NCBI GenBank assembly: GCA_902802115.1
Contig: CADCKW010000005.1
Span: forward strand, 1 to 64,000
Origin: an uncultured Pseudomonadota bacterium
GTDB taxonomy: Bacteria; Pseudomonadota; Alphaproteobacteria; Rs-D84
Direction: 5' to 3'
Length of the DNA: 64,000 nt
Made by a program: the position numbers and the translations under genes. The notes under the pieces were generated by a model, which did not search any database, had not been told where the DNA came from, and saw nothing but the letters and a program-made list of their open reading frames with translations. Shown here piece after piece: positions 1 to 64,000 of this stretch; positions within the stretch are counted from its first letter, which is position 1, and each line of letters begins with the position of its first letter.

Positions 1-2110
<2,110 letters not shown>

Positions 2111-2190
2111 ATCTTATCGTTTGTTTAATTACAAACGATATGCTTGAAGAGAATGTTGATTCATTTCAAGATTCACGATGTGCTGGATTT

Positions 2191-2310
2191 AATTCTGGTG
2201 ATTATTGAGCGGGAGTCACCCTCTGTTCCATACCGAACCAGACAGGGAAACCCCGTATCGCCGATGGTACTTTGGCTTAAGCCACGGAAGAGTAGGTCGT
2301 CGCCAGAATT
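2191..2310 (+). rRNA. rrf: 5S ribosomal RNA
   Basis: It lies about 80 nt behind the 23S end, the normal rrn order. The closing helix is AATTCTGGTG (2191-2200) with CGCCAGAATT (2301-2310). The internal CCATACCGAAC and GATGGTACTTTG segments are typical of 5S rRNA. The helix can be extended outwards to about 2185 and 2316, probably as a processing stem. The exact mature ends are inferred. Confidence 0.95.
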
Positions 2311-2339
2311 AAGTCCAGTTGGACATAAAAACCGAAATT

Positions 2340-2364
2340 TACCGCCCGCATGGGCGGTTTTTTG
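2340..2364 (+). terminator. rRNA operon terminator
   Basis: ACCGCCC and GGGCGGT form a perfect stem with a four-base loop, followed by a run of T. It lies 30 nt behind 5S rRNA and closes the rrn operon. Confidence 0.9.
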
Positions 2365-2418
2365 TTTGATTTTTCGCTTTCGCATATTAAAATAACAACA
2401 GAATATAAAGGAAAACAA

Positions 2419-2700
2419 ATGTCAAATGTATATCTGGACAACAACAGAATCATGAAAGAGAAAAAAGTCGATAAAGAATTAAAAAAAATTGGCACGTGGC
2501 GCGACATGGATACAGATGTAAAACTTATTATTTTTTCTGCCGCGGTTATATTTGTGGGAAGTTTTTTTATCGTTGGATATATGCGTAATGCCAAAGAAAA
2601 ATTCAAGCAAGAATTAGTCCAGGAATTGCAAAAAAGTCAAAACCAAACGGATTCTGTGCGCGCAGCATATGCTGATAACGCATTATCAAAACAACATTGA
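2419..2700 (+). CDS. small single-pass membrane protein, unknown function
   Basis: A 93-residue protein. The start at 2419 is chosen because AAAGGA lies 8 nt upstream; an in-frame start at 2350 would fall inside the rrn terminator. The first 35 residues are charged and probably cytoplasmic. One hydrophobic helix follows at about residues 38-58, then a Lys/Gln-rich tail likely to form a short coiled coil. I do not recognise a family. It stands alone between the rRNA operon and a terminator at 2705. Confidence 0.7.
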   Translation: MSNVYLDNNRIMKEKKVDKELKKIGTWRDMDTDVKLIIFSAAVIFVGSFFIVGYMRNAKEKFKQELVQELQKSQNQTDSVRAAYADNALSKQH

Positions 2701-2704
2701 TTTC

Positions 2705-2734
2705 AGCCATCGATTTTTCGGTGGTTTTTTAATA
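2705..2734 (+). terminator. rho-independent terminator
   Basis: CCATCGA and TCGGTGG pair (one G-T) and are followed by TTTTTT. It lies directly behind the small membrane protein stop codon. Confidence 0.7.
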
Positions 2735-2930
2735 TAAAAAAAACCGCCCATTTGGGAACCCCGCAAAATTGGATTTTTTGGGAAATCCCGGGCACCTAAC
2801 TTTCGTAAAGTGTTGAAAGCAAGGTTGCTTTGATGGACGGTTTTTACAACGCCCCAAAACTTTATGGTTAATGGAACATTGCTGGCTTATGACCCCCGAA
2901 CCCTAAGCAATACTTTTGGGTCGGCTGTGT
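2735..2930 (-). ncRNA. possible small structured RNA
   Basis: This stretch has no plausible protein frame but holds several hairpins: a CCGACCC/GGGTTCGG stem and an AAGCA/TGCTT stem. On the minus strand it ends in a CCC-AAAT-GGG hairpin followed by a long T run at 2735-2742. Length (~200 nt) and a terminator-like end would suit a 6S-like RNA, but I cannot match the family consensus. The assignment is only a suggestion. Confidence 0.25.
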
Positions 2931-2992
2931 TATCATAAGACACCGTTATTATGTATTATTTTTATATTTTGTGCCATAGGGACGTTTTCTTG

Positions 2993-3457
2993 TTATATTC
3001 CAAATAAACTATGTGCCAATTCACCAATGGCAAATGCGATAATTGATACAGTGGTGCAAATGCCCAACATTTCTAAAAAATGTTTATAAAAATGCTGTCT
3101 GTGATAAAAAAAGAAATTAAAAGCAAATATAATTCCAATCGCAATTGCAATAATCGATAATAATGTTATTACGCGGCCAGAAAACACAAAAAATGGCAAT
3201 ATTAATAATATACATGTCACCATATATGCCGCACCGGTGCATAAAGCCGATTTTAATGCAATTTCATGATGGGTTGATTTTACAGCCAGATAATTTGCAG
3301 CCCCCATTGATAAAGATGCGGTTATTGATGAAATTACACAAGAAATTACGATAATGTTTGTATCTGTAAAGGCAAAGAATAACCCAGCAATTAATCCTGT
3401 TAGTGATACAATTGCGTCATGCATACCTAAAATAATTGCACTCTTATAATTAGACAT
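2993..3457 (-). CDS. VIT1/CCC1-type iron/manganese transporter-like membrane protein
   Basis: A 154-residue integral membrane protein if started at 3457. The N-terminal part (GMHDAIVSLTGLIAGLFF) resembles the first helix of the VIT1/CCC1 family, where a conserved Asp lies in the metal path. The segment SMGAANYLAVKS matches the family's second conserved helix end. Three more hydrophobic helices follow. Known members move Fe(II) or Mn(II); this one is short and lacks the cytoplasmic metal-binding domain of plant VIT1. No clear Shine-Dalgarno is seen and the frame stays open upstream to 3613, so the start is uncertain. Function is inferred from family resemblance. Confidence 0.7.
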   Translation of the reverse strand: MSNYKSAIILGMHDAIVSLTGLIAGLFFAFTDTNIIVISCVISSITASLSMGAANYLAVKSTHHEIALKSALCTGAAYMVTCILLILPFFVFSGRVITLLSIIAIAIGIIFAFNFFFYHRQHFYKHFLEMLGICTTVSIIAFAIGELAHSLFGI

Positions 3458-3559
3458 GACAAGATTATACATTTTTTTCGCCAGCCATGCAATACGCAAA
3501 AAATCAAATATTGACAATACTATTATTTGTGCTATATTTATAAAGAACAGAGAAAATTG

Positions 3560-4615
3560 ATGAACAGGCGTCAAAAAATCATTTGGACATTGATAGTTAT
3601 ACTGATGGCACAATCCGTCGGCGGTGATTTATATACAGAATACAAACGCATAAAAACGAATAAATTAAAAAAAGAAATTGAACAAATCAAAGTGGATAAT
3701 CAAACACTGTTTGGCCGTATAGAAAAACAAAAACGCGATAGTATTGCGGTATTTGATAAAACAAACGCAAATACGATTGAACTAAATAAATTAAAACAAG
3801 AAAAACAAAATTTGCAAAAACAGGTGGCGCAAATTGTGGAACAATCTTGGCGTGAATACAGAAATGCAAATTATTCAAAATATTGTGCGTATATTGATTC
3901 TTGCTTTACAGAAAAAGAACTTGCTGAATTATCGCATTATGCTGGGGTTGCGCATTTTACACTCAGTTGCGGTATAGATTGTAATTATTTTAAAACTTTG
4001 GACGACATATTGTATGGCCCATATTGGCATGAATTTGCAGATTTTGTTCGCGATACCAAACACAGCAAATCTTTGATAAAAAAATACGAACGCGTTCGTC
4101 GTGATGCAGAAACCATATATCCATATATTTACATACGCAGTGTTTTTTATGATGCTGGCAGTATTGCAAAATGTGGGGAACCCATTACACAAACAGATAT
4201 AAATTTTACTGATGCAATAAAATCAGGTCGTGAATATTTGGTGGATTCTGTGTATAAATCAAAATCTGTATGCCCGCAATATATGGCTGAATTTAACCGT
4301 TTGCGAAATGTTTCAAAAATATTTACCACAGACTTACACATGCTGATTGAAAGTTTGTTTTTATATAGTGATGAATATTATAATTTAAATTCGCCTTTGT
4401 TTTTATCGTATCATGATGAACTGTATGATTTGGTGCGCCGTATCAATACATTGAATATTAAAATAAAAACATGTTCCAGCCAACATGATACAGATATAAA
4501 AAACATTGACACATATTTCAAAGATTTGGGTTATAAACAGTATCATGAATCGCATAAAAAACTGGAAAATTTAAAGATAGAACTGGACAGTTATAATACG
4601 CAAAATAATCGATAA
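3560..4615 (+). CDS. membrane-anchored coiled-coil protein, unknown function
   Basis: A 351-residue protein. Start 3560 is preceded by AGAGAAAA; an upstream in-frame ATG at 3527 lacks a ribosome binding site. Residues 1-25 are basic then hydrophobic, giving a signal anchor. Residues 25-95 are rich in Lys, Glu and Gln in heptad-like order and probably form a coiled coil. The rest is a mixed, mainly helical domain with scattered Cys and many Tyr. I recognise no family. It is divergent from the VIT-like gene. Periplasmic orientation is likely but inferred. Confidence 0.65.
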   Translation: MNRRQKIIWTLIVILMAQSVGGDLYTEYKRIKTNKLKKEIEQIKVDNQTLFGRIEKQKRDSIAVFDKTNANTIELNKLKQEKQNLQKQVAQIVEQSWREYRNANYSKYCAYIDSCFTEKELAELSHYAGVAHFTLSCGIDCNYFKTLDDILYGPYWHEFADFVRDTKHSKSLIKKYERVRRDAETIYPYIYIRSVFYDAGSIAKCGEPITQTDINFTDAIKSGREYLVDSVYKSKSVCPQYMAEFNRLRNVSKIFTTDLHMLIESLFLYSDEYYNLNSPLFLSYHDELYDLVRRINTLNIKIKTCSSQHDTDIKNIDTYFKDLGYKQYHESHKKLENLKIELDSYNTQNNR

Positions 4616-4621
4616 AATTTA

Positions 4622-4649
4622 TTGCAAAAACAAAAAACTATTCTATAAT
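4622..4649 (+). promoter_or_regulatory. sigma70-like promoter
   Basis: TTGCAA (4622-4627), a 16-bp spacer and a perfect TATAAT (4644-4649), 45 nt ahead of the secreted-protein start at 4695. Confidence 0.7.
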
Positions 4650-4694
4650 CCATAAAAACACCCGGGGAGAGAATAAAACAAAAAAGGTAAAAAT

Positions 4695-5051
4695 ATGAAA
4701 AAAATTATTCTGGCCCTGGCTTTTGGTTTAATTACAAATTCTGCATATTCCACATATTATCAAACAACAACAAATGATTGCAGTGATGCCAATATGATGG
4801 CGCGTCTGGACGGTGCGGTTGCCACACATCGCGCGGTTATCACAGAAATCACATGCGATTATACAAAACCTGTGGCAAAACCAAAACCGGTCGCAAAGGC
4901 AAAGCCTGTGGTAAAGCATGCACCTAAAAAAATTGTTCGTCATGAACATCGTGCGCCAAAACCACAACCGATTATTGTAGAATACGAACCTGTCACAGTT
5001 GTTCAAATCACAACCACAGAAACTTGTGCATGTTGTGATTGCGGTTGCTAA
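4695..5051 (+). CDS. small secreted Lys/Pro-rich protein with Cys-rich C-terminus
   Basis: A 118-residue protein with a clear signal peptide (MKKIILALAFGLITNSAYS, cleavage near residue 19). The mature part starts with a short segment holding two Cys. Then come repeated K-P-V/A units (about residues 56-75), a basic His-rich stretch and a tail with five Cys in the last ten residues (CACCDCGC). KP repeats often serve as rigid periplasmic spacers; the Cys tail could bind metal or form disulfides. A promoter at 4622 and a terminator at 5118 make it a single-gene unit. No family recognised. Confidence 0.7.
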   Translation: MKKIILALAFGLITNSAYSTYYQTTTNDCSDANMMARLDGAVATHRAVITEITCDYTKPVAKPKPVAKAKPVVKHAPKKIVRHEHRAPKPQPIIVEYEPVTVVQITTTETCACCDCGC

Positions 5052-5117
5052 TAAAAACAACAAAATTAAGATACAATTGTGTGATGCGAAAAACAAAACA
5101 CTAAAAAATATAATTTT

Positions 5118-5142
5118 CACCGGCGTTTGCCGGTGTTTTTTT
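5118..5142 (+). terminator. rho-independent terminator
   Basis: CACCGGC, loop GTTT, GCCGGTG, then seven T. It closes the Lys/Pro-rich protein gene. Confidence 0.85.
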
Positions 5143-5222
5143 ATAAAAAATGAATAAAAATTACCGATAAAAACGAATCAAAAAATGCCGGTAAAAAAAA
5201 TAAAAAACAAACAAAAAAATAC

Positions 5223-5251
5223 TTGCAAAAGTGCGATTTGCCTTGCATAAT
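5223..5251 (+). promoter_or_regulatory. promoter of ppdK
   Basis: TTGCAA (5223-5228), 17-bp spacer, CATAAT (5246-5251), 39 nt ahead of the ppdK start at 5290. Confidence 0.75.
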
Positions 5252-5289
5252 TTTTGGGCAAAATTAATCAACATATTAAAGGAGTGACC

Positions 5290-7950
5290 ATGAGTCAAAA
5301 ATGGGTTTATACTTTCGGTAATGGTTCTGCCGAAGGTCGTGCCGATATGCGCAATTTGCTGGGTGGCAAGGGTGCAAATTTGGCTGAAATGAATTTGGTT
5401 GGTTTGCCTGTGCCTGCGGGTTTCACAGTCACGACCGAGGTTTGCACATACTATTATGAAAACAATGAAACATATCCAGCTGATTTAATGGACCAGGTTC
5501 GCAGTGGTATCGCACATATTGAAAATATTATGGGCAAAAAATTTGCTGATACAGAAAATCCATTATTGGTGTCTGTGCGTTCTGGCGCGCGTGTTTCTAT
5601 GCCTGGCATGATGGATACTGTTTTGAATTTGGGTTTGAACGATGAAACAGTCAAGGCTTTGGCTCGTGCATCAAACAACGAACGTTTTGCATATGATTCA
5701 TATCGTCGTTTTATTATGATGTTCAGCGACGTTGTTTTGGGCGCAGATATCAATTTGTTTGAACACAAATTGGAAGAAATGAAAGAATCCAGAGGATACA
5801 AGGTTGATACAGAATTGACTGCCGATGATTTAAAAGAATTGGTCGAACAATTCAAAGCAATCGGCAATGAAATCGGTAAAGTATTTCCACAAGACCCATG
5901 GGAACAATTAAAATTGGGTATTGGCGCGGTGTTTGGTTCTTGGATGTCTAAAAAGGCCATTACATACCGTAAATTAAACAATATCCCTGGCGATTGGGGA
6001 ACCGCTGTTAATGTTCAAGCAATGGTGTTTGGTAATTCTGGTGATGATTCTGCAACAGGTGTGTGTTTCAGTCGTGACCCAGCCACCGGTGAAAACAAAT
6101 ACTATGGTGAATATTTAATTAACGCCCAAGGCGAAGACGTCGTGGCGGGTATTCGCACTCCACAACCAATGAGCAAAGATGATTCTGGTCGTGTATCTTT
6201 GGAAGAAGCAATGCCAGAGGTTTATCGTGAATTGTGCGATGTTCGTGAAAAATTGGAAAAACATTACAAAGACATGCAAGATATGGAATTCACAATAGAG
6301 CATGGGAAATTGTGGATGTTGCAATGCCGTAATGGAAAACGTACTGCGGCTGCGGCTGTTCGCATGGCTGTTGAAATGGTAAATGAAGGTTTGCTGACCA
6401 AAGAAGAGGCTATCTTGCGCGTTGGTGCCGATCAATTAAATCATTTGTTGCACCCAATGTTGGATCCAAAAGCGGACAAAAAAGTTATTGCAACAGGACT
6501 TCCTGCATCACCTGGTGCGGCTGTGGGTCAGGCTGTGTTTAATGCCGAAGATGCTGAAAAATGGGCGGCGGACGGTAAAAAAGTTATGTTGATTCGCGTT
6601 GAAACATCACCCGAAGATATCGCTGGTATGAATGCAGCCCAAGGTGTGATTACTGCACGTGGTGGTATGACATCACACGCGGCGGTGGTTGCACGTGGTA
6701 TGGGAACACCATGTGTATCGGGTTCAAACGACATCAAAATCGATTATGCAACAAAAACAATGACAACAACATCTGGGGTTGTGATTCACGAAGGTGATTG
6801 GGTTTCAATCGATGGCGCACGTGGTGAAATTATCCAAGGTGCCGTCCCAACTGTATCCGCACAATTGACGGGTAATTTTGGAACATTGATGCAATGGGTT
6901 GATGAAATCAAAGTTTTGGCGGTCAAGGCAAATGCCGAAACACCAAAAGATGCCAAACAGGCACGTGATTTTGGTGCCCAAGGTATCGGCTTGGCGCGTA
7001 CAGAACACATGTTCTTTGATCCGTCCAGAATTCAAGATATGCGCGAAATGATTTTGGCTGATGACGAGGCCGGTCGTCGCGCGGCATTGGATAAATTATT
7101 GCCATATCAACGCGCAGACTTTATTGAATTGTTCAAGATTATGGACGGTCTGCCTGTGACAGTGCGTTTGATTGACCCACCACTTCATGAATTCTTGCCA
7201 CACACCGAACCTGAAATGCAAGAATTGGCAAAACACATTGGCAAATCTTTGGAATTCGTAAAGGCGCGTAGTGAGGCTTTGCGTGAATCGAATCCAATGT
7301 TGGGTCATCGTGGTTGCAGATTGGCAATTACATATCCTGAAATCTGTGAAATGCAAACACGCGCGATTTTGTCTGCGGCAATCGAATGCAAGAAAGCGGG
7401 TGTCAAAGTATTCCCAGAAATCGAAGTTCCACTTGTTGGCTCGAAAAAGGAAGTCGATATTGTAAAGAGCGTTATCGATGCAACAGCCCAGGCGTTGTTT
7501 GCAGAAATTGGTGACAGTGTTGAATACACCGTTGGTTCAATGATTGAATTGCCACGCGCGGCGGTTTTGGCTGATGAAATTGCTGAAAGTTGTGAATTCT
7601 TTGAATTTGGAACAAACGATTTAACGCAAACAACATTGGGTATGTCACGTGATGATACGGGCAAGATTTTGGACGAATATCGCGCACGTGGTGTTTATGT
7701 TGCGGACCCATTTGCATCTGTTGATCAATTGGGTGTTGGTCTGTTAATCAAAGACGCGGTTGAAAAAGCCCGCAAAACCAAGGGTGACAAAATCCACTTG
7801 GGCGTTTGTGGCGAACATGGTGGCGATCCTGCATCTATTGAATTCTTCCATCAATGTGGATTTAATTCTGTATCATGCAGTCCGTTCCGCGTGCCAATCG
7901 CACGTTTGGCGGCGGCGCAAGCAGCGGTCAAATTCCCACGCAAAAAATAA
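5290..7950 (+). CDS. ppdK: pyruvate, phosphate dikinase
   Basis: An 886-residue enzyme, full length for the family. It interconverts pyruvate + ATP + Pi with phosphoenolpyruvate + AMP + PPi in the cytoplasm. The start at 5290 follows AAAGGAGTGACC. The N-terminal ATP-grasp domain has the GGKGANLAEM motif. The swivelling phosphohistidine domain carries GGMTSHAAVVARGMG with the phosphorylated His at residue 463. The C-terminal TIM barrel has GTNDLTQTTLG and CGEHGGDP with the catalytic Cys at residue 840. Own promoter at 5223 and terminator at 7973. With pyruvate kinase (35988) and pyruvate:ferredoxin oxidoreductase (49414) it suggests PPi-linked glycolysis. Confidence 0.98.
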   Translation: MSQKWVYTFGNGSAEGRADMRNLLGGKGANLAEMNLVGLPVPAGFTVTTEVCTYYYENNETYPADLMDQVRSGIAHIENIMGKKFADTENPLLVSVRSGARVSMPGMMDTVLNLGLNDETVKALARASNNERFAYDSYRRFIMMFSDVVLGADINLFEHKLEEMKESRGYKVDTELTADDLKELVEQFKAIGNEIGKVFPQDPWEQLKLGIGAVFGSWMSKKAITYRKLNNIPGDWGTAVNVQAMVFGNSGDDSATGVCFSRDPATGENKYYGEYLINAQGEDVVAGIRTPQPMSKDDSGRVSLEEAMPEVYRELCDVREKLEKHYKDMQDMEFTIEHGKLWMLQCRNGKRTAAAAVRMAVEMVNEGLLTKEEAILRVGADQLNHLLHPMLDPKADKKVIATGLPASPGAAVGQAVFNAEDAEKWAADGKKVMLIRVETSPEDIAGMNAAQGVITARGGMTSHAAVVARGMGTPCVSGSNDIKIDYATKTMTTTSGVVIHEGDWVSIDGARGEIIQGAVPTVSAQLTGNFGTLMQWVDEIKVLAVKANAETPKDAKQARDFGAQGIGLARTEHMFFDPSRIQDMREMILADDEAGRRAALDKLLPYQRADFIELFKIMDGLPVTVRLIDPPLHEFLPHTEPEMQELAKHIGKSLEFVKARSEALRESNPMLGHRGCRLAITYPEICEMQTRAILSAAIECKKAGVKVFPEIEVPLVGSKKEVDIVKSVIDATAQALFAEIGDSVEYTVGSMIELPRAAVLADEIAESCEFFEFGTNDLTQTTLGMSRDDTGKILDEYRARGVYVADPFASVDQLGVGLLIKDAVEKARKTKGDKIHLGVCGEHGGDPASIEFFHQCGFNSVSCSPFRVPIARLAAAQAAVKFPRKK

Positions 7951-7972
7951 AATTTGCGCTGGCAAACAAAAA

Positions 7973-7999
7973 ACTCTCCAAAAACGGAGAGTTTTTTTG
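7973..7999 (+). terminator. terminator of ppdK
   Basis: AACTCTCC/GGAGAGTT stem with a six-base loop followed by a T run, 23 nt behind the ppdK stop. Confidence 0.9.
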
Positions 8000-8065
8000 T
8001 TGTTATTAAAAAATTTTTATTGTATAAATACCTGACGCAATAATGTAAGAGGACGGAAATACAAA

Positions 8066-9829
8066 ATGACACAAAAACAAATTTTACCTACATCACTTTG
8101 GAAATTTTATTTAAAATATGCGTTTCCTGGATACGGTTGGATAATATTTTTCTGGGCAATAATATCATTGATTATGCAGTTTGATAATGTGTTGTTTCCT
8201 TTTTATCAAAAATGGTTGGTAAGCGCACTAGAAACCCCGATTCCTGATGGTATGACATGGTTGCAACATATATTACCAACGATTATTTTGATTGTGGTAT
8301 TGGATATATCTTTGATGTTGTGTTTAATAATGCGATGGTTTCTATACAATCGTTGGGGGCCATATGTTGTTCAAAAAATATCAACACAATTAACAAATTA
8401 TACCCAATCGCAAAGTATGTCTTGGTGGGTGTCGCGTTTGCCTGGCAAGGTAAATCAGCAAATAACATATGTTCAACATTTACCTGAAATTATAAATATT
8501 TTATGGTGGTCTTTTTGTGTGCTGGTAATGATAGTTATAAATTCAGGTATGTTATTTAAAGTTAATTTATATGTCGCAATAATGTTTTTATGTGCGTTTG
8601 CGTTTCGCGTATTGTTCGCGTGGGGTATGCGTAAAAAATTAAAAACAGCATCGGAAAACAGTGCAAATGCACAAAGTACATTATCGGGCAAAATGGTGGA
8701 TAGTTTATCAAATTATTCAATTGTGAAATCTTTTTCAGGTGCGCACCGCGAAGAAAAATATTTGGAATCGCATCGTAAAAAGAAAATTGATACATCAATT
8801 AAATTTGCTTTTTTAAACAGATTGTTTTGGGGAATACCTGGAACATTATGGAGTGTATTTTTTGGCGGGACTTTGTTTTTCTGTTCGGTATTGTATTATC
8901 GTGGCGAAATGACCATTGCAGATATCGTATTTACGATTGGTGTATTTTTCTCGGTCATGGGCGCGATTGGTGGTCTGATAAATCAAATTCCTGATATTAT
9001 AGACAAGGTCAGCAGTGCGTCAAAATCGTATAAAGAATTGGTTGGTGCAATTGATGTTGCAGACATTGATAATGCACCTGATATAAATGTCACACATGCG
9101 GCAATCGAATTTAAAAATGTATCATTTAAATACAGAAAAAAATATGTATTGCGTGATTTTAATTTAAAAATAAAGCCTGGCGAACGCGTTGGAATTGTTG
9201 GATTATCTGGTGCTGGTAAAACGACATTGGTAAATTTGTTGATGCGTTTTTACGACCCAAATTCTGGTGCGGTTTTAATTGATAATCAAGATATTGCAAA
9301 GGTTTCCCAGGATTCTTTGCGTGAAAATATTTCATATATTCCCCAAGAACCGACAATGTTTAATCGCACAATTTTGGAAAATATAGAATACGGTCGTCCG
9401 GGTGCGTCTTTGCGTGAAATCAAGGCCGCAGCGGTCGAAGCATCTGCCGATGAATTTATTCGTGGCACTGACAAGAAATATAATTCTATTGTGGGCGACA
9501 GGGGGATAAAACTGTCTGGTGGCCAACGGCAAAGAATTGCAATCGCGCGTGCATTTTTGAAAAATGCCCCAATCTTGATATTGGACGAGGCTACATCTGC
9601 CCTGGACAGTGAAACCGAAATTGCAATTCAAAAGGCATTTGATAAATTGTCGGCGAATCACACAACATTGGTTGTGGCACATCGCTTATCGACATTGCGT
9701 AATATGGACAGAATAATTGTCTTGGATAAAGGACGTGTGATTGAATCCGGAACACATAATTCTTTGTTGCGTAAAAAAGGTTTGTATGCAAAGTTGTGGA
9801 ATATGCAATCCGGTGGATTTTTACAATAA
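8066..9829 (+). CDS. ABC exporter, fused membrane and ATPase domains
   Basis: A 587-residue half-transporter of the MsbA/type I exporter class. Six hydrophobic helices lie in residues ~20-310, followed by the nucleotide-binding domain. Walker A is GLSGAGKTT (379-387), the signature LSGGQ is at 483-487, Walker B ILILDE at 503-508 and the H-loop AHRLS near 545. All catalytic residues are present. It would work as a homodimer in the inner membrane. Substrate cannot be told from sequence; lipid, drug or peptide export are all possible. RBS AGAGGA lies ahead of the start. It is a single gene followed by a GC-rich repeat. Confidence 0.93.
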   Translation: MTQKQILPTSLWKFYLKYAFPGYGWIIFFWAIISLIMQFDNVLFPFYQKWLVSALETPIPDGMTWLQHILPTIILIVVLDISLMLCLIMRWFLYNRWGPYVVQKISTQLTNYTQSQSMSWWVSRLPGKVNQQITYVQHLPEIINILWWSFCVLVMIVINSGMLFKVNLYVAIMFLCAFAFRVLFAWGMRKKLKTASENSANAQSTLSGKMVDSLSNYSIVKSFSGAHREEKYLESHRKKKIDTSIKFAFLNRLFWGIPGTLWSVFFGGTLFFCSVLYYRGEMTIADIVFTIGVFFSVMGAIGGLINQIPDIIDKVSSASKSYKELVGAIDVADIDNAPDINVTHAAIEFKNVSFKYRKKYVLRDFNLKIKPGERVGIVGLSGAGKTTLVNLLMRFYDPNSGAVLIDNQDIAKVSQDSLRENISYIPQEPTMFNRTILENIEYGRPGASLREIKAAAVEASADEFIRGTDKKYNSIVGDRGIKLSGGQRQRIAIARAFLKNAPILILDEATSALDSETEIAIQKAFDKLSANHTTLVVAHRLSTLRNMDRIIVLDKGRVIESGTHNSLLRKKGLYAKLWNMQSGGFLQ

Positions 9830-9831
9830 AT

Positions 9832-9892
9832 TCCGCCCCAAGGGCTTTGCCCGGAGGGGAGGGGACCGTCAAAGACGGTGGAGGGGGTAATA
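9832..9892 (+). repeat. GC-rich stem-loop repeat, copy 1
   Basis: Pattern: ATTCCGCCCC, variable part, GAGGGGAGGGG, ACC-variable loop-GGT, GGAGGGGGT. Here the inner hairpin is ACCGTC/GACGGT. The same framework recurs at 12932, 12992, 13043, 13942, 14008 (inverted) and 59934. Confidence 0.75.
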
Positions 9893-9944
9893 ATTCCACA
9901 ACTGCACTTTGCACTCTGGACTTTGCAAACTGACTAAAAAATCA

Positions 9945-9974
9945 TTGACCTGTTGCCCAAAAACTTTACATAAT
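9945..9974 (+). promoter_or_regulatory. promoter of the 10016 gene
   Basis: TTGACC (9945-9950), 18-bp spacer, CATAAT (9969-9974), 42 nt ahead of the start. Confidence 0.55.
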
Positions 9975-10015
9975 CAAACCATAGGAAATAACTCTTTTAA
10001 CCAAAAGGAAAGAAA

Positions 10016-10483
10016 ATGAAAAAAATAGTTTTGTTTGGTCTGTGTGCGACAATGTGTGTATCAAATGCAAATGCGGGCTGGTTCAGTAATTTGTTTAAAA
10101 AGACTGCGGAACCAACAACCTTGGCCGAGGCTTGCAATACCGATGAAATAACTGCGGTTTGTCCAGATACACTTTTGGGCAATCAGACATTGACTGCGTG
10201 TTTGGCTGATAATGTAAAATCTTTATCAAAAAAATGTGCCAAGTTTGTAAAAAAATCAATCAAGGAAAATAAAGAATTGGTTTTAGAAAACAAAGATGCT
10301 GCGGTTGAATCTGTGAAAAGTCAAGTTGCCGATGCCAAGGCGCAAAAAGAAATTGCAAAAAAATCATTAAGTGAAAAAAAGGCAGAGATGAAAGTGGCTG
10401 GTAAAGAAATCAAAGAAACTGCGAAAGCAATTAAAACAGACGCGGTTGATACGGCAAAATCTGTCAAAGAAATTGCAAAATAA
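10016..10483 (+). CDS. secreted protein with Cys motif and Lys-rich helical tail
   Basis: A 155-residue protein; RBS AAAAGGAAAG precedes the start. Signal peptide MKKIVLFGLCATMCVSNANA with cleavage near residue 20. Residues 35-80 hold four Cys and a Leu-rich segment. From residue 80 onward it is almost entirely Lys, Glu, Ala and Val in helical register, resembling LEA-like or apolipoprotein-like amphipathic repeats. No known family is evident. Single gene with promoter at 9945 and a strong terminator at 10515. A periplasmic or surface role is inferred from the signal peptide only. Confidence 0.7.
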   Translation: MKKIVLFGLCATMCVSNANAGWFSNLFKKTAEPTTLAEACNTDEITAVCPDTLLGNQTLTACLADNVKSLSKKCAKFVKKSIKENKELVLENKDAAVESVKSQVADAKAQKEIAKKSLSEKKAEMKVAGKEIKETAKAIKTDAVDTAKSVKEIAK

Positions 10484-10514
10484 AAACCAATAAATTGTTA
10501 TAATTTTTATGTAT

Positions 10515-10550
10515 AAATCCCTTTGTTGTGACAAAGGGATTTATCTTTTA
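10515..10550 (+). terminator. rho-independent terminator
   Basis: Perfect 12-bp stem (10515-10526 with 10531-10542), four-base loop, followed by a T-rich tract. Confidence 0.85.
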
Positions 10551-10663
10551 TTTCTACATCGTTTTTTACTCTTTACAAGATTAAAATAAAAATGCTAATA
10601 TAAAAATAAGTGAAGGTTTTTATATAAAAAAACGGCTGATTTGCGCTGTTTTAGGAGAGTCTT

Positions 10664-12838
10664 ATGAAAAACAAAAAAATGACAGATGCATACAAAAATG
10701 CGGTTGGAACTGTGTTTTTGCTTGCTGGTGCTTTCTTTATTTGTTCGACATTGTTGTCAATGCGGACTGTGTTGGCTGACCCAATTGCGCCCACAACAAA
10801 TGCGGCCTCTGGGGTGAGTCCTGCGCGTACCGCGGCGGCGCGTAATTCTTCGAAATCGCGTTCGACAACGGCGTCACGTTCGACTGTATCACGTGCAACT
10901 GCTACGCGCGCGCAAACAAATAATGCATCGCGTAATATTCGCACACGCGCAATCAGTGTTCGCAATGTAAATGATGGTTCTGTCACAGACGTTCAAACAG
11001 CGGTGCGTTCAAACGCAACGCGTTCTGTGGCGCAAAGGGCGAATAATACAACAATGCGTGGTGTGGCGGCGCGTAATAATGCATCGCGTGTTGTTGCGCG
11101 GACTGCAACAACACCGTCGCGGGTGAGTCTGGTTGGAACAGGTATGCGTGCGTCTATGGGAAATACTGTTAATGTTTCATATTTATCCAGTAAATTATAT
11201 ACTGGCAATTATTCAAACATTATTGATTCAACAACTGGTTTGATTTCTGCCGATGCATACAGTGCATGTTTGGAGGGTTATTATACATGTATGGACGAAA
11301 TCTGCACCGCGCGCAGTGATGCCAAGGGACGTTGTTCTTGCGCGGGTCGTGCGACAAATTTCTTGGCCGCCGAAGAAGCTTTGGACAAAGCAAACGAAGA
11401 ATTGATTCAGTTGTCTGGTCAATTGGCTTTGTTGGTTTCAACCAAGGGCAAAGATGTCAGTCAGGCTTTCCAATTAACCGATGCTGAAAAGGTTATGAAT
11501 TGCGTATCATATAAAGATATGATTGCACAATATGGTTCCACATCGGCAACGGCTGATGCAACCAAGGTGACAGAATGGTGTTATTCACATGGTTTTTATA
11601 CCGCAAATTGTGCTCAACCGTCGTATTGTACAGATAATACAGTTGATGGTTTTAATATAGATAATATTGATGGTTCGTCATCTGATATTTTGGCATCGTT
11701 AAAGGCATGGGCAAATGCCAAAGATTTGGCAAAACAATTTACAAACAACGATTCTAATAATTTGGTTGCGCAATACACAACAATATCTGGGGTTGTAAAT
11801 GGTTTGTCTGGTATTACTGAAAATGTTGATGCGTCCCAGGCTGCGTTGGATACATTGGCGAACAAATGGGGTTATGAATTGTTTGAATATGCACATAACA
11901 ACGTTTGCGGTCGTGTGTTGGATTCTTGCTTTAACGGTATTTACGAGGCTTGCGGCACACCACCATCTGGAACGGATTCCGCAGGTAATAAAATTGGTAA
12001 ATGTGCGAACGGTGCATCGACATCATGCCCATATAATTACAACAGTGCGATTTCTGTTAAAACAACCGGTGACGGTTCTGGCGAGGTTGCATTAAACGAA
12101 CGTGGTTCAACCGGTTCAACAACATCGACATCGGCGACATGTTTTGGTTATACATCTGCAAACGGTGATCCTTATGCGTCTTTGCGTGGCCCGGTTGCTG
12201 ATGCGCGTCGTTCAATTATGCAAAAATATTTACTGGACGCGAACGCGGCATGTGACGCATACGGCAACGCGTTAAAGAATACCGCACAAAACATCAATTA
12301 TCAAAAAATTGCGGCTGAACAGGCATTGCGTCAAAAACGTATGGACTTCTATAACGAAGAAGAAGAAAAAATCAAAAATGACGCGGTTGCGGCAATCACA
12401 AACTTTAATGAATGTATCAGTGAAATTTGGGATTGTTATAACGAAAATGCGGACGAAGAAAACTGGACAACGGCGCGTATAAAAACATATTGTGCCCAGG
12501 TTTCCAATGTTCCACATTGTTATGAACCGATGATTTGTAATATAGCACCATTGCAATTCAAAAAGATTATTGATGTTCCAGATGATACAAGATGCACTTT
12601 CAGTGTGAATCGTGAAGAAAACACATGTCGTAATTTGGTCACATTAAATGAAATCTTGTATGGTGCGACCAAGAGTGATTATGTGAGTTCTGAAAACTGG
12701 GACGAGGTTATAAACGGAACTTTGACCAAAAATTCGGCAGAAATTCGTGAAGGTTGCTTGAAAAAGGCATTGGATTGTGGGGATTCATCAACTGGCGCCG
12801 AATGTCTGCGTAAATGGGTAAAACCGTCAAATAATTAA
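10664..12838 (+). CDS. large secreted Cys-rich protein, family member A
   Basis: A 724-residue protein; RBS TAGGAGAG sits 8 nt before the start. A signal anchor covers residues ~10-38 (cleavage possible after VLA). Residues 45-155 are low-complexity, dominated by Arg, Ser, Ala, Thr and Asn. Then comes C202-x6-C209-x4-C214-x9-C224-x-C226, followed by a helical segment (AEEALDKANEEL). Same spacing is found in the proteins at 16099 and 58621. Further Cys are spread over the C-terminal 450 residues, suggesting a disulfide-stabilised extracytoplasmic protein. A charged coiled coil lies around residues 555-590. No known family recognised. Confidence 0.85.
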   Translation: MKNKKMTDAYKNAVGTVFLLAGAFFICSTLLSMRTVLADPIAPTTNAASGVSPARTAAARNSSKSRSTTASRSTVSRATATRAQTNNASRNIRTRAISVRNVNDGSVTDVQTAVRSNATRSVAQRANNTTMRGVAARNNASRVVARTATTPSRVSLVGTGMRASMGNTVNVSYLSSKLYTGNYSNIIDSTTGLISADAYSACLEGYYTCMDEICTARSDAKGRCSCAGRATNFLAAEEALDKANEELIQLSGQLALLVSTKGKDVSQAFQLTDAEKVMNCVSYKDMIAQYGSTSATADATKVTEWCYSHGFYTANCAQPSYCTDNTVDGFNIDNIDGSSSDILASLKAWANAKDLAKQFTNNDSNNLVAQYTTISGVVNGLSGITENVDASQAALDTLANKWGYELFEYAHNNVCGRVLDSCFNGIYEACGTPPSGTDSAGNKIGKCANGASTSCPYNYNSAISVKTTGDGSGEVALNERGSTGSTTSTSATCFGYTSANGDPYASLRGPVADARRSIMQKYLLDANAACDAYGNALKNTAQNINYQKIAAEQALRQKRMDFYNEEEEKIKNDAVAAITNFNECISEIWDCYNENADEENWTTARIKTYCAQVSNVPHCYEPMICNIAPLQFKKIIDVPDDTRCTFSVNREENTCRNLVTLNEILYGATKSDYVSSENWDEVINGTLTKNSAEIREGCLKKALDCGDSSTGAECLRKWVKPSNN

Positions 12839-12865
12839 AACAAATTCAAAAAAACAAAACCAAAA

Positions 12866-12892
12866 CGCCCGGCACCCGCCGGGTGTTTTTTT
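12866..12892 (+). terminator. rho-independent terminator
   Basis: CCCGGC/GCCGGG stem with ACCC loop, then TGTTTTTTT. It closes the Cys-rich protein gene. Confidence 0.85.
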
Positions 12893-12931
12893 GTTGGTTC
12901 CCATCTTGAGAGGGGTGACCGAAGGCCTGGG

Positions 12932-13104
12932 ATTCTGCCCCAGCGCGCAAGCGCGGTTCGGGGAGGGTGGTCAGCGTAGCTGACGGAGGGGGTAATTCCG
13001 CCCCCCGAGGGGAGGGTGGTCGGCGCAGCCGACGGAGGGGGAAATTCCGCCCCCGAGGGGAGGGGGACCTTGCTGTAGCGAAGCGAAAGCAGGTGGAGGG
13101 GGTT
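12932..13104 (+). repeat. three tandem GC-rich stem-loop repeats
   Basis: Three units follow one another at about 12932-12992, 12992-13042 and 13043-13104. Each starts ATTC(C/T)GCCCC and ends GGAGGGGG. The inner hairpins differ: TCAGCGTAGCTGA, TCGGCGCAGCCGA and a longer ACCTTGCTG...CAGGT. Together with the 12866 terminator and 13171 promoter they account for the 12839-13264 gap; the rest of the gap shows nothing. Confidence 0.8.
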
Positions 13105-13170
13105 CTATAAAAAGCACAAAACTTTACGCTCTGCAAAATACATAATTGCATAAATTTTTATGCAAAACCC

Positions 13171-13198
13171 TTGACAATTGATAAAAAAACGATATCAT
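13171..13198 (+). promoter_or_regulatory. promoter of rplU-rpmA
   Basis: Consensus TTGACA (13171-13176), 16-bp spacer, TATCAT (13193-13198), 67 nt ahead of rplU. Confidence 0.8.
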
Positions 13199-13264
13199 TT
13201 GCATAAAGTTTTAGACAAAATGTCAAAAACATTGAACAAGAACAAACAGGGTAAAGGTTAAAAA

Positions 13265-13564
13265 ATGGCAAATTTTGCAATCTTTCAAACCGGTGGCAAA
13301 CAATATCGTGTCCAGGCTGGCGATACTATCAAGGTTGAAAAAATCAATGCTGAAAACGAAATTGAATTCGACAAAGTCTTGATGGTTGGCGACAAAATCG
13401 GTAATCCATATGTTGATGGCGCACGTGTTATTGCAACGGTTGTTGAACAAAAACGCGATGACAAGGTTTTGGTTTTTAAAAAGAAACGTCGTCAAAACTA
13501 TCGTCGCACACGTGGGCATCGTCAATATTTGACGGTTTTGAAAATCAAAGAGATTAGGGCTTAA
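13265..13564 (+). CDS. rplU: 50S ribosomal protein L21
   Basis: A 99-residue protein, near the usual ~103. N-terminus [16 protein letters not shown] is typical of L21, which binds 23S rRNA in the large subunit. The basic C-terminal part with [16 protein letters not shown] is the family's RNA-binding stretch. RBS GTAAAGG lies ahead of the start. It is followed after 12 nt by rpmA, the usual L21-L27 operon, with a promoter at 13171 and terminator at 13858. Confidence 0.98.
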
Positions 13565-13576
13565 GGAGTTTGAACT

Positions 13577-13843
13577 ATGGCACATAAAAAAGCTGGTACC
13601 TCTACTTCGAACGGACGCGATTCTGCGGGACGCAGATTGGGCGTTAAAAAATCCGGTGGTGCGCGTGTTATTCCTGGCAATATCATTATTCGCCAACGTG
13701 GCACTGCATTTCATCCTGGATTAAATGTTGGTATGGGTAAAGACCACACAATATTTGCCAAGGTCACAGGAACTGTGAAATTCAAACGCGGATTAAACGA
13801 CCGTAAAACAGTTTCCGTCGTTCCTGATGAAACCGCAAAATAA
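13577..13843 (+). CDS. rpmA: 50S ribosomal protein L27
   Basis: An 88-residue protein with the canonical N-terminus [20 protein letters not shown]. This flexible tail reaches the peptidyl-transferase centre and no Firmicute-type cleavable leader is present. RBS AAGGAG precedes the start. The central [15 protein letters not shown] is conserved. It is co-transcribed with rplU. Confidence 0.98.
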
Positions 13844-13857
13844 TTGTTAAGATAAAA

Positions 13858-13889
13858 AAATCCCCCGGCACCCGCCGGGGATTTTTTTA
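13858..13889 (+). terminator. terminator of rplU-rpmA
   Basis: CCCCGGC/GCCGGGG stem with ACC-type loop followed by ATTTTTTTAT. The minus strand also has an A/T run, so it may act on both strands. Confidence 0.85.
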
Positions 13890-15599
13890 TAAAGTGCAAA
13901 GCACAATTGATGCAGGATTGATTCCGCCCCATCGCGACCCTTTAATTCCGCCCCATCGGGGAGGTGGACCTTGCTGTAGCGAAGCGAAAGCAGGTGGAGG
14001 GGGTATCAGGAACCCTCCCCACCACTTCGTGGTCCTCCCCTCCGCCGGAGGGGAATCATTGACACCATTTGCCATCGGGGCTGTTCTGCATAAAAAAACA
14101 CCCAGAAAATTCTGGGTGTCATTTATTTGGAACCAAGCCTTTTTAAGTTTAATGGGAGTTGAATTCGGGGCCAATTCCAAATAAAACCGTGTGTTTGTTG
14201 CAAAATCATAAAAACCTATTGCACCGTCACTATTGCGTTTTGCCGGAACATAATCCATGACCAATTCGTTATTCATATACATTTTGGCATAATAAACCGC
14301 ATTGCCGGCATTAACCCTGTCGTTTCTTTGATTTCCAAACATCCACAAAGGCAAGGTTTCGGCAGAAAAAGTATATTCTTTCGTCTGTGTATTCGATTCA
14401 TTTGTTGCGTCATCATGAACATATAATATTCCATGCCCATTCAACATTGTTGATCGCACAGTTAATATATTACTGGTTCTGGTAATTGTGCTGGTCGCAG
14501 TGGCATTATTTGGAAAAGAAAAACCTATTTTGCTACCAGAGGTTGCACCAGCTAAACCATGTATCACAGCATCGGCTGGGTCTCTGCTTTGCCATATATA
14601 CCAAGAGCCACCAGATGGTTTTACTTTTATTTCCATGACAATGTTATCTACATTTGGAATAATTCCTGTGTTTAAATATGTGTTGTCATTGTTTGTCACA
14701 TACTCTAACTCTGTAAATCCGTTGGGCAGGCGGTTGGCAGATTCAATAATCTCGTACCAATGGGGTTGGCCGTCGTTGTCTTCAACCAGCAGGCATTTTT
14801 TGCCGGCGGGGCATTGTTCGTCCGGGCGGGTTTGTTTGTTCGCCTGCAAATCCGCAATGGCTTTGGTTTGATTGATAGTATTTGTCACGACCGACCGTAT
14901 CGTTGCAATCGTGTCGTTCAATTCAGTCACCACAGGGCTAAACCGCGCCGAATTATACGCCGTCGTGGCAATTTTGATTGGGGATTGGCACCATAAAAAC
15001 TGATTAACACCATCAACTATCAATGAAGTATTGGTTAAATCCCATTCTGCACGGGAATATTGGCCCCCAGTCCTGCCTCTTTCAACACCAATAGCAAAAT
15101 ATGTGTTTCCTGCTTTTTCTGTACTATCTATACCACCGATTTCGACACCATCAACTTTAAAACCGTATCTGGTTCCATTAAAATAAATTTCGTTATCGTA
15201 TGTCACACTATCTTGATAACGAAATGATATACTTGTATCGTTCCATACACCAGCATTCCAAGTATCATTACCTGCACCAAAACTAAATCTTGGACGTCCT
15301 TCGCTATTTATAATGGCTTGCACATTTGTTCCGCCGTTACCAGACATAATGCCTTGGTCATTAGTTGCAGGGTGATATGTAAATCTCCACTTAAAACTCC
15401 AAGTATTTGCTGTGGAAAAATTTACATCGTTTTGAGTGCGAATATAATTCTGTGAATTGCCTGTTTTGTAAATCCCTGCACTTGTAATTGTTGGTGTGCC
15501 AGATGTATATATGCTGGAAATATTAAAGTCACAAGTTTCAGCGAATGCCGATGACATCGACAGTATCAACCCAAACACTAAACTTAAAAGTTTTTTCAT
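13887..15599 (-). CDS. secreted LamG/phage-tail-like protein with repeat-derived C-terminus
   Basis: A 570-residue protein. Start 15599 follows GGGGATTTC and begins a signal peptide (MKKLLSLVFGLILSMSSAFA). Residues 21-205 look like a concanavalin/LamG-type beta-sandwich. Residues 207-286 (IKIATTAYNSARF to PHWYEIIE) form a module nearly repeated at the end of the protein at 60093. Residues 290-480, beginning LPNGFTELEYV, resemble LamG-like domains of gut phage tail or surface proteins. The last ~55 residues, rich in Pro, Gly and Trp, are encoded by GC-rich repeats and are probably an acquired read-through tail. It is the only minus-strand gene between 5 and 18 kb. Confidence 0.75.
   Translation of the reverse strand: MKKLLSLVFGLILSMSSAFAETCDFNISSIYTSGTPTITSAGIYKTGNSQNYIRTQNDVNFSTANTWSFKWRFTYHPATNDQGIMSGNGGTNVQAIINSEGRPRFSFGAGNDTWNAGVWNDTSISFRYQDSVTYDNEIYFNGTRYGFKVDGVEIGGIDSTEKAGNTYFAIGVERGRTGGQYSRAEWDLTNTSLIVDGVNQFLWCQSPIKIATTAYNSARFSPVVTELNDTIATIRSVVTNTINQTKAIADLQANKQTRPDEQCPAGKKCLLVEDNDGQPHWYEIIESANRLPNGFTELEYVTNNDNTYLNTGIIPNVDNIVMEIKVKPSGGSWYIWQSRDPADAVIHGLAGATSGSKIGFSFPNNATATSTITRTSNILTVRSTMLNGHGILYVHDDATNESNTQTKEYTFSAETLPLWMFGNQRNDRVNAGNAVYYAKMYMNNELVMDYVPAKRNSDGAIGFYDFATNTRFYLELAPNSTPIKLKKAWFQINDTQNFLGVFLCRTAPMANGVNDSPPAEGRTTKWWGGFLIPPPPAFASLQQGPPPRWGGIKGSRWGGINPASIVLCTL
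13919..14055. repeat. GC-rich stem-loop repeats, one forward and one inverted unit
   Basis: A short fragment (13919-13928) is followed by a forward unit at 13942-14008 with the same ACCTTGCTG...CAGGT inner hairpin as the unit at 13043. An inverted unit lies at about 14008-14055. All of it is read as coding sequence by the 3' end of the gene at 13887-15599. Confidence 0.75.
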
Positions 15600-15708
15600 G
15601 AAATCCCCTTTTTTTCTCTCGTTCCTTTTTTGGTATTTTTTTGCGGAATACAAAAAAATACCGTCAACGGAAGTTGAGCGGTCGGGGTGTTCAAAAAATC
15701 AAAAGCAA

Positions 15709-15773
15709 CAATGACCCTGCGCGTGTTGCCAAGCGCAGACACCCCGCCAAAAAACGCAGGGTTAAAATCATTG
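15709..15773. repeat. large imperfect inverted repeat in a long gene-free stretch
   Basis: CAATGA-CCCTGCG (15709-15721) pairs with CGCAGGG (15755-15761) and TCATTG (15768-15773). Inside it CTGCGC/GCGCAG forms a second hairpin, and GGGGTGT upstream can pair with ACACCCC. The surrounding 15600-16081 stretch holds no convincing gene. The structure could be an RNA element or a remnant of a mobile element. Confidence 0.45.
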
Positions 15774-16081
15774 GGAAACATATAAAACCAAAAATGTGCA
15801 ACCTGAAACGCACTGATGATTTTATATATCAGTGCAAAATCTGAAAAAATTATCTAAAACATAAAAACGTCCGTTTTAATGAATCGTTTTCGTTGGGATA
15901 ACAATGCAAATCTTGCACTGGTTGCTTTATAGGCTTTTTGAAGGCCCCGAATACAATTCCCGTTGTATTCAAGATTCAGTATATAAAATTTATTTTTGTT
16001 TCTGCAAGTGGTATTTTTATGCAATTAAAATCAATAACTTGTTAATTGAACTTTGCCCTTTAAGATATCGTAATTTTGTGA

Positions 16082-16087
16082 TATAAT
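16082..16087 (+). promoter_or_regulatory. -10 box immediately upstream of the 16099 start
   Basis: Perfect TATAAT ending 11 nt before the ATG at 16099, with no Shine-Dalgarno between. Transcription would begin at about 16093-16095, giving an almost leaderless mRNA. Confidence 0.6.
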
Positions 16088-16098
16088 ATATTCATAAC

Positions 16099-18354
16099 AT
16101 GAGGAAAGTTTTTTTATGTTTTTTGGCGGCAATTATGTTTGCGCCCAATGCCATGGCAGCATTGACGGGTGGTCGCGCAATACAAAAAACTGAAAATTCT
16201 GCTGATAATGTGCGTGTGTCTGGAAATATTCGTGATGGGGTTGGGCGCAATGTAAATAACACCACAACCCGCACAGAAAAAAGTATTTCGCGCCCTGACA
16301 CAACATCACGTGTCGCATCGCGCAGTGCCGAAACCGTTGTGCAACGTGGCAATGTCCAAAATGTTGTGTCACGTGCGACTGATAATACCGCGTCGCGCAT
16401 AACAAATTCTGTAAAACAGCGCACCATAAACGCATCGTCAATTGATTCTGGGGCATTGATGGCACCACAAATGAGTTTCGCACCGCGTTTTGATGAACCA
16501 ACGCGCAGTGTTGCAAATCGTGCCGCAACCAAGACTGAAACCAAAAAAATTACTGCCGAAGATGTATCGGCGGCCAAAGATTTATTGGAACAAACCGCTG
16601 GATTAAATAAATCATGCCAAGAGCAATATAATGAATGTATGGACCAATTCTGTGCCGTTGTTGATACAAACCAAAAACGGTGCAGTTGTTCGGCAAATTT
16701 ATCAAAATATGCCGGGGTCCAAGATGCTGTGAACAAGGCAAATGATGAATTGAACGAGGTTGCCCAACGTATCCGCTATGTTGGTCTGTCGGCTGACGAA
16801 ATCCGCGCGATTATGAGTGAAACTGCCGCCGAGGCTGAATTAGACAATACACGTGATACATCGGAAACACGCAGTATGTTATCGAAAATCGAAGATTTGT
16901 TGCAAGACCCAACCACACGCACAACCAATGTCGCCAGTAATGATTTTGGTTTGGATTTAGACTTGGATTTTTCAGATTCTGGTGCAGATATATTCAGTTT
17001 GGATTTTTTAAACACTGATAATGATTCTATTTCCAGCAAACGCGGAACGGCACTGTATAATGCCGCAAAAAAACGTTGCAAAACAATTTTAAATAACTGC
17101 ACAGATGTTGGCGCAACATCTAATCAAATCACCGGAAATTATGATTTGGCGATCGATAAAGATTGCATCGCATATGAACAGGGTTTGAAAAAAATGAATC
17201 AAACACTGCAATCCAATGTTCGCAGTGCCGGATTAATGTTGCAAAAGGCGCGTTTGGCGGTGTTGCAAAATAAAAATCAATATGATGCCAAGGGCTGTAT
17301 TGGTGCATTGGAAACATGTATGACCGATGATATGGTTTGTGGTGCGGATTATTCAAAATGTCTGGACCCAACCAAACGTTATATCGACGAAAACGGCAAG
17401 GTTGTTTTGGGACAAGATATTACCAAGATAACTGATTTTATGGACGCGTTTAATGCTGCGCAAATTGATGCCACTAAATTATCTGCATCTTTGTCCGTCA
17501 ATATGGACGATACTTGCAAAAATGCACCAAACAACGATGGAACATGCGTTATAAAATATTTAATGACCAAAATCGGTACCGGTGCAACTGTCAAAGACGG
17601 TGGATTGTGTCGTGCGGTTTTGGATAAATGCCAACAACATACATACAGTTCTAATGAAAAATATAATCCATATAATGATGTTGTTGTAAATTATATTCAA
17701 CGCGCAATGGTGAATATTCGTTCTGCGCAACAAAATATTATTTCGGAATACGCATCAACCTGTATGACCGATGTTGCCGCATGTTATAATCAACAGGTCA
17801 CCCAGGTAAATTCATGGTCGTCGGTTGCATCTGTATCCAGTATCAAAGGTGTAATGACCGGCGCGTGCCGTAATGTTGCATTGACTTGTGGGTATGCGGT
17901 GTTTGCAAATATGTGTTCCACAGACATAAATAATATCAACAGTTGGGTATTGTCGAAAAAATGCAACGATGCAGATGCAAACGATACATCTGTTTGTGTT
18001 GCATCTGGAACCAGCACAGATACATGCACACCATGTGACGAGAATAATCAGCCAACATGTATCGAAGGGATTTCTGAAATATTCTATCAATCATTACTTT
18101 GCCCAGAAAGTTCTATGTATGATAAAAATTGTTCTTCTGGCGTGTCCAATAATCGCACAATCCAAGGCTGCGTGAATACACAATGCCGTTGCAGTGCCGG
18201 ATATACCGCATGGAACGGTTCGTGCCTGGCGACATGTAAAAGCACAGAATATCGTAATGATTATGGCACATGTACGGCAACATGTGAAAGTGGCAGCCCA
18301 TCAGGTGCAAGCACAACCAATGGCGTGTCATTGGAAAACAATACATGTAATTAA
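16099..18354 (+). CDS. large secreted Cys-rich protein, family member B
   Basis: A 751-residue protein with signal peptide MRKVFLCFLAAIMFAPNAMA. Residues 25-145 are a basic Arg/Ser/Thr/Asn-rich low-complexity region. The family motif is C173-x6-C180-x4-C185-x9-C195-x-C197, followed by the helical stretch VQDAVNKANDELNEVA. An acidic Asp-rich segment lies around residues 290-315. Many paired Cys follow, ending in EGF-like turns (CRCSAGYTAWNGSC, about 695-710). The gene starts 12 nt behind a TATAAT and has no Shine-Dalgarno. Its stop overlaps the end of convergent dnaQ by 4 nt. Function unknown; likely periplasmic or surface-exposed. Confidence 0.85.
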   Translation: MRKVFLCFLAAIMFAPNAMAALTGGRAIQKTENSADNVRVSGNIRDGVGRNVNNTTTRTEKSISRPDTTSRVASRSAETVVQRGNVQNVVSRATDNTASRITNSVKQRTINASSIDSGALMAPQMSFAPRFDEPTRSVANRAATKTETKKITAEDVSAAKDLLEQTAGLNKSCQEQYNECMDQFCAVVDTNQKRCSCSANLSKYAGVQDAVNKANDELNEVAQRIRYVGLSADEIRAIMSETAAEAELDNTRDTSETRSMLSKIEDLLQDPTTRTTNVASNDFGLDLDLDFSDSGADIFSLDFLNTDNDSISSKRGTALYNAAKKRCKTILNNCTDVGATSNQITGNYDLAIDKDCIAYEQGLKKMNQTLQSNVRSAGLMLQKARLAVLQNKNQYDAKGCIGALETCMTDDMVCGADYSKCLDPTKRYIDENGKVVLGQDITKITDFMDAFNAAQIDATKLSASLSVNMDDTCKNAPNNDGTCVIKYLMTKIGTGATVKDGGLCRAVLDKCQQHTYSSNEKYNPYNDVVVNYIQRAMVNIRSAQQNIISEYASTCMTDVAACYNQQVTQVNSWSSVASVSSIKGVMTGACRNVALTCGYAVFANMCSTDINNINSWVLSKKCNDADANDTSVCVASGTSTDTCTPCDENNQPTCIEGISEIFYQSLLCPESSMYDKNCSSGVSNNRTIQGCVNTQCRCSAGYTAWNGSCLATCKSTEYRNDYGTCTATCESGSPSGASTTNGVSLENNTCN

Positions 18355-19031
18355 TCAGCCAAAATTTTTTCCATAAATTTATTATGGTTTTCTAATTCGT
18401 CTTCGTGCGCAGGAAAACTGCGTTTTGGAAAGTTTGCACCAATTTTCGGTTGTTTTAATAATGCTTCGTGCTGTTGTGCGATAACATCATTGATATCTGG
18501 GGCTGGGGCGGTGTTTTCCAGTTCCAAAAATACTTTGGCCAAAATTTCTGCGTCAATCAATGCGCCATGTGCGTCGGCACGCGCGGTCAATGATATACCA
18601 AACCATTTTGCCAATGCGTCCAAAGTATATGCCTTGGGCCCAAAAACACGATTACGGGCGATAACAATAGAATCCATTTGCTGTTCGCGGGGAATTTGTC
18701 TTAATCCCAATTTGGCCAATTCGAAATTTACAAACGGAAAGTCAAAATCAAACCCATTGTGTGCGACAATAACACTGTCACGAATAAACTCTAAAAATCT
18801 TGGGGCGACCTCACTCATTTTTGGTTTGTCTTCCAAAAAAGCATTAGAAATTTTATGAACCATGTATGTTTCTGGGGGAATAATTTTACCTTCGGGATTG
18901 ATATATTCGTGAAAAGTATTTTCTGTTAAAACACCGTCCAACAACTCGACAGCGCCAATTTCAATACACCGGTCGCCGCGTGTCCATTCAAATCCAGTCG
19001 TTTCAATATCAAAACAAATAATACGAGCCAT
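18351..19031 (-). CDS. dnaQ: DNA polymerase III epsilon-type 3'-5' exonuclease
   Basis: A 226-residue proofreading exonuclease of the DEDDh family. ExoI is IICFDIETTGF (residues 4-14) with the catalytic Asp and Glu; ExoII is IVAHNGFDFDFPF around 90-102. The ExoIII region has HGALIDAEILAKV with its His and Asp near 155-160. The C-terminal tail after residue 175 matches the linker that joins epsilon to the polymerase alpha subunit. RBS AAGGG lies ahead of ATG 19031. It is divergent from uvrD. Confidence 0.93.
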   Translation of the reverse strand: MARIICFDIETTGFEWTRGDRCIEIGAVELLDGVLTENTFHEYINPEGKIIPPETYMVHKISNAFLEDKPKMSEVAPRFLEFIRDSVIVAHNGFDFDFPFVNFELAKLGLRQIPREQQMDSIVIARNRVFGPKAYTLDALAKWFGISLTARADAHGALIDAEILAKVFLELENTAPAPDINDVIAQQHEALLKQPKIGANFPKRSFPAHEDELENHNKFMEKILAD

Positions 19032-19054
19032 AATTTTTCCCTTAAAAATTCTAA

Positions 19055-19084
19055 TTGAGATAAATTTAACATTTGTATTATAAT
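19055..19084 (+). promoter_or_regulatory. promoter of uvrD, start codon 7 nt behind -10
   Basis: TTGAGA (19055-19060), 18-bp spacer, TATAAT (19079-19084). The uvrD ATG is at 19091, so the predicted transcript starts at or next to the codon. Confidence 0.65.
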
Positions 19085-19090
19085 AAAGCC

Positions 19091-21166
19091 ATGCAATTAA
19101 ATCTAGAAAATCTTAACGCGGCACAAATATCCGCGGTAAAAAAGACCTCTGGGCCATTATTGGTATTGGCGGGTGCCGGGACCGGAAAAACACGTGTTTT
19201 AACAACGCGCATTGGTTATATTTTGTCACAAAATTTGGCAAAACCCTGGCAGATTTTATCCCTGACATTTACGAACAAGGCGGCAAATGAAATGAAAAAT
19301 CGCCTGGATACGATGGCGGACGGTGAATTTTATGCGCGTGATATTTGGTGTGGAACATTTCACTCTATGTGTCTGCGTATCCTGCACAGTAATTATGCGG
19401 CGGCGGGACTGCGACCTGATTTTTTAATTTATGGCGAAGACGACCAAAAATCTGTGATAAAAAAAGTATTGGCGGATTTGAATTTACAAACAACAAAAAA
19501 GCCCGCTGATTACGTCGAAGATTTTTCCAGAATCAAAGACCGCGGTATCACCGAAAAGCCCATCACAGACAAGATTTTTAACGCATATAACGATGAATTG
19601 GCGCGCATGGGGGCAGTTGATTTTGGTGATATTATATTGCGGACTTTGCATTTGTTTCAAAACAATCCTGGAATTTTGGAACATTATCAAAATCAATTTA
19701 AATACATTTTGGTTGATGAATTCCAAGATACCAATGCGGCACAAATGCAATTATTGACATTTTTAACAAAACATAGTGACAATCCAAATATCTGTTGTGT
19801 TGGTGATGATGACCAATCTATATATTCATGGCGTGGTGCAGAAATTAAAAATATTTTGAATTTTGAAAAAACTTTTCCTGGGGCAAAAATTATTCGACTG
19901 GAAACAAATTATCGCAGTACAGGAAATATTCTGGGGGCGGCAAACTCTTTGATACGGCATAATAACGATCGTTTGGGCAAAGATTTAACAACCGCAAACG
20001 CAAATGATATGGGCGAAAAGGTTTATGTTTTTACATTGGGGTCTGATTTAGACGAGGTTAAATTTATTGCTGATGCAATTGTGCGCAATGGCCCTGTGTA
20101 TAACAATAAAACTATATTAATTCGTTCTGGGTCTTTGTCGCGTTTATTCGAAGAAGAATTTGCGCGTCGTGCGATACCATATCGTTTAATTGGTGCAACC
20201 AAGTTCTATGACCGTATGGAAATTCGTGATGCAATTTGCTATATTCGATTACTGGTGTATCCATTTGACGATATGTCATTTATGCGTATAATTGGCAAGC
20301 CGCGTCGTGGTTTTGGTCAATCGGCAATTGAAAAATTGCGTGGTTTTGGGGACAGTTTGATGTCTGGGTTGCGTAATGCAAAATTAAAAGGAAAACAGGC
20401 AATCGCAGCCCAAGAATTTTTATCCTTATTTGATTTTGATTGGGAAAATATGGAACCACGCGTGGCTGTGCAAAAATTATTAGACGATTCAGGATATATA
20501 AAAATGTGGCAAGAATCCAAAGATGCCGATGCGCCAGACCGACTGATAAATATTCGCGAATTGATATCCAATGTTGTTGCCAAATATGATTCTTTAAAAG
20601 AATTTTTGGAACAGGCATCATTGATGATGACTGATGATAATGATGAGCCAGAATCAAAAAATAATAATGCGGTAAATATCATGACGATACATGCCGCCAA
20701 AGGTCTAGAGTTTGATAATGTGTTTTTGCCCGCCTGGGAAGAAAACATATTTCCAAATGAAAAATCGATAAATGATGGTTCTGTCGAAGAAGAACGGCGG
20801 CTTGCCTATGTCGCAATAACACGCGCGAAAAAGATAGCGGTTATTACAAATACTGTATCGCGATTAATGTATGGTAATCGTCAAAATAATGCCCCCAGTC
20901 GTTTTATCAGTGAAATAGACAGTAAATATCTATGCTTTGGTAATGATACGCGTGTCGCACCGCGTCAATCGCCGCAACAATATTCTGGCCCAATGGTTGC
21001 AAAAAAAATATTTAAACCAAAAACAGAAAACTTGGTTGGTCGCCAGGCACGACACAGTGAATATGGAACCGGTGTAATTATTGCTGACGGAACGGGGATT
21101 TTGACAATCGCGTTTGGTTCGCGTGGAATAAAAAAAATCGCACGTGATTTTGTCACAATTTTATAA
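19091..21166 (+). CDS. uvrD: UvrD/PcrA-family superfamily 1 DNA helicase
   Basis: A 691-residue 3'-5' helicase. Motif I is AGAGTGKTR near residue 30, motif Ia LTFTNKAANEMK, motif II VDEFQDTNAAQ, motif III GDDDQSIYSWRGA, motif V TIHAAKGLEFD and motif VI EERRLAYVAITRAK. All ATP-binding and coupling residues appear intact. The C-terminal ~50 residues form the small Tudor-like domain (GTGVIIADG) that binds RNA polymerase in PcrA. ATG 19091 is preferred over an in-frame TTG at 19073, which would overlap the -10 box. It acts in nucleotide excision repair and replication-transcription conflicts. Confidence 0.95.
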   Translation: MQLNLENLNAAQISAVKKTSGPLLVLAGAGTGKTRVLTTRIGYILSQNLAKPWQILSLTFTNKAANEMKNRLDTMADGEFYARDIWCGTFHSMCLRILHSNYAAAGLRPDFLIYGEDDQKSVIKKVLADLNLQTTKKPADYVEDFSRIKDRGITEKPITDKIFNAYNDELARMGAVDFGDIILRTLHLFQNNPGILEHYQNQFKYILVDEFQDTNAAQMQLLTFLTKHSDNPNICCVGDDDQSIYSWRGAEIKNILNFEKTFPGAKIIRLETNYRSTGNILGAANSLIRHNNDRLGKDLTTANANDMGEKVYVFTLGSDLDEVKFIADAIVRNGPVYNNKTILIRSGSLSRLFEEEFARRAIPYRLIGATKFYDRMEIRDAICYIRLLVYPFDDMSFMRIIGKPRRGFGQSAIEKLRGFGDSLMSGLRNAKLKGKQAIAAQEFLSLFDFDWENMEPRVAVQKLLDDSGYIKMWQESKDADAPDRLINIRELISNVVAKYDSLKEFLEQASLMMTDDNDEPESKNNNAVNIMTIHAAKGLEFDNVFLPAWEENIFPNEKSINDGSVEEERRLAYVAITRAKKIAVITNTVSRLMYGNRQNNAPSRFISEIDSKYLCFGNDTRVAPRQSPQQYSGPMVAKKIFKPKTENLVGRQARHSEYGTGVIIADGTGILTIAFGSRGIKKIARDFVTIL

Positions 21167-21172
21167 ATTATA

Positions 21173-23050
21173 TTATAATATTCTATCTATTTCGGTCTGC
21201 AATACATCTAATCCTGATGATGGCATTGTGCTGACAGGGACAATTGGTGTTGCGCCTATTGATGCCCTCAGTGTATTTGTTCTGGCGGTTTGATCAGCTG
21301 CCGATACAGTGTCTGTTTTTGTGATAACAACAATATGTTTGATTGTGGTTAAACCATTTCCATACGACGATAATTCATTACGTATATCATTATATTCTGC
21401 CACCCAATCTGTTTTGGTTCCGTCTATTATATACAGCAACAATCTGGACCTTATGGCATATATCAAGAAGTCTGTTCCGTATGCGGTGTTTAATGATGGC
21501 AAGCAAACAGTTGTGAATTTTCCACCAGGTGTGGATAAATCACCTGTTCTTATTGGGCGAGAACTGTATGGACTGTTTATTATGTTATCGCGATTAGTTG
21601 TCATTGCAAAAAATAACGAATATTTACCCACCAAACGCGAACCAACAATGGCGATATCGTATTCCAGGTGTTCATCGCCACTCGATGAACCACCGGCGCC
21701 ACCAGTCCCCCCAGAACCACCTGTTTTGCCACCAGCCCCAGAACTGCTGCCTGACGAACTATTCGACCCACTGTTTGAATTGTTGGATTTATTTTTTGTT
21801 TTTTGAAATTTTGACCTGATTAAAGACCATAATTTTTTTGCGTCTTTTTCTAAATTTTCGCCCCATGATGAATCTATTTTACCACCCCATTGTTGTGCCA
21901 AATTTTTCGCTTTGTCCGCCATATAGCACACCAACAACAAAGTCAAAACCAATACCATAGCCCCCGCAAAGCCGTTTAATTCATCGGCTGATAAAATTTT
22001 ACCAGTTGCCGGGTCTATAATAAATGCCAACAGCGATGTTGAAACACTGATTGCGACCGCCAAACATACAAAATATAAAGCCGCCGTCACAACACGATTG
22101 ATTTGCGTCTTTAAATCTTCGGCTTTAAATATTCCCAGAAAAGAATTAAACAAATCGCCGGCAACACCTTTGTATTTTGTCTTGGCAGTTGTTTCGGCAA
22201 TTGCGGTAAATGGCAACAACATCACAGACAAGAATAAATCAGCGATAACCCCCAAAGCAATTACCAAAAATTTCCAGATACAAATAATGGACAGGTATGT
22301 CACATATAAACCAATCGCCGCAGAAAACAAACTATGCCCAACGGCGCTGATAACCCATTTCCAACCGATTTCCATTGTTGTCACAAAGAAACTGGACATT
22401 TGACTGGGGATACATAATAAACTGGCGGCGGCATCTGCGGTAATGGTCAGGTTTGATGGTGCATTTGTTGCAACATATTGATGAATTGCCGGACATATAT
22501 CTGGCACAGAAAAACCAGCAACCGATGTCACAGTTGTTAAAATAACATTTGCAACAACATTACCAATATAAACCACCGGCATCATAATCATAGCAAACGC
22601 TTTGTCCAGACCGAAATTTAATGCAATCAGCCAAACAGAAATCCAAATACCTTTGATTAAAATATTGCGCACAGTTTCTTTTGCATCGCCCCCAGAACCA
22701 ATTAAATTATACGCTTCGAATGCGACCCAAAAAGCATACGCGATTAACATAAATAATATTGCAAATCTAACCAAAGGCGTGCCAACCGCGTTTATAACAG
22801 TTGTCATACCGCCCATAAATGCCAGCCCCAGTTTTGCATCGATTGGGACATAATTGTCGCCAACAGGTGTGGCGGTTGGACCAAAATTATTTAAATCTTG
22901 GATAATAGATGCGGTCACCAATTCGCGATTTGCCTCGGTTGCCCAAGAACCGTATTCGCCAACATCACCAACGGCAAAACCAGGCATTGATATAAATATT
23001 GCAACAATCGCAACCAAGACTTTACGGAGAAAATCATTTATTCTTGTCAT
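21173..23050 (-). CDS. VirB6/TrbL-like membrane protein fused to a degenerate Obg-like GTPase domain
   Basis: A 625-residue protein. A signal peptide or first helix covers residues 8-27. Hydrophobic helices at about 85-110, 130-180, 225-280, 318-345 and 360-378 form a VirB6/TrbL-like polytopic part. Residues 418-459 are a Ser/Gly/Asn linker. Residues 463-625 form a P-loop GTPase-like domain: IVGSRLVGKYS (468-478, Tyr where Ser/Thr is normal after GK), FLIYAIRSRLLLYIIDG (528-544) as in Obg proteins, G4-like TKTD (577-580) and G5-like STMPSSGLDVL (607-617). The DxxG Switch II motif is not recognisable (CLPS). GTP hydrolysis is doubtful; binding may remain. It overlaps the upstream gene by 4 nt and is the last of four co-directed VirB6-like genes. 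Confidence 0.75.
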   Translation of the reverse strand: MTRINDFLRKVLVAIVAIFISMPGFAVGDVGEYGSWATEANRELVTASIIQDLNNFGPTATPVGDNYVPIDAKLGLAFMGGMTTVINAVGTPLVRFAILFMLIAYAFWVAFEAYNLIGSGGDAKETVRNILIKGIWISVWLIALNFGLDKAFAMIMMPVVYIGNVVANVILTTVTSVAGFSVPDICPAIHQYVATNAPSNLTITADAAASLLCIPSQMSSFFVTTMEIGWKWVISAVGHSLFSAAIGLYVTYLSIICIWKFLVIALGVIADLFLSVMLLPFTAIAETTAKTKYKGVAGDLFNSFLGIFKAEDLKTQINRVVTAALYFVCLAVAISVSTSLLAFIIDPATGKILSADELNGFAGAMVLVLTLLLVCYMADKAKNLAQQWGGKIDSSWGENLEKDAKKLWSLIRSKFQKTKNKSNNSNSGSNSSSGSSSGAGGKTGGSGGTGGAGGSSSGDEHLEYDIAIVGSRLVGKYSLFFAMTTNRDNIINSPYSSRPIRTGDLSTPGGKFTTVCLPSLNTAYGTDFLIYAIRSRLLLYIIDGTKTDWVAEYNDIRNELSSYGNGLTTIKHIVVITKTDTVSAADQTARTNTLRASIGATPIVPVSTMPSSGLDVLQTEIDRIL

Positions 23051-24546
23051 GATACAATCCCCTGGTCTTTCATAGATTTAACTGCGGCATCGAACCATTT
23101 TCGTGGGGCGCGCAAAGCCTTGGCACCCAAATCGTATGTCCATTTACCAATATCGAATTTTTCACTTGTTGATAAATCTGTTTCTTCGGTATGTGCCAAT
23201 GGAATTTTAACTTTGCCATATGGTAATAATTTATCAATTCTGGGCACCAACACATAATAATAAGCAAATATCAAACCGAACATCAGCAGCAAAAATGTCC
23301 AACCATCTTTCAAGAAATCAAACGCATCAGGATATACCTGTTCGATTTGTGCCTTTTGTTCCAAGAAACAAGGTTTGAATAAATCTGCATCAACCAAACC
23401 ATCGGCATTTTTGGATTCAGCCTCGCACTTTGCAAAAGCATTCATAACATATTGTGCCTGGGGCGATGTTTTTCCTGACATTTGCATTTCGAACATCGGC
23501 GGTAAAATCGAAGTATAACTATCTGTGGGACCTGGGAATAATGAATCCGCTGCATAATAAACAATTGAAAATAATATAGTGATTTTTAAAGATATCGATA
23601 TAATCGCCACCGCCGCTGAAACAACGGTCCCCAATGCTTTGCGAAACAGTCCCGATGCGATTTTCCATACCTGTTCATATGCCGCGGCGGCAATCAAGAT
23701 AGGCAAAAATATAATTACAAAAACGACTTTGAATAATACAGAAAATATTTGAAAGAATAAATCAAATCCAACAATTAAAAACGCGATAACCAATAACATT
23801 CCAGAAATCCATGTCATTATACCGCCACCCAATCCCAACCAAGCATAGTTCATCAATGCAAAACCGCCCGCCGCGCCAGCCAACATAACGGCATATAAAT
23901 TTCCTAAAACACACATAAACGCACCTGACAAAGCCGACATCGCGCCAGACAATTCGGTTGCACCCAAAATTACATTGCAATCGGTTGCCGATGCGACACC
24001 TGTGGCGGTCATAGACAATATTGAACCTATGTATAAAATGGGTGAAATTAAAATTTCGGAAACAACTTTCAAAGATTCTGTTCCGCCGGCACTCAAAACA
24101 CCGATGGCGACACCTGCAATTAAAATACGCACACCCAATTTCCATACGGGGTCGAACCATTTTTTGAAATCCAAATCATTTGCAGATGTTGAATAACTGG
24201 CGTTCTTTTTTGATGCGTCCCAAATAAATTTAATAGCAGATAAAAACATATAAATCGCAAAACCTGCCGCCATCAATATCCACAAATTATCAACAATACC
24301 GGTCCAAAACATTTCGGACGCCTGTCCCAATATATTTAACAGTTCGACCAAATATCCGCCTAAAAATAAATGTCCCAGATTTGAAATATCGCCATCTGCA
24401 CCCACAGAATGCATAAAATTATCCAAAGATGTATATGTTAATGCATCACCACCAATTGTCGATGTTAAATACCAAATTCCCAACCCCAGTGCGATTGCGA
24501 CGCCCAGTATTCGTAAAACTATCGAAATTATTTGCAACTTCTTCAT
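23047..24546 (-). CDS. VirB6/TrbL-like type IV secretion membrane protein
   Basis: A 499-residue polytopic protein. The N-terminal helix is followed by a periplasmic loop and about seven further helices, densest at residues 185-320. A second soluble loop (about 340-410) contains two Cys. The C-terminal ~85 residues are cytoplasmic and charged. Helix layout and the Gly/Ala-rich central helices resemble VirB6/TrbL inner-membrane channel subunits. It overlaps the next gene by 4 nt and lies 12 nt behind the 24559 gene. No VirB4, VirB8 or VirD4 gene is nearby in this window. Confidence 0.6.
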   Translation of the reverse strand: MKKLQIISIVLRILGVAIALGLGIWYLTSTIGGDALTYTSLDNFMHSVGADGDISNLGHLFLGGYLVELLNILGQASEMFWTGIVDNLWILMAAGFAIYMFLSAIKFIWDASKKNASYSTSANDLDFKKWFDPVWKLGVRILIAGVAIGVLSAGGTESLKVVSEILISPILYIGSILSMTATGVASATDCNVILGATELSGAMSALSGAFMCVLGNLYAVMLAGAAGGFALMNYAWLGLGGGIMTWISGMLLVIAFLIVGFDLFFQIFSVLFKVVFVIIFLPILIAAAAYEQVWKIASGLFRKALGTVVSAAVAIISISLKITILFSIVYYAADSLFPGPTDSYTSILPPMFEMQMSGKTSPQAQYVMNAFAKCEAESKNADGLVDADLFKPCFLEQKAQIEQVYPDAFDFLKDGWTFLLLMFGLIFAYYYVLVPRIDKLLPYGKVKIPLAHTEETDLSTSEKFDIGKWTYDLGAKALRAPRKWFDAAVKSMKDQGIVS

Positions 24547-24558
24547 TGGTTTTCTTTT

Positions 24559-25767
24559 TTATTTCCTGTTGTCTGCAATCGTTTTAATACCTTTTTTAAT
24601 TCCGTTAAACATACTGTTTGTGGCATTCATTATTGATTTACTTAACCCTTCGCCAACTTTGGGTTCTGCGGCTTTGGTATCAAACATACCCAAAATGATA
24701 TCAGTAATTTGTGGAATTTTTCCATAAATAAATGTTAAAACATAAACTAAAACAACCACACTGGTCAGTGTAATATCATATTGCCCTGTGACCCCCAGAT
24801 CCCCAGAATAAATTTCACCGTTCATAATTGCCGCCAATAATGCGTCAAAACTGTTTGTTCCGTCATTGGGATCTGTAAAGAATCGTGCAATAATAACTAA
24901 AATAACAGTATATGTAATTACCGCCGAGCCCAAAGTTATAATTGCTCCTATTAAATTTTTAATTTGTTCAACACCAACACCTTTGCCGAAATTTTTTATC
25001 CACCCTAACCAAGACGGAATATCTTTGTCATTAACATCTTGAAATGCCGATGCCATCAACGATATTGGAAAGAAAAATGCAAACATAGCCATTGCGATAA
25101 TAACATCTGCAAAATAACATAAAAAATTAAAGAACATTTTGAAAAACGCGAAAAACAAATATAACCCAACAAACGCTAAAATTAAATGCTTTATAAATGC
25201 ACCAATGCCGAAAAACATGTCCCATGAAAAAGCGGAATCCAACATTGCGACCCCCAGATTCATAAAGCCTTGGAATTGTGTGATTGTCACCTTGGCAATA
25301 TCGATAATTGCAATACGCAAATCATCGCGGAAAAAACCATTTTGGACAGTTGTTTTTAATGGTTGATATGTCACATGTTCTTCGATGATATCGGGTGTAG
25401 ATTTTAACATTGCGGTCGCGTATGTTTGTGTCACATATGCCACCGGTTCAAATGTAATCGTTGTAATGAAACGTGGCAACATAACACCCATGCCTAAAAA
25501 AGCCATGGCAAATATAGAATTGATAAATACCGGTCGCATAGACTTGCTGAACCAACCGTCTTGGAAACCGGTGGTAATATTTTTCCAAACAGCCCCAAAA
25601 ACATACAAACTGAAAAAAGCCATAAAAACGACAGTACATATAAAAACAAATTTGGGGTATGCACTCGCAGCGGCGGCAGAAATAATTTGAAACATGCGGT
25701 CAAATATTGGGCAAGACCAACATTGCACAGTATTAGATATAAAGATATGTCCTAATTCTGTTATCAT
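24559..25767 (-). CDS. VirB6/TrbL-like membrane protein with N-terminal CWSC motif
   Basis: A 402-residue polytopic protein. Near the N-terminus it has QCWSCPIF (residues 15-22), closely matched by TCWSCQLF in the gene at 27096. Helices lie at about 40-60, 80-105, 195-250, 285-300 and 335-355. A short charged tail ends the protein. The CxxC pair could be a redox or metal site in an otherwise VirB6-like protein. Its start codon overlaps the stop of the 25767 gene by one base, indicating co-translation. Confidence 0.6.
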   Translation of the reverse strand: MITELGHIFISNTVQCWSCPIFDRMFQIISAAAASAYPKFVFICTVVFMAFFSLYVFGAVWKNITTGFQDGWFSKSMRPVFINSIFAMAFLGMGVMLPRFITTITFEPVAYVTQTYATAMLKSTPDIIEEHVTYQPLKTTVQNGFFRDDLRIAIIDIAKVTITQFQGFMNLGVAMLDSAFSWDMFFGIGAFIKHLILAFVGLYLFFAFFKMFFNFLCYFADVIIAMAMFAFFFPISLMASAFQDVNDKDIPSWLGWIKNFGKGVGVEQIKNLIGAIITLGSAVITYTVILVIIARFFTDPNDGTNSFDALLAAIMNGEIYSGDLGVTGQYDITLTSVVVLVYVLTFIYGKIPQITDIILGMFDTKAAEPKVGEGLSKSIMNATNSMFNGIKKGIKTIADNRK

Positions 25768-27035
25768 TATTTACCCCGAAATACCTTCCATAAATTTTGT
25801 GCGGTTTTCGCATTAGACTTTGTAATATCCCAACCTGTTTTAACATCTTTTTTAACCGAATCATATAAATCTGTTCCGCCTTTGCCGACATAACTTTTTA
25901 ATTTGTCGCGTGTTATTTCAAAAACTTTATTCATCAAAAAGAAAGTCAGCAAACAAGACAACCACAATACAGAATGTTCGCCAAATCCACTGGAATTTGC
26001 ACTGGCAGACGGCACACTGGAATATGCGGTGCCACCAACCGACGAAACGAATATAGTGCTGTTCCATTGAAACAGTGCGCTGACCAATGCGATATTTACA
26101 CACAACATAAACGCACACGCAATCATGGTGACAATCATTTTTTTCAATGCGTCAATAATACCTGAAAAAGCCGGCCAAATATTAAACCATGGGTCACTGG
26201 GTTTAACCACCCATGCGGCAACATTAAACGGATATAAAATCAAAGCAATTCCAAAATCAAAAATCGCCTGGATAATCAATAATGCCATAAAAATATTGCA
26301 TGCTGTAAATGTTCCCACCATCAGCAACCCAGTAATAATATTCATAAAACTTTGTCCGCCATTGTGTGTCATCAGTGATGTTGGCAGTCCGCTGGAAATA
26401 TATTTAAAACCACGTTTTACAACGGCATTATTTGCCACCGATAAAACATGGACTGGTTCGATTAAATATTCGCATGATTGTTTGCTAAGCCAGCCTTGTT
26501 CCAATAAATTTTCTGGGCATTTGATGTCAATACTGCTTTGCAGGTTGATATTGCTGGACGCTTTTAAAATTTCGGTGGTGTAAAGTGACCCAAAATGCAT
26601 AAACGGGTTTATTACGGCATTTGCCAAAAACTGTGGTCGCAACGGTAATAAAACCAATACAGCCACCAATACGCGAATTCCAGGTTTAATTAAATCTTCA
26701 CCAATTTTTGTTGGTGTTGCATTATCTGCGGTGACTGATGGGGCCTTGAACCCAAATGTTTTTAACCAGAATTTTGGAATATATAATTTTATCAAATACG
26801 ATGCGATATAAAATGCAACAAATCCCCAAATCAGTAAATATATAATTCCATCACCATGACCAACAAAATACGCGTATGTTCCATTTGCAACAAACATAAA
26901 CGCGTCCAGAACAATTGGCACCAATCCAGATATATCCAAAGAATCAATATTGATTATTGATGCGTTTGCAACCCCCGGCACAAATGCACCCAGAAAACAA
27001 ACAATTGCGGCAAAAAATTTTTTTATAAAATTCAT
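25767..27035 (-). CDS. VirB6/TrbL-like membrane protein, first gene of the minus-strand set
   Basis: A 422-residue protein with a probable signal peptide (residues 1-25). Hydrophobic helices occur at about 38-56, 63-82, 120-140, 230-265, 285-315 and 355-368. The tail from 370 on is charged. Topology and neighbours support VirB6/TrbL relatedness, although I see no single diagnostic motif. A -10-like TATAAT lies about 20 nt upstream of the start on the minus strand, so this gene probably opens the four-gene operon 25767-23047-21173. Confidence 0.55.
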   Translation of the reverse strand: MNFIKKFFAAIVCFLGAFVPGVANASIINIDSLDISGLVPIVLDAFMFVANGTYAYFVGHGDGIIYLLIWGFVAFYIASYLIKLYIPKFWLKTFGFKAPSVTADNATPTKIGEDLIKPGIRVLVAVLVLLPLRPQFLANAVINPFMHFGSLYTTEILKASSNINLQSSIDIKCPENLLEQGWLSKQSCEYLIEPVHVLSVANNAVVKRGFKYISSGLPTSLMTHNGGQSFMNIITGLLMVGTFTACNIFMALLIIQAIFDFGIALILYPFNVAAWVVKPSDPWFNIWPAFSGIIDALKKMIVTMIACAFMLCVNIALVSALFQWNSTIFVSSVGGTAYSSVPSASANSSGFGEHSVLWLSCLLTFFLMNKVFEITRDKLKSYVGKGGTDLYDSVKKDVKTGWDITKSNAKTAQNLWKVFRGK

Positions 27036-27082
27036 CTTTAATAATTGCTATCTAATTATATCATATTTTGATAAATTTATGG

Positions 27083-27088
27083 TATAAT
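27083..27088 (+). promoter_or_regulatory. -10 box 7 nt ahead of the 27096 start
   Basis: Perfect TATAAT whose end is 7 nt from the ATG at 27096. There is no Shine-Dalgarno and no good -35 at standard spacing. Confidence 0.5.
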
Positions 27089-27095
27089 TAAAATC

Positions 27096-28433
27096 ATGAA
27101 TTGGTTAAAAAAATTTTGGATAACATTTGTATCGTTCTTGCCATTATCCGCAGGGGCGGTTTCGCCGTTTTTAATTGGTGGTGCGGTTTTGGGGGCTGGT
27201 ATAATTGGTTATTCTGTTTATCGCAGTGTTGCACCGGTAAATTTGGCGGACGCGTTATCGTTTTTTTCAACATGTTGGTCGTGTCAGTTATTTTCGGATA
27301 TTGTTGCAACAATGTCGCATATTTTACCGGTTGCATACAAAGCATTGGGTAAAATTATAATTCCGTTTTCGATTGCATTAACTGCGGTTTGGTTTGCGTG
27401 GCAATTATTGGAAATTTATACAGGTTCCAAATCCAAAAGTGATATTGCGTCCGCCCCCGCGGTTGCAGATGGTTGGAATATTGGGGCAAAGTTTGGTATG
27501 CACACGATAAAATTGTTGTTTGTTGCGGCATTGTTGGCGGTGCCATTACCGCGTTTAATTTCGTCTGTGATTGTGGAACCAATATTTGATATCGGTTTAT
27601 CTATGAATTATACGATGTCTGCGGTTGATTCGCGTGCAAATTATGCGAATTGTATAGTTGCCACCGCGGTTGCCGACCGCCAAAGCATTTATGCCGATAC
27701 AAATAACGGTGGTATAAACGCATTTGCACCAAAATTCCGTCATAACCTGACATGCCAAATTGCAAATGTTCATCAAATGACAGGTTTGGGTATGACGGTT
27801 GGTTGGACAATGTTAAACATGGCGTTTAATTCCCAGTATATGCATAAAATATTATGGGGTGTGCCAATCTTTCCAAATATTCCGCTGTTTTTAACAGGCT
27901 TGTTGATAACTTTACTATTTTTTGCGGCATTGTTGCCGATACCGTTGTATTTTTTGGAAATATTTATGAAATTGGCTGTGGATTTTCTGTTGTTGCCACT
28001 GACTTTGCTGGAATGGTTGTTCAAAGATTGGACAGTAATAAAAATGGGTGACAGAAATATTCAAAAAACCATAGACGATGTTATATCTGGGGCATTGGGA
28101 TTGGCAATGACGGGGATATTTATAACATTTGCGATTATGGTTTTGAATGCAGTATTTTCTGGTTGGACCGGTGCCGATGTTATCAAAACAGCCATAGCCC
28201 AAAACGATTCGCAATATTTGATAGATAATTTGCTGCAAACAACCAGAAATACTGCATTGGTGACGATTATTTTGATGGGGATATTTATGACAATGTTTAT
28301 GGTAATGATACCGGCATTGATAAAATCTTTATTTAACATTGAAATATCGGATAAATACTATCAAACCGCGAAAAAAGACACGAAAATTTTGTGGGACGAC
28401 ATAAAAAAAATATGGAATTCCGCAAAAAAATAA
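27096..28433 (+). CDS. VirB6/TrbL-like membrane protein with CWSC motif, divergent from the set
   Basis: A 445-residue polytopic protein. The N-terminal helix is followed by a Gly-rich helix (FLIGGAVLGAGIIGYSV) and FFSTCWSCQLF around residue 57-67. This resembles the start of the 24559 protein, so the two are probably paralogues. Helices follow at about 85-105, 145-165, 225-300, 335-355 and 385-410. It is transcribed away from the other four genes but clearly belongs to the same group. The mRNA is predicted leaderless. Confidence 0.6.
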   Translation: MNWLKKFWITFVSFLPLSAGAVSPFLIGGAVLGAGIIGYSVYRSVAPVNLADALSFFSTCWSCQLFSDIVATMSHILPVAYKALGKIIIPFSIALTAVWFAWQLLEIYTGSKSKSDIASAPAVADGWNIGAKFGMHTIKLLFVAALLAVPLPRLISSVIVEPIFDIGLSMNYTMSAVDSRANYANCIVATAVADRQSIYADTNNGGINAFAPKFRHNLTCQIANVHQMTGLGMTVGWTMLNMAFNSQYMHKILWGVPIFPNIPLFLTGLLITLLFFAALLPIPLYFLEIFMKLAVDFLLLPLTLLEWLFKDWTVIKMGDRNIQKTIDDVISGALGLAMTGIFITFAIMVLNAVFSGWTGADVIKTAIAQNDSQYLIDNLLQTTRNTALVTIILMGIFMTMFMVMIPALIKSLFNIEISDKYYQTAKKDTKILWDDIKKIWNSAKK

Positions 28434-28486
28434 AAATCAAGTGATTTATTTAACGCGAGCCCCTTTTTTAATACCGCCGAATCTGT

Positions 28487-28492
28487 TATACT
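28487..28492 (+). promoter_or_regulatory. -10 box ahead of the 28500 gene
   Basis: TATACT ending 7 nt before the GTG at 28500 and 10 nt before ATG 28503, with no Shine-Dalgarno. Confidence 0.45.
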
Positions 28493-28499
28493 ATGTATC

Positions 28500-29012
28500 G
28501 TGATGAAAAAGTTTCCGATTCTTTATTGGCCACGAAAGACGACTGATGACACAGAATATCAGTTATCGCGCAAGGTTATAAACGGTATTACTGGCACAAT
28601 GCCAACAATTATCACAGAAGACTTGGATATTGATGCCATAATGAACGAAAATCCTGATGCGGTTGTGTATTATCCTGTGTTTTGTGGCTCAACAGGTTGG
28701 TGGGGCGAATTATTGGGCGCTGGCGCGGTTGTTGTGGATAAGGTTATTGTATCCCCAGAATGTCAGTTAATGGTGATTCATTCGGACCGAAACGCAAATT
28801 CAACCGGAACGAATCAATTATTGGCTGCGGAAATTTACCCCAGTAGTGGATTTTTCAAAAAAATGAATTCTTCGATTGCGACCGTTGCCGATATGTTGGC
28901 AACCGATGCGGGCACGATTTTGGCTTTGTTTTCTGGATCTAATCAAAGTAAATTTATAAATATTTTGGAATCGACCGGAAATTCATATTTGGGCTGTATC
29001 GGTCGATATTAA
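28500..29012 (+). CDS. uncharacterised protein
   Basis: A 170-residue soluble protein, starting at GTG 28500 or ATG 28503. It has no signal peptide or membrane helix. The segment AVVYYPVFCGSTGWWGELLGAG is hydrophobic and Gly-rich and may be the core of an alpha/beta fold. Only two other features stand out: a Trp pair and three Cys. I recognise no family. It lies just behind the VirB6-like set and may or may not be part of it. Confidence 0.6.
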   Translation: MMKKFPILYWPRKTTDDTEYQLSRKVINGITGTMPTIITEDLDIDAIMNENPDAVVYYPVFCGSTGWWGELLGAGAVVVDKVIVSPECQLMVIHSDRNANSTGTNQLLAAEIYPSSGFFKKMNSSIATVADMLATDAGTILALFSGSNQSKFINILESTGNSYLGCIGRY

Positions 29013-29129
29013 CAAAGAAATTTTTATAAATAAATGGTGGGCGATAAAAAGCCCTGTTTTCATTTTATATATTGCACACGAATTTAAATACGGTTATGAT
29101 TTTTCATATATCAATAAAGGAAATACATT

Positions 29130-29726
29130 ATGTTAAAAAAGGTAAAAGTGGTTGTTTTTGATTTTGATGGGACATTGTCTGCATCGGATTCAAATTGGGA
29201 ATTTGGCAGATATTGTTTCAGGCATAGTTTGCGCCCATGGATTTATTTACCAATTGTATTGGTGGGAATGGTTGTGTATATGTTTAATCGCCACAGTCAA
29301 TTTGCGCGTGAAACATTGCGTTGCTTTGTGACGCCCGAAATGGTAAAAAAATTTGCCCCACATGTCATAGATGAACATTTGACCAAACGGTTTGGTTGGG
29401 CTGCGGAAAGGGTGACCCAAGAAAAAGAGGCTGGCAATATCTGTATTTTAATATCGGCGGGGCCTGATTATTTGGTGCCCGAATTGGTGCGCGATATGGA
29501 ATTTGATGTGATATTAACATCAAAAATGGATTCCAGACACCCATGGAAATATAAATTTATGTGCTGGGGCCCAAATAAAGTTGTTGCGCTGGAAAATTGG
29601 GCGGCACGTCATAATTTCATACCCAATGTGGTTCGTGCATACGGCGACAGCCTATCAGACCGTTATATAATGAACATGGCAAAAACACCGATTTGGATAA
29701 ATCGTAAAACCGGCCTGCCAAAATAA
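29130..29726 (+). CDS. HAD-superfamily phosphatase (PSP/SerB-like, subfamily IB)
   Basis: A 198-residue enzyme. Motif I is VFDFDGTLS (residues 9-17) with nucleophile and acid/base Asp. Motif II is ILISAGPDYL with the Ser/Thr position near 109. The Lys of motif III lies in KYKFMCWGPNK, and motif IV is AYGDSLSDRYIM with the metal-binding Asp. This layout is that of phosphoserine phosphatase-like HAD-IB enzymes. A hydrophobic segment at 36-52 could touch the membrane, as in some lipid phosphatases. Substrate not determinable. RBS AAAGGAAA precedes the start. Confidence 0.85.
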   Translation: MLKKVKVVVFDFDGTLSASDSNWEFGRYCFRHSLRPWIYLPIVLVGMVVYMFNRHSQFARETLRCFVTPEMVKKFAPHVIDEHLTKRFGWAAERVTQEKEAGNICILISAGPDYLVPELVRDMEFDVILTSKMDSRHPWKYKFMCWGPNKVVALENWAARHNFIPNVVRAYGDSLSDRYIMNMAKTPIWINRKTGLPK

Positions 29727-29759
29727 AAAATTAATGTTTCCATTTTATAAACGGTTCGC

Positions 29760-29787
29760 TTGCAATAGTGTTTTTTTATTCTATAAT
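29760..29787 (+). promoter_or_regulatory. promoter of rmuC-def-fmt-truA
   Basis: TTGCAA (29760-29765), 16-bp spacer, TATAAT (29782-29787), 30 nt ahead of rmuC. Confidence 0.7.
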
Positions 29788-29816
29788 CAAACAGAAACAA
29801 ACAATGGGACGAAAAA

Positions 29817-31046
29817 ATGGAAATGGCATTGGCTTTTTTTGTTGGATTATTGATTGGTGCCGGGGTGACTTATTTTATGCGCCCACGTGGCGATAAAACT
29901 GACAATGGCGCAGTTGAATATTTAAAACAAGAATTGGCAACGGCGCGACGTGAAAATGCTGATTTAATTGGTCGTATTGCGGCGGCAAATGCCCAGATTA
30001 AAACATTGGAACATGTGCGTGGTGAAATGTTGGGCGAATTTAAAAATGTTTCGGCTGAATTATTGGAAATATCGCGCAAATCTGCGGTGGAACAACAAAC
30101 CAAAAATTTTGATATCTCGATTACACCTTTCAAAGAAAGATTGGAAAAAATGACCGCTGATTTTAATACTCAAATAAAAGAGATGTTAAAAAATACAACG
30201 GAAAATCGTGCCTCTATCCAAGAACAGTTAAAAAATATGATGGCGTCCAGTTCTTCATTACAGAAAGAGGCCGCCGATTTGACCGAGGCCTTGCGGGGTA
30301 AAAAGAAATTACAGGGCAATTGGGGCGAAATCCAGGTTGAACGTTTGTTTGAAATTCTGGGTTGGCAGGTTGGTGTCCAATACGATGTGCAAAAACATTT
30401 ATCTGACAATCGTGATATCCCAGATTACATAGTTCATATGCCTGGCGATAAACACTTTGTTGTTGATGCAAAAATGTCTTTGAACAGTTATGTGGATTAT
30501 CTGGCAACCGATGATGATGCGGAAAAATCTAAATTATGGCGCGCCTTTGTTGATGCAACGAAAAAACATATCAGCGAACTGGGAAATAAAAATTACAACA
30601 TGGTTGTTGATAAAAAATTCGATTATGTGTGTATGTTTATGCCACTGGAACATGCGTATATAGAATTGATGAATCGGGACAAAGAAATTTATAAATATGC
30701 CTATGATAACGGTGTCGCTATTGCAACACCATCATTGTTGTTGCCTATGTTGCGAACGATTGATACATTGATGAAGATTGAAAAACAAAATCAAAATGTT
30801 GGTCGCGTTGTGGAAATGGCTGAAAATCTGTATAACAAATATGCGGCTTTTTCGGTTGAATATAAAAAAATTGGCACTGCGATTGAATCTTTGCAAAATG
30901 TATATAACGACAGCTATAAAAAATTAACAGGTCGTGGTGGCATGGCCAGTTTATTGGAAAAAATGAAAAAGCAGGGTGGGCTGACAAATGTAAAAACACC
31001 TGCGCTGGAAATAAATGATTCAGACATGGACGATGATGATGAATAA
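29817..31046 (+). CDS. rmuC: DNA recombination protein RmuC
   Basis: A 409-residue protein of usual organisation. A membrane anchor at residues 3-20 is followed by a coiled coil to about residue 155. The nuclease-like core starts at GKKKLQGNWGEIQVERLFE and includes DIPDYIVHMPGDKHFVVDAKMSL. The PD-(D/E)xK-type Asp and D-x-K residues are visible. RmuC limits certain DNA inversions and is thought to act as a nuclease. It heads an operon whose next gene, def, overlaps its 3' end. Confidence 0.93.
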   Translation: MEMALAFFVGLLIGAGVTYFMRPRGDKTDNGAVEYLKQELATARRENADLIGRIAAANAQIKTLEHVRGEMLGEFKNVSAELLEISRKSAVEQQTKNFDISITPFKERLEKMTADFNTQIKEMLKNTTENRASIQEQLKNMMASSSSLQKEAADLTEALRGKKKLQGNWGEIQVERLFEILGWQVGVQYDVQKHLSDNRDIPDYIVHMPGDKHFVVDAKMSLNSYVDYLATDDDAEKSKLWRAFVDATKKHISELGNKNYNMVVDKKFDYVCMFMPLEHAYIELMNRDKEIYKYAYDNGVAIATPSLLLPMLRTIDTLMKIEKQNQNVGRVVEMAENLYNKYAAFSVEYKKIGTAIESLQNVYNDSYKKLTGRGGMASLLEKMKKQGGLTNVKTPALEINDSDMDDDDE

Positions 31047-31551
31047 AGATTTACAAATGCGTGTTTGTGGTGACCCAATTTTACGGACAACATGTTCGCC
31101 GGTTGATGAAATCAACGATGAATTGCGTGCAACATTAAATGAAATGGTTGAAATGATGCGCCAACAAAATGGTGTTGGACTTGCCGCCCCCCAGGTTGGT
31201 ATTACCAAACGTTTTTTGGTTATGATGACGCCTGATGATGAACAGATTTTCAAAATGATAAACCCACAAATTTTATCACGCAGTGAAAAAACTTGTATAA
31301 TGGAAGAAGGTTGCTTATCTGTCTTGGGTGGTGATAATTTACCTGTTTATGCAAATGTTTCACGTCCAGAAAGTGTGATTGTTGAATGGACTGATGAAAA
31401 CGGCGAAAGATTATCTGCCGAAATGTCAGGGGTGCCGGCACGCATAGTGCAACACGAAACAGACCACCTGGACGGTAAATTGTTTATAGATTATTTATCT
31501 GGGGCGCGACGCGAAATGGTTATGCGCAAAGTGCGGAGGCATAAAAAATGA
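31033..31551 (+). CDS. def: peptide deformylase
   Basis: A metalloenzyme of about 172 residues that removes the N-formyl group from new proteins. Motif 1 is GVGLAAPQVG, motif 2 EGCLSV with the metal-binding Cys, and motif 3 QHETDHLDG with the HExxH-like His pair and catalytic Glu. Three consecutive ATG codons (31033, 31036, 31039) all lie inside the end of rmuC, so the exact start is uncertain. Its stop overlaps the fmt start by 4 nt, the classic def-fmt pairing. Confidence 0.96.
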   Translation: MMMNKDLQMRVCGDPILRTTCSPVDEINDELRATLNEMVEMMRQQNGVGLAAPQVGITKRFLVMMTPDDEQIFKMINPQILSRSEKTCIMEEGCLSVLGGDNLPVYANVSRPESVIVEWTDENGERLSAEMSGVPARIVQHETDHLDGKLFIDYLSGARREMVMRKVRRHKK

Positions 31552-32354
31552 AATTAATTTTAATGGGAACAAATGATTTTGTTGTGCCTGTGTTTGATGC
31601 GCTGCGGGAAAAACACGAAATAATATCTGTATTCACACGCGCGCCAAAACCCACAGGACGCAAACATATTTTGACCAAATCGCCTGTGCATGATTGGGCG
31701 GAATCTCATAATATTCCGGTGTATCATAAAATTCGTGAATTTGAAAATAATGGTGCTGATTTTGTTGTTGTTATGTCATACGGTGTAATTATACCTGATG
31801 AAGTTTTGGTATCTGGCAATTTTATAAATATTCATCCATCACTTCTGCCGAAATATCGTGGTCCATCGCCAATCAAGACCGCAATAAGAAATGGCGATGA
31901 TGTCAGTGGTGTTTGTTTGATGAAAATGGTCAGCGAATGCGATGCTGGGGATATTTATATGTGTCGTGAATTTGATATTACAAATGATGATACAAATAAA
32001 ACTGTCGAAAACAAAGTAAGCAAAATTGCGATTGAAATTTTAAACGAATTTTTTGCATCACCTGAAAAATATAAACCTATGGCACAAAAAGGAACACCAA
32101 TAATTACACATAAATTTTCGGGTGCTGATGAAATCATAGATTGGAAAAAATCGCCAAATGAAATTCATAATTTGGTGCGCGCATTGGGGGCGGGGCGCAC
32201 GAAAATAAATGGCATAGATGTCAAAATATTAAAAACCAAAATTGAAAATGGAAATTTAAAAATTTTGGAATTGCAACCTGCGGGCAAAAAGCCAATGGAT
32301 TGGAATAGTTTTGTAAATGGCCTGCATGGGAATAACATAAAATATGGGGAATAA
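31548..32354 (+). CDS. fmt: methionyl-tRNA formyltransferase, short form
   Basis: It formylates initiator Met-tRNA. The N-terminal formyltransferase domain has NIHPSLLPKYRGPSPI with the catalytic Asn-His and the SLLP loop, followed by CDAGDI with the catalytic Asp. At 268 residues it is about 40 shorter than the ~310 typical of Fmt, and the C-terminal OB-like domain that grips tRNA is reduced. Translational coupling to def through ATGA supports the role. No frameshift is visible, so the shortening looks genuine. Confidence 0.92.
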   Translation: MKLILMGTNDFVVPVFDALREKHEIISVFTRAPKPTGRKHILTKSPVHDWAESHNIPVYHKIREFENNGADFVVVMSYGVIIPDEVLVSGNFINIHPSLLPKYRGPSPIKTAIRNGDDVSGVCLMKMVSECDAGDIYMCREFDITNDDTNKTVENKVSKIAIEILNEFFASPEKYKPMAQKGTPIITHKFSGADEIIDWKKSPNEIHNLVRALGAGRTKINGIDVKILKTKIENGNLKILELQPAGKKPMDWNSFVNGLHGNNIKYGE

Positions 32355-32357
32355 GAA

Positions 32358-32597
32358 ATGGAAGTCTGTGATTTTGGTAAAAGTGCAAAATGTGGCATAA
32401 ACGGCGCAGATATTATAGTGTCAAAATATAATTTTAAATGTCCATGCTTGAATTGTGCTGATTGCAAAAACGAAAACAATAAATGTAAATGGAAATATGT
32501 TTTGCAAACAAATCCATGCACAGATGATGATTTGCAGGCGGTTGTATGTCAAAATTGTATCGCCATAACACGCATGCAAACGCAACAACAAAGGTAA
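32358..32597 (+). CDS. small Cys-rich (probably zinc-binding) protein
   Basis: A 79-residue protein with ten Cys at 4, 12, 28, 30, 33, 36, 43, 54, 64 and 67. The central CPCLNCADC cluster and a C-terminal CQNC pair suggest two zinc sites. It has no signal peptide, so it is probably cytoplasmic. RBS-like GGGGAATAAG precedes the start, 3 nt behind fmt and 9 nt ahead of truA. The position in a translation-related operon suggests an RNA- or ribosome-linked role, but that is inference. Confidence 0.7.
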   Translation: MEVCDFGKSAKCGINGADIIVSKYNFKCPCLNCADCKNENNKCKWKYVLQTNPCTDDDLQAVVCQNCIAITRMQTQQQR

Positions 32598-32606
32598 AAT
32601 AAAAAA

Positions 32607-33365
32607 ATGCCACGTTATAAAGTCGAACTTGAATATGATGGAACAAATTTAATAGGTTGGCAGGAAAACCTAGACGGTCCATCTGTGCAATCAATTATGA
32701 TGGACGCAATTGAAAAATTGTCTGGTGTGCGTCCAACGGTATTTGGCGCGGGTCGCACAGATGCCGGTGTTCATGCGGTTGCGATGACGGCGCATTTTGA
32801 TTTGGTCAAAGATTATGATGCAGATACGGTTATGCGTGCATTAAATTTTTATTTGGCAAACCAACCTGTATCGGTATTAAATTGTGAAATTGTTGATGAA
32901 AATTTCAGTGCGCGTTTTTCGTGCATTAAACGTCATTATAAATATGTAATTTTAAATCGTTCTGCATCACCAGTATTGGAAAAAAATCGTGTTTGGTGGA
33001 TTCCACAAAAACTGGATATTGATGCGATGCGCGATGCGGCAAAAAAATTATTGGGCAAACATGATTTTACATCTTTGCGTGCCACGAATTGCCAGGCCAA
33101 AAGCCCAATCAAAACATTAGACCAATTGGATATAACGGTTTCTGGCGACAAAATTATATTTGAATTATCGGCGCGTTCATTTTTGCATCACATGGTGAGA
33201 AACATTGTTGGGACTTTGGTTGAAATTGGATTGGGAAAACCATACGATATAGACGAAATTTTAAATGCAAAAAATCGAAAGTTCGCTGGTCCAACCGCCC
33301 CGGCATCGGGTCTGTATTTTATTCGTGCGGATTATCCCACCAACGACCAGATGGCGTATATTTAA
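32607..33365 (+). CDS. truA: tRNA pseudouridine(38-40) synthase
   Basis: A 252-residue enzyme of normal length. The N-terminus YKVELEYDGTNLIGWQ is typical. The catalytic Asp is residue 52 in FGAGRTDAGVHA. FSARFSCIKRHYKYVI and the C-terminal FLHHMVRNIVGTL are family hallmarks. It modifies the anticodon stem-loop of several tRNAs. The last 47 nt overlap the 3' end of convergent comEC. Confidence 0.97.
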   Translation: MPRYKVELEYDGTNLIGWQENLDGPSVQSIMMDAIEKLSGVRPTVFGAGRTDAGVHAVAMTAHFDLVKDYDADTVMRALNFYLANQPVSVLNCEIVDENFSARFSCIKRHYKYVILNRSASPVLEKNRVWWIPQKLDIDAMRDAAKKLLGKHDFTSLRATNCQAKSPIKTLDQLDITVSGDKIIFELSARSFLHHMVRNIVGTLVEIGLGKPYDIDEILNAKNRKFAGPTAPASGLYFIRADYPTNDQMAYI

Positions 33366-35292
33366 TATGTCCTGATGGATAAATAACAAATCCGCCATGT
33401 AAAATTTTATGATTACACGCATTTGCCCAGATATCAAAATACGACACAATATAATCTATATCGTTATCCATACACAGATTCATAAAATGCTTTTGCAAAG
33501 GTTTGAATTTTTGAATATATGCAATCGTGAAATTTTGTGATTTATAAATACAAACACCGTCTGGACATTTTCGCCTGATGTTTTTATCACTGTGTGGTTC
33601 GCCGTTTAATTCACGAAAAGAATCAAATGCAAAATAATGGTTTGATGCGCGTGCTTTGTTAAATTCTAATTTATTGTCATATACCATACCAATTAATTCG
33701 TGGTCTGGGGTGATATAAAATACTGGTCTTGATTGTGTTGCGACAATTAAAATCCCAAATCCAACCAATATTCCACACAAAACATAGTTCGCGTATCGAT
33801 ATAACCAAATGCCAGAATCTTTAATAGGTTTTATTAAAATCAAAAATACAAACCCCAACACAAATAAAGAAAACGCTAAATTGCTGATATGTGGTATGTT
33901 TATATTTGATACGGGTAAATCTGTAATGTTTTGTGCAATATGCAAAGTCCATAAATAAACACTGTGCGCGATGTTTAATAATAAATGCGACCCCATGCAT
34001 GCAAATATAGTTCCCAAAATAACCAATGGCATAATGATAATAGAAAATATTGGTAATAAAACCAGATTGCCAATTAAACTGTATGTTGGTATTGAATTAA
34101 AATGTGTTGCAATAAACGGCATTGTAAATATGGTTGCAATAATAGCTGTTGTGGCGGCGGCAAAAATACAAGATTTAAATTTTTGGAAAATATTTTTATT
34201 TGAATTATCAAATTTTTTATCATTGAAAAACCAAATCAACCCAAATATCGCAGCAAAAGATAATTGAAAGCCACTCTGCATAACAAAGTGCGGGTTTGCA
34301 AAAAATAAAACCAAAAAAGCAATTGAAATATTACGCATTGAAATTGCGTCGCGTCCCAATAACAGAGCCAAAAACACACTAGATGTCATTAAAAATGCGC
34401 GCATTGTTGCCACAGACAATCCCGATATACAAACATATAAAAATAAAATCACCCATGCACAGACGCACGCAACAATTCGCGCCGGCACACGACGTGTTAT
34501 AAAACCAATACTGCGACAAATTAAATAAAATAATGCAAATAACCAACCACCAATCAAAGTCATGTGAAAACCGCTGATTGACCATATATGACCAACACCG
34601 GCGGTGGTCCAAATTTGTTTGTCATTTTCCGGTACAGAATTTTTATATCCCAATACCAAGCCATCTGTCAGGAAAGAGTTTGATTTATTATGGATTGCAC
34701 TACGCAAACCATTGATAGAAAAATTATCGTCATGATTTAAAATATTATAATCTATGATAAATCCAGTTGCCGTCAATCCGTTAAAATATGCCCATCGTGC
34801 ATAGTTAAATGTTTCTGGGGCCTCTGCATGTGCTGGCGGAAACAAAGAAACTTTTGCACGCAACACATCACCAACATCTGGGGTGGGTTTATCCCCTGTA
34901 ATAGTTAATTTAATATTTGTGGGGTGTTTGGTGTTTAATTCATCGCCATTGATGCGTAAAACTAATCTTCGTTTGCTGTCGGCAATATCTATATCTGTGA
35001 CAGTTGCGATAATATCAACTTCGCGTAAATCGTGTTTTAATACAGGGGTTTTTATAAAAGCTTGGGTATAAATGGTGGCATATAAAAATCCAAACACAAA
35101 TAATACCGCACCGCGTATCAAAAAATTCATTTTGCCAAAAAGTAAAATAATGGCACATGATATAAACGCAATAACTGGGTGTGAAATATTCGGCTCTGTT
35201 GGCATAGAAAAATAACATGCCGCCGCAAAAGCCAATATAATTGGCAGCCATAAAAATTTATCACTAAATTGTTTTGTTAAAAATTCACGCAT
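33319..35292 (-). CDS. comEC: ComEC/Rec2-type DNA uptake channel
   Basis: A 657-residue inner-membrane protein. Two to three N-terminal helices precede an OB-like domain (residues ~85-140). The competence domain follows with WSISGFHMTLIGGWLFAL near 235, the diagnostic ComEC stretch, and about eight more helices. The C-terminal region is short and lacks the HxHxDH signature of the metallo-beta-lactamase-like domain found in long ComEC proteins. It would carry single-stranded DNA into the cytoplasm during transformation. No other competence genes lie in this window. Confidence 0.9.
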   Translation of the reverse strand: MREFLTKQFSDKFLWLPIILAFAAACYFSMPTEPNISHPVIAFISCAIILLFGKMNFLIRGAVLFVFGFLYATIYTQAFIKTPVLKHDLREVDIIATVTDIDIADSKRRLVLRINGDELNTKHPTNIKLTITGDKPTPDVGDVLRAKVSLFPPAHAEAPETFNYARWAYFNGLTATGFIIDYNILNHDDNFSINGLRSAIHNKSNSFLTDGLVLGYKNSVPENDKQIWTTAGVGHIWSISGFHMTLIGGWLFALFYLICRSIGFITRRVPARIVACVCAWVILFLYVCISGLSVATMRAFLMTSSVFLALLLGRDAISMRNISIAFLVLFFANPHFVMQSGFQLSFAAIFGLIWFFNDKKFDNSNKNIFQKFKSCIFAAATTAIIATIFTMPFIATHFNSIPTYSLIGNLVLLPIFSIIIMPLVILGTIFACMGSHLLLNIAHSVYLWTLHIAQNITDLPVSNINIPHISNLAFSLFVLGFVFLILIKPIKDSGIWLYRYANYVLCGILVGFGILIVATQSRPVFYITPDHELIGMVYDNKLEFNKARASNHYFAFDSFRELNGEPHSDKNIRRKCPDGVCIYKSQNFTIAYIQKFKPLQKHFMNLCMDNDIDYIVSYFDIWANACNHKILHGGFVIYPSGHIKYTPSGRWWDNPHE

Positions 35293-35339
35293 AGTAAAAT
35301 TATAGGTGCAAAATCCTGGTCTGCAACAATAATTTTAAA

Positions 35340-35654
35340 CTATTTACCGAAAATAAAATCTGGATTTGTGCTTAAATTGATAATGGTGTCCATGTCATCA
35401 TTATCATTTGCATGTTGGCGAATTATTTTTCCACATTTTTCGCATTTGTGGGTTATAATAAATTTACCAGATTTTTGTTCAATCGCCACCGGTTGCATCA
35501 TGCCCCCGCATGTTGATTGCCTGTCCCCAGGTTTATTATCAACATGTTTAGACCATAAACACGATGGGCAATGATTTGTATAACCATTGCCCTGAACATG
35601 TGTGCCACATTTGTCGCACACAAAATCTTCAACCCGTCTAGCAAACTGTTTCAT
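35340..35654 (-). CDS. RNHCP-domain zinc-ribbon protein
   Basis: A 104-residue protein matching the RNHCP family. It has FVCDKCGTHVQGNGYTNHCPSC with YTNHCP in place of RNHCP, then HVDNKPGDR, CGGMMQPV and a second CEKCG pair. The six or more Cys imply two zinc sites. The family's function is not known to me. It lies 5 nt ahead (in coding order, downstream) of gapR and is probably co-transcribed with it. Confidence 0.88.
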   Translation of the reverse strand: MKQFARRVEDFVCDKCGTHVQGNGYTNHCPSCLWSKHVDNKPGDRQSTCGGMMQPVAIEQKSGKFIITHKCEKCGKIIRQHANDNDDMDTIINLSTNPDFIFGK

Positions 35655-35659
35655 TGAAT

Positions 35660-35908
35660 TTAAATACCCAACGCATCACGATACATTTTAGTTAATTCGT
35701 CAGCCTCGTCGATTTCGTCTGGGTCCATTTTACGCAGACGTATCATTTGACGGATGTATTTTGGGTCATATCCGGCAGATTTAGCCTCGGAATAAATTTC
35801 TTTGATATCGGCCGCGATATTCGCCGCGTCTTCGTTTAATTTTTCAATTCTTTCGATAATAGAAGTTAATTGTTGGTTATCAAAAGCACCGTGATTTGCA
35901 TTTTTCAT
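35660..35908 (-). CDS. gapR: GapR nucleoid-associated protein (DUF2312)
   Basis: An 82-residue helical protein. The segment IERIEKLNEDAANIAADIK followed by YSEAKSAGYDPKYIRQMIRLRKMD is the GapR signature. In Caulobacter GapR clamps overtwisted, AT-rich DNA ahead of forks and RNA polymerase. ATG 35908 is chosen because it begins the conserved part and follows GGGGAAAAC; the frame is open to 36004. The family is characteristic of Alphaproteobacteria and supports the taxonomic call. Divergent from pyk. Confidence 0.92.
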   Translation of the reverse strand: MKNANHGAFDNQQLTSIIERIEKLNEDAANIAADIKEIYSEAKSAGYDPKYIRQMIRLRKMDPDEIDEADELTKMYRDALGI

Positions 35909-35987
35909 GTTTGTTTTCCCCTTGTCTAAATGATAATAATATTTTATATTATTCTTAACAAAAATCAAGTGAGAGGGGGAATTTTTT

Positions 35988-37355
35988 ATGTTAAAATTTA
36001 CCAAAATAACTGCATCAATTGGTCCAAAGTCGTCAAATCATGCGATTTTAACAAAAATGGTGCGGGCCGGGGTAAATCTGGTTCGCATAAATTTCAGTCA
36101 TGATACAGGCGATGTCCAAGGTGCCAAGATAGACACGATTCGAACTGTTTCGCGTGAATTAAAGACGCCCGTTGGAATAATTGTTGATTTACAAGGTCCC
36201 AAACACCGTATCGGCGATTTTGCCAGTGATGAAAAATACAAATTGACGGTTGGACAACGTTTTGTTTTTGACAGTAATGAAACGCCCGGCGATAACACGC
36301 GTGTATGTTTGCCACACCCAGACGTAATTGCATCATTACATGCCGGGGACAGAATTTTATTAAATGACGGTAAATTGGAAATGCGTGTTGATAAATGCGA
36401 GCCTACAAAAATCATAGCAACGGTAATTCGCGGAAATGAAATTTGGTCGCGTCGCGGATTTAATTTGCCTGATACATTTATTGATACAGAAATTTTAACC
36501 CCCAAAGACAAAGCGGATTTAGAATACGCAATCACAAAAAATCCTGATTTTGTTGCGGTGTCTTTTGTGCAAAGTGCTGATGATATTGCCTATGTTCGTG
36601 ATTTTATAACTGCGCGCACTGCACATAAAATAAACATTATTGCAAAAATAGAACGTCCGCATGCGGTTCATGATATAGATAATATCGTGGCTGCCGCCGA
36701 TGGTATAATGATTGCGCGTGGTGATTTGGCGGTTGAAATGCCGTTTGAACAGGTACCTGCGATTTCACGTCATATAATTCGTGTATGTCGTCAAATGAAT
36801 AAACCTGTGATAATGGCAACGCAAATGTTGACATCGTTAGTTGATAGTGAATTTCCAACGCGTGCCGAAATCAGTGATGTTGCCAACGCGGCATATCTGC
36901 GTACAGATTCATGTATGACATCCGAGGAAACCACTGTTGGTATAAATCCCGTCCATACTATACAAACGATGTCGCGGATTTTATCGTATGCCGATATGGA
37001 TACAATTGCAAACCCAAACGATTGGTTGCGCATAGATAATATCCCTGAAAACAATTGGTCGCGTTCGGTGGCAAGTATGGCACATTTGAATAACGCATCT
37101 GCAATAATAGTTTTCGACCGCGACGGCATTGCCACAACCGAGATTTCATGTCGTCGCCCAGATATGCCGATTGTCGCGGTATGTAATGATGAAACGGTTG
37201 CTAATCATTTGTGCCTATCGCGTGGTGTTTTTCCAATTTGTGACCCAGAAATATTTGGAACGCGTGACGAGGTTGCTGCCGCCAAATCTGTGGGTATAAA
37301 AATAGGGGCGGTCGTTGTTGTTGATGACGGCACAATCAGTTTGCGTGGAATTTAA
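35988..37355 (+). CDS. pyk: pyruvate kinase
   Basis: A 455-residue glycolytic enzyme converting PEP + ADP to pyruvate + ATP. The start follows GAGAGGGGGA. The substrate segment RINFSHDTGD, the metal/phosphate motif IIAKIERPHAVHDID and IMIARGDLAVEMP are present. PVIMATQMLTSLV is canonical. Further on DSCMTSEETTVGINP differs from the usual DAVMLSGETA, an unusual variant near the active site. The C-terminal regulatory domain is small. It coexists with ppdK, which runs the PEP-pyruvate step with PPi. Confidence 0.95.
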   Translation: MLKFTKITASIGPKSSNHAILTKMVRAGVNLVRINFSHDTGDVQGAKIDTIRTVSRELKTPVGIIVDLQGPKHRIGDFASDEKYKLTVGQRFVFDSNETPGDNTRVCLPHPDVIASLHAGDRILLNDGKLEMRVDKCEPTKIIATVIRGNEIWSRRGFNLPDTFIDTEILTPKDKADLEYAITKNPDFVAVSFVQSADDIAYVRDFITARTAHKINIIAKIERPHAVHDIDNIVAAADGIMIARGDLAVEMPFEQVPAISRHIIRVCRQMNKPVIMATQMLTSLVDSEFPTRAEISDVANAAYLRTDSCMTSEETTVGINPVHTIQTMSRILSYADMDTIANPNDWLRIDNIPENNWSRSVASMAHLNNASAIIVFDRDGIATTEISCRRPDMPIVAVCNDETVANHLCLSRGVFPICDPEIFGTRDEVAAAKSVGIKIGAVVVVDDGTISLRGI

Positions 37356-37366
37356 AATTTAATTTA

Positions 37367-37396
37367 TTGACCCAGCAATTTATTTTTTACTAAGAT
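37367..37396 (+). promoter_or_regulatory. promoter of dacA, start codon 8 nt behind -10
   Basis: TTGACC (37367-37372), 18-bp spacer, TAAGAT (37391-37396). The ATG is at 37404 without a Shine-Dalgarno. Confidence 0.55.
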
Positions 37397-37403
37397 TTAA
37401 AAC

Positions 37404-38537
37404 ATGATGAAATTAAAGCAATTTTTATTTGTGTTGCCTGCATTGTTCATATGCAACTTTGCAAACGCGGCGTCATATCGTGCGGCATTGGTTGCGGATA
37501 TGGATTCTGGTCGTGTATTGTATTCTGAAAATGCAAATGTTGCAAATTACCCGGCGAGTTTAACAAAAATAATGACATTGTATTTAACATTTAATGCGCT
37601 GGAACATGGACGACTTCATTTGGACGATTATTTGATTGTATCAAACGCCGCCGCCGCTGCCGAACCTGTGAAACTGGGGCTGCCCGCGGGTTCCAAGATA
37701 AAGGTCGAAGATGCGATTAAGGCTGTGGCGGTGCATAGTGCAAACGATGTCGCACGCGTGTTGGCTGAAAATTTAAAGGGTGGCAAAGAGGGCAACTTTG
37801 CGTCATTGATGACCCAGGTCGCAACAGAAATTGGTTTGTCTAATACAAATTTTGAAAATTCGTCTGGTTTGCCAAATGATGACCATTTATCGACCGCGCG
37901 CGATATTGCGTTGCTGTCGGTTGCGATATATAAACATTTTCCCCAGTATTGGAAATATTTTGGAATAAAAAGTTGGACATACAACGGTCAAACATATACA
38001 AATGGAAATCGACTGTTGTCATCATATCCGGGCTGTGACGGTATGAAAACTGGATTTACGAGCAGGTCAAAATATTCGCTTGTTGCGACGGCATCGCGTG
38101 ATGGCCATCATTTAATTGCGGTGGTATTGGGTGCCGATGACAAAGATATTCGTGCATCTGTCGCGACCAGTTTATTAAATCGTGGATTTAAAATGTCACA
38201 AAATAATTCTGCACCGGTTGTGTTAAATACCCCAATGCCAGTTGTGGAAAAACCTGTTCAGGCACCTGCGAATAATCCAATTGCAAAGTATGCGACCCCG
38301 TCAAATAAACATCTGGCGTCTGGGTTGTCTGGTGTTCAGTTTGGTGCGTTTTCATCATACGATGCCGCCGCGCGCCAGGTTAAAAATGTGGAACAGACTT
38401 TGGGTGTGCATGCGTCGATTGAACCTGCATCTGGTGGGTTGTATCGTGTGCGTGTAAATAATATTGCAGAATCCGCGGCACAAAATTTACGCAATGCCGC
38501 AACGACTGCTGGTATTGACAGTTATGTTTTTCATTAA
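37404..38537 (+). CDS. dacA: D-alanyl-D-alanine carboxypeptidase with C-terminal SPOR domain
   Basis: A 377-residue low-molecular-weight penicillin-binding protein. Signal peptide to about residue 22. Active-site motifs are S52-L-T-K55, S112-A-N114 and K215-T-G217. It trims the terminal D-Ala from peptidoglycan stem peptides in the periplasm. Residues ~310-377 (GVQFGAFSSYDAA to IDSYVF) form a SPOR domain, which binds denuded glycan at division sites. The PBP5-type membrane-anchoring helix is replaced by this domain, an arrangement seen in Alphaproteobacteria. Confidence 0.95.
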   Translation: MMKLKQFLFVLPALFICNFANAASYRAALVADMDSGRVLYSENANVANYPASLTKIMTLYLTFNALEHGRLHLDDYLIVSNAAAAAEPVKLGLPAGSKIKVEDAIKAVAVHSANDVARVLAENLKGGKEGNFASLMTQVATEIGLSNTNFENSSGLPNDDHLSTARDIALLSVAIYKHFPQYWKYFGIKSWTYNGQTYTNGNRLLSSYPGCDGMKTGFTSRSKYSLVATASRDGHHLIAVVLGADDKDIRASVATSLLNRGFKMSQNNSAPVVLNTPMPVVEKPVQAPANNPIAKYATPSNKHLASGLSGVQFGAFSSYDAAARQVKNVEQTLGVHASIEPASGGLYRVRVNNIAESAAQNLRNAATTAGIDSYVFH

Positions 38538-38552
38538 TATTATATTGTTGTT

Positions 38553-39146
38553 ATGAATCCAAAAATAGAAAAGTTAATTAAAATGTTTGCAAGGTTGCCG
38601 CGGGTTGGCAACCGCGCCGCCACGCGCATAGTTTTATCTTTATTGACCGATAAAACTGGGCGGGCATCTGCATTGGCAACAACCTTGGCCGAGGTTTCAT
38701 CTGTGATTCACCCATGTCAAAATTGTGGTGTTTTAACAGACGGTGATTTATGTGATTTTTGTCGTGACACATCGCGTGAAAATGGTAGTTTGTGCATTGT
38801 TCGTGATGTTAGTGATGTTTTTACATTTGAAAAATCATCTGTATTTCATGGTCGTTATCATGTAATTGGTGGTGTGTTATCTGGTGTGACAGGAACAACC
38901 CCAGACGATTTAAATATTAAAAATTTACCACAACGCATTACAGATGAAAATATCACAGAAATAATTTTTGCATTACCCAACACGATTGAAGGTAAAACAA
39001 CGGCGAATTATATAATGGCAACATTGGACGATATTGAAAACATAACATTTACCGAATTGGCATCTGGGGTTCCGTTGGGTGGCGAACTGGATTACTTGGA
39101 CGATGGCACATTAACATTGGCATTTGGTGGGCGGAAAAAATTATGA
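38553..39146 (+). CDS. recR: recombination mediator RecR
   Basis: A 197-residue protein of normal size. HhH segment LPRVGNRAATRI at 15-26, zinc finger C55-x2-C58-x8-C67-x2-C70, then a Toprim domain starting LCIVRDVSDVFTFE and ending with SGVPLGGELDYLDDGTL. RecR with RecO loads RecA at gaps. A TATATT box lies just upstream of the start and no Shine-Dalgarno is seen. Its stop overlaps rsmA by 4 nt. Confidence 0.96.
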   Translation: MNPKIEKLIKMFARLPRVGNRAATRIVLSLLTDKTGRASALATTLAEVSSVIHPCQNCGVLTDGDLCDFCRDTSRENGSLCIVRDVSDVFTFEKSSVFHGRYHVIGGVLSGVTGTTPDDLNIKNLPQRITDENITEIIFALPNTIEGKTTANYIMATLDDIENITFTELASGVPLGGELDYLDDGTLTLAFGGRKKL

Positions 39147-39970
39147 CAACAACACTTGAATCTTTACCGCCAGTATCCCAAATGATGCGCGAATGTGGCA
39201 TGCAGGCTAAAAAAAAGTTTGGTCAAAACTTTTTATTTGATTTGAATTTAACTGGTCGGATTGCACGTGCGGTTCCTGATATTGATAAAATCCCAGTGGT
39301 CGAGGTTGGACCCGGTCCTGGGGGTTTGACGCGGGCATTATTGATGGCGGGCGCACACAAAGTTGTTGCGGTTGAAATGGATAAAACATGCGCGCCGATT
39401 TTGTCGCAAATTGTGTCGGCATCTAACAATCGTTTGACTGTTGTTTTTGGTGACGCATTAAAAACAGACTTTTCGCAATTTGGATTTACCGAATATGCGA
39501 TATGTTCCAATTTACCATATAATGTCGGCACAGAATTATTGATTCAATGGATACATAAAATCGCAAATGGCGAACCGATAAAGTCTTTGACATTGATGTT
39601 CCAACGCGAAGTTGCCGACCGCATAGTTGCACGTGTTGGCGATGATGCGTATGGTCGTTTGTCTGTGTTGGTAAATTTGGTTGCAGATGCAAAAATTTTA
39701 TTTAATGTTCCGCGTACTGCATTTACACCTGCGCCAAAGGTGACCTCTAGCATAGTGCAAATAATACCAAATGCCGAAAAAATAAAATCATTGGGAAAAA
39801 TAGAATCTGTGGAAAATATCACTGCGAAATTATTTGGCATGCGTCGCAAAATGATACGTGGCATAATGCCAGATGTTGATTGGTCGTTGTTTGGTTTAAC
39901 CGGTACCGAACGCGCAGAAAACCTAAACCCTGAAAAATTTAGTGAAATTGCAAAAAAACTATTGCCATAA
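39143..39970 (+). CDS. rsmA: 16S rRNA dimethyladenosine transferase
   Basis: A 275-residue SAM-dependent enzyme dimethylating A1518 and A1519. KKFGQNFLFD opens the conserved part, VEVGPGPGGLTRALL is the SAM-binding loop and NLPYNVGTEL is the catalytic NLPY motif. The C-terminal helical domain includes FGMRRKMIRG. The ATG overlaps the recR stop (ATGA), so the two are co-translated. Confidence 0.96.
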   Translation: MTTTLESLPPVSQMMRECGMQAKKKFGQNFLFDLNLTGRIARAVPDIDKIPVVEVGPGPGGLTRALLMAGAHKVVAVEMDKTCAPILSQIVSASNNRLTVVFGDALKTDFSQFGFTEYAICSNLPYNVGTELLIQWIHKIANGEPIKSLTLMFQREVADRIVARVGDDAYGRLSVLVNLVADAKILFNVPRTAFTPAPKVTSSIVQIIPNAEKIKSLGKIESVENITAKLFGMRRKMIRGIMPDVDWSLFGLTGTERAENLNPEKFSEIAKKLLP

Positions 39971-40026
39971 CTTTTTGCCTTTTTGTATAGTGAATTTGTA
40001 TCAAGACTAAGGGGAGAGGGCTAATA

Positions 40027-41736
40027 ATGATTTCATTGGAAGTTTTATCGTTTTTTGCGATTGTATGCGTTTTGTTATATTGTTTAAAGATGGCAAAAAT
40101 TGGCGCATTGGTTGCATTTTTATTCGCCGGTATTTTGTCTGGTCCATATATGTTAAATTTATTCCAAGTCACAGGTGCATGGCAAACATTGGGTGATTTG
40201 GGTGTTTTGTTTTTGTGGTTTTCGATTGGCCTGGGGGTGAGTTTTTCGCGCCTTTGGTCAATGCGCAACACAATATTTGGTTTTGGTGCGTCCCAGGTTT
40301 TATTGGTTGCGGTTGTGTTATTCCCGTTTTTGTTTGAATTTTCTGGTTGGACGGTGATGGGTGCAACAATGGTCGCGCTGTTGTTGGCGATGTCATCGAC
40401 GTCCGAAGATTTGCAATTATTGGCCGACCGTAATCAGTTAAATTCGCGTGTTGGTCGTCAAATATTTTCTGTATTGTTATTCCAAGATTTATTATCGATT
40501 CCATTATTGGCGATGTTGCCTGTGTTATCTGGTAAATCGTTTAATTTGGGCGCGACATTAATTGATGTTTTGGTGTTATCGTTATTGTTAATTGCCGGAA
40601 CTGTAATTGTTGGTCGTTTTATTTTAACACCTGTGATGCGTATGATATCCAAAACAAAATCCAAAGAATTATTTTTACTGTTTGTGATGTTGAACATAAT
40701 ATTATGGGCGGTATTACTGGATTGGTTTGGTTTGCCATCTGGCCTTGGCGGATTTTTATGTGGTATGTTAATGGCAGAAACAATTTACAATCATCAAATT
40801 TCTGTGGAAATCAGTCCATACACAACATTATTTTTGGCGATATTCTTTATCACATTGGGTATGGGATTAAATCTGGATTTGCTGTATGCGAAATGGCATG
40901 TGGTATTAATAGGTTTGGTGGGATTAATGGTGTTGAAATTCTTTGCAATATTCATGACGGCGCGCGTCCGTCATAATGCGGCACCTGAATCGACATTTAT
41001 TTCATTATTGTTGGCCCAAGGTGGCGAGTTTGGATTACTGATGTTGCAGTTAATGCGTAATAATGGCATAGACACAATTCCACCCGCCGACCAAGAAATT
41101 TTGATTGCGATAATTGTGTTGTCGATGATGCTGACACCGATATTGGTTGCACTGTATGACCGGTTGATAAAAATGGGCAAGATATCGCGTGTTGATGCAA
41201 AAAATTTAAAGGTTGCAAAAACCGGTGTTCAACCTGTTGTTGTTATTTGTGGATTTGGTCGTGTTGGTCAAATAATTGCGAAATTATTGCGCGAACAAAA
41301 TATTCCGTATGTTGCAATCGGTATGAATGTCAATGCAATTATGGAAGGTCGTGTCAAAGGTTTTAATGCGGTATATGGCGATGCGTCAAATATATCTGTA
41401 TTGCGTGAATTTGGATTGAATCCACGCACGACGCGGGCGGTGGTATTGGCATTGGATAATTTTGAAACGGCACACAGAACGATATTATCTGTGCGTGCGA
41501 TTGCACCGCGTATCAAGATATTTGCGCGTGCGCGTAATTTAACAGATTCAAAAAGTTTGTTGCGTTCCGGTGTATATCAGGCATTCCCAGAAACAATAGA
41601 ATCATCGTTCTTTTTGGGATATGGACTGTTGGAACATTTGGGTGTGACAGATGATAAAATAGAAAAATTGTTATACGAAATGCGTGCAAATAATTATGAA
41701 AAATTAGATGCCGACATAACACCCGGCGAAAAATAA
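40027..41736 (+). CDS. Kef/CPA2-type cation:proton antiporter with RCK_N domain
   Basis: A 569-residue protein. About 12 helices in residues 1-385 form the CPA2 exchanger fold. The RCK_N/TrkA-N domain starts near residue 400 (VVVICGFGRVGQIIAKLL), a Rossmann nucleotide-binding site, and ends near 530. KefB and YbaL have this layout and expel potassium in exchange for protons. The C-terminal regulatory domain is short and there is no KefF-like partner next to it. RBS GGGGAGAGG precedes ATG 40027. Terminator at 41757. Confidence 0.9.
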   Translation: MISLEVLSFFAIVCVLLYCLKMAKIGALVAFLFAGILSGPYMLNLFQVTGAWQTLGDLGVLFLWFSIGLGVSFSRLWSMRNTIFGFGASQVLLVAVVLFPFLFEFSGWTVMGATMVALLLAMSSTSEDLQLLADRNQLNSRVGRQIFSVLLFQDLLSIPLLAMLPVLSGKSFNLGATLIDVLVLSLLLIAGTVIVGRFILTPVMRMISKTKSKELFLLFVMLNIILWAVLLDWFGLPSGLGGFLCGMLMAETIYNHQISVEISPYTTLFLAIFFITLGMGLNLDLLYAKWHVVLIGLVGLMVLKFFAIFMTARVRHNAAPESTFISLLLAQGGEFGLLMLQLMRNNGIDTIPPADQEILIAIIVLSMMLTPILVALYDRLIKMGKISRVDAKNLKVAKTGVQPVVVICGFGRVGQIIAKLLREQNIPYVAIGMNVNAIMEGRVKGFNAVYGDASNISVLREFGLNPRTTRAVVLALDNFETAHRTILSVRAIAPRIKIFARARNLTDSKSLLRSGVYQAFPETIESSFFLGYGLLEHLGVTDDKIEKLLYEMRANNYEKLDADITPGEK

Positions 41737-41756
41737 CAGATATTCCAGAGGAGAGA

Positions 41757-41788
41757 AAATACTCGCGATAAAATTGCGAGTATTTTTA
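41757..41788 (+). terminator. terminator of the antiporter gene
   Basis: ATACTCGC/GCGAGTAT stem with a nine-base loop, then TTTTT. 21 nt behind the stop. Confidence 0.85.
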
Positions 41789-41820
41789 TGCAATAAAAGT
41801 ATTTAATTTTACTGTGTTTT

Positions 41821-41987
41821 TGTTGCCTAAACCGGTCTAAAAAAAACCTAGGTTTAAAAGCAACAACTTTTTTCAAAAATTTTAAAATTCACTTTTTTTG
41901 TAAAAACAATGCGTTATTCAAAATCGCAATTTGCCAGAGGTGGTGTCGCCAAAAACCTAGGTTTTTTTTAGACCGGTTTAGACAACA
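41821..41987. mobile_element. 167-bp element with 35-bp terminal inverted repeats, copy 1
   Basis: The left end (41821-41855) and the right end (41953-41987) are inverted repeats with one mismatch in 35. Each holds two nested palindromes, ACCGGT and AACCTAGGTT. Similarity continues outwards for about ten more bases. The 97-bp core has no reading frame. A second copy at 59651 is nearly identical in the core (two differences over the last ~84 nt). It looks like a MITE or a structured RNA element. The flanking 41989-42070 sequence shows nothing else. Confidence 0.8.
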
Positions 41988-42070
41988 AAACCACAATAAA
42001 ATCAAACAATTACAATCAATATAAAATTATAAAAAAATCGACATGTTTTACATATACAATTATGGCATAC

Positions 42071-42093
42071 AAAAAAAACCGCCAATTTGGCGA
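42071..42093 (-). terminator. terminator of the M23 peptidase gene
   Basis: On the minus strand CGCCAA/TTGGCG is followed by a T run (A run at 42071-42078), just behind the stop at 42099. Confidence 0.8.
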
Positions 42094-42098
42094 TTTTT

Positions 42099-43361
42099 TT
42101 ATAACACAATAAACATATTTGGATGCGCGTTCAGGTATTCTATACCCGCGTCCAATGATTTTCGATATTCTAAAAACTTTGCCTTGTTGGCGCTATCCAG
42201 ATTATTTATCGCCGGCAATTTCACCGTTAATGGATTTACATGTTTGCCATCTTTGATAATTTCATAATGCAAATGTGGTCCGGTGGATAATCCGGTTGAA
42301 CCCGAATATCCAATAATTTGCCCTTGGCGCACAGTCGTTCCAACACCTATTCCTTTGGCAAATCTGGACATGTGGGCATACAATGTTTCAAACGAACCAT
42401 TATGACGAATACGCACAAAATTTCCATGTCCGCTGTTATATCCACGTTTTACAATACGCCCCGCCCCAGCCGCTGGAATTGGTGTGCCGGTTGGCGCGCG
42501 GAAATCAACACCTTTGTGCGCACGCGTAAAACCCAAAACCGGGTGTTTGCGACGTGTTGTAAAACTGCTGGTCACTTTGGCATTATTGATTGGGGTGCGT
42601 TTCAAAGATTTAATTGCGCCATTACCTTTTTCATCATAAAAACCAACACTGCCATCTTTCTTTTTAAAACGATACATTTTTACATTACCACGCAAAGCAT
42701 CAAACGATACAGCCAACACATGTCCATTATCAACATGGGCACCCGATGCAAAATTTTCTTCGTATAACACAGAAAAATGTTGGCCGGCGCGAATATCGCG
42801 TTCAAAATCCATTTCAAAAGCCAACAAATCATAAACATCTGCCAAAATACCCGCAGGAATTCCCGCACGCATACCCGCCAAATAAAAACTGTCGCCGTCC
42901 AAAATCACACCTGATTTATAAACCGCACGTGTATTACGTTCAACCTCGACCGTATTACATTGCCAAGCCCCCGCCGAATCGCATGTCAATTCAACCTGGC
43001 GCCACGGGGACGGAATAACAACAATTTTATTTACCGGGTCGGCATCGGTTGCACGCACGAATTCAATTTTATCCCTGTCGGCACGCAAACCGGTAATACC
43101 ATTGGATTTTAACACAGATGCAATTTCATTTATCTGGTTATGATTTAATCCCTGCTTGGACAATAAACCCGATAAAGTATCACCGCTGGATACAACAACA
43201 ACCGTTTTGCACGTATCCCCAGATTCAACACCATCACCCGCCGTCAAAGGCGCATTTTTCGTGACAACTAAAAACAAAGCGACCAATGTCAGCAATACCG
43301 CCAACGCAATTACAATCTTGGTCAATACAGATGTATTTATATATTCTTTTACTTTTTTCAT
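42099..43361 (-). CDS. periplasmic M23 metallopeptidase with LysM-like domain
   Basis: A 420-residue protein. Start 43361 begins MKKVKEYINTS; the upstream extension would overlap the divergent prmC start. A signal anchor lies at residues ~12-35. A LysM/opacity-type N-domain (VVVSSGDTLSGLLSKQGLNHNQ, shown in part) lies around 55-100. The M23 zinc peptidase domain has HKGVDFRAPTGTPI and HLHYEII with its conserved His and Asp. Such proteins cut or regulate peptidoglycan cross-links during growth or division (MepM/YebA type). It shares a palindromic promoter with prmC. Confidence 0.93.
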   Translation of the reverse strand: MKKVKEYINTSVLTKIVIALAVLLTLVALFLVVTKNAPLTAGDGVESGDTCKTVVVVSSGDTLSGLLSKQGLNHNQINEIASVLKSNGITGLRADRDKIEFVRATDADPVNKIVVIPSPWRQVELTCDSAGAWQCNTVEVERNTRAVYKSGVILDGDSFYLAGMRAGIPAGILADVYDLLAFEMDFERDIRAGQHFSVLYEENFASGAHVDNGHVLAVSFDALRGNVKMYRFKKKDGSVGFYDEKGNGAIKSLKRTPINNAKVTSSFTTRRKHPVLGFTRAHKGVDFRAPTGTPIPAAGAGRIVKRGYNSGHGNFVRIRHNGSFETLYAHMSRFAKGIGVGTTVRQGQIIGYSGSTGLSTGPHLHYEIIKDGKHVNPLTVKLPAINNLDSANKAKFLEYRKSLDAGIEYLNAHPNMFIVL

Positions 43362-43368
43362 AAAAAAT

Positions 43369-43376
43369 ATTATAAT
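43369..43376. promoter_or_regulatory. palindromic bidirectional -10 element ATTATAAT
   Basis: ATTATAAT is its own reverse complement, so TATAAT reads on + (43371-43376) and on - (43374-43369). The + start (43383) and - start (43361) lie 7 and 8 nt from their boxes. Both transcripts would be leaderless or nearly so. Confidence 0.6.
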
Positions 43377-43382
43377 AAATTT

Positions 43383-44159
43383 ATGACAACAAATCAAGCA
43401 TTCAACACTTTATCAAATATTGCGGGACCACATGTGGCGCGTATAATATGTGATGCAATACCAAAAATGTCGTCTTTTCGCCTGTGGCGCATTTGTCGTA
43501 GCTTGCGTCGCGGTGTTCCGGTTGCAAAAATTATTCATAATAAATGGTTTTATGGCTTACAATTTTATACTAACAAATGGACTCTGGACCCACGCCCAGA
43601 TACCGAAACACTGGTTGATGCCGTATTAACAGATTACGCACATGCCGGAAAAATATATATGGCTGATTTGGGAACCGGCACCGCTTGTATTATATGCGCA
43701 ATCGCAAAAAACATGAACGCATCTGGCATTGGTTTGGAAAAATCACGTAAAGCAATACGTGTCGCACAAAAAAATATCAACAATCTGGGGCTGGGCGATA
43801 AAGTTTCTGTTATTCATGGTGATTTTGGAAATATAAAAACTTTTGCCCCAAACACATTTGATTTAATTGTTTCAAATCCACCATATATCGCACATGGCGA
43901 TAAACGCGTGAATCTGGGTGCAACACATGATCCCAAAATGGCTTTGTTTGCCAAACATAATGGTTTGGCGGCATACGAACAAATTGCAAAAAATGCAAAA
44001 ATATGGTTGCGAAACAATGGACGAATTTACCTGGAAATTGGTATTGATATGACAGAACCTGTTCGAAATATTTTTGAATTATCGGGCTGGAAATTTATAA
44101 AATCTGTACGCGATTTGGGCGATATTACGCGCGTTATGGTGTTTGAAAATATGAAATAA
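43383..44159 (+). CDS. prmC: release factor glutamine methyltransferase
   Basis: A 258-residue SAM methyltransferase that modifies the GGQ glutamine of release factors. DPRPDTETLVDAV, the SAM loop MADLGTGTACI (residues 93-103) and the catalytic NPPY (165-168) are all present. The N-terminal recognition domain is shorter than in E. coli. No Shine-Dalgarno; the start is 7 nt behind TATAAT, so leaderless initiation is likely. It ends 3 nt from the convergent MBL gene. Confidence 0.93.
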   Translation: MTTNQAFNTLSNIAGPHVARIICDAIPKMSSFRLWRICRSLRRGVPVAKIIHNKWFYGLQFYTNKWTLDPRPDTETLVDAVLTDYAHAGKIYMADLGTGTACIICAIAKNMNASGIGLEKSRKAIRVAQKNINNLGLGDKVSVIHGDFGNIKTFAPNTFDLIVSNPPYIAHGDKRVNLGATHDPKMALFAKHNGLAAYEQIAKNAKIWLRNNGRIYLEIGIDMTEPVRNIFELSGWKFIKSVRDLGDITRVMVFENMK

Positions 44160-44162
44160 AAT

Positions 44163-44807
44163 TTAACGAAAATATGGATTGTTTTGTTTTAACCACCCAA
44201 TATTTGTTTCCATACCATGCCCATGAATTACAAATGTATCATCTGGCAAATTCATAGTATATAAATTGTGAATTGATTTTATAATATCAACATCACTGCC
44301 CCCGGGAAAATCAGTACGCCCATAAGAATCTTGGAAAATTGTATCACCCACCAATAAAACCCCATGTTGTTGAAAATAAAACATCACACCCCCAGGCGTA
44401 TGACCGGGCGATGCAATTATTTTCATTTCGACCCCTGGCAAAATTTCAATCTTGGCCCCCGACAAATCGCGCGGTTGTTTATAATCATCTGGGATATGTG
44501 GCAACCCAAAATATTCCAACAATCCATTTCCAGATGTAATTAAATAATTATCATTTGCATTTAAAAACCAATCTGTACCACAATCACGCGCCAATGTGGG
44601 TGCCGCAGATATATGATCTGGGTGACCATGCGTTGAATAAATCGCACACAGATTTAAATTGCGGTCACGCAATATTTGTTTCCAATCACTCGCACGACCC
44701 CACGCATCAAAAATCACAGCGTCCGCGCCACATGTCACCAACACAGAATTAGTATTTGTTGGTGGCAAATGCAGCACTTCAAATTTTACACTATTATTTT
44801 TTTGCAT
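44163..44807 (-). CDS. metallo-beta-lactamase-fold hydrolase (glyoxalase II-like)
   Basis: A 214-residue enzyme. STHGHPDH gives the HxHxDH metal motif near residue 70; GHTPGGVMF provides the next His and GDTIFQDSYGR the bridging Asp. HGHGMET supplies the last His. This set matches the glyoxalase II-like group of MBL hydrolases, which cleave thioesters. Start 44807 overlaps the ftsH 3' end by 14 nt. A longer frame upstream lies wholly inside ftsH and is not credible. Confidence 0.88.
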   Translation of the reverse strand: MQKNNSVKFEVLHLPPTNTNSVLVTCGADAVIFDAWGRASDWKQILRDRNLNLCAIYSTHGHPDHISAAPTLARDCGTDWFLNANDNYLITSGNGLLEYFGLPHIPDDYKQPRDLSGAKIEILPGVEMKIIASPGHTPGGVMFYFQQHGVLLVGDTIFQDSYGRTDFPGGSDVDIIKSIHNLYTMNLPDDTFVIHGHGMETNIGWLKQNNPYFR

Positions 44808-46731
44808 CAATTTTCTTGGTCGTTTTCCGGATTGTTTTTTTCTGGGCCTTGGTTTCTTTTTTATCGTGGTTCTCTGTTTTGTCAGCCTTTTTACCCAAAA
44901 CAATTTCGCGAATTTCGTCCCCGGTCAATGTTTCTTTATCCAACAATTCCGTTGCCAATTTCACAACCTTGGCTTTGTGTTTGGTCAAAATACGCACCGC
45001 GTCCGCATGCGCATTGTCCAACCAAGAACGAATTTCCGCATCAACCAATTCTGCGGTTTTTTGTGACGCGTTTTCTAATTGCCCACGATTTGCAAAATTA
45101 GACGATTGTTTTATCGCCGCCAACCCAACCTTGGGCGACAAACCAGCGGTTGTAATTGAATAACGTGCCAAACGCGTTGCGGCCTCGATATCAGCCTCGG
45201 CACCGGTGGTAATTTTTTCATCACCAAAGAAAATTTCTTCGGCGGCACGACCAGCCAAATCAACAGCCAAATTTGCACGAACCTCTTGCACAGTCATAGA
45301 CACTTTGTCATCAATCGGTAAATGTTGCACCATACCCAACGCGCGACCACGTGGAATAATTGTTGCCTTGTGAATTGGGTCAGTCACATCGGCATAAATC
45401 ATACTGACGAACGCGTGTCCGGCCTCGTGATAGGCGGTCAATTTAATATCTTCTGGACGCATTTTACGGTTCTTTTTTGGTCCCATTAAAATCTTATCAC
45501 GTGCTTCGTCTAAATCAGTTTGTTCAACAGACTTGTGTCCCGCACGAACCGCATGCAACGCACCTTCGTTCAACAAATTTTCCAAATCTGCGCCCGAAAA
45601 ACCGGTTGTTCCACGCGCAACATCGCGCAGTTGCACCGATGGCGATATTTTAAATTTTTTCGCATGTAATTGTAAAATGGCGTCCCTGCCCGCCAAATCT
45701 GGCAATTCAATTTGAACCTGGCGGTCAAAGCGTCCTGGGCGCAACAATGCCGCATCCAGCATATCTGGACGATTGGTTGCACCAATAACAATAATACCGG
45801 TTTCATTTGCAAAACCGTCCATTTCTATCAACAATTGATTCAAAGTCTGTTCACGATCTTGGTCATTAAAAGAGTGCGCACTACGTTTTTGACCGATGGC
45901 ATCTATTTCATCAATAAACAAAATACATGGTGCATTTCGTTTTGCCATTTCAAACATTTCTTTGATTTTTGCAACACCCAACCCAACAATAATTCCAGAA
46001 AAATCACTGCCCGATGTGGCAAAGAAAGGAACATTTGCCTCGCCGGCAATGGCGCGCGCCAATAATGTTTTCCCAGTTCCCGGTTCGCCCGCCAACAACA
46101 CACCGCGCGGAACACGCGCACCCAAAGCCTTGAATTTTTCTTTGTTTTTCAAAAATTCGACAATTTCCATCAATTCTTGTTTTTCAGCATCAATGCCGGC
46201 AACATCAGCAAATGTTGTTTTGGGTTTTCCTGTTGTCACCTTGGTTGGATTTTGCGCCAATAATGCGCGACTCAGTCCCCCAGATGCCCCACCACGCAAT
46301 CCGCGGAAAATCCAGAAAATCAATAAACCCATAAACAAAAATTCCATACCAAAAATGAATTTTTCTGCGAAACTTTTTGACGAATCCAATGTCACAGTCG
46401 CACCCTTGTCAGACAATTTTGTTAAAAATTCAGGGTCATGACTGATGACAGATTTGAATTTTGTTCCATCTTTCATAATACCTGTCGCATCATTTTCCCG
46501 AATATTGATACTTTTTATATCACCGGCACGACGCAACACATCAGAAAAAGTCAAAACGACCGGTTTATCACTGACCACCGTCACCGCGGCACCATCTGTT
46601 GCCAACTCGGTCGGGGCGGCAATATTATTTGTGCCCACAAACGAACGCCCAATCACAACCAAAAACAGGACAACAAACAATCCCAAAAACCAATTCGCAG
46701 TATTATTTTTTTTAAATATGTTTTTTTTCAT
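44794..46731 (-). CDS. ftsH: ATP-dependent zinc metalloprotease FtsH
   Basis: A 645-residue membrane AAA+ protease. Helices at about 13-30 and 127-143 flank a periplasmic domain. Walker A is GEPGTGKT (215-222), Walker B FIDEIDAIG, the second region of homology ATNRPDMLDAALLRPGRFDR and the zinc site HEAGH (435-439). The pore loop reads GSDFSGIIVGLG, with Ile where the translocating aromatic (FVG in E. coli) is expected. The tail is a long Lys-rich stretch. The gene overlaps the tilS 3' end by 20 nt, giving the order tilS-ftsH-MBL. Confidence 0.97.
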   Translation of the reverse strand: MKKNIFKKNNTANWFLGLFVVLFLVVIGRSFVGTNNIAAPTELATDGAAVTVVSDKPVVLTFSDVLRRAGDIKSINIRENDATGIMKDGTKFKSVISHDPEFLTKLSDKGATVTLDSSKSFAEKFIFGMEFLFMGLLIFWIFRGLRGGASGGLSRALLAQNPTKVTTGKPKTTFADVAGIDAEKQELMEIVEFLKNKEKFKALGARVPRGVLLAGEPGTGKTLLARAIAGEANVPFFATSGSDFSGIIVGLGVAKIKEMFEMAKRNAPCILFIDEIDAIGQKRSAHSFNDQDREQTLNQLLIEMDGFANETGIIVIGATNRPDMLDAALLRPGRFDRQVQIELPDLAGRDAILQLHAKKFKISPSVQLRDVARGTTGFSGADLENLLNEGALHAVRAGHKSVEQTDLDEARDKILMGPKKNRKMRPEDIKLTAYHEAGHAFVSMIYADVTDPIHKATIIPRGRALGMVQHLPIDDKVSMTVQEVRANLAVDLAGRAAEEIFFGDEKITTGAEADIEAATRLARYSITTAGLSPKVGLAAIKQSSNFANRGQLENASQKTAELVDAEIRSWLDNAHADAVRILTKHKAKVVKLATELLDKETLTGDEIREIVLGKKADKTENHDKKETKAQKKTIRKTTKKIDAKK

Positions 46732-47689
46732 TTTTTCTCTTCCTAAAAGTTGTTTTTCCGCCCTCTTTGGCGACCAAGATTTTATCGTTTAACCGCCGCA
46801 GCACACAATGACCCAACGTAAATTTACAATCCGTTTGCAGTTTAAATAGTGCATTTTCCAAAGAGTTCAAGCGCGGCGGATATTTATCCCCACCAATTGT
46901 TTGAACCAATGTGCCAATAAACTTTAATCTAATATCGACCCCTTGGTCAAACAAAAAAGCAGATGAAAAAATTGCACGCCCGTCATCACCAATCACTGAT
47001 TGCACCAAATGTTCAACATCACGTTCCAATCTGTCGCGCAAATGCCCTAAATTTTGAATAGCCAACAATATACGCGTATCTGTGATACCCAATTTTTCAT
47101 TTAACAAATATCTGTTTTGACGAATTTTTACACGCGTATAATGTGGGTCGCTGTTCATTTCGTCTATAAAATATTTAATATTATTATCGTCCAACCATGA
47201 CCGCAGTTCTGCGCGCGACACGTCCAACAAAGGCCGCACGATTTTTACACCATCGCGCATTGTTTCGCGTCGCATCGCCGCCAAACCGTATAATCCACTG
47301 CCCCGCCCCAGATTCATCAAAAAAGTTTCAATTTGGTCATCTGCCTGGTGTGCGACCATTAACGCATAAATATCATTTTGTTTGCAAAAATCAGTCATCA
47401 TTTTATACCGTGCATCACGCGCAGCATTTTCCAATCCAGTATTTGGTTTTGCGTCAGTCCAATAAAATATTTTACATGGCACATTTAATTTTTTACACAA
47501 ATCACAAACATACTGTGTTTCAATATCCGCCGCCGCACGCAAACCATGATTCACATGCAGACATGTTATATCCAAATTCGCCAATTTACACCAATGCAAC
47601 AGGCAAATAGAATCAATGCCACCACTGACCGCGACAGCCAATTTTTTACCACGCAAACAATCAATATATTCTAAAAATTTTTGATTCAT
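46712..47689 (-). CDS. tilS: tRNA(Ile)-lysidine synthase
   Basis: A 325-residue enzyme that makes lysidine at C34 of the minor Ile tRNA. The PP-loop is AVSGGIDS (residues 20-27). HVNHGLR and HQADDQIETFLMNLGRGSGLYGLAAM are TilS-specific. The C-terminal substrate-binding domains are shorter than in E. coli (432 residues) but within the family's range. The tilS-ftsH order is common in bacteria. Divergent from the LOG gene. Confidence 0.95.
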   Translation of the reverse strand: MNQKFLEYIDCLRGKKLAVAVSGGIDSICLLHWCKLANLDITCLHVNHGLRAAADIETQYVCDLCKKLNVPCKIFYWTDAKPNTGLENAARDARYKMMTDFCKQNDIYALMVAHQADDQIETFLMNLGRGSGLYGLAAMRRETMRDGVKIVRPLLDVSRAELRSWLDDNNIKYFIDEMNSDPHYTRVKIRQNRYLLNEKLGITDTRILLAIQNLGHLRDRLERDVEHLVQSVIGDDGRAIFSSAFLFDQGVDIRLKFIGTLVQTIGGDKYPPRLNSLENALFKLQTDCKFTLGHCVLRRLNDKILVAKEGGKTTFRKRKNEKKHI

Positions 47690-47740
47690 AACACAGCCAT
47701 TTTATGATATAATTTCGAAAAATAAAGGAAAAATAATCAA

Positions 47741-48292
47741 ATGAAAAGAAATATAAATTCCATAGCAGTATATTGTGGTCACGAATATGGAACAGACCCC
47801 CAGTTTGCACGTGATGCGGCACGCATTGGCGAATTATTGGCACGTAATAAATTAAAATTAATATTTGGCGGTGGTGATGTTGGTTTAATGGGAACTGTTT
47901 GCAACGCGGCATTGGATAATGGTGGCGCGGTCTTGGGCGTCACAACAAAACATATTATCGACAGACAAGAACCCGCACATACCGGAATTGAATTGCGTAT
48001 GACTGATTCTATAAATGAACGCAAAACAGAAATGTTCAATGAATCCGATGCCTTTATAATTTTACCGGGTGGGCTTGGCACATTAAATGAATTGAGTGAT
48101 ATTATGACAATGCAACAAATTGGCGAAACGAAAAAGCCATTGTTTTTCTTGGACACAAACCATTTTTGGCGTCCGTTTGGCCGTCTGTTTGTTCATATGC
48201 AAAACAACGGTTTTATTGAAAATGTGCATCATTACACGATATTTTCAGCCACCAATCCAGATGAATTAATGACCAAGATTTTAAATTATTAA
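47741..48292 (+). CDS. LOG-family nucleotide phosphoribohydrolase-like protein
   Basis: A 183-residue Rossmann-fold protein with the LOG (lysine decarboxylase-like) signature PGGLGTLNELSDI near residue 105 and GGGDVGLMGTVCNAAL near 45. Family members hydrolyse cytokinin- or other nucleoside-5'-monophosphates to free base and ribose phosphate. RBS AAAGGAAA precedes ATG 47741, with TATAAT at 47708. Ends in a two-way terminator shared with carD. Confidence 0.9.
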   Translation: MKRNINSIAVYCGHEYGTDPQFARDAARIGELLARNKLKLIFGGGDVGLMGTVCNAALDNGGAVLGVTTKHIIDRQEPAHTGIELRMTDSINERKTEMFNESDAFIILPGGLGTLNELSDIMTMQQIGETKKPLFFLDTNHFWRPFGRLFVHMQNNGFIENVHHYTIFSATNPDELMTKILNY

Positions 48293-48322
48293 AAAAAACC
48301 GCCAAAATTTTGGCGGTTAATT
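48291..48322. terminator. bidirectional terminator between LOG gene and carD
   Basis: ACCGCCAAAA/TTTTGGCGGT forms a perfect stem, flanked by an A run on the left and a T-rich tract on the right, so it can stop both convergent genes. Confidence 0.85.
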
Positions 48323-48891
48323 TATTCTTCGTTATCGGCAGATTCATCAACTTCTTCTTCATCAATATCCACCGCATTTAAATCAATTTCCTTTGGCACA
48401 CCCAACATATCTTCGATTTTTTCACTTGCCGCATCAACGTCCATTTTATGCAACACCGCAAATTCTTGTGCCATGCGTTCCAATGCACGCAAATATAACT
48501 GACGCGCCGAAAAAGTCATTGTATCGGTTGGATTATGACGACGCAAATCGCGAACAACCTCTGCAACCTTCATAGGGTCCCCAGAATTTATATTTTCTTC
48601 GTATTGGGCGGCACGACGCGACCAAATCATACGTTTAGACCCCGCACGTCCCTTGGCCGAAGATATAGCCTCGTCCATTTTGCGCGCAGATGTCAATGGG
48701 CGCAAACCGGAAATTTCCGCACGTTCCAATGGCACACGCAATGTCATATGCGATGCTTCAAATTCTATAACCAACAATTTAACAGATTGACCTGCGATTT
48801 CTTGTTCTTCAATGCGTTGCAACTTGCCAACACCTTGGGTTGGATAAACAACATATTGACCTGTCTTAAAATCTAACTTTTTACTTGGCAT
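48322..48891 (-). CDS. carD: CarD-family transcription regulator
   Basis: A protein of 189 residues (start 48891, RBS AAGGG) or 197 (ATG 48915, RBS AGAG). The N-terminal RNA polymerase-interacting Tudor-like domain has GQYVVYPTQGVGKLQRIEEQ and MTLRVPLERAEISGLRPL. The C-terminal helical domain contains RMIWSRRAAQYEENINSGD with the Trp that probes the promoter bubble. It is expected to stabilise open complexes, notably at rRNA promoters. The acidic tail ends DEEEVDESADNEE. Confidence 0.93.
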   Translation of the reverse strand: MPSKKLDFKTGQYVVYPTQGVGKLQRIEEQEIAGQSVKLLVIEFEASHMTLRVPLERAEISGLRPLTSARKMDEAISSAKGRAGSKRMIWSRRAAQYEENINSGDPMKVAEVVRDLRRHNPTDTMTFSARQLYLRALERMAQEFAVLHKMDVDAASEKIEDMLGVPKEIDLNAVDIDEEEVDESADNEE

Positions 48892-48982
48892 AAAATGACC
48901 CTTATAAGTTGCCATTCTCTCTGTTTTACGGCATTATACCACACAAAAACCCAAATTTCAAATATTTAATTGCATTATTGGG

Positions 48983-49417
48983 TTATTGCCCCATACCCGC
49001 CGGCGAAAAACGACCAATATTATTAAATAATTCTTGAACCGCATTTAATTCGATTGCCGCTGGGATTTCTGTTTCTTGGTCGTCCATAGCGATTTTGGGC
49101 AAATCATCATCGTGCAAAATCTGGGTTTTTGTGACACGTGCGCCATCAACCCACGCCAACACAACGGTTTTATTATCGTATGTATGCGGCAAAGGCCCAC
49201 GATAATTTTCGTCCATACCATAATAAATCCAAACCGTATCACCATATACCGTTTTTGCCAATGGGTCACCCAACTTGTCTTGTAATTGTGCCGTTGTTTT
49301 TACCCCAGCCAAGCGCGTTTCTAAATCATCTGGGAACACATATCCACGATGTTTTGTTTGGAAAGTACATGCCGAAACAAACAAAACCGCAACCAAAATC
49401 ACAATTTTTTTTATCAT
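48983..49417 (-). CDS. bamE: BamE/SmpA-like outer membrane lipoprotein
   Basis: A 144-residue lipoprotein with lipobox VSAC (Cys near residue 16). The SmpA/OmlA-type core runs from LETRLAGVKTTAQLQDKLGDPL through VWIYYGMDENY. BamE supports the BAM complex that inserts outer membrane proteins. Its start overlaps the nifJ stop by 4 nt, an unusual pairing of envelope and energy genes that is probably only an operon tail. Confidence 0.85.
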   Translation of the reverse strand: MIKKIVILVAVLFVSACTFQTKHRGYVFPDDLETRLAGVKTTAQLQDKLGDPLAKTVYGDTVWIYYGMDENYRGPLPHTYDNKTVVLAWVDGARVTKTQILHDDDLPKIAMDDQETEIPAAIELNAVQELFNNIGRFSPAGMGQ

Positions 49418-52400
49418 TTTGACTCCTCTGGATTATTCATCGCAAAGTGCGCAATATATTTCTTTAAATCTGTTTTATATTTATTATTTGCAACCGCGCG
49501 TTCAATCAACTTGTCAAAATTTGGATTTACACCACGCGCCGCACCAAACCGAGATTCAGTTTTCACAAAATCTGCCAATGGCATAACATCATCGACATTA
49601 GAATCCAATGTCAATGGATAATGTCCATCTGCAATCAATCGTGGATCAAACCTGTAAAGCGGCCACGCCCCAGTTTTCACAACATTTTGTTGATGTTCTG
49701 GCCCGTTTTGTAATGCAAACCCATGCGCAATACATGGCGCATATGCCAATACGATTGACGGTCCATCGAAACTTTCAGCCTCGCGCAGGGCCCTTACTGC
49801 CTGGGCTTGATTTGCACCCAACGCAATTTGCGCAACATACGCACCAGACATCATCGCAATCATACCCAAATCTTTTTTGGCATGCTCTTTGCCACCGATT
49901 GCAAATTTCATAGACGCACCAAACGGTGTTGCCTTGGATTGCTGACCACCTGTATTTGAATAACCTTCGGTATCCAAAATCAGTATATTAACATTTTCGC
50001 CGCTGTGCAACACGTGGTCCAATCCACCATATCCAATATCATATGCCCATCCATCGCCACCAATAATCCATAACGATTTATCAACAACCGCGTCCAACAA
50101 ACTTTCCGCCAGTCGCGCCCTGTCACTGTCGTTTTTCGCCAACAGTTTGCGTAATTTATCCTGGGTTTCACGTTGTTTTGCAATATCGTGTTCTGCAAAA
50201 ATTTCATCAACATTTGGAATTTTTAATTCCCGCAATAAACCGTCCAGATTTTCACGCTGTTGATTTAATGCAACACGCATACCCAAACCATATTCCGCAT
50301 TATCTTCGAACAAAGAATTCGACCATGCCGGCCCACGTCCATTTGCATCACGTGTCCATGGTGTTGTTGGTAAATTTGCACCATAAATCGATGAACAACC
50401 TGTTGCATTTGCAACAATCATTCTGTCCCCAAACAAATGCGCCAACAATTTAATATATGGTGTTTCACCACAACCCGCACATGCGCCAGGGAATTCAAAA
50501 TAATGAGGCAACAATTCAATATGTTTTGGAATATTTAAATTCAATTTATCTCGCGCAATATCTGGAATTTTTTGTGCCGCATTAAATTTATCTTGGGCAT
50601 CACCCACCGCCGACGCATCAACCATAGCCAGCGCATGCACCGGACAATTTTTCACACATACAGAGCAGCCTGTACAATCTGCCGGTGATATATTTAATGT
50701 ATAATACATATTTGCACCCAGTTCAGGTGTTTTCATCTGTACAACCATCACACCATCTGCACGCGCCTGGGCGGCTTGGGCTTCGGTCATAACCTTGATT
50801 CTAATTGCCGCATGCGGACACAACATTGAACATTTTCCACATTGGGCACAAAGTGACAAATCACATTGTGCAACCTTGGCAGAAATTCCGCGTTTTTCAT
50901 ATTTTGATGTTCCAACAGGATATTGTCCGGCACCAAATGTTCCACCAGATTTAAAGCGCGACACAGGAATTGTATCCCCGCGCCCCGCCGCCATTTCGCC
51001 CAATGTTCCTGCAATTTCCGCAGGTGTATCCAATGTCATCGCCGGAATAAAATCAGGCGCCAAATCTGACACAGTCCCTGGCAATTTATATTCGGTCAAA
51101 TATTTTTCCGCCATATCAACCGCCGACCAATTAGCCTGAACAACCTCTATACCTTTTTTACGATATGTTTTTTCAATTGCATCTTTTGCAGCCTGCATAG
51201 CAACTTTTGGGTCAATAATTTTCATCAGGTTGAAAAAGTTAATCATAATAAATGTATTTATACGATTACCCAATCCCAATTCTGCCGCCGCGGCATTTGC
51301 GTTCAAGAAAAACACACGTGCACGCAACCTTATTAATTGTTCTTGGGATTCACGTGGCAAATTTTGAAATGCCACATCGGGTGCCAGTGATGTATTTATC
51401 ATCACAATTCCACCAGCACGCAAAGAACGAAAAACATCAAATCGCTGGGCAATCATAAAATTAGACACACCAATAAAATCCGCAGATTCCACCAAATACT
51501 GACTTTTAATCGGATTTGACGAAAACCGAATATGCGACGATGTCAATCCGCCAGATTTTTTAGAATCATACACCGCATAAGACTGCGGATACAACGATGA
51601 ATTTTCGCCAACAATCTTTACGATATTTTTAACCGCGCCAACCGTTCCATCAGAACCGATACCATGTAATACCGCCGTTTTAACATTTTTATCTTCGATT
51701 GAAAAAGTTGGGTCTGTTTTTAAAGACAAACCTGTTAAATCATCATCAATACCAACTGTAAAATTATGATGCAAAGTCCCCAAAATCATATTTTCATATA
51801 CAGCCTTGACATCGCGTGGTGTAAATTCCTTGCTGCCCAAACCATAACGACCACCGAATACAGAAATATTCGCAGGCACAATGCTGGCAACATCTTGATA
51901 CAAAGGTTCCCCAATACTGCCTGGTTCTTTGGTTCTGTCCAAAACAGCAATTTGTTTGCATTTTTTTGGCAAAGCCGCCAAGAACGCATCAACCGGGAAA
52001 GGACGATACAAATGCACCTTTATCAAACCACATTTTTTCGGCATGTACGGCAAAGTTTCTTCAATCGTTTCGCACGCAGAACCCATTGCAACAATAACGA
52101 ATTCAGCATTTTTATCACCAACATAATCGACCAAATGATATACGCGTCCAGTCAATTTTGCCAATTCGTCCATTTTTTCCTGAACAATTTCAGGCAATTT
52201 TTGATACAACGGATTAACTGCCTCGCGTCCTTGGAAATACACATCTGGATTTTGCGCGGTACCACGAATTGTTGGGTGCTCTGGACTCATACCACGCGCG
52301 CGATTTTCCAACACCAATGAATCAGGAATCATTTGTTTCAACACATCATCATCAATTCTATCAATTCTGGATTCTTCGTGACTGGTGCGGAACCCATCAA

Positions 52401-52905
52401 AGAAATGCAAAAACGGAACATGTGCCTGTAATGTTGCCGCATGTGCCACAGCCGCCAAATCATGCGCCTGTTGAACATTGTGTGAAGACAACATCGCGAA
52501 CCCTGTTCCACGCACAGACATAACATCACTGTGGTCACCGAATATAGATAACGCATGTGTTGCCAATGCACGTGCCGCAACATGCATAACGAACGGTGTT
52601 TGTTCGCCTGCGATTTTATACATGTTTGGAATCATCAACAATAATCCCTGGGACGCGGTAAATGTTGTCGCCAAAGACCCCATTTGTAATGCGCCATGCA
52701 TTGCACCAGCGGCACCACCTTCGGATTCCATTTCTATAATCTGTGGGATTGCGCCCCAAATATTCTTTTTATGTTGAAAAGCCCATGCGTCCGCCAATTC
52801 ACCCATGGTACTGCTGGGGGTGATTGGATAAATTGCCGCAAAATCAACACAACGATACGCGACATCTGCCGCCGCCCAATTTCCATCAACAATTAAACTA
52901 GCCAT
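49414..52905 (-). CDS. nifJ: pyruvate:ferredoxin (flavodoxin) oxidoreductase
   Basis: A 1163-residue one-chain PFOR, full length. It converts pyruvate + CoA to acetyl-CoA + CO2 with reduction of ferredoxin. Domain I begins IYPITPSSTMGE. Two ferredoxin-type clusters lie in CAQCGKCSMLCPHAAI and CTGCSVCVKNCPVHAL. The C-terminal TPP domain has FPGACAGCGETPY with cluster Cys and GGDGWAYDIGYGGLDH with the TPP motif. Start 52905 follows AGGTGG; the upstream extension lacks an RBS. The enzyme is oxygen-sensitive and marks an anaerobic lifestyle. Confidence 0.98.
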   Translation of the reverse strand: MASLIVDGNWAAADVAYRCVDFAAIYPITPSSTMGELADAWAFQHKKNIWGAIPQIIEMESEGGAAGAMHGALQMGSLATTFTASQGLLLMIPNMYKIAGEQTPFVMHVAARALATHALSIFGDHSDVMSVRGTGFAMLSSHNVQQAHDLAAVAHAATLQAHVPFLHFFDGFRTSHEESRIDRIDDDVLKQMIPDSLVLENRARGMSPEHPTIRGTAQNPDVYFQGREAVNPLYQKLPEIVQEKMDELAKLTGRVYHLVDYVGDKNAEFVIVAMGSACETIEETLPYMPKKCGLIKVHLYRPFPVDAFLAALPKKCKQIAVLDRTKEPGSIGEPLYQDVASIVPANISVFGGRYGLGSKEFTPRDVKAVYENMILGTLHHNFTVGIDDDLTGLSLKTDPTFSIEDKNVKTAVLHGIGSDGTVGAVKNIVKIVGENSSLYPQSYAVYDSKKSGGLTSSHIRFSSNPIKSQYLVESADFIGVSNFMIAQRFDVFRSLRAGGIVMINTSLAPDVAFQNLPRESQEQLIRLRARVFFLNANAAAAELGLGNRINTFIMINFFNLMKIIDPKVAMQAAKDAIEKTYRKKGIEVVQANWSAVDMAEKYLTEYKLPGTVSDLAPDFIPAMTLDTPAEIAGTLGEMAAGRGDTIPVSRFKSGGTFGAGQYPVGTSKYEKRGISAKVAQCDLSLCAQCGKCSMLCPHAAIRIKVMTEAQAAQARADGVMVVQMKTPELGANMYYTLNISPADCTGCSVCVKNCPVHALAMVDASAVGDAQDKFNAAQKIPDIARDKLNLNIPKHIELLPHYFEFPGACAGCGETPYIKLLAHLFGDRMIVANATGCSSIYGANLPTTPWTRDANGRGPAWSNSLFEDNAEYGLGMRVALNQQRENLDGLLRELKIPNVDEIFAEHDIAKQRETQDKLRKLLAKNDSDRARLAESLLDAVVDKSLWIIGGDGWAYDIGYGGLDHVLHSGENVNILILDTEGYSNTGGQQSKATPFGASMKFAIGGKEHAKKDLGMIAMMSGAYVAQIALGANQAQAVRALREAESFDGPSIVLAYAPCIAHGFALQNGPEHQQNVVKTGAWPLYRFDPRLIADGHYPLTLDSNVDDVMPLADFVKTESRFGAARGVNPNFDKLIERAVANNKYKTDLKKYIAHFAMNNPEESK

Positions 52906-52936
52906 TTTCCACCTAACCTTTTTAAATTTTTTATAA

Positions 52937-52965
52937 ATCATATACACTTTTATTGCCCCTTGCAA
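52937..52965 (-). promoter_or_regulatory. promoter of nifJ-bamE
   Basis: On the minus strand TTGCAA (52965-52960), 17-bp spacer, TATGAT (52942-52937), 31 nt ahead of nifJ. Confidence 0.65.
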
Positions 52966-53012
52966 GCCTTAAAAAAATAACACTTTATATCCCCGTCTTT
53001 ATAAATCTGTAT

Positions 53013-53041
53013 TTGGAAAAAACTCTAAAATTTGATATAAT
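53013..53041 (+). promoter_or_regulatory. promoter of the muramidase-like gene, start 10 nt behind -10
   Basis: TTGGAA (53013-53018), 17-bp spacer, TATAAT (53036-53041). The ATG is at 53051, without a Shine-Dalgarno. Confidence 0.6.
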
Positions 53042-53050
53042 TAACAGATA

Positions 53051-54196
53051 ATGAAAACCGCATATTTTACATTTTTAATAATCGCAGGTCTAATGCCCAA
53101 ATTTGCATTTGGCGATGTATTTATTCCAAACTATGCGGTGCCTTTTCCGCCGGTTCAAACACAAACCATGCCCCAACAAACACAATCCGGGCAAACTGGG
53201 GGAACATCATTATTGACCGCATCAAATTTTCCAAAAACATTTAACGATGTCGATTTTGCTGACCGTATTGCTGTCAAACGCGCTGCGTATGTTCCATTTC
53301 AAGACATGGACGCTTATAAAGGTCTGGTTGTTGCCGGCGAAGAACATTATACAGAACGCCAACTGGCCGAATTAGAAATTCAACGCCAACAAGATTCTTT
53401 AAGCTTGCCCAAAGCCGAATATTGTGACAAATACCCGACCGACGACGAATATTGCAGTCCTGATGAATCAACTTTGGCGGACACAATAAAAATCGGTGAT
53501 GCCCCGTCCCCAGATACAAAACAGCCATTTACCCCAGTTGGTTCTTTTTCAGGTCGCACAATTGGTGGCGGCGCGGTTATTGCACGCAATGATATTCACA
53601 ATGGTTCTTGTTATCCGGCGGCAAAAAGTAAAGTCTTTAAAAATATGGTTATGACAACCGGTCAATATGAAACCAGCCTGCCCCCATTTGAAAAGGCAAT
53701 GATTACTGTATTTCGCAAAGAAGGCAAATGTGGCGAAATCAAAGGCGACCCATGTGGATACACATGTTATGGCATTGGGTCTGGGCCAAATTGTATGGGA
53801 CACGATATTGATGTAAAAAACTTGACACGTGCAGGTGCCGAAAAATTATATCACGACAGAATGTGGGCAAAATATCACTTTGACAGATTGCCCGATGTTA
53901 TTGCCGGCGATATATTTTTGGCATCTATGGCCAGTGGCCCCTGCACCGCGATTAAACAATACCGCGGATTTTTAGGGTTAAGTAAAAATTGCAATATTGA
54001 TAACGATGTCGTTCGTGCAACTGAAAATTATACTGGCGATATTCATAATGATTGGCTGGACGTTCGTCAAAAATTCTTGATAGATGTTGCCGAACGCAAA
54101 TATCAAAACAGGGTTTTAAAAGGCTGGATGAACGCGATACAATTAAAACGCGAAAACGGCTGTCATGTAATTCCCACCGACCCATTATACAGATAA
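53051..54196 (+). CDS. secreted GH108-like N-acetylmuramidase
   Basis: A 381-residue protein with a signal peptide (MKTAYFTFLIIAGLMPKFAFG). Residues 25-190 are a Pro/Gln-rich and acidic spacer of unknown role. Residues ~205-380 resemble phage-type glycosyl hydrolase 108 muramidases: ITVFRKEGKCGEIKGDPCGYTCYGIG corresponds in part to the catalytic EGG...D.GG..T..GI segment with Glu224. LYHDRMWAKYHFDRLPD and a PG_binding_3-like end follow. Extra Cys suggest disulfides in the periplasm. It could remodel or lyse peptidoglycan, be a domesticated endolysin or serve as a VirB1-like enzyme for secretion. Confidence 0.7.
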   Translation: MKTAYFTFLIIAGLMPKFAFGDVFIPNYAVPFPPVQTQTMPQQTQSGQTGGTSLLTASNFPKTFNDVDFADRIAVKRAAYVPFQDMDAYKGLVVAGEEHYTERQLAELEIQRQQDSLSLPKAEYCDKYPTDDEYCSPDESTLADTIKIGDAPSPDTKQPFTPVGSFSGRTIGGGAVIARNDIHNGSCYPAAKSKVFKNMVMTTGQYETSLPPFEKAMITVFRKEGKCGEIKGDPCGYTCYGIGSGPNCMGHDIDVKNLTRAGAEKLYHDRMWAKYHFDRLPDVIAGDIFLASMASGPCTAIKQYRGFLGLSKNCNIDNDVVRATENYTGDIHNDWLDVRQKFLIDVAERKYQNRVLKGWMNAIQLKRENGCHVIPTDPLYR

Positions 54197-54258
54197 GAAA
54201 TCCATCTTGTTCATAAAAAACACTATTGCATTTATATTAAAATGCAAAGGAGTTTTTT

Positions 54259-54975
54259 ATGCGATGCAATCCAGAAAATAATAATTTTCCACTAATTGGT
54301 GATACCGCACCAAAATTCACCGCCCAGACGACAAACGGCACAGTCAATTTTCCAAACGATTACACAGGACATTGGGTTGTATTATTTTCGCACCCTATGG
54401 ATTTTACACCTGTTTGCACCACAGAATTTTTAGCATTTCAATCGGCTTTACCAGAATTTAAGAAAATAAATACAGAACTAATTGCATTATCAGTTGGCGC
54501 ATTACCATCACATTTGGCATGGTTTCGTTCAATATATACCGACATAAAATTTCAAAATAATAAAAACATAAAAATAACATTTCCTGCGATTGCCGACATG
54601 GATTTACATGTTTCAAAATTATATGGCATGATTCACCCGAATACCAGTGATACAAAAACTGTGCGTGCCGTATTCATAATTGACCCGAACAGTATTATCC
54701 GGACAATATTATATTATCCACAAACCACCGGTCGAAACATCAATGAAATTTTACGCATTGTGACCGCATTACAAACCACAGACGCATTTAATGTATCCAC
54801 ACCTGCCAATTGGACACCTGGCAAACCAGTTCTGGAATCATTACCACAAACGAATACAGACATGCAAAATCGCATCAATAACAAAGATACAAACATGCAA
54901 ACATGGTATCTAACCTTTCGCGATTTACCCGAATCCAAAATTACAAAAAAACTATCCAAACATACAAAAAATTAA
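54259..54975 (+). CDS. 1-Cys peroxiredoxin (Prx6 type)
   Basis: A 238-residue thiol peroxidase. The active-site motif is HPMDFTPVCTTE with the peroxidatic Cys near residue 54. The Prx6-like C-terminal arm is present (TPANWTPGKPVL). The only other Cys is residue 3, so no resolving Cys is visible. It reduces hydrogen peroxide or alkyl hydroperoxides, useful for a cell with an oxygen-sensitive PFOR. RBS AAAGGAG precedes ATG 54259. Confidence 0.92.
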   Translation: MRCNPENNNFPLIGDTAPKFTAQTTNGTVNFPNDYTGHWVVLFSHPMDFTPVCTTEFLAFQSALPEFKKINTELIALSVGALPSHLAWFRSIYTDIKFQNNKNIKITFPAIADMDLHVSKLYGMIHPNTSDTKTVRAVFIIDPNSIIRTILYYPQTTGRNINEILRIVTALQTTDAFNVSTPANWTPGKPVLESLPQTNTDMQNRINNKDTNMQTWYLTFRDLPESKITKKLSKHTKN

Positions 54976-55001
54976 CATCTATGTATGCATTATTAATCAT
55001 T

Positions 55002-55721
55002 TTATTTAATGACCTTGATATGTTTTATGGCACAACCTGGCTCTGAATACAACATATCACCGTTTTGAGATAATAATTCGGCACCACCAGACCCAAGACA
55101 CAATACAGATTTTTCTTGTGTTGTTTTGAAACATATTTTGATTGGCATATTCTTATCTATCGTGTCGGTTATATTATCACTATTTAATTGTTGGGTTGCC
55201 ATAATCAAATGCACACCGACAGCCCGCGCCTTTTGTACAATTATTTGTACAAAATTTTCAAACTCATCTTTGTTTAATGCTGTAAAATCCACCATTTCAT
55301 CTATGATTATCACGATGTACGGCATATCAGTATTTTTTTGATTATATTGTAATATCTCATATCTATTATTAATAAGTTCCACAATATCTTTAAAAACATT
55401 AAATGCGTATTTTGGTTCTGTTATCACCGGCATTAACAAATTATGATTGTGGCTATATTCATTAAAATCATACGCTTTGGGGTCAATAATTATGAATTTA
55501 CATTGTTCTGGTGTTAATTTATACGACAAAGATTCATAGATATTTTTTAATAAAACGGTTTTCCCAGTCCCCGTTCCACCACAAATCAACATATGTGGAA
55601 AGGTATGCAAATCTTTTATAACCGGCATTCCAGAAATATCAGTTCCCAATATAATTGGCAATACGGCTGTTGTTTTAGCAAATTGTTCTGATTTTAATAA
55701 ATTTTGAAATTTATCTGTCAT
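55002..55721 (-). CDS. minimal FtsK/SpoIIIE-like DNA-motor ATPase
   Basis: A 239-residue protein comprising only the RecA-like motor core. FPHMLICGGTGTGKTVLL carries Walker A (48-55), FIIIDPKAYDF the FtsK-type segment, YIVIIIDEMVDF Walker B (136-142) and QKARAVGVHLIMATQQ the next conserved helix. GGAELLSQNGDMLY is the FtsK end motif. The membrane domain, alpha domain and DNA-reading gamma domain of FtsK are all absent. It is the last gene of an operon overlapping by ATGA; the preceding membrane protein could supply its anchor. Confidence 0.85.
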   Translation of the reverse strand: MTDKFQNLLKSEQFAKTTAVLPIILGTDISGMPVIKDLHTFPHMLICGGTGTGKTVLLKNIYESLSYKLTPEQCKFIIIDPKAYDFNEYSHNHNLLMPVITEPKYAFNVFKDIVELINNRYEILQYNQKNTDMPYIVIIIDEMVDFTALNKDEFENFVQIIVQKARAVGVHLIMATQQLNSDNITDTIDKNMPIKICFKTTQEKSVLCLGSGGAELLSQNGDMLYSEPGCAIKHIKVIK

Positions 55722-56152
55722 TTTTTTCCCTTTGGTATAATCACACCTTCTTTTAATGCGGCTTTGATAACCCTGTCTTTTGATTCTTGATATACATCGT
55801 GAATAGTATATTTTGGTGATAAAGTCCCAGGATTGAATATTACGCGAACAACATCTTTGGCGACATACCTACAGGGTTCAACAACGTAAAATTCTTCGTT
55901 GTCAGCACCTTGATATCTTAGTTTCATATCATAGACACATTCGTCCATAGCAATAGAAAAAACCTGACGTTCTTCTTCAGAATAATCGTCAAGTGTTCGT
56001 GGTCCGTTATCGAAATTTGACAACAAAACAGTGTCATTATCAATGTTTTTACACCGATTATTTACAATATATGAATCAATCAGCCAAAACAGACCACAAA
56101 ACACAACGATTTCGATTAAAAATGTGAAAATATCGCGTTTTGAAATTTTCAT
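55718..56152 (-). CDS. single-pass membrane protein of the FtsK-like operon
   Basis: A 144-residue protein. A membrane helix covers residues ~9-30. The remainder is a soluble domain with three Cys and a conserved-looking acidic core (DYSEEERQVFSIAMDECVYD). No known family is recognised. It overlaps both neighbours by 4 nt and is thus translated together with the glycosylase-like and the FtsK-like protein, pointing to a joint function. Confidence 0.7.
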   Translation of the reverse strand: MKISKRDIFTFLIEIVVFCGLFWLIDSYIVNNRCKNIDNDTVLLSNFDNGPRTLDDYSEEERQVFSIAMDECVYDMKLRYQGADNEEFYVVEPCRYVAKDVVRVIFNPGTLSPKYTIHDVYQESKDRVIKAALKEGVIIPKGKK

Positions 56153-56829
56153 TTTTTAGCCTTTTTCTTTTCAGAGACAATTTCAATCAATCCATTACTT
56201 GCCGCCTTAAACAACACCGCGTCAATATAACCACGCGGAAAACCGGTTTCTTTGATTAAATGGTTGAACATGTCGTCACACGCTTGTTTGATTTCCGGTT
56301 GTAAATTTGCATTGTTTTCACGTAAATTTGGGTTTCCGCTATATACGATTCCAAGGCGTTGAACCCAAATATCGTATTTAACCACGTTTTCCCCAAGATT
56401 TCGCGCCAAATGGTCTTTGGTTATGTTTCCAAGATTTGGTAATTTTTTTAAAAAATTTAACTTTTCAGCCAATGTTTCGCATTTATAATAATCCGCACAA
56501 TATTTATCACGGTTATTCCAAATTTCCATGATGGCGTTTATTTTTGTGTCTCTGTTAAATATCTGTAATAAATCGTTTCTTGTGTGTTTTTGTGACAACT
56601 TTTCCATTATTTTTTGATGACATTGTTTTGCCGTTCTTTGTCTGAAACCGCTAGCTAATATGGAATATGCGGCACATGAAGCAAATTCGTCAGGACTGAC
56701 TTTAAATTTATCGTCTTTTATACGTTTCAAAATTTCATCAAATGAATATAAATCTGAATCTAAACCAGTATCACGCAACGTTTTATCAAGATTCAAAAAC
56801 CACGATTTTGAAAACATTTTTTCAGTCAT
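56149..56829 (-). CDS. HhH-GPD-like DNA glycosylase
   Basis: A 226-residue helical protein. LPNLGNITKDHLARNLG (130-146) is a helix-hairpin-helix, followed by VVKYDIWVQRL, where Asp153 takes the position of the catalytic Asp in HhH-GPD glycosylases. The N-terminal segment FASCAAYSILASGFRQRTAKQC resembles the first helices of that fold. There is no FeS-cluster Cys set. It may excise damaged or modified bases. RBS AAAGGAGT lies 7 nt ahead of the start. First long gene of the ATGA-linked operon. Confidence 0.7.
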   Translation of the reverse strand: MTEKMFSKSWFLNLDKTLRDTGLDSDLYSFDEILKRIKDDKFKVSPDEFASCAAYSILASGFRQRTAKQCHQKIMEKLSQKHTRNDLLQIFNRDTKINAIMEIWNNRDKYCADYYKCETLAEKLNFLKKLPNLGNITKDHLARNLGENVVKYDIWVQRLGIVYSGNPNLRENNANLQPEIKQACDDMFNHLIKETGFPRGYIDAVLFKAASNGLIEIVSEKKKAKK

Positions 56830-56882
56830 AATTATTACTCCTTTGTGTTAAATATTGTTTGAAACTGAATTTGGGCACCTGT

Positions 56883-57032
56883 TTAATTATCGTATGATAC
56901 AACACGACCATAACTGGCGCAATTGCTTTCTTCCAATTTGTGTAATTGTGCCTTGGCGGCATCATACGAAAAATAGATTTCTGGTAATACACATCCATTA
57001 AATATAATTTTCCATGCTGAACAAGTTGCCAT
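56883..57032 (-). CDS. 49-residue small protein upstream of the glycosylase gene
   Basis: ATG at 57032 with a strong RBS (AAAGGAGTAAAAG) encodes MATCSAWKIIFNGCVLPEIY and continues to TAA at 56883. It has three Cys and the helix YDAAKAQLHKLEES. The same RBS type precedes the next gene 53 nt on, so it is likely part of the operon. Unknown function; too short for family assignment. Confidence 0.6.
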   Translation of the reverse strand: MATCSAWKIIFNGCVLPEIYFSYDAAKAQLHKLEESNCASYGRVVSYDN

Positions 57033-57277
57033 CTTTTACTCCTTTGGTTTATTTGTTCTTCATAAAGCAATATAAACACACAGCTGGACAAAAATGGTCC
57101 ATTTTTTGTGAAAAGCATATTTTTATTTTGGAAGTTTGAATTTCGTGGTCGTGCTTATCTCGCAGTTTGCGAACCATTGATTACAATGATTTGATTGCCG
57201 TCGGACAAGATATTGAAAATTTTAAAGATAAAAACGCACCAATACCGTTATGAATCCAAAATCATATTTGTACTATA

Positions 57278-57471
57278 TTAACGTTTCTTGGATATTGCTT
57301 CTGTGATTGCAATTAGTGCATCAAATTCTTTTAATTTGTTACCTGTTTCAACAGCTTGTTCCAGTTGCAATATTTTTGCATTTAGTTGTTTTACACCAGG
57401 GGCATTTTTTTACTTGGGTCAAATAAATCTAAAAATTCATCGTCAATTTGTGCTTGAACACCGCTACACAT
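57278..57471 (-). pseudogene. small gene with a frameshift in an A7 run
   Basis: ATG 57471 follows AAAAAAGGAG and a good promoter. The first frame stops after 26 residues (57391). One extra A in the run of seven (57405-57411) would restore a ~65-residue protein: MCSGVQAQIDDEFLDLFDPS, then a coiled-coil part with LNAKILQLEQAVETGNKL, ending KKR at 57278. It is either a true pseudogene, programmed slippage or a sequencing error in the homopolymer. Confidence 0.55.
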
Positions 57472-57500
57472 ATAAAACTCCTTTTTTATTATGTTTCTTG

Positions 57501-57528
57501 AGTATAGTAAAAAATATTTTTTTGTCAA
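57501..57528 (-). promoter_or_regulatory. promoter heading the FtsK-like island operon
   Basis: On the minus strand consensus TTGACA (57528-57523), 16-bp spacer, TATACT (57506-57501), 29 nt ahead of ATG 57471. Confidence 0.7.
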
Positions 57529-57591
57529 GTATTTTGCCAAACAATTCAAATGCTTCGTTTCAGACTTTCATTAAAGAAACCATAAAAATTT

Positions 57592-57634
57592 GTCGTTTGA
57601 ATCCGTGAGTCCCAAACACAAAATTAAAACCGCC
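57592..57634. repeat. 43-bp direct repeat, tRNA-3'-end-like, copy 1
   Basis: It contains GTTTGAATCCGTGAGTCCCA, like the T-arm and 3' end of a tRNA, and runs into a terminator stem. A nearly identical copy lies at 58376-58418 near tRNA-Pro, where GTTCGAATCC is kept. Confidence 0.6.
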
Positions 57635-57652
57635 TTTAATGGCGGTTTTAAT
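57626..57652. terminator. terminator behind the phosphorylase-like gene
   Basis: AAAACCGCC/GGCGGTTTT stem with a six-base loop; T-rich on the right, A-rich on the left. It abuts the stop codon at 57653. Confidence 0.8.
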
Positions 57653-58168
57653 TTACTTACCATCACCAATCAAATCAAACAATATTGAATTGGCTTTTAA
57701 CCACGCCTTTTTAATATCAACCTGTTTATATTCATGATAATTCAGGTTATCAGACACCACCTTGACCGACCTGATCTTTGGGAAAAATGTTGCCAATGTA
57801 TAAAGTTCCATATCAAATACCCCAGTATGCTTTGTACTTTCCACAAAATTGAGTGCAGAATAACATTTTATCTTTGATTCTTTATCCAATTTAATCGTTG
57901 GTTCTTTGACTGTATGCGATGCACCCTCACGCGCGACCGAACCAACCGTCACAACAGTTCCAATCGGGAATTCATTTGAACCGACATATCCAACATTGAA
58001 AAATTTATCATTTTTATTAAATTCACCATTTAACAACAATTTTGACAAAGTTTTTATTGTTGCGGTTTCGCCCCACCCCAACAGAATAATTTTAACATTA
58101 TCCTGTAAAGATTTTGGGATTTTAATATTATCTGCCTCTTGTTTATCGGCAATCAAAATATAATTCAT
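57653..58168 (-). CDS. nucleoside phosphorylase-like protein, short
   Basis: A 171-residue protein; ATG 58168 follows AGGAG. FNVGYVGSNEFPIGTVVTVG and, further on, FDMELYTLATFF with VVSDNLN resemble the substrate and catalytic (D-M-E, SDN) segments of the purine nucleoside phosphorylase / MTA-SAH nucleosidase fold. Length is below the usual ~230 residues and the early phosphate/ribose loops are reduced. It may be a specialised or decaying copy. It sits in the tRNA-Pro island. Confidence 0.6.
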   Translation of the reverse strand: MNYILIADKQEADNIKIPKSLQDNVKIILLGWGETATIKTLSKLLLNGEFNKNDKFFNVGYVGSNEFPIGTVVTVGSVAREGASHTVKEPTIKLDKESKIKCYSALNFVESTKHTGVFDMELYTLATFFPKIRSVKVVSDNLNYHEYKQVDIKKAWLKANSILFDLIGDGK

Positions 58169-58211
58169 GATATTTCTCCTGATTATGCACAATTATACCA
58201 ATTTATAAAAT

Positions 58212-58242
58212 AAAACACCACCAAAAATGGTGGTGGTTTTAT
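58212..58242. terminator. terminator between tRNA-Pro and the phosphorylase-like gene
   Basis: CACCACC/GGTGGTG stem with AAAAAT loop and T/A runs on both sides; on the minus strand it could end the tRNA-Pro transcript. Confidence 0.7.
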
Positions 58243-58246
58243 TAAA

Positions 58247-58418
58247 TCTGGTCGGGGCGACTATGAGTAAATGAGCCTAGTGATAACGACGGCGAATTGT
58301 CACGAATGCCCCGCAGTCGTGACACACCCTGTGTGACACGACGAGGGAAACGTTCGAACCATGGCAAATTCATTTGCCGTTCGAATCCGTGAGTCCCAAA
58401 CACAAAATTAAAACCGCC
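58247..58418. repeat. tRNA-Pro end remnants and hairpin-rich stretch
   Basis: TGGTCGGGGCGA (58247-58258) copies the CCA-bearing end of tRNA-Pro (58443-58454). GTCACGA/TCGTGAC and GTCGTG-ACACA/TGTGT-GACACGAC hairpins follow at 58292-58352, then GGCAAAT/ATTTGCC (58363-58378). Copy 2 of the 43-bp repeat is at 58376-58418. No gene. This looks like scar tissue of integration events. Confidence 0.5.
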
Positions 58419-58442
58419 GCATTTGCGACGGTTTGAATTTCG

Positions 58443-58519
58443 TGGTCGGGGCGAAAGGATTCGAACCTTCGACACCTTGGTCCCAAACCAAGTACTCTAC
58501 CAGACTGAGCTACGCCCCG
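58443..58519 (-). tRNA. tRNA-Pro (anticodon TGG)
   Basis: Reading the minus strand: acceptor CGGGGCG (58519-58513) pairs with CGCCCCG, discriminator A and encoded CCA (58445-58443). The anticodon arm is CTTGG-TTTGGGA-CCAAG with anticodon TGG. The T-arm has GGTTCGAATCC. All arms pair. Its 3' end is duplicated in fragments to the left, so it seems to be an integration site. Confidence 0.95.
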
Positions 58520-58620
58520 AAACGACACACAGTATAACATCTTTTTTAATGATTGCAAGTTTAATTCTAAAAAAATATCTTGTATAAATCATACTTTTTA
58601 TTTTAAAATAATAATCAGGA

Positions 58621-59598
58621 ATGAAAGGGTTTTTCAAAATTTTATTTGCTGTTATATTATGCGCACCAACGGTTGCCGATGCGCGTGCGGTTGTATCACG
58701 CGCGGCACGTGCGACAAACACACCAACATCGGGATATACATATAATTATATGTACCCGTATTTGAACAACCAAATGCGCACAACTTTAAACCCCGGCAAC
58801 GCAAATGCCCAAAGTACCAGTCCAATCAATGTCGTTGTAAAAACAACCCCTTTACCCGACAATAATTCAACCCGTCGTGTTATCGCGCGCAGTGGTCGTG
58901 CCGCAACAACCCCACGACAAAATTCAACATACACACAAAATCCGGTCATTCGCAGTATGCCAAACATGCCGGCCATACCAACAAATTTAAACAACAACAC
59001 CAATCGACGTGTATCACCACGCGGTTCAATTGCACGCGCGACACGCACAGACCCCAACACCGCAAATACTGGCACAATAAATTATTCGACATCAAATTCG
59101 AATTTTGTATCTGCAAATCGCTGTATGGCGGATTACACAGAATGTATGAATTCGTATTGTGTGCGTGCCGACACCGAATACAACCGTTGTTTTTGTTCAT
59201 CTAAATTATCCCAAATTGAATCGACATACCAACCGCAAATAGATTCTTTGATAAAACAGATTTTACGTGCGAAACAAACTGGCGATTGGACAGATGCCGA
59301 AATGGCTGAATATTGGAACGACATGATTGGGCAATATGTCGGTGAAAACACTTGGACGAAATTGGACGATGCATTAAATATTGATTGGCCCAGTGCCACA
59401 GATCGCATGGACGGTCAAAACGCATATTTAACCGGACATCAATATTGTGTGCAACATTTGCGCAATTGCGCCTATGCGGTTCCAAATATGCGTGATGTAT
59501 ATCGTTCTGAAATTGCGCGCGATTGTGCAGCATACGAAAAATCGTTGGATAAATTAAAGACCGCACTGGAAACGGCATTAAACACATATAACAATTAA
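58621..59598 (+). CDS. secreted Cys-rich protein, family member C
   Basis: A 325-residue protein with signal peptide MKGFFKILFAVILCAPTVADA. Residues 22-160 are basic Arg/Thr/Asn/Pro-rich low complexity, with RAVVSRAARATNT and RRVIARSGRAATT repeats. The family motif is C168-x6-C175-x4-C180-x9-C190-x-C192, spaced exactly as in the proteins at 10664 and 16099. A helical domain with four more Cys follows. It is the smallest of the three and may show the minimal unit. A TAAAAT box ends 11 nt before the start. No known family. Confidence 0.8.
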   Translation: MKGFFKILFAVILCAPTVADARAVVSRAARATNTPTSGYTYNYMYPYLNNQMRTTLNPGNANAQSTSPINVVVKTTPLPDNNSTRRVIARSGRAATTPRQNSTYTQNPVIRSMPNMPAIPTNLNNNTNRRVSPRGSIARATRTDPNTANTGTINYSTSNSNFVSANRCMADYTECMNSYCVRADTEYNRCFCSSKLSQIESTYQPQIDSLIKQILRAKQTGDWTDAEMAEYWNDMIGQYVGENTWTKLDDALNIDWPSATDRMDGQNAYLTGHQYCVQHLRNCAYAVPNMRDVYRSEIARDCAAYEKSLDKLKTALETALNTYNN

Positions 59599-59650
59599 AA
59601 AAATTCATCAACAAAAAATTCATATAATATATTGAACATTCGGCATTTTT

Positions 59651-59796
59651 TATTGCCTAAACCGGTCGAAAAAAACCTAGGTTAAAAATCAACCATTTTT
59701 TTCAAAAAAATGAAAATTCACTTTTTTTGTAAAAACAATGCGTTATTCAAAATCGCAATCTGCCAGACGTGGTGTCGCCAAAAACCTAGGTTTTTT
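59651..59796. mobile_element. inverted-end element, copy 2, right end truncated
   Basis: The left end and core match the element at 41821. Over the last ~84 nt of core the two copies differ at only two positions. The right inverted repeat stops after CCTAGGTTTTTT, where GTATAATC begins. This places a TATAAT (59798-59803) at the break, 6 nt ahead of an ATG (59810) with a 20-codon frame. Confidence 0.75.
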
Positions 59797-59933
59797 GTAT
59801 AATCAAAATATGGCAAAAAGGTGCGGATTTCCGCCAGTTTATAAAATCGAGAGAGTTGAAAATTTTGACTGAAAAACGGCAATTTTTACGAATCGCAAGA
59901 AAATTTATGTGCAACATTGGTTGCACAGAGTGG

Positions 59934-59998
59934 CAATTCCGCCCCTGTGGGGAGGGGGACCGCGGAGCCGTTTTGGCGAGCGGTGGAGGGGGTGTTGT
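59934..59998 (+). repeat. GC-rich stem-loop repeat, copy with ACCGC...GCGGT hairpin
   Basis: ATTCCGCCCC...GGGGAGGGGG frame with inner ACCGC(GGAGCC...GGCGA)GCGGT and GGAGGGGGT end, as at 9832 and 13043. A perfect GTGCAAC/GTTGCAC hairpin (59909-59926) lies just to its left. The 59599-60092 stretch is otherwise filled by the element at 59651 and the repeat at 60020. Confidence 0.75.
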
Positions 59999-60019
59999 AA
60001 AAAGCATCAAATCAATGCC

Positions 60020-60076
60020 AAACCTGGATCCACGTTCGTCGCGTTGCGACTCACTTTCGACTTTGCTCAGGATGAC
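60020..60076 (+). repeat. second dispersed-repeat type (CTGGATCC...GGATGACATG)
   Basis: CTGGATCCACGTTCGTCGCG, then TTGCGACTCACTTTCGACTTT and a GGATGACATG end. The pattern looks like dispersed repeats that read as LDPRSSRC...LSTLLRMT in many genomes. It sits just ahead of the 60093 start. Only one copy was seen in this window, so the repeat status rests on general familiarity. Confidence 0.4.
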
Positions 60077-60092
60077 ATGCCCGGGAAATGCG

Positions 60093-61373
60093 GTGAAAAC
60101 ATTTTTCTCATCTTTATTAATCGTATTCGCGACATTGTTTGCCGCCCCCGCATATGCCGATGACGCGTGTAAAAATTTGTTTGATGTATCTAGTGTTCCT
60201 GTGACATATTGGAATATTGATGGTAATACTATAACAAACGCGATAGGAACGGGGCGTACAACAGTGTCATTGCATATACAAATACAAGAATCTTCGGGTG
60301 TGCGTGTTGTGTCGGATACTCAAGCGATAGCTGGTAAACGCTCTTTAAGATTTACACTAGGTAATGATGCGACAAAAATATATATTAAATTTAATGGTAA
60401 AGATGCAGATTTGATATTAAAACCATGGACAGATATTACTGATACAAAATTTGAAGCGGGAGAAACCTATGTCATGTCTTATGATGTTTTATCTGCGGAC
60501 GCAAGTGTCGTTGGTGGTTTTCAAATAAAAAATGTTCAAATTGAACAAGGTTCCACAGCAACCAGTTATGTTCCATACAACCCGCTGTGTGCGACATGTG
60601 ACGGGACGATTGTGAATTACACAACCGTCACAGAAAATAAGGTGCCGGCGGGTGTGCAAAACGGCACGCCGTCGCCAGATAACCCAATCGAACCGGTATT
60701 TTACAAACAAGGCGATATGGTGTTGCGCAAGGTTGGTAATTATGCCGACAGTTATGACGCAACCACTGGGAAAATTACCCGCAGAGTTGGTATGAAAGTG
60801 TTAGACGGAACAGAAACATTTTGGTCTATTCCTGCTTCTAACCAAAGGTCTATTCCTAAATCTGCCATAGGGTATCCAGCCAGTGGTGTTAACGCTTTAA
60901 TTTGCTCGCATTATCCTGTTGGTTCTTCAACAATCCAAAATACATACTATATTGGTGGTTCGTATATTAACTTTATTGTTGGTGAAACATATACTACAAT
61001 GGATGCATGGAAAAACTATTTGGCGCAACAATATGCCGCCGGCACACCGGTCACAGTGTATTATCCTTTGGAGACGGAAACCACAGAAGACATTGGAACA
61101 ACATATTGCGCACCGAATATAAAAATTGCGACGACGGCATATAATGCGGCGCGATTTAACCCGGTGAAAACAGATTTAAATAGCGCGGTGGCGACCATAC
61201 GTGAAATCGTCACAAAAACGATAAATCAAACCGCCGCAATCGCCAGTTTGCAAGCGGACAAGCAGACCCGCCCGGAAGATGCTTGTCCCGCCGGCTGTTT
61301 ATTGGTTGAAACCGAAGAAAACGGTGTTATTGTTCCGCACTGGTTCCCGATTATAGAGGCACCAACAGATTAA
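60093..61373 (+). CDS. secreted phage-tail-like protein sharing a C-terminal module with the 13887 protein
   Basis: A ~426-residue protein. The start is taken as GTG 60093 because it begins a signal peptide (KTFFSSLLIVFATLFAAPAYA) and everything upstream is repeat DNA; ATG 60072 is an alternative. Residues 30-165 form a beta-rich domain ending IEQGSTATSYVPYN, typical of phage tail or surface proteins. PSPDNPIEP and AAGTPVTVYYPL are likewise found in gut phage tail proteins. The last ~80 residues (IKIATTAYNAARF to PHWFPIIE) repeat the module at residues 207-286 of the 13887 protein. Confidence 0.7.
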   Translation: MKTFFSSLLIVFATLFAAPAYADDACKNLFDVSSVPVTYWNIDGNTITNAIGTGRTTVSLHIQIQESSGVRVVSDTQAIAGKRSLRFTLGNDATKIYIKFNGKDADLILKPWTDITDTKFEAGETYVMSYDVLSADASVVGGFQIKNVQIEQGSTATSYVPYNPLCATCDGTIVNYTTVTENKVPAGVQNGTPSPDNPIEPVFYKQGDMVLRKVGNYADSYDATTGKITRRVGMKVLDGTETFWSIPASNQRSIPKSAIGYPASGVNALICSHYPVGSSTIQNTYYIGGSYINFIVGETYTTMDAWKNYLAQQYAAGTPVTVYYPLETETTEDIGTTYCAPNIKIATTAYNAARFNPVKTDLNSAVATIREIVTKTINQTAAIASLQADKQTRPEDACPAGCLLVETEENGVIVPHWFPIIEAPTD

Positions 61374-61375
61374 GG

Positions 61376-61561
61376 TTAATTTTCTTCGCATATTTTATTA
61401 TGTCGATAAATATTACGCGCCAAATCATCACTTATGATATCCCAATCTGTTGCGCGCCCGAAAATAATATCACAATGACAATTTGCCCTATTCTGCAATT
61501 GTGTATTTTGCGCGCAAGACGCGACGCACATCGCGCATATTGGTATGATAAACTTCCGCAT
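61376..61561 (-). CDS. small lipoprotein overlapping the 61488 gene, o-spanin-like (Rz1-like)
   Basis: A 61-residue protein with a lipobox VASC (Cys16), so the mature lipoprotein has ~46 residues. Its first 74 nt overlap the 3' end of the 61488 gene in another frame. This is the arrangement of phage Rz/Rz1 pairs, where Rz1 is an outer-membrane lipoprotein. Unlike most Rz1 proteins it is not Pro-rich, and it has extra Cys. Confidence 0.55.
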   Translation of the reverse strand: MRKFIIPICAMCVASCAQNTQLQNRANCHCDIIFGRATDWDIISDDLARNIYRHNKICEEN

Positions 61562-61715
61562 TTATTTTTTCCCTTTGTTTTGTTTGTTGTTGTAAAAATT
61601 CATTGTTTTTGACCGCCGTTTCCAGTTTGCATTTTTCGACACCAATACCGCGTCCATATATAAAAGCCCCAAAAATCAAACCACAAATTGCCAATATCAA
61701 ATATTTTTTTATCAT
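61488..61715 (-). CDS. small membrane coiled-coil protein, i-spanin-like (Rz-like)
   Basis: A 75-residue protein; ATG 61715 follows AAGGGTGGTAAT. An N-terminal helix (residues 4-20) is followed by a charged, probably coiled-coil domain (ETAVKNNEFLQQQTKQREKI), as expected of an i-spanin. It is shorter than lambda Rz (153). It lies behind the rho terminator, so it probably has its own transcription. No holin or endolysin is adjacent. Confidence 0.55.
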   Translation of the reverse strand: MIKKYLILAICGLIFGAFIYGRGIGVEKCKLETAVKNNEFLQQQTKQREKINAEVYHTNMRDVRRVLRAKYTIAE

Positions 61716-61732
61716 ATTACCACCCTTATCGA

Positions 61733-61758
61733 TAAAAAAATGCGCCCAAATGGGCGCA
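61733..61758 (-). terminator. terminator of rho
   Basis: On the minus strand TGCGCCC-ATTT-GGGCGCA followed by a run of T, 24 nt behind the rho stop. Confidence 0.85.
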
Positions 61759-61781
61759 AATGAAAACACCGCAGATTTTTT

Positions 61782-63050
61782 TTATTGATTCATTGAATTA
61801 AAAAAGTCTGCATTTGTTTTGGTTAATCTTAATTTATCCAAAACGAATTCCATAGCCTCGGCCACGCCCATAGGATTGATAACGCGGCGCAAAACATATG
61901 TTTTAGACAAAGTTTCTTTATCCACCAACAAATCATCTTTGCGTGTGCCAGATTTTGTAATATCAATTGCCGGATAAATACGTTTATCAGATAATTTTCT
62001 ATCCAAAATAATTTCGCTGTTGCCAGTTCCTTTGAATTCTTCGAAAATAACTTCGTCCATTTTGGAACCTGTATCAATCAAAGCCGTTGCAATAATGGTC
62101 AGCGACCCGCCACCTTCGATATTACGTGCGGCACCAAAGAATCTTTTTGGACGTTGCAAAGCGTATGCATCGACACCACCGGTTAAAACCTTGCCTGATG
62201 ATGGCACACATGTATTATATGCACGACCCAAACGGGTAATAGAATCCAACAAAATGACAACATCTTGACCTGATTCCACCAAACGTTTTGCCTTTTCGAT
62301 AACCATTTCTGCGACCTGGATATGACGTGCCGCCGGTTCATCGAAAGTGCTGGATATAACCTCGCCTTTGACACTGCGTTGCATATCAGTCACTTCTTCG
62401 GGACGTTCATCAATCAGCAACACAATCAATTTTACATCAGGATAATTTGTCGCGATTGAGTGAGCAATATTTTGCAACATAATTGTTTTACCGGTTCGTG
62501 GTGGTGCAACAATCAACGAACGTTGGCCTTTACCAGTCGGTGAAATTAAATCAATAACACGTGCGGTTAAATTACGTCCTTTGTCTGTATCGTCTGGGAC
62601 CTCCATACGCAATAATTCATCAGGATACAATGGTGTCATATCGTCAAAAGAAATACGATGACGCAACTTTTCAGGGTTATCACCATTAACCTTTTCAATG
62701 GTTTCCAACGCAAAATAACGTTCTGATTCATTTTGTGGCGCCTGGATACGACCCTCGACATAATCGCCAGTTTTCAATCCATACTTTTTAATTAAATTTG
62801 GTGACACATATAAATCATCAGGCCCCGCCAAATAATTACTTTCTGGCGCGCGCAAGAACCCAAATCCATCAGGCAACCGTTCCAACACACCATCGCCGAT
62901 AAGAACGACATCTGCGTCCAACGCATAGACACGCATAACGGCGAACCTCAACTGTTGAACATTTAATTGTGAAGGATTTTCAATCCCCATATCTTCCGCC
63001 ATTTTCAACAACTGTTGCGGCGTTTTAGCCTTTAATTCATTGATATTCAT
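61782..63050 (-). CDS. rho: transcription termination factor Rho
   Basis: A 422-residue hexameric RNA helicase. ATG 63050 follows AAGGGA and starts [22 protein letters not shown], the usual N-terminus; the upstream extension has no RBS. The RNA-binding OB domain includes [14 protein letters not shown] and [14 protein letters not shown]. Walker A is APPRTGKT, Walker [16 protein letters not shown], and the R-loop [31 protein letters not shown] (shown in pieces) is standard. Single gene. Confidence 0.98.
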
Positions 63051-63145
63051 AAAATTATCCCTTAAAAAATTTTGAAGATTATATCGATGCAGAGAACCCA
63101 CACCGCTTTTAGATACCACCATTATAATACAAACAGATTAAAATG

Positions 63146-64000
63146 TCAAGAATCATCGAACCAGAACTTATCTTTGATAAACCTGGACGCTTTTCCGCCG
63201 AATTCGCGACCGACGGTTGATTGGATTTTTCGTTTTAACCGCCAGCAATTTGCCCATTTCATCCACCCATGATACGCGGCCAATTGCCCCACAGATTTTG
63301 CAGAAAAATCATGATAACGGGCGATATTCAATACAGAATTTTTAATACGTTTTGCGGCAGATTTTCGCAACAAAATAAAACCGTTAAAATGTCGATAGCC
63401 GATAAAATCGAATCCGCGCGACACCGGATAAACGGAACTGCGTGAAAAATCCAGCATCAGTTCATTTTGGACAAAATGCAAAATTTTTTTACGCACGCGC
63501 CACAAATCGCGTTTATTATTACCGAACAAACAGAAATCGTCGCAATATCGAATATAATCGCGCCAGCACAATTTTTCTTTGACGAAATGGTCTAATTCGT
63601 TCAAGAACACATTTCCAAACCATTGTGAAGTCAGGTTTCCAATTGGGACATTTTTTTCACCCCCGCAAGAATCGATAATATTGTCCAGCAATCGCAGAAT
63701 ACGCCGGTCTGCAATTTTTCGTCGCAACACGCGTTTCATCACATCGTGTCGAATACTGGGGTAAAATTTACGAATATCGCATTGTAAAACATATTTATTT
63801 CGCCGCACGAAATCCATTGCGCGTTGTGATGCGGAATGCAGTCCGCGTCCAGGGATACACGCGAACGAATCGCGCACAAAAGTTTTTAACCAAATAGGCC
63901 CCAACACATTGACCAGCGCATGATGCAAAATATGATCAGGATACAGTGGCAACACATAAATATTGCGTTCTTTGGGTTCATATATAGTTTTAATAACATA
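63146..64000 (-). CDS. reverse transcriptase of diversity-generating-retroelement type, 5'-truncated by window
   Basis: The frame is open to the window edge; upstream codons still match RT motif 1 (EPKERNIYVLPLYPDHI), so the true start is outside. Motifs: QCDIRKFYPSI (first catalytic Asp), VPIGNLTSQWFGN (the IGxxxSQ form typical of DGR RTs), YIRYCDDFCLFG (YxDD box) and GFDFIGYRHFNGFILLRKS. The C-terminal KSVGQLAAYHGWMKWANCWRL fits the thumb of DGR RTs. There is no maturase or endonuclease domain. DGR RTs copy a template repeat with A-to-N errors into a target gene. Neither accessory gene nor template repeat is visible in the window. Confidence 0.85.
   Translation of the reverse strand, partial: YVIKTIYEPKERNIYVLPLYPDHILHHALVNVLGPIWLKTFVRDSFACIPGRGLHSASQRAMDFVRRNKYVLQCDIRKFYPSIRHDVMKRVLRRKIADRRILRLLDNIIDSCGGEKNVPIGNLTSQWFGNVFLNELDHFVKEKLCWRDYIRYCDDFCLFGNNKRDLWRVRKKILHFVQNELMLDFSRSSVYPVSRGFDFIGYRHFNGFILLRKSAAKRIKNSVLNIARYHDFSAKSVGQLAAYHGWMKWANCWRLKRKIQSTVGREFGGKASRFIKDKFWFDDS

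Follow-up and report, generated by a model that had tools for sequence, protein, structure and literature searches.

We describe here a previously unnamed and new family of cysteine-rich proteins, eleven of which are encoded by the ~950-kb genome of an Enterousia-type member of the Alphaproteobacteria, where they account for ~2.8% of the bases. We consider the chances about even that they form a scaffold of the envelope or surface, held together by disulfides and made up of eleven non-interchangeable subunits or layers; the location, the disulfides and the scaffold role are what we infer, while the disulfide-rich envelope protein as such is a known kind.

The window, that is, the whole 64-kb stretch of DNA that was analysed, carries three members (P0001, P0002 and P0003) together with LSU rRNA, 5S rRNA and one tRNA, and is therefore ordinary chromosome. 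The three open reading frames are present, and each encodes the five cysteines C-x6-C-x4-C-x9-C-x-C, at residues 202-226 of P0001, 173-197 of P0002 and 168-192 of P0003, with identical spacing, a Met after the second Cys and an Arg before the fourth, exactly as a sequence-only reading had described. The corresponding DNA pattern gave three matches in the window and none in each of 100 dinucleotide shuffles; across the whole genome (949,878 bases) it gave 14, i.e., the eleven members and three spurious matches, as compared to none for a reversed control pattern. The features of the three genes are as follows.

10664-12838, + strand: family member P0001 (724 aa, 27 Cys), with signal peptide, basic stalk, motif and a divergent Cys-rich core; orthologs in 41 named loci, core dN/dS 0.09-0.13
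10781-11230, + strand: basic low-complexity stalk of P0001 (approximately residues 40-189); net charge +18, 75% R/S/T/N/A/V
11267-11341, + strand: five-Cys motif C-x6-C-x4-C-x9-C-x-C of P0001, from the motif pattern against shuffles
16099-18354, + strand: family member P0002 (751 aa, 37 Cys), the core reference; 80 named orthologous loci, core dN/dS 0.02-0.09
16099-16158, + strand: putative signal peptide of P0002 (residues 1-20, ending ...FAPNAMA and followed by A), read from the sequence; hydrophobic start in most ortholog N-termini
16159-16578, + strand: basic low-complexity stalk of P0002; net charge +8, 37-42% identity as compared to 84-86% in the core
16615-16689, + strand: five-Cys motif of P0002, from the pattern and the paralog alignment
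16615-17166, + strand: eight-Cys unit of P0002 (C173, 180, 185, 195, 197, 327, 334, 356); all eight in every paralog group, the P0001 group being without the last
17296-17631, + strand: second CX6C region of P0002 (C400/407/414/421 with C504/511); C407 and C504 jointly absent in 27/27 members of one clade
17761-17889, + strand: third CX6C pair of pairs of P0002 (C555/562 with C590/597); kept in 75 orthologs and nearly all paralogs
18184-18351, + strand: small beta-rich, EGF-like Cys tail of P0002; predicted strands, pLDDT about 80-90
58621-59598, + strand: family member P0003 (325 aa), the minimal form with stalk and eight-Cys unit only; orthologs of 316-379 aa in other genera
58687-59085, + strand: basic low-complexity stalk of P0003; net charge +13
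59122-59196, + strand: five-Cys motif of P0003, from the motif pattern against shuffles
59446-59526, + strand: second half of the eight-Cys unit of P0003 (C276, 283, 302), from the paralog alignment

Each member appears to be composed of a putative signal peptide, a usually basic and fast-evolving stalk and an acidic core. Stalks are T/A/S/R/V/N-rich and probably disordered, with net charges of -4 to +18 over the eleven members; two of the eleven are not clearly basic (-4 and +3) and one is just 26 residues long. Every core is acidic, with net charges of -8 to -37. The composition and basic charge claimed for the stalks of the three window proteins hold (+8 to +18), but their length is about 135-169 residues rather than the 100-140 initially proposed. 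Distant families of the order show a similar stalk chemistry with a different sequence, family f3 for instance having RSGRSG repeats. The proteins show no recognisable lipobox, beta-barrel or transmembrane anchor. An envelope or surface layer, as had been supposed, is plausible.

The five cysteines had been regarded as a module in their own right, a view that the paralog alignment does not bear out. They belong to a longer conserved unit of eight cysteines and form only its first half; in this unit the motif is followed, usually after 80-140 residues, by C-x6/8-C...DC. In the longer members this unit stands at the head of an extended homologous core in which C-x6-C pairs recur; P0001 and P0002, the long proteins of the window, have about 400 residues of homologous core in common, and P0003 is a minimal version, with the first eight-Cys unit only, whose short form is kept in other genera. 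C-x6-C accounts for 59 of the 273 later Cys intervals, against 8.8 expected (maximum of 18 in 500 shuffles), cysteine makes up 3.8-6.2% of core residues, and 20 core cysteines are kept at 96-100% in the P0002 orthologs (n=75).

A search of relatives with an 11-row profile found further members in 189 of the 190 genomes of the order, mostly with 10-12 copies per genome in the home family, where every sampled genus is represented, and with 0-10 copies in genomes of the five remaining families. Outside the order, no match was obtained among the sampled 385 class and 398 phylum genomes, an absence that is not absolute, these being samples. The five class matches of the 11-row profile all lie inside the order, as do the five that a broader 41-row profile gave in the same 385 genomes, and the two phylum matches of the latter (2/398) both belong to the home genus. 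P0002 matched no plasmid or phage record by tblastn. P0002 alone served as query for distant and named relatives, and the named ones are uncultured animal-gut Alphaproteobacteria, including Candidatus Enterousia scatequi and Ca. Enterousia intestinigallinarum.

Pfam, NCBIfam and PHROGs returned nothing meaningful for the eleven members except for a Listeria-Bacteroides (InlB-type) repeat at the C-terminus of one of them, a domain usual in cell-surface proteins, and PDB sequences gave no match by phmmer (P0002) or by profile (A6). We found no description of the family in a literature search that lay outside most subscription papers and outside catalogues of unnamed protein families. The proposal of a new exported family is supported, no known family, PDB sequence or fold having been matched. 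Further Cys-rich proteins of the CX6C type, without the exact motif (L032:245-1849, L032:2624-4852 and L033:14250-15512), are probably divergent relatives, and the true family size may exceed eleven.

In a maximum-likelihood tree, 81 members fall into eleven orthologous groups, nearly all single-copy over seven genera; most gaps fall in the deepest genus (G065) or in incomplete genomes, and each of the seven genera tested has orthologs. It follows that the expansion is old and stable: the family is indeed expanded, as had been supposed, but through eleven old, separately conserved paralogs and not through a recent or variable copy number. In G065 the orthologs of P0003, P0001 and P0002 and another member lie head to tail, which suggests a tandem cluster as the ancestral arrangement. 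P0001 and P0002 are usually adjacent in the home genus, and members are otherwise scattered over the genome, with no tra operon location. Between P0001 and P0002 lies an ORF of 163 aa (window 13223-13714, - strand), and 48 of 80 relatives have a similar sequence on the same strand at this position. Core dN/dS of 0.02-0.13 indicates strong purifying selection, the stalk and C-terminus being mostly faster; judged by dN/dS, the family genes are functional.

The manner in which cysteines are lost bears on how they may pair. C407 and C504 are both absent in the one clade listed above and both present elsewhere except in the rewired P0001 group, and on the tree this loss happened once. In 13 readable outgroup proteins, inspected by eye, C173 and C334 are missing from the same three, and C195 and C356 from the same two; the P0001 group keeps C195, misses C356 and shows a rewired later Cys pattern. 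AlphaFold models P0002 (residues 153-751) as largely helical: pLDDT is about 90 through much of 400-562, confidence is low in large parts of the N-terminal eight-Cys unit, and the tail is small and beta-rich; the P0001 model (pLDDT 62) is too poor for structure search. Taken together, co-loss and predicted helices suggest antiparallel twin-CX6C helical hairpins held by disulfides, with small counts, losses that may be single events and the P0001 group as an exception. Foldseek gave no match for the P0002 model in PDB and BFVD at E<=0.001, and VIA-align returned only single long helices (Z<6), which are not informative; the Cys tail showed a weak, non-significant overlap with receptor Cys-rich domains in both Foldseek and VIA. 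The absence of a Foldseek relative does not prove a new fold.

As for the machinery of oxidation, the genome encodes a DsbA-like protein, and DsbB and VKOR models found no match in it. Two genes upstream of a member, a multi-membrane protein of 163 aa with CAVC (CxxC) and further cysteines (L030:5934-6425) is, as judged by eye only, a possible candidate for a non-canonical oxidase of the DsbB/VKOR type. Shortly after a family member, the genome encodes an exported protein of 375 aa (L034:17652-18779) that contains 37 Cys and an ephrin-receptor-like repeat.

These observations allow us to propose a model in which the signal peptide would direct export past the inner membrane of the Enterousia-type alphaproteobacterium. 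Within the acidic helical core, C-x6-C pairs on neighbouring helices would be disulfide-joined into hairpins (twin CX6C), the likely pairs in P0002 numbering being C173-C334 with C180-C327, C195-C356, and C407-C504 with C400-C511. Beyond the inner membrane, the eleven ancient paralogs, separately kept, would build an oxidised scaffold in which none of these subunits or layers could replace another. The basic stalk would probably tether the protein to something anionic (LPS, peptidoglycan or another cell), with the variable C-termini facing outward.

A scaffold of this kind is argued for by the presence of eleven members in as many mostly single-copy groups, the restriction to one order and the strong selection on the core; by the 20 conserved core cysteines, the CX6C enrichment, the co-loss of cysteines and the helical model; and by the contrast of basic stalk and acidic core, the DsbA-like protein and the InlB-type repeat in one member. 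Counted against it are the missing DsbB/VKOR match, the low-confidence model of the eight-Cys unit, the fact that the C407/C504 loss is one event, the Cys exceptions of the P0001 group, the two non-basic stalks, the 26-residue stalk and the lack of a visible anchor.

In CHCH proteins (twin CX9C), found in the intermembrane space of mitochondria, a helical hairpin is stapled by a pair of disulfides that link two C-x(n)-C helices. As a matter of principle rather than of homology, this stapling may be shared; the family differs in its CX6C spacing, in helices up to 130 residues apart and in proteins that range from 325 to 1112 aa. None of the eleven members matched CHCH in Pfam, and their dominant spacing is C-x6-C, not C-x9-C. 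The closest functional analogue, not homologous, would be the chlamydial Cys-rich outer membrane complex, which is disulfide cross-linked (PMC3561449). Its OmcB/OmcA proteins (Pfam Chlam_OMP6) resemble the family in having a signal peptide, a basic N-terminal region and a Cys-rich body; unlike them, the family has a helical CX6C core and eleven paralogs, as compared to one or two, and hmmscan of all eleven members gave no Chlam_OMP6 match. A further difference is that the host lineage of the family encodes RodA, MreB and MrdA (PMC12306168), so that peptidoglycan is expected. The genome of this alphaproteobacterium also encodes proteins resembling outer-membrane porins (L034:11656-13269 and L029:2034-3506), which match the Pfam model Pom (Protochlamydia outer membrane protein).

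OmcB is, in addition, a surface-exposed adhesin by virtue of its basic N-terminus (PMC2229832), and the family may likewise consist of eleven different adhesins for a partner-dependent life, with the basic stalk and variable C-termini binding to a foreign cell (of a gut microbe, a protist or the mucosa) and the disulfide core serving gut stability only. We consider this rather unlikely, as a whole. The suggested partner dependence of genomes without standard uptake systems (PMC12306168), the InlB-type C-terminal repeat and the faster evolution of stalk and C-terminus relative to the core are all in its favour; however, adhesin sets usually turn over, as this genome's separate 'YIESTGTQYIDTG' family appears to, whereas all eleven groups are almost single-copy across genera and the core is under strong purifying selection.

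It is quite improbable that some or all paralogs cap or extend a type IV secretion channel at the outer membrane, in a role like that of the Cys-rich TraN/TraU of F-type conjugation systems. Members share with TraN/TraU a large size, a high Cys content, export and, in some loci, the proximity of secretion-type genes: one member has VirB8-, VirB9 (CagX)- and VirB10 (TrbI)-like genes at a distance of about 3-7 kb, in about 48-51 of 80 loci five multi-membrane proteins in a conserved row are encoded 3-12 kb away from P0001 and P0002, and P0001 is linked to this row in another genus too. The nearby genes are, however, of the VirB8/9/10 type, their linkage is weak and was not upheld when checked in other genera, most members are scattered, and neither Pfam nor NCBIfam matched TraN in any member. 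Moreover, the multi-membrane proteins have no VirB6/TrbL match, and two more genes, for products of 226 and 697 aa that look by eye like an exonuclease and a helicase, lie in between.

These secretion-type genes deserve mention in their own right. With the VirB8-, VirB9- and VirB10-like genes (L029:11853-17001), a genome of 950 kb encodes a type IV secretion system. The five consecutive multi-membrane proteins (625, 499, 402, 422 and 445 aa; window 21173-28433) keep their order in about 50 relatives and look VirB6/TrbL-like, as in rickettsial type IV systems with several VirB6 genes, the first showing a weak GTPase-like C-terminus; a VirB6 identity found no model match, even with 33 homologs.

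A regular S-layer-like surface array made mainly of one or a few members, as first suggested, is very unlikely: the family is exported, multi-copy and universal in its home family, but such a layer normally has one dominant protein, here eleven different paralogs are each maintained, and neither Pfam nor NCBIfam detects an S-layer anchoring domain. Least probable of all is that the cysteines bind metal or buffer the redox state instead of forming structural disulfides, since the high Cys content of the cores and the missing DsbB or VKOR are set against a C-x6-C spacing unlike the CxxC/CxC typical of metal sites (with one C-x-C exception), the loss of cysteines in specific pairs, export and the even number (8) in the minimal form.

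The genome also encodes a second expanded exported family, with copies at window 13887-15653 and 59856-61373 and at L031:2692-4281, L031:13285-14718, L035:4834-6393, L036:4103-5560 and L036:9831-11849. At least one 'LPAGYTELEYIESTGTQYIDTG' module is found in most of these copies. Most copies also have in common a 'IKIATTAYNSARFSPVVTELN...TCPAGKKCLLVEDNDG' segment, whose near-identity suggests recombination or recent duplication. A secreted protein with a GH108 (lysozyme-like) domain is found at window 53051-54196.

Enterousia has been placed in the order Rs-D84, with genomes of about 0.75-1.0 Mb, no respiratory chain and no standard transporters, and is possibly partner-dependent (PMC12306168); judging by the named matches of P0002, this genome most likely belongs to the same order. 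The papers naming Rs-D84 that were consulted settle no host. Separate versions of the cysteine-rich proteins are kept in every sampled genome of the Enterousia family and none was found in a sampled genome outside the order, which makes them good candidates for an outer coat or partner-contact machinery. More tentatively, and in our view doubtfully, the eleven paralogs could be subunits of one order-specific extracellular apparatus of twin-CX6C hairpins, through which transporter-poor bacteria would contact and feed on a partner cell. The family can serve as a taxonomic marker and can be targeted in localisation and metaproteomic work; its helical design, not found among solved structures, comes with a disulfide map that can be tested. 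Occupying nearly 3% of the genome under strong purifying selection, and present in nearly every genome of its order and in none sampled beyond it, the family provides a handle on the lifestyle and contacts of uncultured gut alphaproteobacteria with genomes of ~1 Mb and no standard uptake systems.

Follow-up and report, generated by a model that had tools for sequence, protein, structure and literature searches.

An Obg-derived G domain joined to an extended VirB6-type protein in Candidatus Enterousia

In Rickettsia, the vir genes of the type IV secretion system (T4SS) are scattered, and the VirB6 genes, several to an array, have extra regions that vary (PMC2653234). A 'GTP-binding' gene in its own right is present in some Rickettsia vir operons (PMC2653234, Table 2), an arrangement different from the fusion described here. 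A review from 2025 on type IV secretion gave the role of the extended VirB6 domains as unknown, and named no GTPase (PMC12857230). The VirB6 protein of R388 has only two N-proximal membrane helices, the remainder being periplasmic (PMC9259494, PMC12857230). The bacteria studied here belong to the order Rs-D84, small-genome gut Alphaproteobacteria thought to be symbionts or parasites (PMC12306168).

We analysed a stretch of 64,000 nt from a Candidatus Enterousia genome (contig CADCKW010000005.1, assembly GCA_902802115.1; genome G000), referred to as the window. A gene at 21173..23050 on the minus strand encodes a protein of 625 aa in which a VirB6-type protein, a Ser/Gly linker and an Obg-type G domain follow one another, and its frame is uninterrupted over 625 codons from ATG to TAA. 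A sequence-only reading of the window had proposed that a VirB6/TrbL-like channel protein is fused here to an Obg-like GTPase domain. The single open gene, the matches to Obg and the recurrence of the fusion in two other genomes bear this out for a VirB6-superfamily protein and an Obg-type G domain. The same reading knew of no T4SS inner-membrane subunit with a GTPase domain; our search of the open-licence literature agreed, finding neither a VirB6–GTPase fusion nor any T4SS subunit with such a domain.

The VirB6 array and its surroundings

The membrane part of the protein (residues 1-420; 21791..23050, minus strand) is polytopic, with an N-terminal signal-like segment and a basic C-terminal tail, as supported by hhalign, orthologues and hydropathy. 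The Pfam TrbL family (PF04610) matched neither this protein nor, at E<=10, any sequence in four genomes from the genus, and when the VirB6 part was searched against PDB sequences only spurious receptors came up. Because Pfam TrbL gives no match, membership of the VirB6 superfamily rests on profile-profile comparison. With hhalign, the VirB6 part reached a probability of 94.3% against PF04610-positive VirB6 arrays of other Alphaproteobacteria, and all five genes of the array reached 94-98%, against <=0.5% for the controls ComEC, Kef, ABC and YidC; against the canonical VirB6 group, the fusion gene reached only 1.8%. Orthologues of the VirB6 part were present in nearly all genomes of the genus. 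On these comparisons, and given the other T4SS genes of the same genome listed below, we accept residues 1-420 as a member of the VirB6 superfamily, of the extended type.

The fusion gene closes a run of four minus-strand genes that overlap each other or are separated by gaps within 12 bp. The run opens with a VirB6-superfamily gene of 422 aa (25767..27035; hhalign 95.6%), followed by genes of 402 aa (24559..25767; 96.7%) and 499 aa (23047..24546; 96.2% to VirB6 arrays), the last of which overlaps the ATG of the fusion gene. A fifth VirB6-superfamily gene (445 aa; 27096..28433, plus strand; 98.3%) is divergently transcribed. At its other end, the fusion gene is convergent with a uvrD/pcrA-type helicase gene (19073..21166, plus strand), and the two stops are 6 bp apart; in most relatives this distance is 0-9 bp, and in one the genes overlap by 4 bp. 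The closely spaced helicase and VirB6 stops mark the insertion site of the domain.

The same genome contains matches to VirB4, VirB9, VirB10, VirB11-type and VirD4-type proteins, with VirB8 just under the Pfam cut-off, and these vir genes lie at scattered places. A lysozyme-type protein of glycoside hydrolase 108, beginning with a signal-like segment and encoded at 53051-54196 (plus strand) of the window, is a candidate for the cell-wall-cutting role of VirB1.

Several other loci were noted. Large secreted Cys-rich proteins (CMDQFC...RCSCS) with no Pfam match are encoded at 10664-12838, 16099-18354 and 58621-59598 of the window, and elsewhere at L041 9579-12029 and L042 1501-3717 and 4687-6888. 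Two of them adjoin the VirB6 array, a position kept in the corresponding loci of genomes G071 and G108, and it is possible that they are secretion-linked surface proteins. A multi-copy, secreted-looking family combines variable N-terminal parts with the module KIATTAYNAARF...TIREIVT.TINQTAAIASLQADKQTRPEDACPAG; its members lie at 13887-15653 (minus strand) and 59856-61373 (plus strand) of the window, both without a Pfam match, and at L190 2853-3785, 13323-14666 and 18196-18993. The family may consist of variable surface proteins. The minus strand of the window also encodes, at 55002-55721, a 239-aa FtsK/SpoIIIE-type ATPase core standing alone, much shorter than FtsK, and, at 63146-63955, a reverse transcriptase (PF00078) that reads IGNLTSQ where QGxxxSP is usual, as in diversity-generating retroelements. 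No direct repeats of 40 bp or more were found near the reverse transcriptase at 58.4-64.0 kb.

An Obg-type domain with degenerate motifs

Behind the membrane part, a low-complexity linker of Ser, Gly and Asn (residues 421-461; 21668..21790, minus strand), recognized by its sequence and composition, leads to a degenerate Obg-type G domain (residues 462-625; 21176..21667, minus strand). When searched alone against NCBIfam, the domain matched ObgE (E=1e-15) and Obg_CgtA (8e-15) ahead of Era (4e-4) and EngA (6e-4), with Obg scores far below the full-length cut-offs. In a phmmer search of the PDB, about 162 C-terminal residues matched Obg 1udx (E=3.5e-7). Identity to the lineage's own Obg was 34%. 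The N-terminal glycine-rich Obg-fold of full-length Obg was absent, and the domain is preceded by the linker and the membrane protein.

The sequence-only reading had staked its G domain on structure prediction, which returned a G fold with Obg as the best structural match. An AF2 model built from an alignment spanning both halves had a mean pLDDT of 72; ten-residue blocks of the G domain were mostly at 76-94 but only about 63-65 in the switch regions, and the linker fell below 50 at residues 425-460. The best Foldseek match of the model was Obg 1udx (E=1.4e-8), and the best VIA-align match was likewise Obg (Z 20.3, rmsd 2.6 Å, 160 residues aligned); the G domain filled these structure-search lists, and the matches are to that domain. 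A model built from the three fusions alone reached a pLDDT of 43 and was set aside.

All the motifs quoted in the earlier reading (GSRLVGKYS, DFLIYAIRSRLLLYIIDG, TKTD and SSGLDVL) were found in the domain, and alignment placed them on the minus strand as follows. The G1/P-loop GSRLVGKY (residues 470-477; 21620..21643) retains Gly and Lys, and has Tyr in place of Ser/Thr directly after GK, as had been remarked. Switch I (G2) has Ser-Ser (residues 496-497; 21560..21565) where Obg has Thr-Thr. The G3 position reads CLPS (residues 516-519; 21494..21505), so that the Asp and Gly of DxPG are missing and the reported loss of Switch II is confirmed. The G4 motif TKTD lies at residues 577-580 (21311..21322), and the G5-like STMPSSG at residues 607-613 (21212..21232).

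We compared the three known fused domains with Obg in an alignment (A10) in which the Obg rows were correctly placed; four others (A5, A6, A8 and A11) misplaced these rows and were not used. Where Obg reads GFPNAGKS, FTT, DLPG and NKID, the window genome reads GSRLVGKY, YSS, CLPS and TKTD, G071 reads GMQKTGKY, YSS, YLPP and TKKD, and G108 reads GLPTSGKT, ITK (which may retain the switch Thr), DIPG and SKID. The window copy falls short of the active P-loop GTPase set (GxxxxGK[ST], switch I Thr, DxxG, NKxD), of which the G108 copy has more. In G000 and G071, the Mg2+ and water-positioning residues are gone, and the P-loop Lys and a guanine-type TKxD are retained. TKxD is the form used by SRP GTPases. 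Judged by these motifs, the G000 and G071 domains are probably pseudo-GTPases in which a normal GTPase cycle is unlikely; guanine-nucleotide binding is possible, given the retained P-loop Gly and Lys and TKxD, and the G108 domain could still be active.

The domain evolves much faster than Obg: between G000 and G071, identity is 43% in the domain, 58% in the VirB6 part and 87.5% in Obg. Among the fused domains, second codon positions differ by 0.30-0.39 and third positions by 0.60-0.66. Values of dN are 0.56-0.72 and of dS about 2 or more; dS is saturated, with one pair not computable, and dN/dS of the domains is a rough guide only. The pattern fits weak purifying selection on the domain.

Distribution and history of the fusion

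The fusion was present in 3 of 156 Candidatus Enterousia genomes: the window genome, G071 (644 aa; isolate RGIG6772, from sheep rumen) and G108 (631 aa; isolate RUG11963). All three, each a different species, have open frames at the same locus with the same neighbours, and a low-complexity hinge linker is found in each. A further 45 genomes of the order showed no fusion, their clear Obg-type matches falling in obg-sized frames or contig-end fragments. Long frames near obg matches in G105 and G162, taken up as candidates for further fusions, proved to be upstream read-through of ordinary obg. Within the related clade of nine genomes, the VirB6 open frame of the six unfused members ends at 431-438 codons.

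The sequence-only reading had called for a search for the same fusion in related genomes, and its occurrence in G071 and G108, at one locus in independent assemblies, rules out for practical purposes that two separate genes were wrongly joined by assembly or prediction. The closest sister genome, G116, is without the domain, as such an artefact might lead one to expect, but the same mid-contig fusion beside the same neighbours in two independent assemblies, with domain identities of 43% and 35%, leaves this explanation a negligible probability.

The window genome retains a separate, normal obg (G000:C4), as do all nine genomes of the clade, the G108 copy being cut off, apparently by the contig end. 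A motif preceding G4 (DW...Y..IR.E) is common to the three fused domains and the order's Obg, and missing in a planctomycete homologue, and domain trees place the fused domains near Obg and apart from Era. These sequence relationships indicate the lineage's own obg as the source of the fused domain. A foreign GTPase acquired by horizontal transfer finds no support, because the order's own Obg signature is present and the tree position is near Obg. Contig G099:C38 has two obg matches of equal score and identity, at 3055-3522 and 21805-22272, and JAIDWS010000009.1 (L149, L150) likewise has two on a single contig; either recent duplication or an assembly repeat could account for these pairs.

The VirB6 part of G116 is 94% identical to that of the window genome, and the domain is cleanly missing. 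The protein ends in a short basic tail, as in other relatives, with its stop 1 bp from the helicase stop. The short sequence TAATTTATAAAAT lies at the stop of G116. In the window genome it comes after the stop of the G domain, which reads like the insertion of a segment immediately ahead of the original stop codon. Since the nearest relative does without the domain and most relatives lack the fusion, the domain is accessory and not a core function.

On the number of events, the trees give conflicting evidence. Trees of three linked genes (the VirB6 part, the neighbouring VirB6 gene and the helicase) pair G000 with G116 and G071 with G108. Contrary to this, the domain tree pairs G000 with G071 (support 99/97), and GKY and YSSRP are common to these two domains; long branches make both the host-gene and the domain trees uncertain. 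The three linked genes disfavour one acquisition in an ancestor exclusive to G000, G116, G071 and G108 (AU p 0.005, with groups named after seeing the tree). Four columns common to all three fusions and rare in Obg would favour one origin of the fusion. Given the conflict between the host-gene and domain trees, the fusion may have had one origin followed by losses, may have been exchanged between species, or may have arisen separately in G108.

In the VirB6 tree, the branch of the fused window gene (0.056) is about seven times longer than that of its unfused G116 counterpart (0.008), and the amino acid differences between the two cluster at both ends of the VirB6 part (21791-23050). The two genes neighbouring the VirB6 part evolve evenly in G000 and G116.

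Proposed role and comparison with known systems

The explanation we favour, with a confidence that tips only slightly past evenly balanced, is that a pseudo-GTPase tail on an extended VirB6 serves as an adaptor or scaffold, or as a sensor. In one clade of Candidatus Enterousia, the G domain of the lineage's own obg would have been copied and joined to the last gene of the VirB6 array, at or just before its stop codon; the comparisons above establish the joining itself, leaving aside how many events there were and in which direction. As sequence and model show, the product is an extended VirB6 of the T4SS, with the G domain hung by a flexible linker from the basic C-terminal tail, which is probably cytoplasmic. 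In G000 and G071, the pseudo-GTPase would have lost its cycle and might still bind a guanine nucleotide, at most as a structural ligand. As a scaffold or sensor, the domain would most likely bind to a partner where the secretion machine faces the cytoplasm; candidates are T4SS ATPases, a substrate, or a factor on the ribosome side to which Obg itself binds. We consider it unlikely, as a more specific proposal, that the tail senses guanine nucleotides (GTP/GDP or ppGpp) as a pseudo-GTPase derived from the growth-control GTPase Obg, tying the T4SS to the growth state of the cell.

The very fast divergence of the domain and its absence from six of nine clade members weigh against our favoured explanation, and fit a weakly needed appendage. 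An obg fragment might have been captured by recombination at the operon end, tolerated thanks to the flexible linker, and left to decay and be lost repeatedly. We find such a nearly neutral appendage doubtful but deserving of some weight: the fusion occurs in only three of the nine genomes and not in the closest sister, divergence far outpaces that of Obg, the catalytic motifs are gone and the fused VirB6 branch is long (0.056 vs 0.008). However, the frame, the P-loop GK, the Lys and Asp of G4 and the third-position excess were kept in three diverged lineages, all of which retain the low-complexity hinge, and the genomes of the order are small and dense (PMC12306168). A GTP-driven switch, in which the channel would be opened, closed or assembled depending on the domain's nucleotide state, in the way that the FeoB G domain regulates its membrane part, strikes us as quite unlikely. 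The G108 copy, which has kept GxxxxGKT, a switch I Thr candidate, DIPG and SKID, leaves room for an active ancestor of the fused domains, and the best structural matches include FeoB G domains. Nevertheless, the domain is missing from relatives that have the same VirB6 array, and the earlier suggestion of channel gating, if by a working GTPase cycle, is unsupported for the window copy, in which, as in G071, the G1 Ser/Thr and the G3 Asp and Gly are missing. A true GTP switch is best reserved for the G108 copy.

The location of the domain bears on a further alternative: that the C-terminal part of VirB6 is periplasmic, and that the fold binds no nucleotide and acts as a folded spacer or docking surface. 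The largely periplasmic R388 VirB6 (PMC9259494, PMC12857230) speaks for this, and keeps a cytoplasmic tail at the level of inference; the loss of catalytic motifs would also fit a nucleotide-free place. On the other side, the tail after the last hydrophobic segment is basic (10 K+R against 4 D+E up to residue 430), as is the loop at residues 288-315, and the two hydrophobic segments between them are consistent with both being inside. C186 and C213, in or beside the loop at residues 184-239, are invariant in 37 orthologues, which suggests that this loop, and not the tail, is outside, and nucleotide-binding motifs are kept in G108. The charge distribution and the cysteines point to a C-terminus, and with it a G domain, that is probably cytoplasmic, and we rate a periplasmic fold as highly improbable.

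Here, the extra domain of an extended VirB6 has a known identity, belongs to one clade and has a domain-free sister for comparison, so that its role can be put to the test. Should the domain bind nucleotides, this would be the first guanine-nucleotide module found in the inner-membrane core of a T4SS, as far as the open-licence literature goes; if it does not, it would be a clear bacterial case of an essential GTPase fold reused as a scaffold.

The nearest sequence relatives of the fused domain are Obg/CgtA proteins (1udx, 1lnz, 5m04), which have the same fold and motif order. Unlike them, it has no Obg-fold N-terminal domain, is attached to a membrane protein, is without the G1 Ser/Thr and G3, has TKTD for NKxD at G4, and coexists with a true Obg encoded elsewhere. 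FeoB, whose G domains rank high among the structural matches (Foldseek, VIA-align), likewise joins a G domain covalently to a polytopic inner-membrane transport protein; its G domain, however, is N-terminal, intact and of its own family. Eukaryotic pseudo-GTPase domains, in p190RhoGAP and degenerated septins (PMC5593906, PMC10731463), have also kept the G fold and lost catalytic residues within multidomain or oligomeric proteins; these families are unrelated, and the parallel is one of mechanism only. The extended VirB6 proteins (Rickettsia RvhB6a-e and other large VirB6; PMC2653234, PMC12857230) similarly form arrays in small alphaproteobacterial genomes, with vir genes scattered on the chromosome and extra hydrophilic domains beside the membrane part, but in the protein described here the C-terminal addition is a recognizable, Obg-derived G domain.

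Follow-up and report, generated by a model that had tools for sequence, protein, structure and literature searches.

The window, by which we mean the whole stretch of 64,000 nucleotides analysed here, comes from a genome (G000) of 950 kb in 7 contigs, whose relatives are alphaproteobacterial MAGs, one of them from horse feces. Rs-D84 is described as small-genome gut Alphaproteobacteria in the available part of PMC12306168. On the minus strand lie, in this order, a 49-aa ORF, an HhH gene, a membrane-protein gene and an FtsK gene, the last three being coupled via two ATGA overlaps. The features of the locus are as follows:

54979-57587, no strand: cassette-bearing segment of ~2.6 kb, absent from the relative G172, where its flanks are adjacent
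55002-55721, minus strand: FtsK/SpoIIIE minimal motor, 239 aa, RecA-like core only
55718-56152, minus strand: membrane protein, 144 aa, predicted single-pass, family not assigned by any profile
56149-56829, minus strand: putative HhH-type DNA glycosylase paralogue, 226 aa, Asp153 invariant
56883-57032, minus strand: 49-aa ORF, outside the conserved cassette; member of a 56-aa family, shortened by a stop
57085-57101, no strand: palindrome TGGAC-N7-GTCCA, TGGACAAAAATGGTCCA, candidate operator common to AAA/WYL modules
57134-57151, minus strand: att-like 18-nt copy of the tRNA-Pro 3' end, exact repeat
57501-57528, minus strand: sigma-70-like promoter TTGACA-16-TATACT, 11/12 positions matching
57588-57634, no strand: 47-nt direct repeat, copy 1
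58372-58418, no strand: 47-nt direct repeat, copy 2, 96%
58431-58448, minus strand: source copy of the att-like 18-mer, at the 3' end of tRNA-Pro, exact repeat
58443-58519, minus strand: intact tRNA-Pro(TGG) (ARAGORN, Rfam tRNA)

Both overlaps are exactly 4 nt long, as a sequence-only reading of this DNA had claimed, and lie at 56149-56152 (HhH and membrane protein) and 55718-55721 (membrane protein and FtsK). The DNA match to the relative G024 covers 55001-56860 at 77%, which is exactly the three genes plus the HhH ribosome site and leaves the 49-aa gene outside. Between the window and G024, dN/dS (Nei-Gojobori) was 0.12 for the HhH gene, a rough value because dS there is 1.70, 0.17 for the membrane-protein gene (dS 0.55) and 0.19 for FtsK; across the cassette comparisons it ranged from 0.06 to 0.20, and for the membrane protein against the window copy from 0.16 to 0.19. 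The three cassette genes are thus real genes under purifying selection.

The 49-residue protein had been placed at the head of the operon with a strong ribosome-binding site. The site is indeed there (AAAGGAG), but the ORF ends 53 nt before the HhH gene without an ATGA link and is absent from the homologous unit in relatives. It is 78% identical to L077:17404-17574, and in G173 and G172 its 56-aa relatives stand after an AAA+ gene; the homologue at L155:1941-2111 likewise comes after an AAA gene. The consensus promoter proposed at 57501 is a good match to the consensus, but promoter-like sites are no commoner in the region than in shuffled sequence (20 versus 18.1, sd 5.6), and it lies ~470 nt upstream, with a frameshifted ORF and the att-like repeat in between. 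The palindrome at 57085-57101 is a candidate for a better-placed control site. Its pattern occurs 7 times in the 542,749 bases of the 38 loci, where mononucleotide shuffles average 0.85, and five of the six sites other than that of the window are just upstream of an AAA gene (L073, L083, L135, L137, L155). It is a candidate operator of a WYL protein. The window itself showed no WYL gene. It seems that an AAA module is represented in the window by its control region and its last gene, with the HhH cassette now standing behind them.

The scars of tRNA-Pro mentioned in the sequence-only reading are confirmed by the 18-nt exact copy of the tRNA 3' end: the 18-mer has two exact matches in the window, and the chance expectation with up to 3 mismatches is 0.11. 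In G172 the site is empty, as the left flank (window 53900-54978, 96%) directly joins sequence corresponding to 57577-57654 (86%), and this joined right-flank sequence also occurs at the tRNA-Pro 3' side. Among the 10 genomes in which the flanks were checked, both were found together in G172 only, the other nine being judged from the match table alone. G172 carries a small insertion of its own at the tRNA-Pro 3' end (L154, G172:C9:8493-8700), so this site is in repeated use. The 47-nt direct repeats bound a second segment, also absent from G172, with a gene for a 171-aa protein (window 57653-58168) of no known family and with a weak NCBIfam nucleosidase match (0.03).

At E<=1e-86, four of the order's 201 genomes have the accessory HhH gene: G000, G024, G047 and G181. 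In G024 the order is HhH, membrane protein and FtsK, with overlaps as in the window; in G047 a GcrA-FtsK fusion stands upstream, followed by HhH and the membrane protein; G181 resembles G047, with FtsK, HhH and an ATGA-linked membrane protein, and has a resolvase near the cassette. Rather than occurring only as unlinked genes, the homologues therefore keep together: each of the four accessory HhH copies is accompanied by FtsK and by a membrane protein with an ATGA link, whichever of the two gene orders it has. Between G024 and G047 the accessory HhH proteins are 94.7% identical, compared to 63.4% for core HhH and 64.8% for core FtsK, and since the accessory copy is far closer than the core genes, the cassette has been transferred between species. 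The unit of HhH, membrane protein and FtsK is a horizontally moving cassette, and the accessory function proposed earlier agrees with its rarity, its linkage and the empty site in G172.

The PADLOC OGG model matches the window HhH protein at 2.2e-14 and also all 10 members of the wider alignment. Alignment with Nth-like PF00730 proteins (hhalign, probability 86.7, E 4.4e-6) puts LPNLGNIT of the HhH protein on LPGIGQKT of Nth and Asp153 on the Nth aspartate, and this aspartate is invariant in the ten aligned members. No match to Pfam PF00730 above the cut-off or to NCBIfam was obtained for the protein, and the single PF00730 match in G000 is a different gene. Structure prediction, for which 3 and 4 sequences were used for the HhH and membrane proteins, gave for HhH an AlphaFold model with a pLDDT of 48.7, too low in quality to judge the fold, and no significant Foldseek match. 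The glycosylase assignment of the sequence-only reading is thus supported by sequence profiles and not by structure. A lysine at the lyase position is the mark of bifunctional HhH-GPD glycosylases. Here that position is Ile136 (10/10), and a simple monofunctional glycosylase that would act without lyase activity is predicted. The K249-D268 pair of OGG1 is mentioned in the accessible text of PMC13160076.

A second HhH copy in G000 (C1:195506) is 56% identical over the matched part and overlaps ung, and the window protein is a paralogue of a housekeeping HhH gene in the same genome. The core gene is widespread, with at least one HhH match in 95 of 147 relatives, and ung adjoins it in all 27 other core loci checked. 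In the HhH tree the accessory copies form a single branch (100/100) apart from 28 core copies. No HhH relatives were found among the 2.9 million contigs of IMG/VR, and signs of an arms race with viruses are thus lacking; a single weak phage match (8e-3) was set aside. Plasmid relatives amount to 12 records with 25-30% identity, "hypothetical" wherever annotated.

The 144-aa membrane protein matched nothing in Pfam at E<=1 or in NCBIfam and PADLOC, and in PHROG gave weak matches only (E>=0.21). It has one N-terminal hydrophobic helix, residues 5-33 in the AlphaFold model (pLDDT 66.5, no significant Foldseek match). Judging from the basic N-terminus, its soluble part is probably periplasmic, which would make a direct complex with cytosolic partners harder. 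Homologues among the 201 genomes are strong in four and weak in two. The match in G181 is weak (4.6e-4), yet this is a genuine fourth cassette with a strongly diverged copy. The weak match in G076 (1.7e-4), with flanks free of an FtsK-like ORF, was rejected, and that in G065 (0.00198) was left out of the homologue count. A close relative in G212 (L090) has no HhH gene upstream, and its contig stops 158 nt downstream, where FtsK cannot be judged. Relatives were found neither in the same 2.9 million IMG/VR contigs nor in plasmids.

The FtsK protein matches Pfam FtsK_SpoIIIE at 3.8e-36. Residues 4-232 of its 239 align, in two stretches, with residues 177-442 of the solved FtsK 2iuu, and as the alignment is confined to the motor part, the alpha and gamma domains are missing, in line with the stand-alone core without gamma described earlier. 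Both Walker motifs are preserved, A as GGTGTGKT and B as IVIIIDE. Of the solved structures a cellular FtsK is closest; the protein also matches the coupling protein 6o1w, and TraB weakly. Short FtsK proteins radiate in the genus separately from core FtsK (long branches, support 77). Walker A is kept in 17 and lost in 7 of 24 mini-FtsKs, which suggests that motor action is not always required. The count was made after removal of an ankyrin protein and a GcrA-like protein that single-linkage clustering of FtsK neighbours had drawn in, and it excludes the truncated G075C71_007 and the later-fetched UDG-linked copies L121, L123, L124 and L125. Five of the seven without Walker A adjoin a UDG enzyme; three further UDG-linked FtsKs retain it.

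The pairing of glycosylase and FtsK is not unique to this cassette but recurs with a second, unrelated glycosylase family. Ten of the 201 genomes contain an accessory UDG-superfamily gene, at 11 loci in all, and an FtsK-like ORF lies within its ~1.5-kb flanks at 9 of these loci, being missing in L105 and L122; the same search gave 0/28 at core HhH/ung loci and 0/3 at nth loci. The 11 loci are related to each other, and the family was picked for its nearness to FtsK in G046 and G151, two loci that are not independent support; excluding them, the neighbour is present at 7 of 9. By Pfam matches, the fusion partners of the UDG domain are a DUF2779/Cas4-like nuclease, a WYL regulator and a NUDIX hydrolase domain (L137:3235-5169, L141:6127-7575 and L122:976-1992, respectively). 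The modules in G046, G201, G191 and G209 also have, in part, a dual AAA+ gene (IetA matches), DUF2779 and a WYL gene, and the neighbours include type III restriction and AbiLi/ii in G046, AbiLi/ii and a type IIG enzyme in G201, and GmrSD in G209. A recurring module can be recognised, with a WYL regulator, a dual AAA+ (IetA-like) protein, a DUF2779 nuclease, a UDG-superfamily glycosylase and an FtsK-like protein, the parts varying by locus and often lying beside restriction or AbiL genes:

L135:2773-8836
L137:2466-7294
L136:6302-9163
L073:7895-14051
L078:9497-12995

The window HhH protein is of the same glycosylase-like family as PADLOC OGG (PDLC00910), which is associated with type IV CBASS. 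No CBASS cyclase model matched the scanned island proteins, in which OGG was the sole clear match; a TRIP13 match (0.024) was dismissed as a weak P-loop match to FtsK. Like the Brig1 and Brig3 antiviral glycosylases (PMC11078745, PMC13160076; available parts), which stand in defence loci, the window enzyme is an accessory DNA glycosylase, and Brig3 sits with a helper in a short overlapping operon (PMC13160076). Brig1 belongs to the UDG superfamily, whereas the window enzyme has an HhH-type profile match, pointing away from the UDG-superfamily fold; the accessible text of the two papers has no mention of an FtsK partner. Restriction glycosylases of the R.PabI type, which excise adenine inside their own recognition sequence (PMC10273834, available part), use base excision as restriction but are of a different superfamily, and HhH and FtsK are not mentioned in that portion of the paper.

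HerA/FtsK capture systems (DndH and relatives) took their motors from various sources including cellular FtsK, occur in mobile, conflict-type neighbourhoods and carry active nuclease and wHTH, Orc/CDC6 or PglZ partners (PMC10853773, PMC12839542; accessible parts). The window cassette resembles them in having a captured FtsK motor in an accessory, mobile locus and differs in pairing the motor with a glycosylase. No nuclease family was detected in the four window proteins by profile searches, the DUF2779/Cas4-like nuclease being confined to the sister UDG module, and the words "glycosylase" and "uracil" are absent from the available text of PMC12839542, as is "glycosylase" from that of PMC10853773. 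With cellular FtsK the window motor shares the same domain (35-52% identity to genus core FtsK over two matched parts), but it has no membrane, alpha or gamma domain. That this is not a known system, as the sequence-only reading put it, is consistent with our search: each half has precedent, in antiviral glycosylases and in HerA/FtsK capture, and in the literature searched, judged partly by titles and abstract starts, we found no defence pairing between a DNA glycosylase and either FtsK or HerA.

Our preferred reading, to which we give a probability of about 0.45, is that the cassette is a mobile three-gene module of anti-invader type, made of a glycosylase, a captured FtsK motor and a membrane protein. 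The duplicated and diverged HhH glycosylase would create abasic sites in target DNA by cutting out a particular base, damaged or modified; the FtsK motor would scan or stall that DNA by loading on it or pumping it; the membrane protein may tether the activity at the inner membrane, the entry point of phage or conjugative DNA; and host AP endonucleases would supply the strand breaks. We infer these biochemical steps, the target and the defence role. Linkage across two gene orders, horizontal spread, the empty site in G172, purifying selection within the cassette, the UDG-FtsK parallel with its domain fusions and defence-gene neighbours, and the published precedents argue for the anti-invader reading; the missing nuclease, the probably periplasmic soluble part of the membrane protein, the membrane-protein homologue without HhH upstream in G212, the Walker A losses, the poor HhH model and the lack of relatives in IMG/VR argue against it. 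Next to the window cassette itself, no gene of a known defence system was identified. Of the earlier alternatives, defence or the handling of an integrated element, defence by this cassette is suggested by analogy with UDG and FtsK in defence islands near AbiL, restriction and GmrSD genes.

The handling of an element has the att-like repeats at tRNA-Pro and the resolvase near the G181 copy in its favour. FtsK could then be a coupling protein or a TraB/TcpA-type pump serving transfer or upkeep of the integrated element along with the other genes, as its matches to 6o1w and TraB might suggest, but no relaxase, secretion gene or integrase was found among the scanned window island proteins and cellular FtsK is the closest solved relative, which makes this improbable. 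Accessory DNA repair, with HhH adding to or widening base excision repair, FtsK and the membrane protein aiding replication or segregation of damaged DNA and no role in defence, would fit the paralogue adjoining ung, the retained aspartate and a small genome poor in such enzymes. We consider it unlikely, as the patchy, horizontally moving distribution, the placement in an island and the parallel UDG-FtsK pairing beside restriction genes speak against it. The genes may also be unrelated cassettes gathered in a tRNA hotspot and co-transcribed without joint function. The locus is a mosaic in which the 49-aa gene, a broken 26-aa ORF and the 171-aa gene are of separate origins, one genome has the membrane protein without HhH, and dS differs between the HhH and membrane-protein genes, but FtsK and the membrane protein are kept in every accessory HhH copy despite the changed gene order, and chance stacking seems decidedly improbable.

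More broadly, and as a tentative proposal that we rate somewhat short of even, the anti-invader reading could extend to an undescribed class in which a stripped FtsK motor, or its dead descendant, is combined with an exchangeable HhH or UDG glycosylase. The UDG version would add the DUF2779 nuclease, the IetA-like AAA+ protein and a WYL switch at the TGGAC-N7-GTCCA operator, and the window cassette would represent the version with HhH and a tie to the membrane. Glycosylases with antiviral activity were discovered only recently, and interception of invading DNA has been proposed as a role of FtsK-type pumps; if the reading is true, the cassette offers a compact system for asking whether DNA translocation and base excision can be linked. 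Within a single genus of near-minimal gut bacteria, glycosylase and FtsK have been brought together two or more times, involving distinct glycosylase families.

A separate puzzle is why FtsK partners have lost their ATP site repeatedly. FtsK-like proteins without a working Walker A whose open frames are kept lie at:

L106:3-587
L107:1982-2620
L108:1936-3344
L078:9497-10744
L081:9115-10113
L085:9421-10158

Other FtsK-like proteins were observed in these genomes. The window genome has a second stand-alone mini-FtsK (L071:9868-10647, C2) beside ssb, with no glycosylase recognised nearby, which is found in G172 too. At L069:8105-9637 a GcrA-like domain and an FtsK motor form one protein (Pfam GcrA 5.8e-6, FtsK_SpoIIIE 5e-11), and the FtsK-like motors at L075:7286-8707 and L080:3959-5374 carry C-terminal ankyrin-like repeats, as seen by eye in the alignment.
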